Source: Lutraria lutraria
Lineage: Eukaryota > Mollusca > Bivalvia > Venerida > Mactridae
DNA: 64,000 nucleotides
Reading direction: 5' to 3'
Assembly (NCBI GenBank): GCA_964023205.1
Contig: OZ026844.1
Span: 30,427,326 to 30,491,325, forward strand
The position numbers were made by a program, and so were the translations under genes. The stretch's first letter is position 1, and the number at the start of each line of letters is the position of its first letter. The notes beneath the pieces are model-generated. The model did no database searches. It was not told the DNA's origin and saw nothing but the letters and a program-made list of their open reading frames with translations. Below, in pieces: positions 1 to 64,000 of this stretch.

Positions 1-819
1 CGATATAACTCTAATGATGTCACTTACAATTTCTGTGATAGTGTTAAAGTTTTTGAAACAGTAGTCAGTCAGTAATGCCTCTTTCATATAATTCTAGATG
101 TAAATGAATTATTGATTAGTTATAAATTGGTCAATTTTTCAGAGATGTGCCTCTCTCCGGTAATTCATTTGTTACCGTGGAGATTTATTCGTACATTTTT
201 ACTTTATCATATTTTGTAACATTTGAAATTTACATTAAGTCAAACTCAGGATAATGGTCACCTGTGAGTAAAGACCACCATGTGAACGATGTCCATTCTT
301 AAAGCTCACATTTATTGTTATGAAGGACCAAATATACCTCGAAATTTCTACACTGCAGGGGTGACAATATTTCAGATGGATATATCCAGAAATTATCTGT
401 CCTGAAAGAGCTATGGTTTCTGAGCAAAATAAAAGTTATTTGATAAAAATATCTCAAGAAATGGCAAAGTTATGTTCTATTTAATCTGCTCTGAAGGATT
501 TTAAAAACTTCTTATTTGGCAGAAACGGTCGGCCGCATATTATTTTCAGGATTTTTAATTTGGCTCTATTGACACCCCTGATACTGTTTATAAATACAGG
601 TCAAGTATCTTCGGCCTTGCTCATAAAGTTTGACTTCGTGTCTATCACATTACAATCATGAATATTTAATTGCTTCATTGTCGTCTAGCTGGTATATTGG
701 TGCAATTACACTGAACAAAAGTAACTTGTTGTATAACAGCAGTATACTTTAAGTAACATCTGTATGATAAGTTAATTACTTATGGTGATAATGATTTACT
801 CTTCCCATCTGTTTTTGTG

Positions 820-1385
820 CAATTTATTAAACTGTCAAAGCTGTTAAATTTCACGGTCATTGCTTGCATTTATTTTTAGCTTCGACGAGGTTTGATTGTA
901 ACTTTCGTAAGTTATACGATAATTTTCGTTATACCGGTTGTTGAATGTACATGTATTTAAAGATGCGCAACATAAAATTATATAAACACGTGGAATGGAA
1001 CATTCCCTACAGGTATAGTTTGACCATGTATTTTGTGCGTGTGACAAAATTTTTCCGAATAATTCACTACGTCAAATAGGGCTTTATGGTTATTCGGAAC
1101 AAATATAACTGAAACACATTGATAAGATGAATTTATCATGCTCGTGTACCATATATACTCAGTTGATTTAGTGTATTCTTCCGTCATGGCTCAAAACCCA
1201 TGGTCGATTTAGTGTATTCTTCCATCATGGCTCAAAACCCATGGTCAATTTAGTGTATTCTTCCATCATGGCTCAAAACACATGGTCAAGGTATAAAATA
1301 AACCTGAATATCGACTGTGGTACTAAGCTAAGCATTCAGCGACTGTAATTATTCAGCTTTGGCAAGTTAATTAAATCGCACTATA
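820..1385. repeat. TIR element with internal tandem repeat
   Basis: The left end (tttattaaactgtcaaagct at about 827) reappears inverted at the right end (agctttggcaagttaattaaa at about 1355), so the two ends form imperfect terminal inverted repeats. The subterminal block containing 'gcttgcatttatttttagcttcgacgag' recurs in inverted order at 53213-53470, showing a dispersed family. No coding capacity is visible, so it is non-autonomous. Confidence 0.6.
1165..1287. repeat. 41-bp tandem repeat, three copies
   Basis: Three consecutive 41-bp units (1165-1205, 1206-1246, 1247-1287), each beginning ga/aatttagtgtattcttcc and ending catggtc, differing by only one to three bases. They lie inside the TIR element above. 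Confidence 0.9.
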
Positions 1386-2563
1386 AATAAATAAATTAGA
1401 TTTGCTACATTAGTTGTTGTGGAGTCATGTGACTCTTTAGGCTCATAATTGTCTTCATTTTATTTAATCTGTTATTTGCATGCATTTGTTAATAAGTTGT
1501 AATTATGTACTAACTTTTTTTTGTTTTGATTAAGTTTAAAAAAAATCTTTTTTGTTGAAGTATGGTAAATTGCTGTCAGGCATTGTAATTACATTTAATT
1601 ACATTAATTTTATTACCAGTTGTTACCTCCATGGTTGAATGATCATGGTTTCTGACTAGTAACTACTCCGGCATTTCCATAACTGAGAAATACGCCTCGT
1701 GCATAAGTGTAGGGTTACAAATTTTGGTTAAGCGGTTTCTGGTCATTACTTTTTCAACATGAGGTACTCATTTATAAGAATCATTCTCATAATTACAGAC
1801 TTTCAAACGTGTTTATGGTTCGCGCTTGATAAAATGGGCCTCAAGTCCCCATTGAAAGAGAAACAGGTTGTTTCCATCCTTGTCATCCCAGGGCCACAAT
1901 AGAAAGTAGCCTGTGAACAACAGCAACAACAAAATGGCGCCCTGCCTATTATGTCCGAGTTACTTTTCTTTAGACAAATGCAGAGTACCGGTAGATCCAA
2001 TTTATTGTACTAGCCCCTCACCACTGTGAGTTTGAATCCGAGAAAGAATGGTCACATGAAGGATGGAAGCTGCCCAACTGGCTAACACTGGGTTGATTGT
2101 TTTACTTAGATGTACATCTAGGTTCTTCCTTTTCTGTTAATGTTGAAAAATCGTCAAATGACCCTGGCTGTAAGTGTGACGTTTGTACCCCAGGGAGAAA
2201 TAAATTAGTGGATTTATTGAATAAACTTGTTACTTATTATTGTGTTACGGTTGATTTATTTCATGCAACTGAAATAAGTACATGTACATAAATTTTTTTC
2301 GTCATTTTTTTTATGAAAGAAAAAACATATTAGACCAATATTTAACTACCTTACATGTGATTTTTTCATTCCTTTTATTTATATACATTTCTTTCATGCA
2401 ACGATATCATAATTAATTTTAGTGTTGAAAATCTGTGTATCGTCATGGTTACATCAAGCAAAGTAATAACTAGTATGGTATACATGTTGTTCTTAATTAG
2501 ATTTATCTTCTTAATAAATGAACTGTATCAGTTTTTCTGTTATTGTACATGTATTATACATAC

Positions 2564-2745
2564 AGTAAAACCTCTGTAGAGTAACACCCTGTTGGAGCTG
2601 CAAATATTGTCCGTTGTTTAGAGGTTGTTGCTCTACCGAGGTTAAATTTACAGTAAATATCAGCTTAGGGAGATTTAGAAGGTGTTGTTATAGAGAGGTT
2701 GTTGCTCAACAGAGGGCCCTTCTGGAGAGGTTGTACTGTACAGTC
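2564..2745. repeat. Family A miniature element
   Basis: Begins acagtaaaacctctgtagag and ends ctggagaggttgtactgt: inverted ends with a family core of 'gaggttgttgctct'. Other members lie at 15459-15640, 33525-34045, 38765-38945, 41090-41565, 48535-48712, 51258-51432, 62190-62370 and 62762-62985. No ORF; probably a TA-flanked, transposase-dependent miniature element. Confidence 0.7.
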
Positions 2746-2925
2746 AAACCTGTGTTAGCAGTCACCTCCAAATAAAGGCCACTCTGTGAATAAAGGCCAG
2801 TCTTCTTAAAAACTGTAATTGATAACACAGAACAAAATGACCTCCAAATAAAGGTCACCTGTCAATTAAGGCCATATTTTGTCCTTTCCAAGGTGACCTT
2901 TGTTCACAGGTTTGACTATAACTCT
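2742..2925. repeat. Family B miniature element
   Basis: Begins acagtcaaacctgtgttagc and ends cacaggtttgactat, an inverted-end structure. The interior is built of degenerate 'aataaaggccacc' motifs. It directly abuts the preceding family A element. Related copies are at about 5893, 6470 (in a DCPS intron), 26371, 31267, 37848, 38268, 39890, 49556, 59910 and 62985. Confidence 0.7.
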
Positions 2926-4310
2926 CTATATATTTATCCAAGATATTATCCTGTATTTGATAAATACTGAATAATAAAACTGAAATTGTGTTAAAGTCAT
3001 AAAGATTTCTAATAAGTCAATTTTATCATCTTTTTTTGAGAACACTCCATTGTTTTACTTAAAAACACCACACAAAATGTATGGTTCCGATGCAATACAG
3101 TTGTTGACTTAGATTAGTTTTGTATGTTTCAAGCAATTCTCTGTGTGACAATAAAATACACATACATTATATTGTAGTAGGAGTGTTCTTTTTTATCATG
3201 TATCTATATGTCTCTATTTCTTCTAAATTCAAAGAGCATATTTACACAATTCTATATGCTTAGAAGATAGAGGAATGTTCCCTGGTCTATTGATATGGAT
3301 TAAGCATAAATAAGCATTTTTTACCTTGTGTCACATGTGACTCCAAAGTATTACTGCTAGAGCCATGAAACTATCTAAGAATAATTGTCAGTATATGCAC
3401 TTATGCAACTGGGTATTTTGATACAAACTTATTGAAAATCAGCCGAGTTATTGCACCTGATTATTTTGGACTTTAATATACATAGTGTACCTCCAATACT
3501 CTGTAACTATAAATACAATGTATTACAGGTAAATATGTCACTTTCAAACTAGATTTCATTTCACCTCTTTCTACAATAAGTTCAAAGTAGATTCAGACAC
3601 TGCTAAATGATGTGAGTGCACTTTATTTTATTTCAAAGTTATCATTTTTCCAATGTTTGCAGAATCTAATATAATAATTTGCAATCTGGATTTTATAACT
3701 CAAATTTCCCACCTTTATATTACTGAGGAGTCAGACTGCATCTTGGTAAGCATATTCGTCCACGGAAGCCAAGTTTGACTGCAGATGGTTTATCTCTTCC
3801 AAAAAATGGTGCCACCACCAAAATTGCTGGTCCATCATGTTATACTTATGCTTAAGTATGTTGTCTTATCAATGAAAGCACAGCAATTTTGTTAAAGTTT
3901 TGTGGCACCAACACACTTGGTTGTCCCGTGGGTATATATGTTAGAATTGTCTGGTCGCTGTTTGTCCACATTTTATGACAAGATGATTTATACTGAAGGG
4001 ACACCTTGCCGCCTGCTTCATAACATCTAAAATGCAGAGGTTTTGAATGGTTTGCCACATACTGTGTTTATGCATAGTTCAATCCATTTGCGAATATCAT
4101 ATATACTAGTAACCCTCAGGTTTGAAGGGAGTCTGGTGGTAGATGAAGCAATGCTGATAGTCTTTCTACATCATTACGCCTAAGCAAATCAACAATGCAC
4201 CCAAATTTAGCATCAATATCCTCGTGTGTAAGCCCAACAGGGAGAAAAGACAGATGAACCTAAATAAATAGAAAATAACATGTTCTTTGAATATTTATTC
4301 AAATATGAAA

Positions 4311-4522
4311 TACTGTGGAATCATTAATTTTCGTTGGGGATTTAATTTCGTGGATTTAGTGGGTCGGCTCAACCACGAAATCAAAACCCCTTGAATTTAA
4401 ATGCAGAGGTAAGGCATTTCTTTTCAAAAATCAAAATCCACAAATTTATGTCCCTACGAAATAGCCATTTTAGTAAAAACCATGAAAATTGAGCCCAACG
4501 AAAATAAATGAAAATACAGTAG
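4311..4522. repeat. TIR miniature element (tactgtggaatcatt ends)
   Basis: Starts tactgtggaatcattaattt followed by cgttgggg, and ends with the approximate reverse complement (cccaacgaaaataaatg then aaaatacagta). A second copy in opposite orientation lies at 61156-61287 in an HDAC6 intron. Non-coding. Confidence 0.65.
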
Positions 4523-5942
4523 TAATAATGGTTAAGATAAATCAAAGGTACAAAAGAAGCGGACACCATAAATTGCAACTAAAATTTCATGGCTTCACAT
4601 TGACAGCAATATACTAGTACCGGTACATTTCTTTGCAGTTTAAATGTTGAATGATAAATCTTGCATCATACATGTAGTTAGGAATGGAAAAAGGAGATAC
4701 TAGTTTATGCACATTTAGTTTTGTAATTATCCCAGTTTGAGTAATTAATTCAAGGAAATACCATAATAAATATAAGATATGCCTAATGCTGCTCATAGTT
4801 TAATCTAATAGTTTTATTGTAAATACAGGAAAATCGCTATCAGTGACATATACATGTATTATAAACACATATACCAAAGCATCATTAAACTAGATCTTCA
4901 TTGACGGGTGATATTTTACATATCTGATAGTTATCAAAACATTCTAATCAGGCAAAACCAATTCTCAAACATATTTATGACTCTGAATCAGAAAACTAGC
5001 TTTAATAACTCAACTATTCAATATCTTGAACTGTTCCATGGTGCAGTGGATAGTGCATCCGACTGTCACAAAGTCGACCCTGGTTATATCCCAGTTATGA
5101 CATGGGCTTCCATGTTCTCTTTTAAATCAGATTCATTATTTTTTGGGGAAGTCAAAAACATTTTTTTTTATTTGTTATGACAAACTAAGCCAAAAAAGAA
5201 AGTATACACTAAGTATCTATCATTTTTAACAAAGGAAGTGTACATATGAATTTCTTATTTTAATTGAAATAAAGAACAATGAACAATATTTTTTGATGTC
5301 TTGTAAAATTTTGGCTGATTATTGATAGAAACCTAGGTTAACATATACAGGTACTCTGACAACTATATATAGATTACTTCTTGGCCATTTTGGCAAATTA
5401 TTTATTGTAATGCAATTACTCAAAAAAATAAAAGTGGATACTTTCTTTTTTTATTCAGTATACAATGTACATGTATGTGGCCAGTATTTTTACATTGCTA
5501 TGTTTTATAATGTACCATGTAAAGTTTTATAATAATGTCTTTGAAAATGGTCAATATACTAGGCTTTGAACAAATGTTCTGTTTTAAAAAAGGGGAATAA
5601 TTAAAGATTGTTTCTTATTTTTCGAGCGTTTATGCAGTATAAACGCTCAGGCAGGACTTTGAAAATTCCATGAAGCGCACTAGCTTATTATTCCTTTGGC
5701 CATTGACAAATTAAAGGGATTAAAATTATGATTTCTGGTAGAATAAACACACACATGTCATCAATTTTGTAATTTTAATACAAAATGTACTACACATTTT
5801 AAAAATATAGAAAGCTAAAGAGAAGAAAAATGTAACAATGATGCTTTGCTTGAGCATTAACTACACATCATATCTATACACAATACAAAATACAGTCAAC
5901 CCTGTGTACAGAGGCCATCTTAGGGAAAGACAAAGTGTAGCC

Positions 5943-5948
5943 TTTATT
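5943..5948 (-). other. Candidate DCPS polyadenylation signal
   Basis: AATAAA on the minus strand about 150 nt after the DCPS stop codon. It overlaps a family B repeat, whose units often carry AATAAA, so the repeat may have supplied the signal. Other AATAAA-like hexamers occur nearby in this AT-rich sequence. Confidence 0.35.
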
Positions 5949-6101
5949 TACAGGTGGTCTATTCAAAGGCAATTTTGTTCTAAATAAGCAATAACGGTTT
6001 TCAATAAAAAAGTAAAAAAAAAAAGAAATAAAACATGTCTGAAGTTTTTTTATATATCGAACACCTATAGTCCCTGACACAGCAAAACATTGCCCCTAAT
6101 T

Positions 6102-8584
6102 CTAGCCCTTGCTAAGATTGTCTGAGGCCTCCTCATCAAGATAACCAAACTCCTTAAATTTAAGAAACAAGTCTTCTGTCTCCCTGGCAACAAATGTAAG
6201 AGTCTTCTTCTCATAATAATCTCCCATCATTTCTATATTATCTATAACGTCAGTCAACAGATGTGCTCGATCCGCGCCGAAACCTGGAGCTTCAAGTTTG
6301 ATGTTGGTAAAGTGTACATGGAAATGGTAGTATGATGGTTGATAGTGAATGTAGGCATGTAACTTCCAGGATGGAACATCGTACTTCTCCAATATGGCTT
6401 TCTGAAGAAAAAAACCCACAAGATTGACACAACTGTTGATCTGATAACAAAAATGTGTTCAACTAGTACAGTCATATCTGTGAACAAAGTGCCACCCTAG
6501 GGAAAGACAAAATATGGCATTTATTAACAGGTGGCCTTTATTCAGAGGTGCCTGCTTACACAGGTTTGATGCTTAGTTATTTCGTCTGGGTAACCCTTAA
6601 CGTGGCATACAGAGATAGCCAATATGAATTGTTCAACAAGTGTGATAAGCTTGTTCACTTAAAAATGTTAATGGTCATTTTCAACAGTCAAAACTAAATG
6701 CATATAGAGGACAAATGGAAAACAGTCAAACTAACTATCATAAATGCATTAAACTGCAATTCAGGCCCATGTGCAGTAAGCTAAAAAATTAGACAGTGTA
6801 TCTGCAGAATTATTTTCCTTATTTTGTCAATTACCATCAAGCTTAAATACTATGTGCAAACGACTATTCTGGGGATATGTATGTGTTGTCTCGTTATTTT
6901 CCCCTATTTTCCACCAAGTTGCTATTTCCCCCTTCCCAAGGCCCCCCCCCCCCCACTTTTCCCTAAAGGTGAAAAAAAAACACTTGTTAGAACTGAAATT
7001 TTCAATACCTTTCCCTGATTTAGTATGTTCTTCAATAATGGTAGTTTGCTAGTATTGAGATCTCTTAGTGATTTGATTCCATGTTTGTGTGATATTGCAA
7101 CAAGATACAAGGCTGCTGCATCCTTTCTGTCCCATTTCATATCAGGTAGAAGTATAAACCCTGTATCAGGATCGCTATCTTCAAACACAATTCTATCAGC
7201 TTCCTGTTTCTTTTCAAGGATATTGTACACCCACTGAAAAATAGAATACATACTGGTATACATAATTTATACAGATTAACGCTTTTACATCAAGGGGTAT
7301 GGGAATTCTATTTTTTTATGCCAAAGTAAATGAAATAATTCTGCTTTTTTTGTCTCCTAGAAATTCTTATCCTCAAATATTCTAAATGCTAATAAAAGCT
7401 TGTCATCTACAAAATAACTTGACAAAATTTCACTGACCAGGCAACCATCAAAACAACATATTTTAAGACATGTTACAATAGATCATATATATACAGTAGT
7501 TTTTTAAATATAAGAACACTGACTGCCTATCTCACCTGTACACTTAACTGTTTACTTTCCAACAAAGGTAATGTAACCTTCTTGTACAGATCTGAAGTTT
7601 CATGTATAATATATCTCATCTGATCTGTATACTTCTGTATATGTTTCTCAGTAGCCGGGTGAATCACGACTGCTTTGACAGCTGCAAAAATAACAAGATA
7701 TATAATGACTACTGAAATTGAAAAATAGTAATAATCATATGCAATTTATTTAAATGCTCACAATTACAGTTAAATAGTAAAGTGACCTAGCAAGCTATCA
7801 ATGCCCCATTAATAATCAGTTGAGGTTAAGGATGGAGAGGTTGTTGCCCCTAGTGTAACATAATCTTGGCTTGGCTATTCATGAAAGACAAATCAAATAT
7901 AGGATGTATTGCTCACTAGTATTTTATTCTGACAAGTTTTATTAAAGACAAGGTATCAACATGCACTCTCATTGCTAGACATTTACATGAAAAAAAGACC
8001 TGATTTTGCATTTTAAAAACGAAAGTAAATTATTTAATATTCCTGAAGCCCACTGTAGATTAACTTAAAAACAATATTTTGATGAATGTGACTGCTGGTC
8101 TTTTGAACATAGGGAATAATGTTAGTTCAATGACAGCAAGTCGTCAGTGTGAGACTTGAAAGGCGTGCATAAATTGGCTTTTTAGTTGAACAAGGTATAC
8201 AAATCACTCCATTGTTTTCAATTCAAGCATTATAATTTCGAAATATTGACGTCACTTACCATTTTCTGTTGGAGGAAGATATGCTTCGTACGTGCCATAA
8301 ATATCATTCTTCAGAGTATTTTTCAAACAAGTTTCTTCCGACAAGTATCTATTCATGTGTTGAACATCAAAAGGCAATTTCTCAAGCAGGACCACGGCGT
8401 TTTCTCCGTTCAGTTTTCCATGAACTGTCGCGGTTTTACTTCTCGCATTTTCTGAAATTATTTTCTCTACTTCAAAACCTTTAAAATGGTGTAAAACACT
8501 TGGAGAGACATCGGACTGACTGGTGTCTGTGTCCAGTTTTTGTTTCTTAATTGGAACCTCAACTGCTTCCATTTTCCCGGACAT
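6102..8584 (-). CDS. DCPS: m7GpppX diphosphatase (scavenger decapping enzyme)
   Basis: Scavenger decapping enzyme that hydrolyses the m7GpppN cap left after 3'-to-5' mRNA decay. Four exons on the minus strand: 8584-8260, 7681-7536, 7233-7009 and 6401-6102, all with GT..AG borders and matching phases, giving 331 codons; vertebrate DCPS is about 340. The start is the ATG at 8584 (MSGKMEAV); the upstream in-frame codon is only TTG. The N-terminal dimerisation and cap-lid domain is in exon 1, exon 2 has [13 protein letters not shown], exon 3 has [18 protein letters not shown], and exon 4 carries the histidine-triad motif [13 protein letters not shown], with HFHVH at residues 258-262 and the expected nucleophile His at about 260. 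DCPS-type signatures run along the full length. CFAP20DC lies head to head, 1.5 kb away. The gene looks intact. Confidence 0.93.
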
Positions 8585-10090
8585 TTTCAATTCGGAGAGT
8601 TGACAAGGGACGTAACTCAAATTATTGATCGGCGTCGTAATCGCAGTTGCTTCCCTTAGACTATAAAATCACGCGTAACATTCGACGAGGCCATTCTGTT
8701 TATAAGTATATAATTATAGGTCACTGCATGAAACGTGTGGGTCAAACTTCTGTTCTGTTAAAGCATCATTATTTAGTAATTAATTCATTTGAATGTCTTC
8801 AGAACATTTAAATGATATACAACACAGGTTTAAATATACACATTGTCTAAATAAATAAATATCACAATTCTGTTCAAAACGTTGTATATGAAAAGTTCTA
8901 CTTACATTGTTCAATATTAAACAATATATAATATAGTTGAAGCGAGAGAATACAGTTCTGTAAGATGTAAATTGATTTTTGCTGAATGGTAAACACGTCT
9001 ATGCGGCTTGAAATCCAACGTGGGAAAAGGATCGCGTGAGTCGACCCTATTTCCTCGAAAATCTTACATCATAAGCCGGTTCAAGAGTATCATATAGTGT
9101 CAATCAGAGTTCAGTCTGGAAGATTCGTGAGGTTATTGTTTATGTTAGCACTGCTTATACATTATTGAACAGCTATTATACTACACTTTTATTTCTTACA
9201 GATGTTAATTTTAAGTCTTAATGCTATATATTGTATACATGTATTTAGATTCGATCGGCACAATATTACATTTTGACCAAAAAAATCACCTTACACTATA
9301 TAAATAATTATATGTATAGTGTCAGGTGATTTTTTGGTCAAAATTTATGTGCCGAATCCCTTTGGCTAGAGGGGGCATCTTCTTCCATTTATAGTTACTT
9401 CGATAAAAAAACATGGATTTCTTATTAAATACTATACATTATTCTAATATTTATTCAATTAATGTTACCACAGCTAGGCCACCCGCGTGTGAAGGCACCC
9501 CACAGACCCTCTACTGCCAAAGCATTCTTTTTACGCTCTGAAACACTGTTAAATATTAAAATTAAATATTAAACTATGACGGTGTTAAATTGTTTCTGAT
9601 GATTTCAAAGTAAACCAATCCAGTACCTGGGAAATTTTCTTCAATATTGATTTGTAACGATGAATCTATATGTCTTGCATATTCAAATTAGGCAATTCTA
9701 CAAACACACCATGATGTGGGTGAACATTTAAAGATTGATAACGAAACGTTTGCGACTGGCTCGTCAGGATAATCTAACACGGGTTGTCCCTGATACGGAC
9801 ATTTAGTATCTACCTCTTTTTGATTGGTCATTTCCATTGTGCAATCAAATGATAAACAAATATGGCTGACATGTGCAATTTTTTTGTGTGTCCGTAAACA
9901 AAATTCCATATTTTTATCGTTTTTCACAACTAAGAGACTCAAATAAGCGATGTCAATCAGCGACGCGAAGCAGATTTCTGACTAAAATCATAAACAAAAT
10001 GCTTCCAGTTTCTTTCGATAATTATGAAAGAAAGAGATTGCAAATAATTGGGTAAACTGGAAAATATTGCTGAAGTCAGATTTTCAAATC
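8585..10090. promoter_or_regulatory. Divergent intergenic region between DCPS and CFAP20DC
   Basis: About 1.5 kb separate the two start codons, so both promoters and 5' UTRs should lie here. I see no clear TATA or initiator and cannot place a start site. The region contains the hairpin at 9248-9357 and otherwise unique AT-rich sequence. The short ORFs on both strands at 9.7-10.05 kb have no recognisable similarity. Confidence 0.4.
9248..9357. repeat. Hairpin-forming palindrome
   Basis: Two arms of about 50 nt, the left running from gattcgatcggcac to caccttacactata and the right from tatagtgtcaggtg to gtgccgaatc, pair with a few mismatches around an AT-rich loop (taaataattatatg). It resembles a foldback miniature element or a structured transcript. 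Confidence 0.8.
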
Positions 10091-13000
10091 ATGTTTAAGG
10101 ACAAATATCAGGTAGGTCCGAACTTCTGTTTATCTGCATATATGAATATAAAAATGAATGCTTCTTTTTTGCAGGTGATTCATTCAGTTGAGCGACTTTT
10201 GTGCAGGTGATTAATCTTAAGTGGCCACCCCTACTACTAATTCAGTAATTGCTCATAATTTACTGTACAGTGTAGATGCATGATCAGATCTCTTGGAGAT
10301 GATGTTTGTATTTATCTCCCAATAATAGACATGTGATTATGTTAGCAGCAGGGCCCTCATTTGACGTTTTTGGGGGTCGAAATTCGTACCGAAATGTACC
10401 AAGATTTAAATTTGTGACAGTGATGATGATTGTGTTTTTCATGACACATGTAATGGATACATGTACTACAGCTACATGTTTGTTTTTTAAATTATCAATC
10501 CATATTTTTGTGATCATCAATATTATTATTATTATATAATTATATTATTTTCAGGGTGGTCCATATTTTGAGATTTTTTCTCCTCAACAGAAAGAATCAG
10601 CATCTCTGTGGAAAATTTCAGGATCTGTTTCCAAGGTTTGTGTATTTTCACAAATTTATACATGTGTACACAGTCATAGTCTCGTACAATCAAGATATTT
10701 TAGAATTTGTTTTATTGATTTCTGTTATTTGGATTAACACACTCATTGGCCAGTCATGTTTTAAAGTTGAGCAAAGCCTATTTTTTTGGCTTCAGATCTT
10801 TAATGAAGAAAAGTTGTTTTACTGTTTATCAGAGTGCTCACTAGACTTCATAAGTTGAACATCAAAATGACCCTTAGATGAAAAAAAATTAATGAAAGAG
10901 TCAATAAAATTTCCTATTAATGTAGTAGTAAATTTTACCTGTCGGTTCCAATTCTCAAGAGTCAGAAATTTTATTTTGCCAATTCTAATAGTCAAAATGG
11001 CATTTTAAGGGTCATAGGAGAGCCCTGGTTTATGTTTATTAAGGTTTAATAATTTGAAAATGACATTCATTTGATGATATTTTAAGTGTTTATTTTAACC
11101 AAGGACTTATATACATACATGGATTCGCAACTGCTAAAAATAGATCAAACGATATCGTTCGGCTATCCCACAATGCATTGCTATATACTCGGCAATGTTC
11201 GACAGCTGTATTTGGGTGTTTACGAATTTGATTATACTAATAAAACTCTGGCAATTGGGCACGGGAAATTGGTAAAGGATGCAACAAATTCCTTAAAGAT
11301 ATTTAGATACATTTATAATCCACAAAGTCTAAGTATAAGCATCGAAAAAGGCATCAGTCGAACATTTTAAATTCCAAGATGGCGGACATCTATTATAATC
11401 CTTTCGTCTCCGAGATTAAACATTCGGAATACCACGGCTATTTTCGCTGTTATTATCATTCGGATACCACGGATCTTTTCGTATTTTCGCTTTTGTAAAC
11501 AATAGCTTGTATTCCCGTTGATTCACGTCTTATTATCGCGGGATTTGATTACTTTAAACTGTTAAATACGGAAGTTGCGAATCCATGTATGTATATAAGT
11601 CCTTGTTTTAACACAGAATAGATTTTTTTCTAGTTACAACTAGCTGAACTGAATAAGTTGAAATTTATTTTGTAAACTGACATTTTTTAGAACTATGACA
11701 AGGAGATTAAGAGTTTCTCCTACAGTCTTGATGGACCAACTGCTACAACAAAGATGCAGCTTCCTAAAGATGCCAGGGGCTCATGTAAGTATAGTTCTCT
11801 TCACTCTTAATAATAGTCTTATACAAGAAGTGGACCTGTTTTCTTGTATATGAGAAACTGGCATGAATTTGTATTTAGTTGCCATTTCAATGTTTTTTAA
11901 TTGTTGTCACTATCAGTTTTAGAAATGTAACAAAATTAATTATTTGGTTTGGTATTTGACCGTATTTTGCTGATATACAAGTTTATAGTAATATTTTTGT
12001 ATGAAATTTCATCATAAGCTGAAACTTTAGAGTTATCAAAATAGTAATGTTTTAATAAAAAAGAATCATAAATGACTTATATGATTTTTATTTCAAATAT
12101 TTTCAGTGCATTTAACTCAGCGATATCTGATTGTACAGCTAACATTGAAGAAAGGTCTAGACTTCAGTATGGAGTTAGGGTAAGGTGTCAAGTAATAGTC
12201 ATTCAAGCTTTTTAGTGCTTTATTAATCATTTCTACCAGTATCTTAATGTTCCTATGCATGACTTTGGTGTCCTAAATTTTTCTTACAAATATTCAAATT
12301 TCTGAAGGAGCCATTTTGCTTGATGTTAGAGTTATGTTTTGACATTTTACTCTATATTACTCTTGTTGTGTATTTTGCTAGTTACAGAATTTATGGGAGA
12401 TGAAACTTGTGTGTTTAACTCCCATGTGAATCGTTAGTTTGTTCTACTTTATCTTGCAGATTGGCGGACATGAAGAACAGTAAAAGACGTCTCATGTTGT
12501 CGACAGCACAAAAGGACATACATATTACACCTCTACATGCTAAGGTCCCCTTAAAAATTGTCAGGACTGGAATTGTAAGATTATTTCTATTAATTTCTCT
12601 TTTATGCCGATTTATCTAAATGACTATAGTAGTATCTGTTTTGAATTCTTTAAAAATAGAATAAAAAAAATTTGATATTTATCTTTTATGAGTCTTCAAG
12701 TTATAAATGTTATTTCTGAAATTCTCCTATCACCATGTACCAGATTTAAAAAAAATATTTTTATGATACCTGTTCAAAGTTTTGGTGATTTTAATATTTA
12801 AAGTCATGATATTTTAGTCCTTTGTCGAAATTACTAACAATTTTGTTATAGTTAAAGTTGCTGTATCAAATTCTGAGAAACAGTGCAGATAATGGCTTGG
12901 ATTGAATTATTTTATTGAGACTTAATACTTTTTTTTAAAAATACGTTGTGATGTTCAATGATATTTTGTCACTCTTTTACTGTACTTATTGTCAACTTTA

Positions 13001-16000
13001 CTCAATTATTCCCTTTCAGTGGTTAAATCTATGCTTAGACATGGTGTCAATGGTTGGAGAGACATGGCGTGGTGAAACATATAAGATGTTAGACAGTATT
13101 ACAATATCTGCTAATTGTAAAATACGTAGAATCTTCACAATGAAGAGTCAGCCTCCTGATACTGTTGGAGATGATGGTTGGTATTATTGTGAACTGTCAG
13201 ACTTGTGTATTACATTAAAATTGGTATACAGTGCAACCTTTACAAAGCAACACCCGTTGCATTTGTTATATAGTTTGAGTTTTTACACCCCTTTTCAACA
13301 GTTAGAGTCATATGAGGTGAACAGTTTACCTTATCATCGTTTCTGGGAAGAACCAGTACTAGACTCCCATCCTCCGTTAGCAACTGCCTACTTTCTCACA
13401 TAAAGAGACATGGTCGGTAGCTGGGCTCAAACCCATGGCGCTCTATGAATGGGTTCACATGATTGTAGAAATCATGAACAGAGTATCTTTCTATATTTTA
13501 GAGCTGTATGGATGTGCCTCTAGCAACAGTGGAGAAATTGATCAGATACCAAAACAATGTCAATATGCTACTGAAGTAAACCATCAAACACAGGTATTAT
13601 ATTAATAATTATATAATAAAACAAACTGATAAAAACAGAAGGAACTAAGTTCATTCTTATTTCTTTGATATGTGTATCATTTGCTACTAATTAAGTACAC
13701 AAAGTGTTCTCTCATGTTGTGTGAATTGAGGCAGTTAAGATTAAAAATGTTTCTTTCTGGTCACCAACCTACCCTATTTTTTCCCCTGTGATCTTGACTT
13801 TTATTAGGCTTGAGGAAAGTGACATTCACTTTTTCACCTTTCTGTATGTTTTCAAAGAAAACAAAATTCCCCACCTGCTTGCCTTATTTTTAATAAGCTG
13901 TTTTAGCATGTAGCCAGAAACAAATGATTTTTTAACGCTTAATTACTTATAACTATATAAATCATTGGTATTGCCATGGAAATCTAGATAAATGAATAAA
14001 TTAAACTATGAATTTATTGCAATTTCTAGTGCTGTATTTAGATTGGACCTAGTTTAGATATACCATATAAAATTTAGCTTTTTAGGAAATTTTGTGCTGT
14101 TTCAAACTTGGTCATCTAAATGGACAATTTCCTTGGATGAACAAATTTTATTTCATTAAATTTTACTCAGATGATATTTTGTCACTGTAAATCATGTTAA
14201 AAGATCTTAAATAGCATGCTACAGTACGGTTCGGGTGATTTGTCCGATTTTTGCGAATCGCCGCGGAATTAAAATCGCGCTAAGCCACAGGTAGATCGCT
14301 TCAACGCGACGTTTGAATTTTGGCCGTTGCGTTCAGAGCGACGATGATCGACGGTGACCGTCACCACTGAAGGGCAATAATTCGCGGTGGATTGCGGCGA
14401 CGATCGCTCAACGCGGTGATACGCGATGTCGCCTCTTTAGTTTTCTAAAAACTTACAAATTTCTTGTCAATAACATTGTTATTCACACATTATTTAATTG
14501 CACTTTTATGAACAAATTGTTACCTGATATGTGTGAAAAATTAGCGTTGACATAAATTATAATCAACGAGTGTTGAGAACTTAATTGTAGTTGATGAGCT
14601 TTAATTAATTAATCTGTCAGCTTCGTATATTATTGCGCGAAATAATATTACATGTAAACAATGGACTGGTTTTATTGATTAGAGCACCGAGCTACATAGG
14701 TAAAATGAGAGACTGCGACTCGGTCTAAATTCTCGCCCTGGTACTCGATAAATAAAACACTAAAAATAGACATATTAATCTCGCCCTGTACGTAACGCTG
14801 CATATGTAAAACATAGCTACACAGTTTACATATTCGCTTAGCAATTTGCCGGTATTTCTACATATTTACTTCAAGATTGGAATTTCTACTTGACAAAATT
14901 TAATCAGATGTCTGGATTTCAGTCGGTCTTGGCCGACGGATTTAGTAAGTGTTAAACCCTGAATTAACTTACCATGTGGCTGTTTTCGGAAATGAACGGT
15001 CAATAGAAAGCGAAAGTAGAAGAAAGATTCACAATAAATATCATTTTATTTACTTGAGAGTCGGCTTTAGACGTTCGCGAATCACCGCGATCCATCGCTA
15101 TCAAAGATTACCGACTGATAAATAAGTCATAAAACGCGGTGATTAGCGACATTGCGGTGATTCGCGGTTTTTTCAAGATCGATGCCGCGTTGAAAATCGC
15201 CGCTACGGGTGATAAATTGACGATTACGAACGCGGGGGGAACGCGAAAATCGGACAAATCACCCGAACCGTACTGTATATGTCTCCTTTGTTCTTACCCT
15301 TCTTCATTGTGATATCTTATTTTTCAGTTGCTGACTATAGACAAGATTAAACATGCTGAGAGATTACGAGGTGGAGAATTGAGAGGTTCTATTAGTAGTG
15401 CTTATGATTTAGGTAATAAGAAGTTCATCTGATATTTGCTAAGTTTAATATATATAGCACAACCTCTCCAGAGCAGCCCTCTCTTGAGCAACAATCTCCC
15501 TTTAACAACAGCATAATTTTTCCCCACTTCACAACTTAACTATTAATTTAACTTCTCTAGAACAACAACCTCTCAACAACACAACAACATAATTTTACTG
15601 CTCCCAAAGGGTGGTGTCGCTTTGGAGAGGTTGCACTGCAGGGTTTTTCTCGTATTTTGGAATATGACCCATACCCTTGGGATTGGGAATTTTCGCGGTG
15701 TTTTAATCAAAATTGGGAAAAAATGTATGACTACAATTTTTGCAATGTTCAACTTATTCTACTTATTCTCCCATAGAACAGTAGCAGAATAAGTATTTAC
15801 TACCAATAGTGATGTTAATGAACTTATAAAATTATAAAAAATATTTTTTTTTTTTTTATTGGGAACTTTTGTCTGTGAATTGGGAAAAAAGATACTATTT
15901 TCCATTGGGAATATGACCGAATTTCGGCTATAAAATCGCCCCAAAAAAAATCCCTGCACTGTATTTTAATATGTAGAGAATATGATCTTCAAGCTTCGTT

Positions 16001-19000
16001 CTTATAATTGTCCTGTTGTCGAAATATTACCCTGTATCTTTAGTAGACAAATCTTGAAACTTTTTGTAAGAATTACTATATTTTGTAAGTCATTGCAATT
16101 ATAAAAGTCATACCTAAGGATTCTTTTTCTATAACAAATTGTAGGTTTTCCATTTCATTTCTCCAGTCTATTGTACTATTAATGCTATTATTATTTTTTT
16201 ATCCGTCTTGAAAACTGATCTCTGTATCTTGTCTAAGGCAATTGGTCTATCAACTAACTGTTTTATAAAAAATAAACATGATTGAATTGAAGATATAAAT
16301 GACAGCACTTCACTGTACTATCGTATCCAAAGATTGGTCATATCATGGAATAATTTTTTCAGATCTGAGTGCCAGTGGTAGAAAATCCTCTGCTAATTCT
16401 GAGTTCCATATTGCATTTGGTTCCAAGGTGTCTGGTGTTAGAACTTCGCAGAATTCTGCAAAGAAATCTTCCAGAGATGTATGTATGATAACCATTAACA
16501 TAATTAAATATAAAGAAAAATCAATACCAATTATCTGAAAATTTTACAGTTTCTACATAATATTTCTTTAATGATAACAAGTAATCTGTTATTGTATACA
16601 GCAGTTATTTGATATTTATGTTCTGTGTGTGAATTAACTTTCGCGGATTGGCAGGTTTCCACGGTTTTTATGTTCTCTGAAGACACTGGTGGCCCTAGTC
16701 CCTAGCTCGATGAATTTGATTTTCCTCTTATTTTGCCATTCCACCAATCACAACCCTAATATTAGACATGTGACCATCATGGCTTGATCGTGGATCTAAA
16801 AATACATTTCTTTGAATAAATGTTCGGACGACCAATTCTTGTATTTGAATGCAGGCATGGATAAATTAGTATTGTGTTATATTTACATTGTATATCCTCG
16901 CAAACAAAGTTTGAGGGGGTATATTTGAGTCACTCTGTCAAGTCGGTCGACTTGTCCGCATATGATGTCACAAGTTTGTGGAGGTGAACTACTTCCACAT
17001 TCTTTAAGCGATTGCAATGAAACTTGAAATGTGCTATCACCATGAAATGTAGATGTGCAAGACACAATTTTCGTGCCCAGCAATCCACACATTCCAGAGT
17101 TATGTACCCTTGAACTTAAGCCATATAGTGTATTATTGCGTTCTTAGTGTCAATGCAGCGGCAGGGGTATTAGTCACTTCTACCTGATATGGAACTGAAT
17201 ATAAAAGATTTTGACAAATTATTGTAAACATAATTTATTTGTCAGTTACCACATTCATCTTTGATGAGACGTAGTACTATAGGGAAATGTTCACAGCTAG
17301 AGAATTCTGTTAGACACAAATACATATCTGTAAGACTGTGTGTTATGAACATATGTGCTAGCTTTCTTGTCTACTTACTAGACATTTCATGCATAAGGCC
17401 TAATTGTGTTATTTTGGTGATGGGCAGAATGTTGCTGAGATTTGAATTTATTTGACACAGTTTGGTTATTAGCCTATAAGAATTGAACAGTTTATTTGTT
17501 ACATCATGGAATGAGATGAGCTTTCATAAAAGGCTAGGTTATTAGAAATAAAGTAAAATTTGATGATAATTAGAGTTTACTGATAGGAGATTGGAGTTCC
17601 CTTTGACCCTTTTAATTGATTATGATAATTATGTTGTTCATACAGCACAACCACAAGTGTAAGAATGAAAAAAACTACATCATTACAGTCATGCAGTTGT
17701 AACTGATAAGCCATACGCTTAACTTTTGAGAACTTCAGATCTCATTTTATGAAGATAAAAATTGAAGATAAAATGTATCTGGATAACATATCACTTATAG
17801 AGTATGGGCTACTGTACCCTAGGTCCCCCCCTAGCGGGATTTTATGACACATATATCATTGTAAAGCATAATATATCCCCCATCGAATGTCACTTGTTGG
17901 ACGAAATATAGGTGCTGATTAAGCCTACAGTATGCGATTGATTATCTCCCCCTGATTTCGAAATTTATTTTTTTAAATTTTTGTATACATGAGATTATGG
18001 AGTCCAAAATGACCAAGTTCTCAACCCACATTGCTTAAGATTATTATATTTTATATTAATATACATATTTGAAAAGGAAGAGATAACTCTGAACTAAAAA
18101 TAACAAGAATTATGTCCCTTTTAACTGTAGAAAAGGGTAAAAACTATTTTTTCAGTTATTGATGTATATAGGTCAACAATTTGCAGAAAGCACTGGATAT
18201 AATTATTTAGATAATATCTTAAATGATTTGGTATACATGTATTATGTTTATCTGTTTCCTTTCGCTTTTATTAGTAACTTTCAACCAAAAGTTTATATCT
18301 TGCATAAATCTTAGTGAGAAGATCTATTCGACCTAATTCTCCTGTATAAAATACACACATTTTTGTGTGCTACTTTTTACTCATAATAAAGATTTTCAAT
18401 ACTAAGTGTGAAATTTTTCAATTGCTAATCGAACAATTCTAAAGAGTGCCTTATTGTTATGTTATGAATCTACACAGACATGTTTCTAATGTAAAGATAG
18501 ATTTTTGAGCTTGGTCAGCTAAAGTTTTATGCGTTTCTACAAAGGACCCTCCAGATGAAAACACTATTCCAAGATACATAAATTTGTTATTAGTTTTACA
18601 TTCATTTGCAATGCTAAAAACATAAGACTACTTAGTACCAACTTCAAGTATTTAGTTCTTGTTAGTTATAACTTCTAATGCCTTGTGTACATAATGCTGC
18701 TAGTTAACTTTGTTATGTAACATCTGAATATGATATAAAGAATATATCAACTTTTTATAGTAAGTGAGGTGTTATATCATATTAACATTTGTGTATGTTT
18801 TATGTAGTGTTTGTGTTGGTGTGACTTGATACATTAAATCTGTACAAGGTTAAGGTGATTTTACTGTTTCGTTGAGCATCGCCACCAGGGGCGGGCATAT
18901 GCATTTATCGAACACAGCGTCTTGTTTAAACTTAAATCCGACTACAACAAACTGCTTATTTAAATCAGTTGGTTCAAATACTGAAGGATGATCATGACTA

Positions 19001-22000
19001 CTTAGTGTGGTTGTTAAATGATTATATAATTAGTATTTTAGATGAAGTTCATGCATTATTTATCCGTGTATAATTACATATATTAGTGTGCAGCATATAG
19101 ATATTTCAATACTATTAATTTATTAATGTCTTAACTATATGTGACAAATGGAAACTGTTGTATTGGAAAGTTTCTTTTAATTGTTTTAGAATGGTGGAAA
19201 TCTTACAAATAGAGTATCAGATGTAATCAAGAGCAGAAGGTAAGATCAATAGTAATTATTTTATATTCCCTACTTTGGACTTGATTTTATTTTGGAGTTT
19301 ACTTTTGTTTCATTTCATGCATGACTTCATCACTCTTATTTTGGATCCAGCTGATAAGTTTTAATCATAAGTGTGCATATTAGCCCACATTAATTTTTAT
19401 ACTTGCAAATTGAATAAAGAATGATATCTTCATTTATTTCATATCGTCTTTGATTAACTATTTAGATAATTAATATGTCATGAAATGATGTATTGTGAAG
19501 TTATTATATATTTTTTAATGATTTATATTCATTGTTTTAGATGGTGTGACCAGTTCTGGATATCAGGATATGTCGGTTAGTAGGGACAGTTTGTATACTG
19601 GGCGTGACCCAGGGGGAGGAGCTAGAGAACCAGGGGGTGTGTCCATGAAGGATGGACATCAGGCATGTACCAAATCCTCCAGATAAACCTGCTATGGTGC
19701 GTAAAGGACATCAGAGACAATATTCTGATCCATCAACTGCTGTAGATAAAGAACATGGTACAAGTAAGTCATATGATCAGATACTAGATTTAGTGTTTTA
19801 ACTTTCAATGTGACTGTTGTTGATTAGTTTGGAAAAGCGTTTCCTGCAGTGTTTAAGTGAGGCATGGCATTTTTGTGGTAATGGGGCATTTTTAGAGCGT
19901 GGTTTGAACCATGCAGGGCAAATTGCCCGGTTTCTCATTTAGTTAGTGATGTCACTTATCGCTGCATAGTATAATTTGCCTCAAATTGCATTAAATGCTA
20001 TTACAGCATTCTGTGCAAGATTATGTCTGAATTAATTGTACTGCTGTGTTTATTAAATACTGCTTTTCATTAAGAGTGCTTAAAATGACACATGGCCAAT
20101 GTACAATTGATAGGGAAGCATGGCGCATAATTGGTTATGAGGCATGGCACAGCGCCATCCTAAAAGGCCTGGAGGAAACACTGTTTGTTTATTAAAGTAA
20201 TAAAAATCTTACTGAAGTGTTATAAAGTAAAAAGCAACTATATACCGGATCAGGATTATATTGGCCCGCCTCCGTGGTTGAGTAGTTAAGGTCGCTGACT
20301 TCAAATCTCTGTAGCCTCTCACTGATAGAGGGTCGTGGGTTTGAGCCCAGCTGCCGACCATATCTCTTTATGTGAGAAAGTAGGCAGTTGCTTTCAGAGG
20401 ATGGGAGTCTAGTGCTGGTTCTTCACAGGAATGATGGTTAGGTGAACAGTCTGCCTCATATGACTCTGACTGTTGAAAAAAGGGTGTAAAACTCAAATGA
20501 AGAAACAAATCAGGATTATATTATATTGTAATTGTTAAATTTGTTGAGTAATGTACTAATAATATAATAGTTTCATTGATAGGGATGAATGAGTTATCAG
20601 ATTTATTTGTTTCATTTGTGACTTACAAATCTTCTATTATCAGAGAGTTTACATGGTGACGGTGCCATTGTACAACCACATCCACCAAGGGAACCTTCAC
20701 ATGAGAGGGTTAGACGTCGTCCTGCAAGATTCAAGAATAATAGTGCTGGTAAAGACAGGATGTCCAGTGCTGGCTCACAGAAAGGTTCAATAATTTGAGC
20801 ATTAACATACATGTGTATAACTATACTTATCTGTCTCTGTATGTGTATTAGTATGGTAGATATTACCACATGTTTAAAGTTTTCTGATTATTCATATTTA
20901 TTTTTAACCTAAAAACTATTTCATATGCAAAATGGCAATATTAATGGTATACATTGTCAGTCACCATGCAATATAATTATTAGTTGAGGTTAAATTTTTA
21001 GTAAACATTGTTTAATAGCAGTAGCATATTCTTACAGTAATACTTTTTTTTTATGCTCCAGCATCTGATGATGTGGGGACATATATATATAGCGATTGCC
21101 TTGTTATATGTCTGTATGAGGTAAAGTAGATTTTACTGATTTATCAAGGATGCCACCTGGGGGCATATGCGTTCATTGAATGCAGCATCTTGTTTTGTAT
21201 TGTTAGCATTTTCTCTTTCTCATGCTCATTTTATCAACCATTGATTGGTTCCTATTGAATTCTCTCCACAGATGATGGTGTGGGAACCAGCGCGTCATCT
21301 GTATCGTCCAATCAACACAGTCCTTATAATGAGACAGGACGAGGCAGAGTTGTGTCTGAAGGTGAACTGAATACCAGTACCAGTAGTACAGAATCTGGTC
21401 CCCGACAGAAATCAGCTGACCATGTTAAACGTCCACCTGTAGATACTAACAGAAAACATAAACCACCTCAGAGAAAAGGTATAATGCAGGGCATGACAAA
21501 TATTTTTCAGGCCACTCGTCCTGCTGGACACCCAGCCTAGAATTTTAACTAGTTCCACAGCAATTTCAACTCGTGTCCTGATTCAATTTCTACTCTTAAT
21601 TACGAGCTGACGAGTTAATTTGTCGAGCCCTGGTATAATTTCTATTTAGTATTTTGTTATGATTAAACTGACCGACATTATTAATTTGCGTTTACTGAAC
21701 ATATCAGATCCAATATGTGTCACTGACTGACTGAATTTCAGTTTTGTGGCAAAATTTCTGACTGATTGTTTTCACAACAAAATCAGTTGAGAATGCAAGC
21801 CTCTCAAATGTTGGATAGGGTGTGCTTCAAAGTCTGTGTTAATTGCTTCCCAAGACCATGCCTCAGAAAAAGTGATAGCTGACAATTTTATGATTTAATG
21901 TAATAGAGTTCTAAATGTCCATTTTTGCTAGTCTGTTTTCGAAGAAAAAGTTGAGCTATTGTCATCACAGCGTTGTCTGTGCAAAAACTTGAATGTAGCT

Positions 22001-25000
22001 CATAGATCTCACTGAGGTGGTGAAAAGATGAGCTTTGGCACCACTTGGTGTGCTCTTGTTTAGGAATTATACTACAGTTTTTACCTTGATACATTTTATA
22101 TGTGCAGAATATAGACCATCAAACTATCAACCAGAGGGGGCCGAAGAAGATGAAACAGTTGCTGATGTAATAGAAATATTGCGCAATAATACTGGATTGA
22201 GAAATACAGACAGTTCTGATGAAGAGGATGATGATAACGAGGAAGAGAGTGATAAGTAATATATCAAAACTATTAAAGTTATTATAAAATGTATGCGCCT
22301 GCCATTTAAAATGGCGGAAGGACATAAAGTGTTTCCCCTGACTGGTCAGTTCAAATAACCGTTTCCAAACCATTACTCGAGAAATAATTCATGGATTGGT
22401 TTCATATTTTATATGAAGGTGTATAATAATAACATGCAGGGCAGGTTCGATTTCTGTTAAAATCTCAACATTCTCACAGGAGTTGTGGCCCCTTTTTGAG
22501 TTTGTGCTCAACAGGGGAATTTGTGTCATCTGGACAAATTTCTAATTAGAAATATATTATGTAAATTCATTTTGGTAATGTACATAAGCTGGTCAGTATT
22601 TTCGATTTGTTCAAAATTTAATGGTAAAAAAAATATTGAATTATATATATATATAAGGGTTTGTTTTATCAATAATACGACTGTTCAGTTTGAATTGGAT
22701 GTTGGTTCTATTTAGCTTTATAGTTTAGCTCATTTCATTAATAAAGTTGATTGTACAAAAATTGATTCATTATATGCATGAAATTTGCATTTTAGAGTCT
22801 ATGTAAGTACATGTATTACACAAGTAATTTGTTAGTTCATTATCATAGTATCATACTTTCTGTTATAGGGAAGATCATGATGGAACTTACTTGTTTGTAT
22901 CTCAACCCAAACCTGCACCTAGACAGAAAAATGCTTCACCGTCCCAGCATTTATTAGAATCTGCTGTAAACAAGGTACCCTCTTACCTAATTATATCAAT
23001 CAGTTATCTGTTTGTGGTTTTGATCCATTTTCTGCCATGATTTTTTAATGAATTAGAAATTTATTTAGAACTCAGAATGGTGTTAAATTCCCGATTTTTT
23101 TACAATGAATATCAACATGAACACACTTTGCTTACCACGATGTAATTCACACTAAGCTTTGGTATTCTATTGTTTTTCTCCTACACTTGGTGTTGCTATG
23201 AATTGATTATGGAATTTATCTTTTGAATATTGCTTATCTCAATGCCTTTTAAAAGGCTTATAATAAAATAAGTACACACTCTTGAAAATTACTTAAACAG
23301 TATTTTTAGCTTGTCCAGAAGTCAAGCTGTTGTGATCACTGGGAATAGATCTGCATTGTGCAAAAACTTTAACGTAGCTTATAAATCATAAGCTGTAAGA
23401 GGTATAGCAACGTGAAACTCCATAGGTGGATAAAGTTCTCACTGAGGTGGTAAACAGACAAGCCTTGGCACCGCTTGTGGCGCTCTTGTTTATAATTAGC
23501 TTTAATTACTTGACTTAGATAGGGACTTAAGACACAATTTGAATATATTCAGTAACATTGTGTTGAATTAGAAAATGTTTGAATCAATGTTTTTGTTTTT
23601 GTATTAATCTTATATTGATTACAACTATGTGTTTTGGCTTGATAAAAATCATCTTATAGTAGGAACCCCGATAAGCCAGTGGCTTATCTGTATTTGATCT
23701 GGAAATCTGCTTTTTTCGTGGGGTCAGTGTAAACAAATGGCCACTAAATCAATATTTTACATCCTATTGTTTAAATTCATACTTGCTTCAAAAGCTGATA
23801 AAATTACCTTTAATGTGGTATAAATATCATATATATATATATTAAATGATGACATCAATTATATTTTCCTTTTGTTGCGTTATAGCTGTACAATTATTTC
23901 AATTTTCCCTAAAAATCCTAATGTAGGGACTAAATTGTGGGTAAAATTATACCAAACAGAGCCAAGTCATGCATCATTATGTATTATTTTATTGTTTTGT
24001 ACTAATGTAAAAGGTCTTGATATAATTTCAGCCTACCACTACATCAAGTAGTAGAAATAGGAAAAAAGAAGGGTCCAAGTCACGAGGACCTAGGCCTGAG
24101 GAGGATTTTATAAATGATGATTCTTCTTCCGATAGTGGTGATGATAAACACTGGAATCATAATAGGCCGGGATCCAGACCTAATAGTGGTAGTAGGCCTA
24201 ACAGTGGTACCCGGCCTAACAGCGGTACTAGACCTAATAGTGGTACCCGGCCTGGTTCAGGAAGCAGGCCAAATAGTGGTACCAGATCTTACAATAATGT
24301 TAAAACAGGTGGTGTTACTCGAACACATTCCAGAACTAATTCAAGTCATGGTGTGAAAAATGGTCTTCCACCTTCTTCAGGAGTATTTTCTAGTGATAAT
24401 AAACTTATAAGTGCAAGAATGGAAAATGGAATTCCTGTTCCAAAACTTTGTGGTATATCCAATGGAAACAGTGACGACGATGGCTTATCAGGAAGTCCTG
24501 TAATTACAGGAGGTATCACAGATCGTAGTTTTGTTTCAAGAATGAGTAAAACCAGGTTAAAAGAGATTCCACTAACAGATGCTAGATTTTCGCATGCTCA
24601 GGCAGAAAATGTAAGTATAGTCATGTAGTTTTATCTTAGTGCATCATATTCATAATAAGATTTGAGTTCTTAACTGCTTTTAGATTTTTTGAGACAGGCA
24701 TGTGTTAGTTGATGTTTCAAATTATACTGTGTATTTCTATTAACATACTTGTGGCATTTCTTACCTATTTAAGTTAATGATGTTAAATGTATCAACTGAA
24801 AAGAAGCACTGATAGAAACTAATTGATTATAAATGAATATTTTTGCTATGTGTTGTATGGATCATGTCGACTTAGTCCAGGGTTCTCACTAAATGTCTGT
24901 AGTTGAGGGTCAAAACAATCTGTAGCTGATGTTAATTTGAGGAGTCAACGAAATTTCCTAGGCTACTATAAATGTCATAGTCAATATGACCCTTTGGTAC

Positions 25001-27145
25001 AATTTTTCAAGAGCTTGAAGCTTTATTTTACTAATTTCATGAGTCGTAGTGCCAATTTAAGGGTCAAATTGTAAGGGCTCTGTTAGTCTCTAAAAAGACT
25101 TCTGAATATTTTTACAGAAAGGCTATGATTTCTCAAGGTATGCTTATCAAGATCTGACAGCATCAGATGAAATGGAGATGCTTGCTGCTATACAGGGAGC
25201 CAGAAGTGCTGAATTTGAACCTGAAAACTTTATGGAAGCTAACAAAGTTAATGAAACAGAAGCAACCTCTGTTGATAGGGCTAGACCGATAGAAAGAGTT
25301 AGTTTTCCGTCACCAAATGGTGTTGCTGGAACCAATGGTATGGAGAATGGTTCCCAGCCTATGTTGGGAGCCAGTAATGATTCACCTACTATGATTAGTG
25401 ATGACGATGACACAAGTTTTAGTACATGGAAAGCACCTGTAAGTATTGGAATTTTGATACTATTTCTTCCATTCCTTACCAGATGATGGCTTGTTTATAA
25501 CTTATAAAGCAATAAATATTCTATGTATGTATTTGTTAGATAACTATTTCATACTAGTGTGTGTAGATGAAAACAGTGATTAATGCTGGCATAATTTTGA
25601 ATCTAATCATGCAAACTACTCTAGTTAGACATTCACATGTGCATGTACTACTAAGTTGAGTTCAGTCATCAGCAGTGTTCTATTTACTTTTTGTTATGCC
25701 CCCGCCATTCGAAATGGCAGAAGGGCATAAAATGTAACCCCTGTCCGCCCTTCCGTTTGAATTTTGGTTTTCAAGCGATAACCCAAGCAATATTTTACAT
25801 GAAGGTGTATAATAGTAAAATACAGGTCAAGTTCGATTTCCGTTAAAATCTTTTACACATGAGTTATGGCCCCTTATTGACTTAACTCTCAGCGGGGTCA
25901 TTTGTGTCCTCTGGACTCATTTCTACTTCATGTTTTAAAATTAAATGAAGCAGTTTTGTAGTATTTTAGCAGAATATGAATATATTAATAAAATATTTTT
26001 GTTACAGCCTCGTAAGTCACATAACTATCATCCAGAGATGCAGATAAGACTAAGTTCTGATACATTCACTGACCCTAGGTAAGAAACACTTTTATTTTGA
26101 ACCCCCCAAAAAAAAAATTTGAACCAAATCACATAAAAATTTAGGTTTTTGGTTTGTTTACACAATGGACAGTACGGTAAACTAAAATTGGTTTCGATTA
26201 AAACCGGGTGGTGAACAAAACAGGCAGTAGTCTTAATTTATAACATAACAAAAGTGGAAAATACAGTAAATTGGGAAACTGATATTTTGATTTCTGTCAA
26301 TGATTTAGGTAAAATTTAGGTATGCTTCCCTTGTACTGCTTAAGATGATGATAATGTAAGATGTATAAATATACAGTCAATCCTGTGAACAAAGGCCATG
26401 CTGAGAAAGATGAAATGTGACCATGATTTACCTTTATTCAAAGGTCATTTTGTTAAAAAAAAATCAATGACGGTTTTTAATAGAATGGCCTTTATTTAAG
26501 AGTTGGCCACTAAGACAGATATCTTATGTTTAATAGAAAATAGACTTTTATCATTGTATGAATGATTTTTGTATTTTACTTACATCCATTTTATAATGTA
26601 ATACTGTTCATTGATTTTATTTGTTTTTTCTCAGAGAATGGAGTGGTGTATGCAGCCCGCCAGTATTACACAGTGTTCCTGTATCAAATTCTCTGGATGA
26701 TGTCTCCACATTCAGTAATCCATCACCTAGGAAACCATTCTATGGTAAAGGTCTATATACATTAAAAAAATTTAATCTTAATACATCTATGTAAATATTG
26801 TGTTTTCTTACTATGTGTTGTTCTGTTAAAGAAGTAGATTACTATTGAATTTTAAGTTGTAGTGATGAATTTAATGCCATTGAGCTTGACAAGTTGAAGT
26901 AGTACATGTGCCTAGTTAGTAGTACCAAAGACTACTAAAGTAAAATCTCAATTATTCAAAAATTTTAAACTTCCAGGAAGTTCCTACAAGTTGGTCATAG
27001 TTAGTAGTATGAATCAAATTTATTTGATATTTCAGGAGAATCTCCAAAGAATACAGATGATGAGGAAGAATTAGATCTATTGTATGATTCACAACTAAAT
27101 TGCTACTATGATCCTAGATCATGTAAATACTACGAACTGAGTTAA
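10091..27145 (+). CDS. CFAP20DC: CFAP20 domain-containing protein (C3orf67-like)
   Basis: Exons: 10091-10111, 10555-10635, 11691-11784, 12107-12179, 12460-12574, 13020-13176, 13502-13593, 15328-15412, 16363-16478, 19190-19239, 19541-19763, 20644-20784, 21272-21478, 22108-22255, 22869-22974, 24032-24610, 25118-25438, 26008-26078, 26635-26744, 27036-27145 (about 2.9 kb coding). The start [16 protein letters not shown] matches the family N-terminus. Exons 1-7 form the CFAP20/DUF667-like beta domain ([48 protein letters not shown]). The middle is long, Ser/Pro/Asp-rich and probably disordered; exon 16 holds an RPNSGT repeat. The C-terminus ends [20 protein letters not shown]. The family is tied to cilia and axonemes through CFAP20, but the role of this member is little known. 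Oddity: exon 10 ends in phase 2 while exon 11 is open only in other frames, changing frame once inside, so this part is uncertain. All other junctions agree in phase. Confidence 0.88.
11100..11605. mobile_element. 506-bp TIR element with 7-bp target duplication
   Basis: The ends are long inverted repeats: caaggacttatatacataca then tggattcgcaact at the left and the exact reverse complement at the right. It is flanked by the direct repeat TTTTAAC at 11093-11099 and 11606-11612. It lies in CFAP20DC intron 2. There is no transposase; an apparent 94-codon ORF inside is not conserved. The left ~100 bp recur at 36726-36826. Confidence 0.88.
13265..13440 (-). repeat. Truncated SINE, reverse orientation
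   Basis: The reverse complement of the SINE body seen at 20263-20508 ('aaaagggtgtaaa', 'agtactggttcttcc', 'gagaaagtaggcag', 'ccgaccatgtctcttta'), broken within the tRNA-like head. It lies in CFAP20DC intron 6 and extends an open frame past the exon 6 donor by chance. Confidence 0.75.
14222..15275. mobile_element. 1.05-kb non-autonomous TIR transposon with TA target
   Basis: Left terminus cagtacggttcgggtgattt then gtccgatttt is repeated exactly inverted at the right end (30 bp identical, then diverging CG-rich subterminal inverted sequence). TA dinucleotides flank both ends (14220-14221 and 15276-15277). The interior has no long ORF. CG-rich ends rich in GCGAT/ATCGC stand out against the AT-rich host sequence. 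It sits in CFAP20DC intron 7. Confidence 0.92.
15459..15640. repeat. Family A miniature element
   Basis: Runs from acaacctctccagagcagcc to tggagaggttgcactgca, with internal 'caacaacctctcaacaac' motifs. It abuts another element at its right end. Confidence 0.7.
15641..15958. repeat. TIR miniature element (tgcagggattttt ends)
   Basis: Left end tgcagggtttttct and right end aaaaaaaatccctgca are inverted copies. The interior contains twice-repeated 'ttgggaat' and 'aatatgacc' blocks in inverted arrangement. Non-coding; inserted in CFAP20DC intron 8. Confidence 0.6.
16894..17175 (-). repeat. Dispersed repeat family E, reverse orientation
   Basis: Contains ccctcaaactttgtttgcg, tgacagagtgactc and gaatgtggaagta blocks (read on minus) also present at 31985-32288 and 47430-47750, with fragments at 29145-29245 and 42480-42560. 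Non-coding. Confidence 0.7.
20263..20508 (+). mobile_element. tRNA-derived SINE with 14-bp target duplication
   Basis: The 5' head resembles a tRNA with pol III promoter boxes (A-box region gtggttgagtagttaagg; B-box-like gggtttgagccc). The body reads agaaagtaggcag ... ctggttcttcacagg ... ggtgtaaaactc. Direct repeats ATCAGGATTATATT at 20249-20262 and 20509-20522 are its target-site duplication, which shows a retrotransposed copy. Other copies: 13265-13440, 37325-37562 and 57810-58057; a head fragment lies at about 63555-63590. Confidence 0.9.
21870..22065 (-). repeat. Dispersed repeat family D, reverse orientation
   Basis: Contains gaagaaaaagttgagctatt, 'ctcactgaggtggtgaa' and 'ggcaccacttg', a pattern shared with 23285-23492 (same orientation), 31798-31960, 44252-44440 and 61812-61965 (opposite). 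It lies in CFAP20DC intron 13. Confidence 0.65.
22288..22530 (+). repeat. Dispersed repeat family G
   Basis: Shares 'tgccattt(c/a)aaatggc(a/g)gaagg', 'tttcatattttatatgaagg', 'ggttcgatttctgttaaaat' and 'gagttgtggcccctttttga' blocks with 25690-25930 and, inverted, with 49045-49275 and 52100-52365. Non-coding. Confidence 0.65.
24164..24286 (+). repeat. Coding hexapeptide repeat RPNSGT in CFAP20DC
   Basis: Within exon 16, in-frame units run [40 protein letters not shown]. Synonymous differences (CCTAAT/CCTAAC; AGTGGT/AGCGGT) show the repeat is not brand new. It is basic and low complexity, probably disordered, and follows an acidic Asp/Ser stretch. Confidence 0.9.
25690..25930 (+). repeat. Dispersed repeat family G
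   Basis: Starts ttatgcccccgccattcgaa, with the small inverted repeat gccattcgaaatggc near its end, then the family G blocks. In CFAP20DC intron 17. Confidence 0.65.
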
Positions 27146-27229
27146 ACTCATACAGGTTTTCTTTCTACCATCTGTGATTTTTTTAGTTACTATGATTCAA
27201 CACAGTCTGTAAGTGTGACAAGTTCCATT

Positions 27230-27307
27230 TCGAGGGTTCAACGCAACAGTGTCGTAACTCATAAGGAAATAAGAACAAGTTACGACAGTGTTGCGCTGAG
27301 CCCTCGA
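27230..27307. repeat. 78-bp foldback hairpin, copy 1
   Basis: Begins tcgagggttcaacgcaacag and ends gttgcgctgagccctcga. The two 29-nt arms are inverted copies with about three mismatches around a ~20-nt loop containing aaataagaaca. Six copies occur in this window. Confidence 0.9.
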
Positions 27308-27779
27308 TTTATTCTTTGATTCGATCAACTTGCAGAATTTTTAGATGTGATACTGAAGAAACAATTCATTTTTACGAAACTGAACGATAGTTCAGCTTTC
27401 AAAAGCCGTCGCTCGCCCGGCACGCATGAATTTTTTCTGTGGACCTAAGTACTATGTTTATCTACATCCACCATGCAAATTATTGTTAAACTAGTTCCCG
27501 TTTCATGTTGCAGTTCAAGTCTATGTAAGATCAGTTTCTATGAGTACTTTCAGTACTTTGATTCTTAAAAAGTTCTTGTTTTGAGATTTCTATCTACATG
27601 GTGTTCAGAGGTTTATTCTTAGATGTTCTTAGATGGATGTGTACAAATTGTTTTGTGTCTTACATCCATTAAAAAACATACCCATCACTATCAGAATTTC
27701 TTAAAATTTGTGTTTAAGTATTAAATAACTTCTAAGTCATCTTTGATCAAACGATCTTACTTACCGGTATATGAAGGAA

Positions 27780-28015
27780 GCCATGTCTAGATCTAGAGAT
27801 TAGTGTACTGGATTTGTTACCCGGCAATCATGGTATCGAATCCTGGTCGAGGCAGACAGACATGTCGATTTTCCCCCCATATGTGGAGAGGTTGCCAACT
27901 CCTTGTGGAAGTGTAAGCTAGTTCTGGTTAGAATACAGTCTAGGAAAACTTGTGAGGTAACGGGCAACCGTTTCTAACTGAACTATTGTTGAAAAACAGC
28001 GTTTAACCAACTGAA
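27780..28015 (+). repeat. tRNA-like SINE relative
   Basis: A head with ggatttgttacccggcaatc and B-box-like ggtatcgaatcctgg is followed by a tail 'actattgttgaaaaacagcg...aactgaaac'. That tail resembles the 3' end of the SINE at 20263 (gactgttgaaaaa...gtgtaaaactcaaatga). Possibly another family sharing the 3' tail. Confidence 0.5.
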
Positions 28016-28907
28016 ACAAACTATTTAAGTACTTGATCTTTGTAACGTGAAGGACAATGATGCATGTTTTTCTATACATTTATGCAATACTTTGATGCAT
28101 CAGTCAGTTGTTATATTGTTTTTTATTTCATATTCACCAAAGTTATTGTATGGTCATGTCACTGTTTGAATTTGTTTGTTATGTGTGAAAGTTACTTAGA
28201 AATACGGAATTAATTACAAATACATCTGCTCTGTCTGCTATTTTTGACTATCAGGAATGGTGAATAAAGTCATCATAAGGCCAAAAGAAAAGTCTGGTTT
28301 CCGCCAACTTTCCGAAAAGGTATGAAGATGGTAGGTTTGTGGAACATTCATTTCAAATATATTTTGTTAGTTTGTATGACAATATCTACAAGAAGTTGAC
28401 CAGGACCAAAAATGTCCAGGTTGGCAGAAAAAAATAGCGTCAGTTACAATGGCGGAATCGGGAGGGGGGGGGGGGTGAGCACACCCAGCTACCCCAAACA
28501 GTCACTGATCATAGATAGAAATGACCCAAAACTCACCAGAATGCACCATTTCATTTCTTCAAATTAAATTTTTGGGCTCTGAGTTAGGTTAGCGGACACC
28601 AGAAACTTTTTCAAAACTCTATTTGAAAGAAATCTATTCTGACCTATGTTCTAGTAAAAAATGTTTGAAATTTACTTACCAGTAATTTGGCTATTTCAAG
28701 TACAATGTAGTAGCTTTGTTGGAACTATATTGTGACATATTTACTCCCATTTATTTATGAATTGATCCATCAGTTGTATATGTATAATTGATAGCTTAAT
28801 ACCAGATAGAAGCATTATACGTAGTATCTGTGATTTTTATAACACAGACAATATAGCTGTGATATACATATATTGTAGTATTTATGATTCAAATACTTGT
28901 TGATACA

Positions 28908-28985
28908 TCGAGGGCTTAGCGCAAGACTGTCGTAACTTGTTCTTATATCAATATGAGTTACAACACTGTTGCGTTGAACCCTCGA
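28908..28985. repeat. 78-bp foldback hairpin, copy 2
   Basis: Starts tcgagggcttagcgcaagac and ends gcgttgaaccctcga: same family as 27230-27307, opposite orientation. Confidence 0.88.
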
Positions 28986-30948
28986 CATGTATGTTTGAAT
29001 TCAGTTGTTTGCTTTTAGTGTAAATATCCATTATGTTGACTTCACTGATTGTTTTTATGTTTTTCTTCCTACGATTGTTAAAGAGTGTATCTTGATGATA
29101 AAAAATGAATTAAAAAGAATAAGAATGAAATACTTACTTTTATCATACCCCGCAAATGAAGTTTGAGAGGGAGTATATTGGAGTCACTCTGTTGGTCGGT
29201 CGGCATACTATTTCAGAAGTTTGTGGAGCGAACTTCTTTCATATTACTTAAGCATCTACAAATTTTAGACTTATAGAAAGTTTGCTGGGAAATTCTACCC
29301 AGACCAGTACATCTCCCAAAATAAGCTAATTATTGACACTCGATGTCACACTGATCTCCCCCTATGTTTTTTTGCAGCAACACACTTTAAAAAAAATGAA
29401 ACACTAACTTATTGTTAAGAAAAAAGAAATCATGATACATTCCAATACATATATTTATTATTAGCAAAATTAGCACAATTAGACCTTAAAAACATCATAA
29501 CAAAATACACATCATTTTTATTTTACCATAAAACAATGATAGCAAAATTCTGAGTACAAAATTTAACATGTTTTTTAATGCATAAGCAAATAATTATGTA
29601 TCATAACAAACTGTCTGATCTTTTATACCATGATCACATGATTTAAGCAGAACAAAAAGTCATGAAATATTACATTTATAATCATTCAGAAGTACTTGAA
29701 TAAAATATTGCTTGAATAATGAATCAATAAATATTTATTTATCAAAACAGGAAGTACATACACTTACTGGTTTTTAAGCAGAAAGATGAGTATAATACGA
29801 TTGATTGATAAACTCTTAACTCTGAAACTTAAACAATAACAGACCTGTAACTTGATTGACACTTTTAAACACATGTTTAAAAACTACAAATGCTGTCTTC
29901 CTTCATCCCTCATACACCTCTGTTAATATCCTCAGCTTTTACAAGATTCTTGTAAAACCAAAAATAAAGCCAGAAGTGATACAAATTTTACAGCTAAGTG
30001 AAACAATTTTTATTGAACAATACATCGGAGATGTGAATTAAATGGAAACAAAACGCAGAAATTAATGTAACTGTGATATATTATAACACTTAATGATAAA
30101 ATACATTAAGAGAAAAACAAAAACATACATTTGAATATCTGATGGACACAATAACTGAGACTTGGTCACATGTTTTTAACTAATTGTCGGACTTTGACAG
30201 AGATGTATGTAAGGGAAAAATGAACGACAACTCTGGACAGAGATTGCTATATCATATCAAACATTAGCAATACATTTAAAACATACAATAATTATTGTCC
30301 AACATATTGATTGCATATTCATATTATAATAAATCATACATTGCACAGCAATAATGGAACTCCAATAATTGAAATTATCACTGCAGAGTTCAGGCACATT
30401 AGATTTATACTAAGTATATACACTTTAATTACTTCTTAATAAGTTTAAAGATTAAACTAATAGTGTATCAATTATAAATTCAAAACCACTTCCTTACACC
30501 GTGTTTAGGTTTGGTATAATGTAAATGATTTAAAATCGTGAGATCATGAAGTTGACCTGAAGATAGCATAAGCTTCAGACCACAAGATGATAGCATTAAG
30601 TGCACAACTATTGATGATCTCACAAGCTTCACAAAAAGAGAATAAAGGCGCACAAATAGTGATGATCTCATTACACACAGAACACAAGAGATAAATGATG
30701 TCATAAAATGGCAGACATAGTGGTGATCTCATAACACAGGAAAAGATAATATCATAAAAGTTTAAGAACGCTGGTGACCTCGAATAAGTTAACAGAATGA
30801 TAGAATCATGATCATCATAAAATGAAATACTTGCTGTATCATTAAACCAAGAAATTAGACATGAGACATTTGTGACTTAAGCCCACAATACAGAAAGCTT
30901 GTTGTATTTTGTTCCACAATTTCGTGTAGTTATCAAAGTTGTATTGCT

Positions 30949-33900
30949 TCACATTTCTGTACCAAACTTACTCTTGTGGGCAGAACTCTTTGCTGGACGC
31001 AATACCTGTTAAAGTACAAGAATGATACAGATTTAACAACTCTCATTACAAGAATAAGGTATATCACTGCTTGCCTCTGATCCTCATATAAGATGTACAA
31101 ATCTGTTGTAAAAAATACTTATTCTTTGTAAATCATCCATCAATTGTTTTTATTCTGCGAGATTTTGTTTCAAGTTTCATTTCGTATATAAATTTAAGAC
31201 TGATTATATCAATGATTGAATCAAATCAAACTCTAGACTGACTGGAGGAATATGGGTATATTATATACAGTCAAACCTGTGAACAAAGGCCACCCTTGGG
31301 AAAGACAATTGGTGGACTTTATTGACAGGTGGCCTTTATTCAGAGGTCATTTTGGTCTAAATAATCAATGACTGTTTTTGAAAGAATGACCTTTATTCAC
31401 AGGGTGGCCTTTATTCAAAGGTAGCCACTAACACAAGTTTGAGTATATCACACTTCCTGAATGAAAACTTATATCACACCAACACTATTTTATTAAGGTA
31501 GCAATTCTACAATCTTAGAACTAGTTGAGTATTCAGGTTTAAATTGAGTATTCATTTACTCGCTACAGCCCATACCATTAAGTGTCAAGTATAAACATTA
31601 ATTTTATCCACAATAATCCCGCGATGGATTCAAGTCATTATGTTACCTCGTTATCCAGATAGTTGTCACACTCATAACACCAGACAGAAAGATCAGCATA
31701 ACTCAATACGATAGGATGGTTAGCATCTTTCCCATGTTTCACCATGTGCTCCTTCACATATCTGCTACAATATACCTACAATACAAATAAACATGTAACA
31801 AGAGCTCTGCAAGCGGTGCCAACACTCGTCTGTTCACCGCCTAAGTGAGATCTATCCACCTATGAAGTTTCATGTTGCTACCTCTTATAGATTCTGAGTT
31901 ATGAGTTACATTAAAGTTTTTGATCAACACAGACGTGGCAGTGATCACTATAGCTCAATTTAAACAAACTAATAAAGTAACTAGACCTGTCACAGAAGTG
32001 ACTAATACCCCCGCCGCCGCTTTGACACAAAGAATGCAATAGGACACTTATACGGCTATGTTCAAGGGGACATAACTCTGCAACGAGTGAATCACTGGGC
32101 ATGAAAATTGTGTCTTGCACATCTTAACTTCATGGTGATAACATATCACAAGTTTCATTGCAATCGCTTAAAGAATGTAGAAGAAGTTCGCTCCACAAAC
32201 TTTATGCGGATGGACCGACCAGCTGACCGACCGACCGACAGAGTGACTCCAATATACCCCTCTCAAACTTCCTTTGCGGGGGTATAATAAGAGTAGGGAT
32301 ACAAATGTTTAGTTCTCGTGCATATTTTCTCCTGTACATTGTATCTCTGGGACGGCCCTGAAATGATCATAGCTTTTGCATCAGCCATTAAACGACCGAT
32401 AAAAAAATATAATATCTTACCTTAAAGCAAACCAAACAAACCCAGTTCTCTCCCTTGGCTTGACAATCATCGCACGGATCATTGACATCTAATGGTGTCT
32501 CTGGTAAAGGAGCAATTTGTTCTAAATGCTCACACCATTTTAACGGTTCTACAGCAAACATTTCTTGCACACCCTACAACACAAGATATAGAAGGAAAAT
32601 AGGCCTTGTATTGACAATTTGAAGCAAAATGCAGCAAAACAAATCACTAACAACATCAGTAACTTTGACAATAAAGTAAAATGTTTTATAAAAAAACATA
32701 GCTTACTTGGTCTTCATAATGTTTAAGTAGATCTTTATTAGAATTAAACTTGTCTGATCCTCCCTCTGCTCCATTGCTGCATCCTTGATCAGCCATACTA
32801 TCTACAGGCGTTGAATCAACTACTGGTGTACTTTGTATCGCTAAATCTGTGTCTGAGTCACTAACTGAAAGTAAATGCAAAATACATAAAAAACAGTTAA
32901 ATACTGGAAGTACAACAGAGAGAATATGAATTGACAGCCTACATAGAAACAAGAAGTGTTTGTGAAACAAAGATGCCCCACTTAAGGCCAACTGATTAGT
33001 AAGACCTTGATCTTTGACATACTGACCTCAAAATCTGTAGGAGTCATCTACATGCGATGACCAACCTCCCAACCAAATATGAGGAACTTAGGCCAAATAG
33101 TTATCTAGTAACTGCTCGGACAATGTTTGGTTACGGACTGAACGATGGGGCTGACCAACAAGTGCAAAGCAATATACAAGGCATAATAAGGATTGTATGA
33201 ATTTTGTACGAAACCTAGTCTGTCAGCATGCATCCATATAAGGGTGTTACAAAGACAGAGAAATTTAAGAAACACTTAGAACTAATTCACACATAATCCA
33301 CTTATTAAATTTGAAAATAAAACTGTCATCCCAAGACACACGTTAAAATGTAGCATACTAGAAAACTATTGATGTTACCACTGATCATTTATACTGATCC
33401 TACCAAGGTCATGCCTTACAAATCAATGTGTGAATGTTATGTAAGAATCAATATTTATCTCACAATTCACAGCCAGAGTCTAGCATATGGTGAGCTCAGG
33501 AACATGCAATATTATCTGTATACGTACAGTACAACCTCTCCAGAGCAGCCCTCTCTTGATCAACAACAGTACAATTTTTTTCCACAATGAGATTGAACTA
33601 CAGTTCAACCTCTCCAGAGCGGCCCTCTTTTCAGCAACAACCTCTCTTCAACAACAGTACCAATTTTTCCCATAATGAGACTGAACTACAGTTCAACCTC
33701 TCCAGAGCGGCCCTCTTTTCAGCAACAACCTCTCTTCAACAACAGTACCATTTTTCCCATAATGAGACTGAACTACAGTTCAGCCTCTCCAGAGCGGCCC
33801 TCTCTTCAGCAACACTCTCCTTGCAACAACAGCATGATTTTTTCCCCTGGCACGGTATAACTATAAATCTAACCTCTCTAAAGCAACAACCTCTCAATAG

Positions 33901-36900
33901 CAACATGATTTTGCTACTCCCAAAGGGATGTTGCTTTGAAGAGGTTGCACTGTATTAATTTAACCTCTCTAGAGCAACAAACACACAACAACATAATTTT
34001 GCTATGCCCAAAGGGTGTTGCTTTGGACAGGTTGCACTGTACATAAAATATCTTCGAGTACCATCATATACAACCAAACATGCAACAGTAAACTTCATGT
34101 TTACTGGTACATGCAGATGAGTTAAGACAAAAATGATTACAAAAAAAAATGTATTTACAATGCACTATGTCATGTACCTGCAAAAGGCTCAGCTTATTAA
34201 GTAAAGATGTAGGAAGTTAGTACGCCATTATGTTGATGACCAAGTATTCTTTGAACAACATTTTATCAAATTTCAGATAATTTATTCAGTTATCAAACCA
34301 GTCAATGAACTTGTCCAGAAAAACTTTAAAACATATAAGGATTAGCTTTTACTGCATACAATTTCAATACCAATTTCCATTAGTTATATGCATAGCAAAT
34401 CAACCTGAAGTTACCAATTCAAGCAACTTGACATTAAGAATTTAGTCTAAGAATGTTTTATATTATATAATAGGTAGAGGCAAAGGAACCCTTTCTCAAT
34501 CCAAAATTGTAACCATCTATCCCAATATAAAAATATCAGTGCAAAACAACACATTTTTCCAGTTTGGTCAACACTGGTACCTTTCCCAAATGTGGAACTA
34601 ATCCCTGTAGTTATACAGTGAAACATAAAAAATTCTGATATAAATCACAAAAAAAAAGAAATTAAAGCATACCTATACTTAAAGTTTGAAAATCAACATG
34701 TAACACAAATCCCTGCTTACTGTCAGTACCACTACACTTAACAGTCACTCGAAGTCTTACACAAGAAACTTAGTTTTATTTTACATATAGGCTTAGTACA
34801 ATGTTCAGGAAAATTCCGAAACAATTTTAGAAATGACAAAAATCTAATTATTTGCAACACTAGGATAACTAGTATACAAACATAAATATGACTAATTAAT
34901 AGTATTGATAGATATATATCTTAGTAACTCTACTTTATTTTCGGGTTTCCACAAAAATGTTTACAGGGTTATTTCAAATCAAATCTAAAATACTGATGAT
35001 GGTATTTAATTCAACACACAAACAGGATACAATATGTTAAAAATATACAACCAGTAACTATACTAACTATACATTAAAAGTACAAGCAGGTGCTTAAAGT
35101 ACATTTTTTTTTTATTTCCATAATAATACACTTATATATAGATAATTTAACCTTTAATTTGGACAATATTACTTTTAATTATAGGTCCACATACAAAACA
35201 ACATATTTACTCACAATGTCTACTGTCTATGATACATGTAGCAGTGGTCTAGATTAACTGTTTGATCAAAAATATCAAAACAAGTCAGTATCCTTTACAT
35301 ACGGACAAAAAACATTTTACAAGGTATTTTCAGAAGCATTTGTTATAACTTATAATTCTGAATGGAATTATATGTATAGCCAGTAAACCTAGTTTTTAAC
35401 AATTTACATACAGACTACAGCAAAGCATAAGGCATAAGCAGACATACAATGTATATCATAATGTTTACCATAACAATATTTCTGAGCGAAAACAGACAGC
35501 CTGTTATATTTCAATGACATTTCCTTGCGAAATATATCAGCAACTTACGCCTCACTTAAGACGCAGCTGCATATACTTAACATGGAACCATGATTCATTC
35601 AGAGACAAATACAAATCTCTTATGCGTCAGTTTTAATTCAAATATTTTCATTATAACAAAATATGCTAACTTCTGAAATTAGTAAAATAATATTAAAATT
35701 GAGAAACATACCGTTCTTAATCCTTTAACATACGAGCTCTAATTATTACGAAAATTAACAACAATCACATTTAAAGGAAGACCCAAGCATCCAGTAATGC
35801 CTGGAGCGCTCCAAAACAAAAAGATTGAAAATCAATACAAGTTGCGAAGTTGTCTGCACTGCAGAGCTCTGCCAGACGTACTGACAACGCGTTTCTGTCA
35901 GGCGAAACTGAGTCATTCTCTGCATAATGAGCAACTTGGAAGCCAACAGGAAGTACGGGTCAATAAATAAACAAGATCAAATTGATACTAACAGAAAAGA
36001 TCGCACAAAACTTGGATGTCAACGTGATTATTGTATATATACTACACCTGACAAAAACAACAAACACGAGTTTCTACTTTCGATTTCAACCGAGGCAACA
36101 TGTAAGAGCAAATCTGATTGGTCAATGCTATACCTCAAAATTTAGCGTACTCTTAGATAATTAAAAGACCTTTGAATAATTGGACAGTCAGAGCAACACG
36201 TATTTTATTAAATTCATCATATTTTATCAGAGTGTATAAGAAAAAGAGTCCAAAAGAGTCGACGAAACACTAAACAGCATCTGCATACATTGTAATTATC
36301 TCCCTTATTAATCAAAGTACTGAAAGTACTCTGGTTGTAGGAACAAGCAAACACAAAGGAAAATATATACACTTATTCATTCATTTGAAAAACCAAATCT
36401 ATCCTCATCTTTGTTTTCTTGATTCTTATAAATAATCAGTAGACCTTTTTGAGGTAACTCATTGCAGGTTATGGCTATACATGTATATATCTATAATTCG
36501 GGCCAATTTCAACAAATTTCATTGGTTTCTATACTTTTCCACTCATAAGCAATGCTTGGACTAACCATGACACTTATATTTGTCACCATACCGATGAAGT
36601 TTATAAGTGGAAGATAAGCAGAACTTTGCACATCCCTATATTGTAATGTTAAGACCCAACATGCATGCAAATATTTTTAACATTTTGCGCTGACAGACTG
36701 ATTTACTTTAAATTTTATACATAATCAAGGACTTATATACATACATGGATTCGCAACTGCTAAAAATAGCTCAAACGATATCGTTTGGCGATCCCACAAT
36801 GCATTGCTATATACTTGGCAATGTCCAAAAGTTAAATATGGAAACAATTAATGGGGTTGAAGTTCTCATGTTTGGCAAAAATGGTCAGCTATGTATGATT

Positions 36901-39900
36901 TTCAGGACTTTTAATTTGGCTCCATTGACACTCCTGTATTTTATGCCCCCAGCATGTAATGATGTAGTGTTAACCTCCGACAGACTAATGAGGCAATCAC
37001 TATTATGCACTACATCATTACATGCATAAAATCATCCCCCCTCCTAAAAAAATGCCCCATCTACCTTGCTTTACTTTATAAGAGCACGTAACCAGAAACA
37101 AACAATATAATTTTTTAAGTTTAAATAATCTTTACCTGTCACAGTATTTAGAACGCTCTGTCAAGTCATCAACAGTAGATGAGCTAAAACAAAACAATAA
37201 TTATATAAATAATTTTAAGCTTTACAATCTTCATTTCTTTTATCATATTGGTATCATCCTCAATGATTTTGAAAACAAAAAGAGACTTTTATAAGTACAT
37301 TACTTTTCTAATATCTTGTGTGTTTGTTTGAGTTTTAAACACCTTTTCAACAGTCAGAGTCATATGAGGAAGACAGTTCATGTAACTATCATTCCTGTGA
37401 AGAACCAGTACTAGACTGCCATCCTCCCATAAGCAACTGCCTACTCTCTCACATAAAGAGACATGGTCGGTTGTGGGGCTCGAACCCTCGACCCTCTTAT
37501 CAGTGAAAGGTTACAGTGATTTGAAGTCAGCGACCTTAATCACTTGACCACGGAGCGGGTCTTTCTGAATCAAATGAATCAAAAAGATAATGTCATGAAT
37601 ATGTGTTAACTACACCAGTCCCCATCCCACCTACCGTGCCAAGTACTGTGTTAATTAAGGTAAAATCACAGAAAAGGGATAAGGTGTGTGTTTGTGCTTT
37701 ACACCAAGAGACAAGAACCAGCAATAACTATTTGAAAAGAGTAGGATATAAATGTAGTTCTCCTGTATCTTATCTTCGTGGCTCTGAAATGACCATAGCT
37801 GTCAAATGGGCTTTTAACAAAGATAACGAAACAGCCTGCTTAGTTTAATTCAGTCAAAACACCACTCATGTTTGCTGCCACCTCAATTAAAGGCCGCCAT
37901 GTGAATAAAGGCCATTTTTTCTATAAAATTGTCATTGAAAATTTAAAACAAAATGACCTCCAAATAAAGGTCACCTGTCAATAAAGGCCACATTTTGTAT
38001 TTCCAAAGGTGCCCTTTGTTAACAGGTTTGACTGTACATATTTATCTGTATGTACCTTGTAGTTTCTTTCACAGAGTCGTTCGGTGAGGTTTGTACAGTT
38101 TTCTTTCTTTTACAGGAATGCCAACTGAAAACAAACAACAACTTTCTAGCCCATTGTTCAAACTAAACTTCTCTGAAACAATTAATCAGTCAGCCATGTA
38201 AAAACAGGAAAAACAAGTCTAAATTACAAACAGAGAAAATAGAACTAATTCCACCATGCATATACCGTCAAACCTGTGTCATTGGCCATCTCCAAATAAA
38301 GGCCACCCTGTCAATAAAGGCCATTCTTTTAAGAACTGTCATTGATTATTCAGATAAAAAAAAAACTCTAAATAAAGTCCATCTGTCAATAAAGGCCACG
38401 TTTTGTCATTCCAAGGGTGGTCTTAGTTCACAGGTTTGACAGTATCTACATAACTTTTATCTTTTCTTGTCACTAATTTTAATATATAACAGTAATCACG
38501 TAAACCAGTAAACCACATGTTTATTATACAATCATAGACAAACCTTACCCCTAAACTTCAGAGATTCCATATTGCTTTTGAAAGTCAAGTACATCACAGA
38601 TTGTCTCAACAGCGCTGCAACACAAAGAATAACAAGAAGATCATTTTGTTTTGCCAAAGATGGAGCTATACAAAAATATTGATTAAAAAAAAATTTGATT
38701 CTACTTATTCAATCATTTTCAATTAGTTTTCACAGAAAGATACTCAAGGTTATACGTATACAGTACAGTGCAACTCTCTAGAGTGGCCCTCTCTTAAGCA
38801 ACAACCTCCCTTCATCAACAGAATGATTTTTCCCAACTCTACCATTCAACTATTAATTTAACCTCTTTAGTGCAACAACCTCTCAACAACACAACGAACA
38901 TAATTTTGCTACTCCGAAAGGGTGTTGCTTTGGAGAGGTTGCACCATATATGGGTGTTGTTGTTAATCTGTGTTGTAAATTTTGTTGTATTTGCAATTTC
39001 TAGGTACAACCCTAACAAGCAATCATAACAAGAGAGCCGCGAACAGTGCCAACACTCTTCTGTGCACCGCCTTTGCTACCTCTTAATAGTTTTTTGAGTT
39101 TGCATGACACAGATGCTGACGCAGAGTTCACAAGAGCTTGACTTTTTCTTTGAAAACAGATGAGCTAAAAATAACAATTGATTAAATTTCTGTTGTGTTC
39201 CAGCCTACAATCTATAGGTAAACTGGCCAACAAGTCAGAGTTTGTACAGAGTTACTTACATGTTCTGAGGTGGTTCATTTCTCCATTGTGGTACTGGATC
39301 CCCTAACAGTACTGATGTACAAGTAGACATACAGTTTGATATAGAAACAAGATTGTATCCACCCTGTAAATGGGAAAAAATGTGTCCTCATCCAAAGTAC
39401 TTTTATTTCATAACCATAAGAATAATAACACTTATGACTTTATCATATCAAAGCGCAACTAAGTCAAACATTATTTTATTGACATTGGTAATTTATTGCA
39501 AATTTTTAACTTTTTAAAACATCATTGTTGTAGACACTTGGCCAAGGATTGTTATGTATAATTTGTTCTAAATGCAATGGAGATGCAGTGTAGAAGTGAC
39601 TAAGCATACATACGGAGTTATCATTCAAAATATGCATTTTATCTAAATATGTTGCAATACCTAGTGAAACAGGTAAACTTTGATTCAAATACCTCCCTTA
39701 GGTGATTTACCATTTTTCCATACAGATTCTCAGAACACATGACAAATCAGAGTATATATCAAAGAAGGATTCAGAAAAGTAATCATTCAAATGACTTGAG
39801 AATCGACATTCCAGCACTAGACAAAATGCATGTTGTCACCATAACACTGATTACAAAATAGCAACACATCGGCAGGATGAAAGAACAAGTCAAACCTGTG

Positions 39901-42900
39901 AACAAAGGCCTACTTTTGGGAAAGGCAAAATTTGGCCTTCATGACAGGTGGTCCTTATTTGGAGGTCATGTGTTCCAAATAACAATTACCGTTATTTACC
40001 GGATGGTCTTTATTTGGAGCAGTCACTAACACAGGTTTGGACTGTATGCTATAAAATTATTACCTCTAAAACCACAACCACTCTTCCATTAGCAAGGCCA
40101 CTCAACATGTGCGTCATGTGACCATAACCAGCTGGTGTTATCTTACACCCACCCTAAAATAATACAAACACATACATTTATAACAGTTTCCCATTATGTT
40201 AAAGTATTACACTAATTCGAGGGCTCAGCGCAAACACTGTCGTAACTTGTTCTTATTTCCATATGAGTTAAGACACTGTTGCGTTGAACCCTCGACTTGA
40301 TAGGATTCCTTAAAATGTCAGCCAAAATGCACATTTTTAAACAGTTTGAATTAGTCATAATTTTCTGCCATTTCACACTCTGTGGGTAAGCAATGCAGGC
40401 ATGGTGTATAGGCAATACCATATAATTATACAGCTATCCTAATGCTCTCAAAGCCCCCTAAATGATTTCACAAGTTTAGTAAAATGAAGAAAGAACATAA
40501 AGAAAAGAAGTATTTGTGAAACACGGATGCTCCCTAACACACCTTGAACTAGACCTATTAACCTTAAAATTGATAGGGGTCATTAACATGTGATGACCAA
40601 CCTCTCCAACCAAATCTCAGGACCTTAGGCCAAATCATTCTCTAGTTCTTGGTCGGACAAGGATTTTGTCTTTAAGGTCACCAAAAATACCCATTATAAC
40701 CAGCCACCTGAACATTGTACATTGTATAATACTGTGTATAGGTAAACTGACATAATTTGTTAAGATATTAAAAACAGAATGATTGCAATGAAATGTCAAT
40801 TTGTACCAATGGATCTCCAATGGCTGCATCAAATCCTGCTGATACTAATATCAAGTCTGGTGCAAACTGAAATTACACAATAAACAAGTTAATCAGACAT
40901 CTAAATCACTATTATGAGTAATCAGCAAACAAGCTATCAAAAAAATAAAAAATAAAAATCGATTTACGAGTGAGTGGACATTATGTGGGGTTTTCATGTT
41001 ACATCAACATTATGTAGCTGTACGTAGACAGTATCTGTTCATCACAAGCTAGGACATCAGAATACTCAGGATGGAGGTTCATATATACAGTACAACCTCT
41101 ACAGAGCAACACCCTGTGGGAGCTGTAAATATTGGCCGTTGTTTAGAGGTTGTTGCTCTACAGAGATTACATTTATAGTAAATATCAGCTTAGAGAAATT
41201 TTGAAGGTGTTGTTTATAGAGAGGTTGTTGCTCTACAGAGGTTAAATTTATAGTAAATATCAGCTTAGAGAAATTTTGGAGGTGTTGTTATAGAGAGGTT
41301 GTTGCTCTACAGAGGTTTAAATTTATAGTAAATATCAGCTTAGAGAAATTTTGGAGGTGTTGTTATAGAGAGGTTGTCGCTCTTACAGAGGTTAAATTTA
41401 TAGTAAATATTAGCTTAGAGAAATTTTGAAGGTGTTGTTATAGAGAGGTTGTTGCTCTACAGAGGTTATATTTATAGTAAATATCAGCCTAGAGAAATTT
41501 TGGAGGTGTTGTTATAGAGAGGTTGTCGCTCTACAGAGGGTCGCTCTGGAGAGGTTGTACTGTACATACATATATAATAAAACAGACCATTAAACAGGTG
41601 AACACAACAACAACATAATGATTCATTAAAGGATTCACAAATTAAATTTTATAGATACTCTTCAATACCATCAACACTTGTGTATAGGTCACACCTGTGT
41701 ATAAGATGCAGGTAAAAAATTAGCGGAAATCCACGGAAAAAATATATTCGTATGTCTAATACAAATATTTAAAAGCTAAAAAAATGGGACAAAAATCAAG
41801 AACAATTCATGGCAAAGATAACTGATAAATCCTGATACATATTCCACACAAAGTAGACTACTTCTACCTGATAAACCAGTAACTTACCTCATAAGCTATA
41901 GGCATGACAATCTGTTGGAAAGCAGCTAGATATTCTGCATCTCCTTTGCCACCCTGTAATATAAAAACAACTGCTCTATTCTGTTCTGTTCAATATAAAA
42001 TAGAATGAAACATGACATAGATACACTCAGTTGATCTGTTGCCCCATTTTGGAAGCACTGTAGGTAAAATGCTTATTATATAAATAAACAAACAAACAAT
42101 CAATTCTTTATTAGATGATTGCGTTGAATGTTAATTCAAACTGACATTTCAAAATTACAGCAGTGTACCCAAAATAAAAAAATGCTTCCAGTCCAGAAAT
42201 GAAGATATACGTTGCATTGCTTATTTTTTACAAGAAGGTTGCCTCTATTTACAGTTTAACAGAGGTGACTGTAACTCATGAGAGATGTAGTCTGAGTTTA
42301 GTTTGAGAAACAATACTTACATATTCCCATGGTATGTTCACATTAAAACCCAGTCCATCTTTAGTCCCTGCTCTATCATAATTCCCATCCACTGAGGTAG
42401 GATAAAAGAATCCACCGTCATAACGATGTAAGGATATGTATAGAATACTGAAATAGAAACAAATGCAAACTAGAGCTTTGTCAGAGAAGGGACATCTCCC
42501 TGCTGCCGCTTTCATTCCCAGTGATCCACTCATTGCAGAGTTATGTGCCCTTCAACTTAGCCATATAGTGTCATCTTCTAAAAAAGACCAGTGGGAAACA
42601 CTTATAAAATACCAATTCTTTCATTTGACCCTTAAAATGGCATTTTTAGCTTTCTTGTTTCCAAAGAAAAAGTCAATCTATTGTGATCACTGCAGCCTCT
42701 GCATCATGCAAAAACTTTAATGTAGCTCGTAACTCAGAAAGTAAAGAGGTAGCAACATAAAACTTCATAGGTGGATAGATCTCAACGAGGCGGGAACAGA
42801 CAGGCATTGCCATGGCTTGCGGCACTCTTGTTACGCTTGAAATTAGCAATATAACGCCTCCGAATCTCGAGAATTTGGTCAGATTTACACTTGCTTTAGT

Positions 42901-45900
42901 AGGAAATTTTGTTGATTCTTCAGATTATCATCACCTAAGGTATAAATCCCTTTGATCTAGATAGCTTACCTCGGATCTTCATAAAACATATGTTGTATGC
43001 CATTACCATGATGAACATCCCAGTCCAGTATTAGAACCCTGTGTATTAAACAACAATACATGAGTATATAATGTACATGTATACAGCAGGGCTCTTAAAA
43101 AACAAAAATTTGCCAGTTTTGACCTATTTTCAATGTTCCGGACCGATTTGAGTGGCGGAATAGGGTTAAAAAATCAGTCCATAGATGTTCCTTAAATTTG
43201 ATCAATTTCTGTTTAAAATCACTAAGTACGTGCAAAATGTCACACACTGTATTGTATGTTGTTCACACTATTCTCAATACCCAAAATAAACACATCAAGA
43301 TATCCAATAGTCTGGAGTGATCATTTGTTAATCCGATCAATCGATGTAGACGGCTCGCTAGTGTGGATGAGTGAATGAAGAAAAGATCATTCTGTATACT
43401 ATCATTCATTCATACTGGTTCATAATACATGTACATTTGTATATTATAAAGGTAACATTTTGTCTTTCCCAAGGCAGCCTTTGTTCACAGATTTTACTGA
43501 ATATTCAAACTCAGGACCCTAGATCTGTTTGAATAACTCCTGTTATTACGATTTGTATATTTGATACTATAAATCGCAGGTTAAGTGTTACAAAGCGAAC
43601 ATGAAATAAGTCATATGACCTTTGACCCCTAACTGTAAAATGAACCTTCCGAAACATGCCCTCTGCACATTGTCTTGGTGTAGTGTCAAGTCAAGTTTCT
43701 GAGAAAACCTTTGAGGGGTTAAAGAATTACAGAGCGGACACGAAATTTCTAACAGACAGACAGACAGACAGACACCAGCGTCAAAACATAATACCACCAT
43801 TTGGGCATATAAAAAATGCTTAAAGTCCAATGATCACAGCAACCTTAACTCCAAGCATTTATATATCACTTCGCACACAAGTAAACTTACTTTTTGACCC
43901 CGAATTTTCTCTGTGCATACCTTGCTGCTATGGCAACGGAATTAAAAAAACAAAATCCCATAGGTGCAACACATTCTGCATGATGTCCTGGTGGCCTACA
44001 AAATATGATACATGAATTCAATTACACATACCGGTACCAGTAAAGCAATGAAACAATACAAAAAAACTATTATTACCATTACCAAAAACATTAGGACTCA
44101 TCAAATACCGGTAGTATAATATTTACAATGCCGTATACAAAGTAAGAACTGGAACCAGTATCTTAATATTTTTTACTGGATTCCTCATTTTTCATGCCAT
44201 TATTCAATACTATATATGATTCATGGTATGACTGAAGAAGTAAACTATGAGAAAGTAACAAGAGCGCTACAAGTGGTGCCAATGCTCATCTGTTCAGTGC
44301 TTCAGAGGGATCTATCCACCTATGAAATTTTGTATACCTTGTACAGTTTCTGAATTATGAGCTACATTAAAGTCTTTGCATGATGCAGACGCTGACACAG
44401 ATGATGCAGTGATCACAATAGCTTGACTTTTTCTTTGAAAACAGAATCGAGGGCTTAATGCAACAGTGTCGTAACTCATATTGAAATAAGAACAAGTTAC
44501 GTCAGTGTTGCGCTGAGCCCTCGAGATGAGCTAAAAATGTTACATAAAAGACTTCAGAAGAAAGTCAATTCATAGCAAACTTGTATAAATCCAATTGTAT
44601 AGTACATACCTGACAATTGCAACTCCATTTCTGGCCTAAAATAAATGAGAAAATCTGTTTACATACATCATAGGGACAAAAACTTATTCACAGATAATAA
44701 GCAAACTAGATGTCATCTGAACTGAACCTAGTGACAAAAAGAATCCATGTGAATTGAACAGAAGGGCAGTCACAAAAAAATGGTGACAAGTAATTAAGTC
44801 TGCTAGAAATTCAGTTTGACAATATCTTATCTACCATTATACAAGTGCATATCTCATATATTATCATGCATTTACAATGATCATTCTTACAGTGTACTAA
44901 CATAACATCGGTTTGAATATGGTTCATAAAGCATTATTACATGTGTTTATACTGCTTTTTCAAAATTTTGTATGCAATGCAGCATGCGGTGTTTCTGAAG
45001 ACAAAGAGGAGGGAATGGTAGAACAAGCCATGTTGAAACTCGGAGATGATGTGAATTTGAATTTAGAGGACAGATTAAAAAATCTTGAAACTATCATACA
45101 TCAACAACAGACAGAAATTGCAGACATTAAGCTAGAGATTACTTTGACAAAGGAAGATCTCGCAGAAGCCAAGAAAAAAATACTAAACTTGGAGCTAGAA
45201 AAGGATCAACATCAGAATGAAGAGGAGAAACTGGCTGAAACCGCTAAAGCCCAAGCATCTGAGAGCAAAATACAAAACTTGGAAATTGAAAAGGAACAAC
45301 AACTGAGTGATGAGAAGAAAACGGCTGAAACAGCTAGTGCCCCAGCATCTGAGAAAATTGCTTATATGAAGGACCATAGAATAGAAAAAATGGATACAGA
45401 TGTAAGAGAGCTTCAAAACAAACTACATGTAGATAACCAAGCAGACGTGAAAGATAATACTGAGTCTAATGGTGAGATTACAGGAAACAAGATGACCGAA
45501 GATAATAAACTACGAGAAAAGCGTCAGACACAACAGCATGTTGCCTTCTCTGCTTTTCTCAGTCACTCAGTTGAAAAATCTGCAAGTAGTTATACAATAA
45601 TTCTGGATAGAATTTTAATAAATGATGGATTAGCTTACAACCCAGTAACAGGGGTGTTTACTGCACCAGTAACTGGAACCTATTTATTTACGTTCCATAT
45701 ACATAATTTCAATAGCAGAACAGTAGTAAAGTTAGTTCTATGGCATGAAAGAATTGTTGATGCCATAGCAGACACACCTGGAGCATTTACTGTAAGTACA
45801 CTGACTAGATTAGTCACCTCTAAATGTTTTGTAATTTACTGTCTAACATGACAAAACTTCAGTAAGCCACTATATTTTGTTGTAAGAATACCTACCGGGT

Positions 45901-48900
45901 ACTATGTAAGAATAACAGGAGACCAGTCAGAGCTAAAAATATGTGTATTGACCATTTGAATTAATTTGGTAAAAATGTTTTGATCTATTTACAGGGTACG
46001 AGTGCCAGTAATACAGCAATATTGCATGTAACAAAAGGTCAACAACTATGGTTGGAAACATACATTGGAGATGGTGGTCTCAACTCCGGCTTTAACTGGA
46101 GATATGTCACTTTCTCTGGTGTTTTGTTATATTAGACAATATCTTCCAATAAAACTCAAGACAAATAAGTCACTTTGACTCATCACATGTAGATGACCCC
46201 TATTGATTTTTAGGTCAGTAGGTCAAGGTCTTACTATCCAGCTGGCCTATAGGGGGCATCCGTGTTTCACAAACACATAGTGATAATGATGATACTGGAT
46301 AATCTTTTGTCAATCTGATTTTCTCAATTGTACCAAACTTTTTTATATTGAAATACCAAATTTTGAATATTTCAACTTATAAGTCTGTTAAAATAAATGA
46401 TAATTGCACTGAATTCAGATGCTTTCAGGGGCGTAGCTTGACCAATAATGGTGTGTACGCAAAACTTCTGGCTTTATTAATACTTTCTTGTTAATGGTAT
46501 ATCTTTTCATTTGAAATTTTCCATTTCACAAAATGAACCTTAGTACATGTTATATTATTAATACATTTTGTATTTCGAGGGCTCAGCGCAACACTGTCGT
46601 AACTTGTTCTTATTTCAATATGAGTTATGACACTGTTGCGTTGAACCCTCGATTTGTTAATACTATTCAACAACATTAAGTAGCCTTTGTCTTAATGACA
46701 ATTTCAATTGTGATGTTAGCCAAACTAGATCCTTCGTTTAGCTCTATTTACATGTACTTATTTTGATTGGTCTAGAATATCTTATATATATAATCACATA
46801 ATGAACTTACCTGCCCAGATAATACAGAATCTATCACATTTAATGTGCATCCAGTGGCCATACGGGCACAGATATATGTCTCCTAAAATTACAATAAAAA
46901 CTACATCAGACAATCAATACAAAATATCATCATAATAATTATAATAATAAAGAATTTAATTATAGAGGCAAGGCAGTTAGGCTAGGCTGAATCTTCCATG
47001 CAAGCTTCTCAAAATGTAACAAATTTAATAAATACAACACTATCTAGGTTTACTATAAAAAAGCTTAAGAGATTAATGAAATGACAAAAAAATCACTTAT
47101 AATTCAAATTACAAAATAGTGATAGTACCAGTACTGTTGCTTTGGCTATGAGACTGCATAAGTTTTCCAGTAAGAAATATACAATTTTATACCTGTTTAA
47201 CTCAAATTATAATCAAACATTATGAAATATTATAACCAAAAGTCTCTGCTCAGACTGTAACTTCAGAATTTCAAATATACATCAAGCCTTAAGCAGTTGT
47301 TTATTTTGGTAAATGCAATTTCGTAATTCACGAAACACAAATGATGTACAGACCATCACAGGCAATCGGAAAACCGTTGTCGTGAAACTGTTGTTATATA
47401 CAAGTTTAAATAGATAATAATTTTTTTTGGTTAAAGCCTTAACTAAAGCTGTCACAGAGGTGACTAATAACCCCGCCGCCGCTTTGACACTAAGAATGCA
47501 ACAGTACACTATATGGCTAAGTTCAAGGGGACATAACTCTGCAATGAGTGAATCGTTGGGAATGAAAATTGTGTCTTGCACATGTACCCTTCATGGTGAT
47601 AACATTTCTTAAGTTTCATTGCAATTGCTTAAAGAATGTGGAAGTAATTCGCTCCACAAACTTTATGCTTACAAACGGACCGACAAACGACCGACTGACA
47701 GAGTGACTCTAATATACCCCTCTCAAACTTCGTTTGCGGCGTATAATAAGAACTTAAAGATATAATCGTTATTAAATTAAGCAGATTAATCGGATGACAA
47801 TTTTGGCAGATTTGCCCTTCAGTATTATAGATACATTGTCTCAATACGGCAGTACAGAATACATGGGTAAAGTACACAATCTTGGATATATCAATATTTA
47901 ACAATGTGATACTTCTGATTTACATACATTAATAATACAGTAAACCCCCGATTATTCAAAATTCCAAGCATCCGAAAAAATCATTTGGATAACTCATGGT
48001 TTCGAATGATTCATTTCAGTAATAAAATAATATAAAGTATTAATCGGCACAGGCTAAATTTTTTTTTTTTAAACTTTATTTTGCTGTTATCACACGCCCG
48101 TAGCCTGTAGTAATCGAGACCGTAGATCTTATTTGGATAATACAGGGTATTCGAATAATCGGTCGTCGAAAAATCTAGGTTTTACTGTACATATGTTTAT
48201 ATAGTCTCCATATAATCTTCTCCCGATAAAACTAGCAAAGTCAAAAACCTACCAATTCAAGCAAGAAGCAAAAAAATGGATCAAATAAGTTAGTTTTGCT
48301 TCAGAATTGAGAATTGTAGCAAATTGTTCCATGTATTGAAAGAAGAATAAATCATCTCACTTTTGACAGATATACAGAGTTAAATCCATGCTGTAACTTC
48401 ATCAATGTTTTAATATCTTTCTCTTCCAGGTCTTTCATAAACTGTATATGTCTCCGACTACAAATAATCATTAATAATCCTAGTCGATAAAAATTATAAA
48501 CTTTATTATGAAATATGGATAATTTTTCTCAACTGCATACAAACCTCTCCAAAGCAACACCCTTAGGGGGAGGCAAAGATATGTTGTTGTTGAGTGATTG
48601 TTGCTCTAGAGAGGTTAGATTTATAGCTAAATTGTGCAGACGGAAAATCATGCTGTTGTCGCAGGAAGGATGTAGCTCAAGAGAGGGCTGTTCTGGAGAG
48701 GTTGTACTGTATTATAAACTAAAGAATTCCAATATTACCCTAGTCAGTTTAAGATGTGGAAATAAGTAATATTTAAACAAAAAATCAGGCAAGGCATGTT
48801 CAATGATTTTTTTTGATAAGCCACCGCAAGCTTCACAAGATATCAAAATATAAATTTCACATTAGCTGGACTAAAAAGCAATGTGATGATAAAAAATACA

Positions 48901-51900
48901 AAATGTCAAACAGAAAAATACATTATGTAGCAATGCTATCAAAAATACCATAAATTACTAATCAATTATCAAAGCAGATTTTCACCCAAGGAAGCAACTT
49001 AATTGATATGTGAATAGAACAGCTCATACTTGAACTAGAAATAAATAAATGTAGCCAGAGGACACGAATGCCTCCTCCCCCCTGAGAGTTAAGTCAAAAA
49101 GGGGCCATAACTCCTGTGAAAATGTTTGGATTTTAATTGAAATCAAATTCGACCGGTAAAATATGAAACAAATCCATGAAATATTTCTCGAGTTATCGCT
49201 AGGATACAAAAATTTGAACAGACAAACAAGGGCAACAATTTATGCCTTTCCGCCATTTTGAATGGCAGGGGCATAATAAAAATATAACTTTTTACACTAT
49301 TCCCTCAGCCTAGTAACTGTTACTATGGTAATAATGGCAATATCTGGCTATGAAGATTACATTGGATTTAGTCACCAACCAATAAACCATCTTACATTAT
49401 TAAGAAACAGAGGAATGCCTTCATCAGGCAAAGTAAATTCTTCTTCAAACTTAACCATCTCTTCTGTAGTAAAATCTTCAGTCAGCTTCATGGTTTCAAT
49501 GAATGCTGGACTGATGATCCAAAATAAAGATATAATTTGTAATTTAGTAAATAACAGTCAAATCTGTGTTAGCGGCCACCTCTGAATAAAGCCACCCTCT
49601 GAATAAAGCCACCCACTGAATAAAGGCACCCTCTGAATAAAGTCACCCTCTGAATAAAGCCACCCTCTGAATAAAGTCACCCTCTGAATAAAGTCACCCT
49701 CTGAATAAAGTCACCCTCTGAATAAAGCCACCCTCTGAATAAAGCCACCCACTGAATAAAGGCCACCCTCTGAATAAAGGCCATACTATAAAAAACATTG
49801 ATTATTCAGAACAAATTGACTTCTAAACAAAAAGGCCAACTGCTGATAAAGGCCACATTTTGTCTTTCCCAAGGGTGGCCTTTGTTCACAGGTTTGACTG
49901 TATTTAATGACATACATATATTTCATAGTCAATAAACTTACTTATAAATTCAATAATACAATGTAAAGACTGTTGTTTTTGATGATACGTAATATTCCTT
50001 TAAAGAGAAAAATCATTTTAAAGTAACAACACTTTCTGACACAATAAAGAACTGGCAGAGTATTTAACCTTATTATATACCAAGGGTCCAGCATTTTCCA
50101 AATGGTACACAATAAGTTTATCCTTCAATGAATGAGAAGGGATGTATTATTCTGAGTAAAAATTCAAATGACAAAAAACAAAATTGACAGGCCCTCGACT
50201 CGAACCCCCAGGGGAAGCAAAGAAGAGGTTGACTACCTACAACTTGGAGAAGAACACTATTTATATAACTCTGGAACACTAGATGCAGAACTCCAGAGTC
50301 AGGGGATATTGTGGGGCGAGGCTAAGCGACAGGCACAAGATCAAAGAGGGTAGAAGACTGAGGTGAAGGCCCTATGTTCTGAAAGGGATGAAGAGGATTA
50401 AGTATGTAAAGTGAGTAAACAAAACCCGAAGCTAACAAATAAACAGAGTCATTATGACTTAAAGAGGACCAATTGTATAAGATGAGCCAGATTTGAAGCA
50501 TTTGACAAAATAATATTTCTAATACCAAACTGTTACCTGTGAACTAATTCTAATTCTTCAAACTCAGCAAGTCGACACTAAAATATGGAGAAGAATTATT
50601 TTAAATAAAATCAAAACAATTTTAGTTAGCACTACAGCTAGGGAATCATTTACTCCTGGCAAACAGATAGTCACATGCATAATCAAGATACAGGTGTACA
50701 TGTAAAATTCCAATAAAATCAGATCCACTAGGTATGCCTATAACACCACACCCAGTAATACACTCAGTTAACAATTGAATACGATACTTAGGTATGCTAT
50801 TCAAGAGTTAACAATTGAATACGATACTTGGGTATGCTATTCAAAAGCAGATAACAGAAACGATTTAAAAAAAATAAACATACAGTAAAACTGAAAACTG
50901 ACATCAACATTTTCATGGAAGGGTATGTATGGCCTTCCGCAACCGGGAATCGAACCCAGATAGCCGGGATACAAATCCAGTCATTGCTAACAGTTAACAT
51001 CAAAAACATTGGATTGATATGCTACCTTCAACTGTAGACATCTGTCCAGTAGACCTAACTCTCTGTGTTTGTCATAAATCCTGGAAATTCTTGATGGACA
51101 TTCTGGGTGACTGCAAAGAACAGACAAAAATTAGTATTTCTTAACAATACAAACAAGTGGGTACATTTTATCGATTACAAAATGCAATTTTGAACTATTT
51201 GACCTCCGTAAAAAATTGATGGTTAACCCCTCAATAAATGGTAAACTGATAATGTTCAGCACAACCTCTCCAAAGCAACACTCTTAGGGAGTAGAAATTA
51301 TGTTGTTGTTGAGAGGCTGTGGCTCTAGAGCGGTTAAATTAATAGTAAAATTGTGCAGTGGGACAAAATCATGCAGTTATTGATGGGAGGTTGTTGCTCA
51401 CGAGAGGGCTGCTCTGGAGAGGTTGTACTGTACTTAGGTTGAAGTCCAAATATCAGAATGATAATAAGATGGAATGTCTGACCTACTGTGTGCAATAATA
51501 TGTAAAGATAATACAAAACATAATTTATTGATTTAACTGATAATAAATGGTATCTTACCCTGGATAGTTTAATGCTGTATGAGCCTTCATTCCTTTATCA
51601 TAGACCAGACATGTCCTTAAATATATCAATATTTCAGTGTTAAGGTGACATTTAAAAAGTAAACATAATTCATTTATGCATAGTGGCCACAGTAAAAAAA
51701 ATCCTAATAATTTTACCATACCTCACATTTCTACCAAGGCAAATGAACTACATGTATATTGTATTAATTTTTTTATGTCCCCTTATTTTCTATGATACAG
51801 TGATGTAAGGGGAGTGGAATGAGTGTACAATAAGCCTCTGTCTATACAATAGTCAGATATCATCAAAATGTTCTCTGTGATATTTAACCAGCAGATTGTA

Positions 51901-54900
51901 TATTATTTCAGAATTTCAACTGAGTAAAATTTAATACTTATATGTAATAGATAAGGTGTAAAACAAAACTGTTTGTTTTCGTTACCCGACCTACTCCAAT
52001 TTTTCCCCGTGACCCTAGACTTTTTTATTAAGCCCTGAGGAAAGGTACATGCACAGTCTCACTTTTTAACTTTTTTGCAAATTTTCAAGAATAATAAAAC
52101 TAGAAATGTATCACGAGGACACATTTGCCCAGACTGAAAGCTAAGTCAAAAAGGGGCCATAACTCCTGTGAAAATGTTTGGATTTTGACGGAAATCGAAC
52201 TTGACCTGTATTTCATTATCATTCATCTTCATGTAAAATATGAAACCAATCCATGAAATAGTTCTTGAGTTATCGCTCGGAAACAAAAATTTGAACGGAT
52301 GGACAACAAAATTTGAACTGATATACTTTATGCCCTACCACCATTTCAATAGCGGTGGCATAAAAAAAGTTGCCTGCCCAACTTTTTAATGAGCATGTAA
52401 CCAGAAACAAACAAATTGTTTACACCTCACAGATAAACATTGAATACCAATCATTTTGTATTTACTACTCACCTATGTGGAGGTACAGATAGTGACGTCT
52501 CATTGATCAAGTCATCAATTATAGAGTTCCATTTATCTTCAGCTTGTATGTAATCAGCTTCTACCTTGTATGGATAGATGTAAGTCAGGTCATACTCTGC
52601 TGGTTTTGTTTCCTTGCTTTCAAATTTAATACCATCCCTATAGTGAAAAACAATACAATCAGAGAGTTATGCTACCCACTCGCTGAAAACACCATGAAAA
52701 TAAAATTAAATCTAAGTAAATAGCCACCAGTATGTCAAGACCACCGTGTGAACAGAAGCCCACCAGATCTACCAGTATCAATATTACAGTTACAGAACAG
52801 AACTTTATGAAAGACATGTACATAGTCATACAATATAAATAGCATACATTTTTTAACATCAAGTTTAGTAAAAACAAGAAGTGTTAGTGAAACAAGGTGG
52901 CCTTTAATCGGAGGTGGCCACTAACACAGGTTTGACCGTATATCAGATATAATACTTACTTAGGTGGATCACAGTTGACGCCATCGTAATCACAGATATC
53001 TTCTTCATCTAGTCTAGTTTGATAGCACAAACTCTTCCAATACGGTGCTATACATTTGATAGTATTCAAAATACTCTCTGTAATACTAAAGTCATCATAA
53101 TATTGTAACTATGGTTTGTTTTGCATGTTAATCTGTTATCAACTACATGTTTGTCTATATTTGGATGTATTTCCCGTCAAAAAAGTACATGTACATAAAT
53201 CATATATTATACCAGATTATAGTGCGATTTTATTAAACTGTCAAAGCTGAATAATTGCACTGCCCCTGAATACAACTATTTTTAGCTTCGTACTACAGTC
53301 GATAGTTTTCATATATTTTACTGTTAGAGAATGTCCCATTTCACATGTTTATATAATATTTTGTAGAGCATCGTTCGACAACTGGTACGATAAAAATTAT
53401 TGTAAAACTTATAAAAGTAATCAAATCTCATCTAAGCTAAAAAAAAATGCAAGCACTGACCATGAAACACAATACATCTCAATAAATCTTTATAAAAATG
53501 ATTTCTCAATCAAAGTACTGAAATTACTCATAGTTTTTGCACTTACTTCAACTTGCACTGCAACATGGATCCGGAACTAACTTAATACATAGTTCCCACA
53601 TCTACAATATTTACCTCCCTTGGCGGCCATCTTAGTTGGCAAATTCAACAAGCATTGATAGAAGATATTTATATTTTTGTTTTGATAATTCTTAATACAG
53701 AACATTTACATGTGACAACTACATTTTCTTAAACCTGATGTGCTTAGGGTCTTAACAACTTCATTATAAAGTTATTTTTTATAAATTAAGTTGTTTAATA
53801 ACCAATTTTCTGTTTTTTTCTATTAAGCGCATAAGAAATTTGCCAACTAAGATGGCCGCCAAGGGAGGTAAATATTGTAGATATGGGAACTATGTATTGC
53901 ATTGCGGGTGTAGAGAAACATAGTATTTTAGTCAGCATAAAAATTCATGCGCGCCAATGATTGACAGCTATAGAAATTTAACTATCGTTAAGTTTCCACA
54001 AAATTATAAAAGTGATGAAGCAAAGAGAAGATTAGAAGGGATGAAGGTTGTGTCAACACACCTGCATAGTTTTATACAACAGACAAAATATTTACCTGTC
54101 TGAAGGTTCAGCCAAGGGCTTTAACAATGGACAAGGATCCCCTAACAGTGACCTTAAACTCAGAGCAACACCTTCTGACAAAGACTTTATATTGTAACCA
54201 CCCTGAAATAATAATATAGCTAGTTCAGTAGGTAAATTATAACACAAGGGCCAATATGGCCCTATATTGCTCATCTAAGAACAACTACACCCTAAGGTCT
54301 TACATGTTCATTGAAACATGTTTAGGACTAGTGAAGAAATGAAGGCGCTAAAGTGTAAACAAGCTAAAATATAGCAAATTTTCTATGCCTAGGGCCCATA
54401 AATCTTGAAGTCCTAGTCCGATTCCACCCATAATCAATCAATCTTGTCCAAGACCTTAAGGTCATACACATTCACTGTAAATATTATTAGGATTGGTGAA
54501 GAAATGAAGATGCTAGAGTGTAAACAAGCCAAATATAGCAAATTTTCCAAGTCAAGGGCCCATAACTCTTGAAGTCCTATCCTGATTTCATCTATTATCG
54601 ACTTGACCAAGATGTTGTGGCCATATATATTGTGCCCAAGTTCGATGAAGATTTGTTAAGAGCTGTGTATGCTAGAGTGTAAACAAACTTGTGGACGGAA
54701 AACTGACACCAGACATTCATTGATCTAAAAGCTCACCTTATCTATCAGGTGAGCTAAAACCAGATTCGGAGGTACTATGCGAATTTAAGATAGGTGTCTC
54801 ATAAGCCAACTTGGCTGGCCCTTTCAATCGGGGTGACACTATAATAAACAAAACCTATTATCACCCAAACATACCTCAAGAACACAGCATACTCTTCCCT

Positions 54901-57900
54901 CAGCTAGTGAACTAATCATGTGAACAAAATGAGCGTAGGCTGCCGGTGTTACCATCATCTCACCCTGTTAAAAAACAAGCATGTACACAACTTAAATGAT
55001 CGGTCTAACCTAGCACCTCTCTCAAATCTGTTCTTACAATCTAATACAGAACAGAACAGAATAATTCATTCAGCAAGATATGATTTTAAGTGTCATCTAT
55101 TACATCAATGAATAAAAACAATACTACTAATTCTAAATGATAATCTATTAATTCTGATATTCACTGAAAAACTGATACTAGAAATAAACATCTATGCAGA
55201 GGCGGAGTCAAGGGTGGGGGCGGACCCAGCATGTGCCCCCCCCCCCTAAAATAGAAATGAAATATATAATTATGGTCCAGCATACATCCATATGGCTGCA
55301 TAGTTATATGTACGACAGAGGTGAAAGACATGTACAATCAAAATAGAAAATGCCAAGTTAAATACAGTCAATGCAAAGCAAATTATAAATATAAGCATGC
55401 GCTTGAAAGGGTCTTTAAAGTACTTGAAATTCTTATCATATTTCACGATTCAGTGAGTCCAGTATGTGAAAAAAGTGGCATAACTCTGATGCAAGTTTGA
55501 ACTATGAAACTGTGCAAGAAGCTGTAACTCAGCAGTCATTGGGATATCATGCTAAATTCATAAGCAAACAGCTTGGTGGTTAATGAAACACTTGTTTTGA
55601 ACAGTGCAAAACTGCTATCACATTGTAGACACAGAATAAAGGGGGAAAATATCTTAAATAGTTAAGCAAAAAACAAACCAATGTCTCACATGTAAATGTA
55701 GTTACAAAGAACCAAAATGGTTAATTTAAAAGTGAAATCTAAGGTGTTAGGCACATACCTCCCAACAAAATCTAACGAGCTTAGGCCTAATCTTTTTCTA
55801 GTTATTGCCCAGACAAGGTTTGGTTACAGATTGACCGACCAACATGAGCAAAGCAATATACCCCCTTTTCTACGAAAGGGGGCATAATTTAATAAATAAT
55901 CTAACCTTGTAGAAATACCATTTAACTGAATGACTACCATGTTGATAGAAAAATATAATCAGATGAAATCATTACGTTTGAGGGGTTGGAACTCAATCAA
56001 CCCTCATCAAAAATCCCTCTATTACCAGGAGTGCAACGATAAGGACTAGCCTGTATTGCGATATATTGCAATACAGTCAACCCATATTGCAATACGTATT
56101 GCAATACAGTGAAGTAATGAAAAACACTATAAATCTAAAGCCTTTTTAACTCAAGTGTTAGCCCTTTACCACATAGAGATATAACTCTATAAGGCAGTTC
56201 ATTCATATAGTGTAACCAGTAGATGGCTTATCAGTAACAATAGATATACTATCAGTTTTACTCAATGTACCAATCGAGGGCTCAGCGCAACACTGTGGTA
56301 ACTTGTTCTTATTTCAATATGAGTTACGACACTGTTGCATTGAACCCTCGCAATGTAGATTTATTTGAAAACTGCAAATAATCAATAGTTTGTTATTCTG
56401 AGGGATGAATCAGTCTTTGATGGTTCAAAACAACACTAAAAACTGTGCCTGCATTCATTCAATTCAATGGATTATGAGCTCAATTATTAAAGAAAATATT
56501 GCGTTACATGGATGCCATACCAGGGTACATATCAGCCCGATGCTGTATCACAATATACTGGTATATCGTTGCACCACTGTCTTATACAGAGGTAGTGGGA
56601 GTACATGGGATTCATTGATCATCCCTCAAGGTTTGAAATGTCATAATAATGCATTTAAATTTTGAATACTTTTACCTTGACATCTCCAATAGCTGCATCA
56701 TAGCCACTAGACACTATCACCAATTCAGGATCAAACTGTTAGTAAGATTATGTATACATTTATAGTACAAGACAATATCACCATAGAAACGAATATGTGG
56801 TATTTTCATATTTCACTTTTCAGTTTTTAATCATCTGAAACAAAATTTTAACAATTCACTCATACTGGCTTGTGAGAACACAAAATGTATTAAACTGTCA
56901 CTCTAAACACTAAACATGTCATTTTCAAGCAGTTTAAGTGTTTTTATGACCATCCAAAAACACTGATTTACACAAAGATATACTTTGAATGGTATAATGG
57001 TGTTTTAAAAAAAATTTGTTTGCCGTAACGCTACCTACTCACCAAAAAAAGTCCCAACCCAACTTTTTTTGGCCTCTCAGGTTTTTTAATTTTCATTAAA
57101 AATGGCATTCTGACATGTATTTTGGGTTAAAGATAAACAAAAAATTTTTTTTTTTTAAATTCCTACCTCCTTACCGGCTGAATATTTTCTGTGTCGGGCT
57201 ACAGCAAACAAATGTTTTTTTAAGGATGGCCTTAAGGATATGTTGCAAAATGTTTCCAAATGCTGAACAATTTTGTATCAACTGAAAACTATCTTGTATA
57301 AATTATGAAAATACCACAATATTCAGAAATAGAAACTAAGACAGAAAATGAAGAAGAGTGACTGTATGATAACTATATAGACAGCTATACACTAATAGAA
57401 TACCTCTGGACAACCTATAGTAGCGTCATATCCACACGATACAAAAACCAGTTCAGGGTTGTACTGAAACAATGGAGACATTGATAGTTTGTGGTTAAAA
57501 CATTATTTGCATTAGGAAATAAATCCGTCTTTCATGTTGCCATTTTTCAAATCCAATTTCTCTCAATTTATCAAAAGTTCTCTGAAAACCAGAATTCTTA
57601 GAAAACTGGACATTTAATCCAAACCAGAAGGGGCCCTGTTTTCATGTGTTTAACTGTACACCCTATAATAAAATGAGCAGTTAAAAAACATAACTGTTGC
57701 TATTTCATTTAAAAGCATTGGGTGTGATTTTCTAGGATTCCTGACTTACTCTTGAAATGATAAATACTGTTCAACAAATAAATTATAGATTTAAAATACA
57801 TACAGAAGTTTAGACCCACCACCATGGTCGAGTGGTTAAGGTCGCTAACTTCAAATCACTGTAACCTTTCACTGACAGAGGGTCATGGGTTCGAGTCCAG

Positions 57901-60900
57901 CAACCGACCATGTCTCTTTATGTAAGAAAGTAGGCAGATGCTTACGGAGGTTGATAGTCTAGTACTGGTTCTTCCCAGGAATGATGGTTAGGTGAACTGT
58001 CTGCCTCATATCACTCTGACTGTTAAAAAGGGGTGTAAAACCCAATGAAACAAACAAACATACAGAAGTATAGGATGTATATATTTAATCAAGAACGATT
58101 TAATGAATTTTAAAAAAACACAACACTACCTCATAGGCAACAGGCATGAGTACCTGCTGTAATACAGCCATATAATCACCGTCTGTCATTCCAGTCTGAA
58201 AATGCATTAAGAAGAGTAAAAGTGACATTAATTTTACATAAAAAAAGGTTTCACAGCCACGTAATATGTTCTTGACTGTTGATGTTAAAGCACAAGACAA
58301 AAGTTTGTTGGTTTCATAGGCCACTGTTTGTTTCCCAAACCCTCAAACCCTGTTTTATGCTAAAACCGATAAAAAAGAAAATCGGGATAAAAGGAAAAAT
58401 CTCCTAAATTGGATTTGTTTCTGCACAATAAGTGCCGTTTGTTAAATTTGGTGTGCTTAACAGTGTTAATTTTAGCAACTTTAACGCATCAATTATATCA
58501 CAGACACCTAGCCAAAAAGGCGAAATTCATGTTTTGGGTGTTTACATACTATCTTAGATCGCAGTTAGACTTGGTATGCTCTAGCTGGACGAAAGTTTAT
58601 ATTTCAGACTGGTTCACAGAAATTGATAAATTACCTTGTTAACTGGAACATTTATATTGTAACCCAGTCCATCACCATCACCAATATAATCATAGTCAGA
58701 TTCTCTTAAGTTAGGCCAGTAAGCTCCATACTCATAGCGATGTACAGAGAAATACAGTACCCTGAAATAACCAAACATACTAGTATATAAATAACACATA
58801 GCTTTGAGGGTAACAGTAAAAATGTCAGCCTGAGGAAGGTACTGTTACTCAAGGCCGAAGGCCGAGGGTAACAGTACTTTCCGAGGGCTGACATTTTTAC
58901 TGTTACCCACAAAGCTATGTGTTATTTATTTTATTACCCCAAACTTTTTTCAAGAAAATGCTTTTAAAAGATTTACTATCACTCATGTGACAATAAAAAA
59001 TACTGTGAAAAATTTACTGTTACCCTGTGACAGTAAAAAAATACTGTTAGAAATTTACTATTACCCTGTGACAGTAAAGAAAATGCTGTTGAAAATTTAC
59101 TATCACCCAGTGACAGTAAAAAAATGTTCAGTCACGTGGTACCATGTATGTAACAGTAAAAATGTTACCCGTTTGCCTATGGGAAATTAACATTACGAAA
59201 AAAGTGAGGGGTAATAATATATACTATACAGTAATGAAAACAATAGCTAATTTTACCATAAAATAAGACTCAATATCAGTCAGTTCATTTCAAAGAATAA
59301 TGCCTAAATGTATCATGAATTGTTATAGAAACACATTTTGTGATAACATTTTAACATTTGTAAAATTCATGCCGTAACAATTATAATTTTTGTTTAATAA
59401 AACTCAACGTAAGTACAGAAAAGTTATTTGCTACCAAGAAAGTGATGCCGACATTCAGCGCCCTCCTTGGTAATCTAATTAAACTATATTTTTACCCCAA
59501 AAATACATTTATTTTATTTGCATTGTGAATTTTCACCAAAAGTTGCCTATTTCGTGCCCCCCCCCCCCCCCTTTTACCAGCACCAAGTGTCTACCCTATT
59601 GCTTAAAAAAACTGATAACAGACCATGCTGCGAAATCAGGATCTATAAATGACGAAAGATTTCAACCAAACAGTTCTAGGTCTCACTGATATATCTTACC
59701 TCGGATCATTATAAAACATTTGTTGTGTAGCTTGACCATGATGGACGTCCCAATCCACTATCAGCACTCTGTAATACACAGGTATATAGGCATTAACTAG
59801 GGTTAAATACATACAATTATTAAAATCATCTAATTAATACTAAAAATAGGTACTTATTACAAAAAATGTCTATGGCTTGGTGTTTGTCAAATATTATTTT
59901 ATTATTGACAATACAGTCAACCCTGTGCTAGGGGCCACCTTCGAATAAAGGCCATCTCTAAATAAAAAACATTATTTCAAAAATTGTTAACAAAATGACC
60001 TACCAATAAAGACCACCTATCAATAAAGGCCACCTGTCAATAAAGACCACCTGTCAATAAAGGTCACCTGTCAATAAAGACCACCTGTCAATAAAGGCCA
60101 CATTTTGTCTTTCCTATGGGTGGCCTTTCTTCACAGGTTTGACTGTATCATATACAGGTAATCTACAAATGAATATACCTTTTCAATCCAAGTGTGTCAA
60201 TTGCATGTTTGGTTGCTATGGCAACATTGTTGAAGAAACAGAATCCACAAAATTCGTCATGCATTGCATGGTGCCCAGGAGGTCTAGAAATGAAAAAAAT
60301 ATATACAACATAACTGATTAGGTTGCCAAGTCATAAAAGTATACATTTCAAAATTGTATTTATAATACCGGTACATGTATGTCAGGGTTTGACAAATACA
60401 CATGTTTGCTCATACACGGTAATTACCAGTAGAAGTCGACTCAGAACAAGTTGGAATTGTCGTAAATAATGTTGAACTAATTAAAATTCTAAGCTGGATG
60501 AGTAGTCTGAAAATAAAATTATCCCGCCCAGAATATGCGTTTTGACCTTTATTCAATTATCTAAAAATACTGCCAGGTAAATTGTGTCAGTAGTTGACAT
60601 AAAATCAAAATTTTCCTACTTTCAAACACTGTATCACATGACAATGAGTTTTTTAAAATTATTTATAAAAGTGAAGCTTTCATGCATTACGGACTTGAAT
60701 TTTTAGACTTTTGTACATGTATTTCTATGTAACAAATTTGTACAATTACTGCTATGATCTATTGTGTGTAAATTGTTCAAAAAGAAAACAAAAAAGCTTA
60801 AGCATTATCACTCTCCCTTTAAAGAAACACACATACCTAGCTAGAACAAATCCATTTCTAACCTGAAACATAAAAATAGGTACCAGTCAACTTAATAATT

Positions 60901-63489
60901 ATTTTGGGCTAGATTTTAAATTGTTTACATAAAGAATTACTAAATAGTCTATAATTAAACAATTTAAGATTTCAGAGTATGAAGCTAATAAAGGTGTTTC
61001 ATTCATAATCTGTAATAACAGCGAAATACATATTCATTACATTAAAAAAACTTAATATATCATAAATGCATGAAAAACAATCTAACAGATTGATGTTCAA
61101 TTAAACCTAAAACCATGTAATATGAGTAAATATCTGAATAATATCAATCGTGAAATACTATATTTTCATTTATTTTTGTTGGGCTCAATTTTCGTGGTTT
61201 TCACTACTCTGCATGTAAATTTGTGTGGATTTGATTTCGGGTTGAGCCGAAATTAAATCCCCAACGAAAATTTATGATTCCACAGTAACTATCTGTGGCT
61301 CAGCTTTAAACTGCTTACTTTTTTCTTAAGAATCTGTTCCATCATTTCTATTGCACTTCCTGCACCCAACATGGCCGCCTGAAGAGTATCTTGGTGGAGG
61401 TAAATTGAGTCATACTTCTTTGAGAGTTCCATTCTTTCAGTTTTATTCATTTTGGTAGCAGTTTGTAAGATGTCAATAAGTTCTTGTGTTTGTAATGATA
61501 ATATCTGATCTTCTGTACAAAAATTTGCCTGAAACAAAAAATGTAACACAAATACCTATTAGTAAAAAATTGCCTAAAATAATTTAAAATAATATTTCTT
61601 AGCTATATCCCATGTATTTTAGTATTCTTATTTTTTTATATTTTTTTTGGTATTTCTTGCCTTATTATTATTATTTTTTCATTTATTTATTTTATTTTTT
61701 TAAATTTTATTGTAAAATGTAATCTTTATATTACCGGTATATTATTGTTCAGCACTTTTGAATGTGTTCTAGACATGAAAAGAGTGCTATATAAATATGG
61801 TAAATAATAAATACAAGACTGCTATGAGCAGCGCCAACACTTGTCAGTTCACCGCCTCCGAGAGATCTATCCACCTAATATGAAGTTTCATTAATGTATT
61901 TCCACAGAAGCAGACAGTATAGTGATCACAATAGTTTGACTTTTTCTTCGAAAAAAGACAAGCTAATAATTCAAAACAACCTTAGATTAAATCCCATATT
62001 TCAGCATGACCCTTTTAGGTTACCATTATTACATTCAACAAATCAATCATGATACCTAAAACATCATTTTCCAATTTCATGTTTTTCAATAACTCATACA
62101 TAGAAGAAACAAAGCTTAAAGCGACACTCAAGAAAGTTTTGCTTTTTTCAGTGCATTTAATGCTATTTTCTTTAAAACAATATTTCAGATACAGTACAAC
62201 CTCTCCAGAGCGGCCCTCTGTAGAGCATCAACCTCCCTATAACAACACCTTCAAAATTTTCCAGAATTGATATTTACTATTATTTCAACCTCTGTAGAGC
62301 AACAACCTCTAAACATTAGCCAATATTTGCAGCTCCCACAGGGTGTTGCTCTACAGAGGTTGTAGTGTACATGTATATACAGTGGCTGGTTCTCCTAACC
62401 AGTATTTACATGGTCAGTATTCTACCCAGTACTAACTTACCCTTCAAACAAGGAACCAGCTACTCTTCCACATAGAGAGGAAAATCAACACTTTTGTCAA
62501 ATTTTCACAGAAAGGTATGATCAGTATATGAGCCACTCAACAATGGCCCCAAATGAAAGTAACTATCGGAATAATTTTCAACAAAATCTTTCCTTACCTC
62601 AACATTTGTGCATCTCTCTACAAGGTTGAGCTCACAGCATCTTTTGTAGGGCTGTGTGACTCTTGCAGGCTTTTCTGGAAACTTTGGTTCCCAGTCGTTC
62701 TTTGGAAGTGCAAATCTTTCATCATATAAGAAACCAGTACTGAAATGAAATAAAAATAAATACAGTACAACCTCTCTTGAGCAACAACCTCCCTTTAACA
62801 ACAACATGATTTTTCCCACTGCACTATTTAACTATTAATTCAATCTCTCTAGAGCAACAACCTCTCTTCAACAACAACATGATTTGCACTATTTAACTAT
62901 TCATTTAACCTCTCTAGAGCAACAACCTCTCAACAACAACATAATTTGCTACTTCTGAAGGGTGTTGCTTTGGAGAGGTTGCACTGTACAGTCAACCCTG
63001 TGTTTGCAGCCTCGTCTAAATGAATGCCACCCTGTGAATAAAGGACATTTTAAAAAAAATTGTCCTTGATTATCTAGAACAAATTACCTCTGGTCAATAA
63101 AGACCACATCTGTCTTTCCAAAGGGTTGCCTTTGTTCAAAGTTTTGACAGTACATGTGAAACATAGCCTTATTTTTTACATCCAATATTAACATGTTTTT
63201 GGTTTTATAGACAAAATATATAAGAACTAGTATCCTGAAAAAAGTATACCTCACAGATCCTTGCATGTGACAAAAGCAGTTTCAATTATCACGGTACACT
63301 TTTACAAATAAAAAGTACAATTTAGTCAAATCATATGAAATGGTCAAAAAGATAAGTACTAATATTGTACTTGTTATAAATGAATAACTAAAAACAAAAT
63401 AACTGAATAGATGTTAATACATCTCCCAAACTTCACACATGTTCATCTACTTACCCATTCACATGTTCAGGTTTCTTCATCAACAAAGC
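30949..63489 (-). CDS. HDAC6: Histone deacetylase 6 (5' end not resolved)
   Basis: Cytoplasmic zinc deacetylase of alpha-tubulin and other proteins, with a ubiquitin-binding finger. Exons 5' to 3': 63489-63455, 62739-62598, 61528-61319, 60862-60837, 60283-60179, 59768-59700, 58761-58635, 58195-58130, then alternatives 57463-57404 or 56735-56676, 54964-54875, 54202-54096, 53073-52960, 52637-52473, 51615-51559, 51110-51026, 50577-50537, 49510-49396, 48441-48361, 46882-46811, 44635-44610, 43995-43891, 43038-42970, 42447-42321, 41953-41888, 40866-40807, 40153-40064, 39363-39260, cassette 38614-38549 (TAG), 38124-38056, 37183-37136, 32860-32707, 32573-32421, 31775-31647, 31005-30949. Phases agree throughout; about 1,000 residues. 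CD1 and CD2 both keep PPGHHA, DWDVHHG, GYDA/GFDA and GGYN. The C-terminus [11 protein letters not shown] matches the family end. It lacks the vertebrate SE14-type repeats. Upstream coding exons before 63489 are not identified. Confidence 0.95.
31267..31445. repeat. Family B miniature element
   Basis: From acagtcaaacctgtgaacaa to cactaacacaagtttga with 'aaaggccacc' units, inside the last HDAC6 intron. Confidence 0.7.
31647..32573 (-). other. HDAC6: HDAC6 ubiquitin-binding zinc finger (ZnF-UBP) exons
   Basis: Exons 32573-32421 and 31775-31647 encode [51 protein letters not shown] and [13 protein letters not shown]: the Cys/His set that binds three zincs in UBP fingers. The family binds the free C-terminal GlyGly of ubiquitin. 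It is joined to a last exon ending [11 protein letters not shown]. Confidence 0.93.
31798..32290 (+). repeat. Families D and E in tandem
   Basis: A family D block (acaagagctctgcaagcggt ... gatctatccacctatgaag) is followed by a family E block (ccccgccgccgctttgac ... cttcctttgcggg). The same D-then-E order is partly seen, inverted, at 42480-42830, so the two may be parts of one longer element. HDAC6 intron. Confidence 0.65.
32950..33190 (+). repeat. Dispersed repeat family F
   Basis: Contains 'tgatgaccaacctccc', 'cttaggccaaat' and 'gctcggacaatgtttggtta' blocks, shared with 40500-40670 and 55740-55890 and, inverted, with 46180-46275. Confidence 0.6.
33525..34045. repeat. Expanded family A array
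   Basis: The block 'caacctctccagagcggccctct' recurs at about 33530, 33605, 33693 and 33780 (75-88 bp apart), with caacaacctctcttcaacaa and tttttcccataatgaga between. It closes with gctttggacaggttgcactg. Several overlapping ORFs here are repeat translations, not genes. In the 4.3-kb HDAC6 intron. Confidence 0.85.
34046..36725. other. HDAC6 intron, no recognised feature
   Basis: Unique-looking AT-rich sequence within the intron 37135-32861. Open frames at 35.75-36.16 kb on both strands have no recognisable similarity and no convincing splice context. An alternative HDAC6 start cannot be excluded. Confidence 0.4.
36726..36826 (+). repeat. 5' fragment of the 506-bp TIR element
   Basis: About 100 bp nearly identical to the left end of 11100-11605 (caaggacttatatacataca ... 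ctatatactcggcaatgt region), then the similarity stops. It is followed at about 36860-36935 by a block also found at 505-585. Confidence 0.8.
37325..37562 (-). mobile_element. tRNA-derived SINE, reverse orientation
   Basis: Near full-length reverse complement of the SINE at 20263: B-box-like ggttcgagccc region, head ccgtggtcaagtgattaagg and body ccgaccatgtctctttatgt. In an HDAC6 intron. Confidence 0.85.
37848..38035. repeat. Family B miniature element
   Basis: aataaaggccat units end at caggtttgactgtac; a related copy follows at 38268-38450. Confidence 0.7.
38268..38450. repeat. Family B miniature element
   Basis: From ccgtcaaacctgtgtcattg to cacaggtttgacagta, with inverted ends and aaaggccac units. 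It lies between the stop-bearing cassette exon and the next HDAC6 exon. Confidence 0.75.
38549..38614 (-). other. HDAC6: HDAC6 66-nt cassette exon with in-frame stop
   Basis: Acceptor ttgcag, donor ggGTAAGG. Read in the phase of the exon before, it gives [20 protein letters not shown] then V and TAG (38551-38553), two nt before the donor. The ETI...QY segment matches the end of the deacetylase fold in vertebrate CD2. Its length is a multiple of three and the flanking exons also join in frame (phase 2 to 2), so skipping it gives a full-length protein, while including it ends the protein right after CD2. A sequence error making the stop cannot be excluded. Confidence 0.65.
38765..38945. repeat. 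Family A miniature element
   Basis: acagtgcaactctctagagt ... gctttggagaggttgcac: same structure as 15459-15640. Confidence 0.7.
39890..40045. repeat. Family B miniature element
   Basis: agtcaaacctgtgaacaaag ... actaacacaggtttggactg, inverted ends. Confidence 0.7.
40217..40295. repeat. 78-bp foldback hairpin, copy 3
   Basis: tcgagggctcagcgcaaaca ... gttgcgttgaaccctcga, one base longer than the other copies; HDAC6 intron. Confidence 0.88.
41090..41565. repeat. 75-bp tandem array within a family A element
   Basis: The phrase gaggttgttgctct (or ttgtcgctct) starts at about 41145, 41221, 41295, 41370, 41445 and 41519, a 74-76 bp period, with 'atttatagtaaatatcagct' in each unit. The array is bounded by family A ends (acagtacaacctctacagag and ggagaggttgtactgtac). 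Confidence 0.9.
42480..42830 (-). repeat. Families D and E fragment, reverse orientation
   Basis: ttgtcagagaagggacat... through 'cattgcagagttatgtgccc' (E) and 'aaagaaaaagtcaatctatt ... aggtggatagatctca' (D), inverted relative to 31798-32290. Confidence 0.55.
44447..44524. repeat. 78-bp foldback hairpin, copy 4
   Basis: tcgagggcttaatgcaacag ... gttgcgctgagccctcga. Same orientation as copy 1. It is inserted at the 3' end of a family D repeat. Confidence 0.88.
44919..46135 (+). CDS. Secreted coiled-coil C1q-domain protein
   Basis: Complete two-exon gene: 44919-45791 and 45995-46135 (GT..AG, phase 0), 337 residues. It starts at the ATG at 44919 ([20 protein letters not shown]), a typical signal peptide; the codon before it in the open frame is TTG and is not used. 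Residues ~40-190 form a charged coiled coil with heptads ([19 protein letters not shown]) and a duplicated ~30-residue segment ([20 protein letters not shown] and [20 protein letters not shown]). LREKRQ follows, a dibasic R-x-K-R site. The C1q head runs from [10 protein letters not shown] through [19 protein letters not shown] to [12 protein letters not shown]1q heads trimerise; in bivalves this family is large and acts as lectin-like immune recognition proteins, though the ligand here is unknown. The gene lies antisense inside an HDAC6 intron and looks intact. Confidence 0.93.
46148..46153 (+). other. Polyadenylation signal of the C1q gene
   Basis: AATAAA only 13 nt after the stop codon, implying a very short 3' UTR that ends well inside the HDAC6 intron. 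Confidence 0.6.
46575..46652. repeat. 78-bp foldback hairpin, copy 5
   Basis: tcgagggctcagcgcaacac ... gttgcgttgaaccctcga; the least degraded copy, opposite in orientation to copy 4 on the far side of the C1q gene. Confidence 0.9.
47425..47750 (+). repeat. Dispersed repeat family E
   Basis: ccccgccgccgctttgacac ... tgacagagtgactctaatat ... cttcgtttgcggcg, closely matching 31985-32288. Confidence 0.75.
47939..48190. repeat. TIR miniature element (acagtaaaccccc ends)
   Basis: Left acagtaaacccccgattatt and right 'gaataatcgg...ggttttactgta' are inverted copies. Inner 'catccgaaaaaatcatttgg' and 'cttatttggataat' blocks also pair. HDAC6 intron. Confidence 0.7.
48535..48712. repeat. Family A miniature element
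   Basis: caaacctctccaaagcaaca ... ctggagaggttgtactgt. An 84-codon ORF here is repeat sequence. Confidence 0.7.
49045..49275 (-). repeat. Dispersed repeat family G, reverse orientation
   Basis: agttaagtcaaaaaggggcc ... atttatgcctttccgccatt, inverted relative to 25690-25930. Confidence 0.65.
49556..49900. repeat. Family B element expanded into a 17-bp array
   Basis: Between the family B ends (cagtcaaatctgtgttagcg and cacaggtttgactgta), the unit 'tctgaataaagccaccc' is repeated 13 times from about 49577 to 49792, with variants ending gtcaccc or ggcaccc. Confidence 0.9.
51258..51432. repeat. Family A miniature element
   Basis: agcacaacctctccaaagca ... ctggagaggttgtactgta. Confidence 0.7.
51985..52420. 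repeat. Repeat family H interrupted by a family G copy
   Basis: The family H left part (gttacccgacctactccaat ... aagccctgaggaaagg) and right part (gcatgtaaccagaaacaaac) are contiguous in the copy at 13760-13925. Here a family G element (about 52100-52365, inverted) sits between them. Confidence 0.6.
53213..53907. repeat. Composite palindromic element
   Basis: The outer part (tatagtgcgattttattaaa ... gctaaaaaaaaatgcaagca) is an inverted relative of the element at 820-1385. Next to it, arms at 53584-53646 and 53837-53899 are ~63-bp inverted repeats with one mismatch (cctcccttggcggccatctt core) around a 190-bp loop. Confidence 0.8.
54235..54765. repeat. Dispersed repeat with ~120-bp internal units
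   Basis: The sentence 'gggcccataa(a/c)tcttgaagtcct' and 'gctagagtgtaaacaagc' recur about 150 bp apart in a degenerate tandem arrangement. It ends cagacattcattgatctaaa and ...ggtgagctaaaac. HDAC6 intron. Confidence 0.55.
56274..56350. repeat. 78-bp foldback hairpin, copy 6
   Basis: tcgagggctcagcgcaacac ... gttgcattgaaccctcg; lies about 325 nt downstream (transcript sense) of alternative exon A. Confidence 0.88.
56676..56735 (-). other. HDAC6: HDAC6 CD1 alternative exon A (ends Lys)
   Basis: A 60-nt exon, phase 0 to 0, with acceptor taacag and donor gtaaaa. It encodes [20 protein letters not shown]. Spliced to GEMMVTP it gives IGDVK-GEM, keeping the Lys of the vertebrate CD1 sequence GDPKGEM. 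It lies 668 nt downstream of exon B in the transcript. Using both would duplicate a buried catalytic strand, so only one is expected per mRNA. Confidence 0.88.
57404..57463 (-). other. HDAC6: HDAC6 CD1 alternative exon B (ends Glu)
   Basis: A 60-nt exon, phase 0 to 0, with acceptor tttcag and donor gtattc. It encodes [20 protein letters not shown]. It contains the catalytic GYDA aspartate and is spliced to GEMMVTP, giving IGCPE-GEM. It is 12/20 identical to exon A at 56676-56735 and aligns with CD2 exon 40866-40807 ([20 protein letters not shown]). The position after the 'IG-x-P/V' turn is Glu, where known CD1 enzymes have Lys. Confidence 0.88.
57810..58057 (+). mobile_element. tRNA-derived SINE with 12-bp target duplication
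   Basis: Head ccatggtcgagtggttaagg, B-box-like gggttcgagtcc, and the family body. Direct repeats ACATACAGAAGT flank it at 57798-57809 and 58058-58069. It lies between HDAC6 exon 58195-58130 and alternative exon B, in reverse orientation to the gene. Confidence 0.9.
58788..58932. repeat. Long palindrome beside an HDAC6 acceptor
   Basis: Arms of ~60 nt (taaataacacatagctttg ... gtactgttactc and its inverted copy) form a hairpin with a short aggccgaaggccg loop. The palindrome starts 27 nt upstream, in transcript sense, of the acceptor of exon 58761-58635. Confidence 0.88.
58955..59165. repeat. ~45-bp tandem repeat (ttactgttaccctgtgacag)
   Basis: About four degenerate units of 'aaatttactattaccctgtgacagtaaaaaaatactgt' type follow the palindrome and share its 'taacagtaaaaatgt' motif, so the two form one element. 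The 67-codon ORF across it is a repeat translation. Confidence 0.85.
59910..60150. repeat. Family B element with 17-bp array
   Basis: Ends acagtcaaccctgtgctagg and cacaggtttgactgta; the interior unit 'caataaagaccacctgt' is repeated about six times (about 59995-60100). Confidence 0.88.
61156..61287. repeat. TIR miniature element (actgtggaatcat ends), opposite orientation
   Basis: tactatattttcatttattt ... aaatttatgattccacagta, a shortened inverted copy of 4311-4522. It ends 32 nt from the HDAC6 exon 61319 donor. Confidence 0.65.
62190..62370. repeat. Family A miniature element
   Basis: acagtacaacctctccagag ... ctacagaggttgtagtgtac with inverted ends. Confidence 0.75.
62762..63150. repeat. Family A element abutting a family B element
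   Basis: Family A (acagtacaacctctcttgag ... tttggagaggttgcactgt, to about 62985) is followed without a gap by family B (acagtcaaccctgtgtttgc ... ttcaaagttttgacagta). Confidence 0.75.
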
Positions 63490-64000
63490 CTGAAAAAAAC
63501 ACAAGAGAATAAGCATATACTTAGTTGTTCATTGCTTGCAGGGCCCAGCTGGACCAGTCTCCGTGCTCGAGTGGTTAAGGTCGCGGACTACAAGCAAACA
63601 AAAGTGCCTAGCTGCAAACCACCTAATCCAATTTATTTCACCTGGCTGCATTACAAATGTGATCAATATCAGATAAGCCCCAATAACTGCCTCTCCCCTT
63701 AATTAATGCCTGTAACCCCATTAAGAATATCTTGACTTACTATAAATGCTTCAATAATCTGTCAAATAATATGCAGCATAGCAGAAACCATTGAACTTCA
63801 TGTTATCTCATGTTGCCTCAGCTATGCTATTTGACATTTCAGGGACCCCTTTTCAGTGTCCCCATCCCAACTTCCCAACTACAGTCTTCACACTAACCCA
63901 CTAGCCCACAGCCCGGGGCTAGTAAATTTCTATTCGGGCTAGTCAACTTTTTTAAAATTGTGTACTCGGGCTAGTGGTAAATTTTCTACTTTCAATAATC
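63490..64000. other. HDAC6: HDAC6 5' intron or upstream sequence
   Basis: No certain HDAC6 exon. A possible 18-nt microexon on minus at 63758-63741 (acceptor tttgacag, donor gtaagt, phase 0, encoding IIEAFI) is seen but unsupported. A SINE head fragment lies at 63555-63590 and a 'gggctagt' repeat begins at 63895. Confidence 0.3.

Follow-up and report, generated by a model that had tools for sequence, protein, structure and literature searches.

Introduction

The described systems closest to the locus reported here are the first deacetylase domain (CD1) of vertebrate HDAC6 and the polyamine deacetylase HDAC10. Excerpts of PMC5454378 give Glu as the HDAC10 gatekeeper for cationic acetylpolyamines, describe a two-residue insertion in loop L1 that forms the P(E,A)CE helix as an HDAC10 feature relative to HDAC6, and report that the gatekeeper site alone reversed HDAC10 specificity. 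In the corresponding HDAC6 literature, passages of PMC12993782 describe the biological role of CD1 as unclear and S531 as the unique serine gatekeeper of the second domain (CD2), a residue that passages of PMC13266995 tie to HDAC6-selective binding.

A second group of comparable systems is formed by duplicated exons. According to excerpts of two catalogues (PMC3228551, PMC3923563), mutually exclusive exons are, like the pair in our locus, tandem, homologous, equal in length, in the same phase and flanked by compatible splice sites; unlike the catalogued exons, the exon pairs described here each carry a catalytic-site gatekeeper. Oyster alternative oxidase, in the excerpted text of PMC5589949, is likewise a bivalve enzyme with a duplicated and alternatively spliced exon, although it is a different enzyme and no gatekeeper switch was seen in that text.

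The gene reported here shares its CD1 domain, zinc ligands and, in one of two exon versions (8B), its Lys gatekeeper with vertebrate HDAC6 (zebrafish, human). The vertebrate HDAC6 entries compared (PDB chains; P0005, P0030, P0042) have Lys alone, whereas our gene has two copies of the exon, one of which (8A) gives a Glu form. The Glu gatekeeper is common to HDAC10 and the 8A form, but HDAC10 carries the L1 insertion (PACE helix), which is missing here, and its second domain is noncatalytic, whereas our gene has a CD2 with catalytic motifs in the two-domain layout of HDAC6.

Results

A two-domain HDAC6 gene with a doubled CD1 exon

The window (the whole stretch of 64,000 nucleotides analysed here) comes from a genome of 728.5 Mb in 71 contigs and holds an HDAC6 gene on its minus strand. 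The CD1 exons occupy 62739 to 54096 and the CD2 exons roughly 51.6 to 39.3 kb; at 32.6–31.6 kb the sequence matches relatives in their C-terminal zinc-finger region. Relatives bearing PF02148 match 31644–32573; the lone piece 32391–32573 gives no Pfam match. HDAC6 is the best PDB match of both deacetylase domains, the proteins of relatives align along CD1 and CD2 both, and the closest protein among the matches listed (best 120 of 5,724) is Mactra antiquata HDAC6, with 83% identity over CD1, so that the source is likely a mactrid or a clam close to the mactrids. CD1 contains PPGHH, DWDVHH, GYDA (in 8A and 8B alike) and LEGGYN, which supply the His pair, the zinc ligands and the Tyr, while CD2 retains PPGHH, DWDVHHG, GFDAA and GGYN. 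Judged from these matches and motifs, the gene is a two-domain class IIb HDAC6. Scans of the window for tRNA genes and Rfam families gave no match. The features are listed below; the exon numbers E1–E10 are our own and count from the first CD1 exon.

62598..62739, minus strand: CD1 exon E1, the first CD1 exon (joined reading frame; relatives match)
61319..61528, minus strand: CD1 exon E2 (joined reading frame; relatives match)
60837..60862, minus strand: CD1 exon E3 (joined reading frame)
60179..60283, minus strand: CD1 exon E4, PPGHHAM with the catalytic His pair (joined reading frame; relatives match)
59700..59768, minus strand: CD1 exon E5, DWDVHH with two zinc ligands (joined reading frame; relatives match)
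58635..58761, minus strand: CD1 exon E6 (joined reading frame; relatives match)
58130..58195, minus strand: CD1 exon E7, upstream partner of 8A and 8B (joined reading frame; relatives match)
57404..57463, minus strand: exon 8A, the Glu version, with the third zinc-ligand Asp and the gatekeeper Glu (translation, splice borders, exon comparison)
56676..56735, minus strand: exon 8B, the Lys version, with the third zinc-ligand Asp and the gatekeeper Lys (translation, splice borders, exon comparison)
54875..54964, minus strand: CD1 exon E9, beginning GEM, downstream partner of 8A and 8B (joined reading frame; relatives match)
54096..54202, minus strand: CD1 exon E10, GGYN with the catalytic Tyr (joined reading frame; relatives match)
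50537..50577, minus strand: CD2 exon upstream of C2a and C2b (sequence reading)
49396..49510, minus strand: CD2 alternative exon C2a (115 nt), with Ile-Pro where zebrafish has N530-S531 (proteins of Mercenaria and Dreissena match)
48361..48457, minus strand: CD2 alternative exon C2b (97 nt), with Asn-Ser where zebrafish has N530-S531 (proteins of Mactra, Ruditapes and Mya match)
46811..46882, minus strand: CD2 exon downstream of C2a and C2b (sequence reading; relatives match)
40807..40866, minus strand: 60-nt CD2 exon corresponding to exon 8, ending in Leu at the L712 site (single copy in the window)
31644..32573, minus strand: putative C-terminal zinc-finger region, span of exon matches to relatives (protein matches)

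The original prediction of two tandem 60-nt exons at the exon 8 position holds: both lie on the minus strand in phase 0-0 with AG/GT borders, neither contains a stop, both keep the catalytic GYDA Asp, and they share 12 of 20 residues (37 of 60 bases). Between exon 7, which ends at 58130, and exon 9, which begins at 54964 with GEM, they are separated from one another by an intron of 668 nt; 8A ends in GCPE and 8B in GDVK. The two are thus homologous, equal in length, in the same phase and flanked by compatible splice sites. No third copy of exon 8 exists in the window, where the next-best six-frame matches score at most 29 against at least 55 for 8A, 8B and the CD2 counterpart.

Differences between the copies fall at codon positions 1, 2 and 3 in the numbers 8, 3 and 12, with dN 0.27 and a dS returned as -1 (not computable), which we take as saturation. 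Over 20 to 100 nt the flanks are 39–48% identical upstream and 27–30% downstream. In neutral simulations stopped at the observed DNA identity of 8A and 8B (20,000 runs per direction), at least 12 identical residues were retained in 0.0006 and 0.00045 of runs in the two directions. Exons 8A and 8B are both intact and conserved as protein, with a neutral chance of about 5e-4. The joined CD1 stays open in all versions (333 aa with 8A, 333 with 8B, 353 with both, 313 with neither). Against the Pfam Hist_deacetyl profile, the 8A version scores 276.6 bits and the 8B version 280.2, both in a single stretch; the score is 288.3 bits with both copies and 231.3 with neither, and in these two cases the match falls into two stretches.

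The exon ends on the gatekeeper residue

To number the gatekeeper site we anchored zebrafish HDAC6 on H82 from PDB titles; under this anchor F202, D323, K330 and Y363 fall on the expected letters, and K330 stands directly before G-G-M in the zebrafish chain. Exon 8 carries the D323-site zinc ligand and its final residue occupies the 330 site, so that Glu in 8A lies at the K330/E274 site. This numbering confirms the earlier placement of the gatekeeper at the end of the CD1 exon and supports the claim of a duplicated exon offering Lys or Glu there; the Leu expected in CD2 is likewise found at the end of exon 40807–40866. The residues aligned with human F105 and with Y225 are both Phe in the window CD1, the latter as in zebrafish, and the alignment to zebrafish HDAC6 CD1 runs without gaps through L1, leaving no room for the two-residue HDAC10 insertion.

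Because Glu is the HDAC10 gatekeeper for acetylpolyamines, the predicted contrast is between a polyamine-like form and one for C-terminal acetyl-lysine. By analogy with the described enzymes, we predict that the 8A form prefers cationic acetylated substrates, acetylpolyamines among them, and that the 8B form prefers C-terminal acetyl-lysine. The second half of this contrast stands as originally predicted, while the internal-lysine preference that had been opposed to it gives way to a polyamine-like one. Since CD1 aligns without the L1 insertion, the Glu form has the HDAC10 gatekeeper without the second determinant, and full polyamine activity is doubtful for the same reason. In a fly model, excerpts of PMC9310527 report N8-acetylspermidine as undetected, which weakens the polyamine reading in the fly.

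Exclusive splicing could also be real with the Glu/Lys change barely affecting substrates, for example if CD1 served mainly as a scaffold or if its substrate sat away from the gatekeeper. The unclear role ascribed to CD1 (PMC12993782, in excerpt) and the missing HDAC10 insertion are compatible with this, but we consider it unlikely: across tandem models and window, all 14 first copies end in Glu and all 14 second copies in Lys, while neighbouring position 19 varies, and the reversal of HDAC10 specificity through the gatekeeper site, as given in the excerpts of PMC5454378, speaks for an effect on substrates.

Glu and Lys copies recur across molluscs and arthropods

We took the best 120 matches of each protein search. 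In the main one (best 120 of 5,724 HDAC6-like proteins), 79 carry Glu only, 31 Lys only, nine both in tandem and one neither; amphioxus P0137, counted among the 31, contains in addition a Met copy that is spaced differently. Glu is hence the commoner state among these matches, and the original view of it as a departure from a Lys norm does not hold. A second search (best 120 matches) added four tandem models, and a third gave 11 new proteins among the matches listed, eight with Glu, three with Lys and none in tandem. At least 13 tandem models are thus found in molluscs and arthropods among the matches listed, including bivalves (Mactra, Ruditapes, Ostrea, Saccostrea cucullata, Pinctada), gastropods (Bulinus, Gigantopelta, Batillaria) and arthropods (the dragonfly Ladona, the psyllid Diaphorina, the moth Phthorimaea, the amphipod Trinorchestia). 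A search of other bivalve and mollusc HDAC6 genes for a paired exon, suggested at the outset, therefore finds one, and the arthropod models indicate that the pair is not bivalve-specific. One tandem model, P0063, is filed under a plant name and has an arthropod-like sequence.

In 13 of 13 tandem models the Glu copy comes first and directly abuts the Lys copy, with exact 20-residue borders. Counting these models together with the window, Cys18 and Glu20 occur in 14/14 Glu copies, Asp18 and Lys20 in 14/14 Lys copies, and the zinc-ligand Asp in all 28 copies.

These records bear on whether the Glu exon alone is used in practice, with the Lys exon rarely or never spliced in. All 15 entries from lgn or ena sources among the best 120 of 5,724 have Glu, and one of them, P0141, has 1141 aa and comes from a contig 3,679 bases long; such contigs are, in our own interpretation rather than by database label, spliced RNA. 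Most of the Lys-only entries are annotated models; in the second search, P0020 (jgi) and P0014 (lgn) are Lys entries. Use of Lys in RNA is consequently less supported than use of Glu, and the 8B acceptor has the lowest pyrimidine fraction of the 11 exons (0.53). Against disuse of the Lys exon stand the 31 Lys-only models among the best 120 of 5,724, the catalytic Asp kept by Lys exons, whose ends are of the GD.K type in 13 of 14 copies and AD.K in one, and the closer resemblance, by eye, of 8B to its Mactra counterpart (18/20) than of 8A to its own (15/20). Use of Glu alone is accordingly improbable.

A probable single gene behind Glu and Lys records

Close species pairs differ more strongly in this exon than in the rest of CD1. 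Mytilus edulis has Lys and M. californianus Glu, with 224/230 identical residues upstream, 68/70 downstream and 15/20 in the exon. The same holds for Haliotis rufescens (Lys) and H. rubra (Glu), Anopheles stephensi (Glu) and A. funestus (Lys), Atta (Glu) and Mycetomoellerius (Lys), and six more pairs; over the ten pairs, identity is 83–98% upstream and 73–97% downstream, with 12–15 of 20 residues in the exon. On a CD1 tree built with exon 8 left out (FastTree, many weak forks; 109 single-state rows), the Glu/Lys state needs 26 changes, whereas 300 shuffles average 26.3, 154 of them at or below 26. The recorded state is thus unrelated to gene ancestry, and a scatter of this kind is expected if a single isoform has been sampled from genes that hold both exons. 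These species pairs and the tree led us to reject two paralogous genes, one with Glu and one with Lys, for the general case.

Isoform labels, read by hand for 67 proteins, divide as follows: X1 carries Glu in 23 and Lys in two, X2 Glu in eight, Lys in 23 and both in three, and X3 and above Glu in six and Lys in two. The association of X1 with Glu and X2 with Lys is strong (Fisher 5e-7, X1 and X2 by Glu and Lys).

Babylonia is an exception with two genes, one Glu and one Lys, which form an eleventh pair and are 80% identical upstream. The genome under study also contains a class IIb-like gene on contig C14, with a single Glu exon at the exon 8 place, FSPDLVLVSAGYDSAIGCPE. A paired exon in this paralog was considered and rejected, as one Glu exon alone lies between its exons 7 and 9. 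The C14 paralog is without the two-residue L1 extension of fish HDAC10, and no HDAC10 with the L1 insertion was seen among the HDAC loci read in the genome.

Age of the pair

The vertebrate HDAC6 proteins P0005, P0030 and P0042 and the cnidarian proteins P0038, P0059 and P0060 read GDPK, and Hydra P0069 reads GDPL; the cnidarian proteins compared are single-domain and may not be CD1 orthologues. On these sequences, Lys is more likely the ancestral state, with GCPE more likely gained in protostomes. Across phyla, Glu copies share on average 13.8 of 20 residues with each other, Lys copies 12.6, and Glu with Lys copies 10.5; without the last three residues, the values of 17 are 11.2, 10.3 and 10.4. 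Because similarity within each class beyond these three residues is hardly above that between classes, the case for a single origin is made by the signature residues, the order of the copies and their exact borders. We infer from these features a single origin before the mollusc/arthropod split, with parallel origin or later mixing of exon copies as the alternative.

A proposed choice between 8A and 8B

We propose that splicing would take 8A or 8B, one per mRNA, and that the choice would change the charge at the CD1 pocket rim and hence, by the precedent of HDAC6 and HDAC10, the preferred acetylated substrate. The evidence supports the original prediction that alternative use is likely. As all four splice outcomes are open, the frame does not force the choice. 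The copies lie 668 nt apart, a long distance for exons to interfere sterically, and steric exclusion is unlikely, as had been argued. Long-range intronic pairing was rejected as an enforcing device: the best duplexes, at -34.1, -34.2 and -29.1 kcal/mol, were equalled by 3, 1 and 10 of 12 shuffles and so do not rise above them. Neither the frame nor competing RNA pairing was thus found to enforce the choice at exon 8. The 8A donor is the third weakest in U1 duplex score, and since the 8B acceptor is poor as well, joining 8A to 8B would pair two poor sites. Our guess is that a trans-acting regulator working on these sites would enforce exclusion.

Regular inclusion of both exons would duplicate a strand and the zinc-ligand loop and perhaps yield a form with CD1 switched off. 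The frame is open with both, and at least 13 models contain both, at least three of 13 being labelled isoform X2; since gene predictors chain compatible exons, however, such models are weak evidence. In the tandem protein P0018 the structure model falls below pLDDT 50 over 343–372, covering the zinc-ligand loop and the second copy (a thin alignment of 25 rows may contribute), whereas the single-copy Glu protein P0012 is modelled confidently (mean pLDDT 90.4), with structural matches to HDAC6 CD1 and HDAC10. We regard regular inclusion as very unlikely, and ascribe tandem inclusion in models to an artefact of annotation or to a form with CD1 off. An assembly artefact or dead duplicate, suggested by the short length and modest DNA identity alone, is hardly credible given the differing flanks of 8A and 8B, the recurrence of the pair in other genomes' models and the rarity with which neutral decay gives such conservation (about 5e-4 of runs).

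A second, frame-locked pair in CD2

In the CD2 L2 loop, Mercenaria X1 and Dreissena X1 differ from Mactra, Ruditapes and Mya. The window holds both versions, C2a and C2b, in the same phases between the exons at 50537–50577 and 46811–46882, a pair that the earlier note had missed. Their lengths are both 1 mod 3 (115 and 97 nt), so that only exactly one of them keeps the frame; with both or with neither, stops appear or the frame shifts. Aligned globally, C2a and C2b score 17, while none of 300 shuffles exceeded 4, though Dreissena C2a scores only 4 against Mactra C2b. At the zebrafish N530-S531 site C2b has Asn-Ser and C2a Ile-Pro, and by its coding sequence the pair would swap the CD2 gatekeeper Ser531 for Pro. 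A narrow motif, scanned across every protein retrieved, detected the C2a type in Mercenaria and Dreissena alone; Dreissena, Mercenaria and Mactra all belong to Imparidentia. The idea that class-I-like loops in other HDAC loci explain C2a was dropped, a separate motif scan giving one hit of no use. The CD1 and CD2 pairs together could yield as many as four forms of the enzyme.

Discussion

The reading we favour is that one pair of exons, likely used one at a time, switches CD1 between an HDAC10-like form and a C-terminal acetyl-lysine form, and we hold this to be probable. The conservation of both exons is observed directly, while single use per mRNA and the effect on substrates are what we infer from it and from the described gatekeepers. 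Exclusive tandem exons and HDAC gatekeepers are each known, and what appears new is their combination, which we did not find in the open-licence literature; a search of that literature, confined to main texts outside subscription, returned no report of duplicated, exclusively spliced HDAC6 exons. The main texts of the exon catalogues PMC3228551 and PMC3923563 name neither HDAC6 nor deacetylases, and insect HDAC6 may possibly stand as a bare entry among the predicted exclusive exons of their supplementary lists.

Splicing that determines the charge at the gate of a deacetylase would, to our knowledge, be without precedent. A wider reading, which we put forward tentatively and with some doubt, is that protostome HDAC6 is programmable: an ancestral mollusc/arthropod pair would toggle CD1 between an HDAC10-like and a C-terminal acetyl-lysine gate, clams of the Imparidentia would have added a frame-locked Ser531 toggle, bringing the number of substrate profiles to four, and polyamines may be deacetylated by the Glu form where HDAC10 is absent. 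Natural gatekeeper forms, in insect models too, would offer a genetic handle on CD1 function. If exon choice works as proposed, annotating a single HDAC6 isoform for each protostome gene leaves some of the enzyme's chemistry unseen.

A second alternative exon pair and a neighboring gene

In addition to the exon pair in the first deacetylase domain (CD1), the HDAC6 gene carries a second alternative pair, which encodes the L2 loop of the second deacetylase domain (CD2). The two exons measure 115 and 97 nt, respectively, are frame-locked, and exchange Asn-Ser (N530-S531 in zebrafish numbering) for Ile-Pro. The window also contains a scavenger decapping enzyme gene, the N-terminal part of which matches Pfam DcpS at 44.4 bits; inspection by eye indicates that further exons likely extend down to approximately 4 kb.

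49396-49510 and 48361-48457, minus strand: alternative exon pair, CD2 L2 loop of HDAC6
8258-8650, minus strand: scavenger decapping enzyme gene, N-terminal part

Within the intron preceding exon 8A, the CD1 exon encoding Glu at the gatekeeper position, a minus-strand stretch at approximately 57970-57810 resembles, by eye, the complement of a tRNA B box, in a form similar to that of a tRNA-derived SINE. ARAGORN and Rfam scans of the whole window, however, returned no calls.

Gatekeeper states in related genes

The searched genome (G000) holds a second, two-domain class IIb-like gene on contig C14, whose CD1 contains the Glu exon only. In the tree it groups with the Nucella protein P0012, although both sit on long branches.

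Contig C14, ~11.86-11.87 Mb: second class IIb-like gene, loci L010 (2116-2175, minus strand) and L009

Unusual gatekeeper signatures were observed among HDAC6-like database proteins, namely GCAI in Bradysia odoriphaga (P0129) and GDAE, a mixture of the Glu-type and Lys-type signatures, in P0243. P0137 of Branchiostoma floridae contains a repeated CD1 stretch with Met and Lys gatekeepers spaced 31 residues apart, which may reflect either a further duplication at this position or a model error. A single snail, Babylonia areolata, possesses two HDAC6-like genes (P0135 and P0149), of which one carries Glu and the other Lys; the two states may have been split between gene copies.
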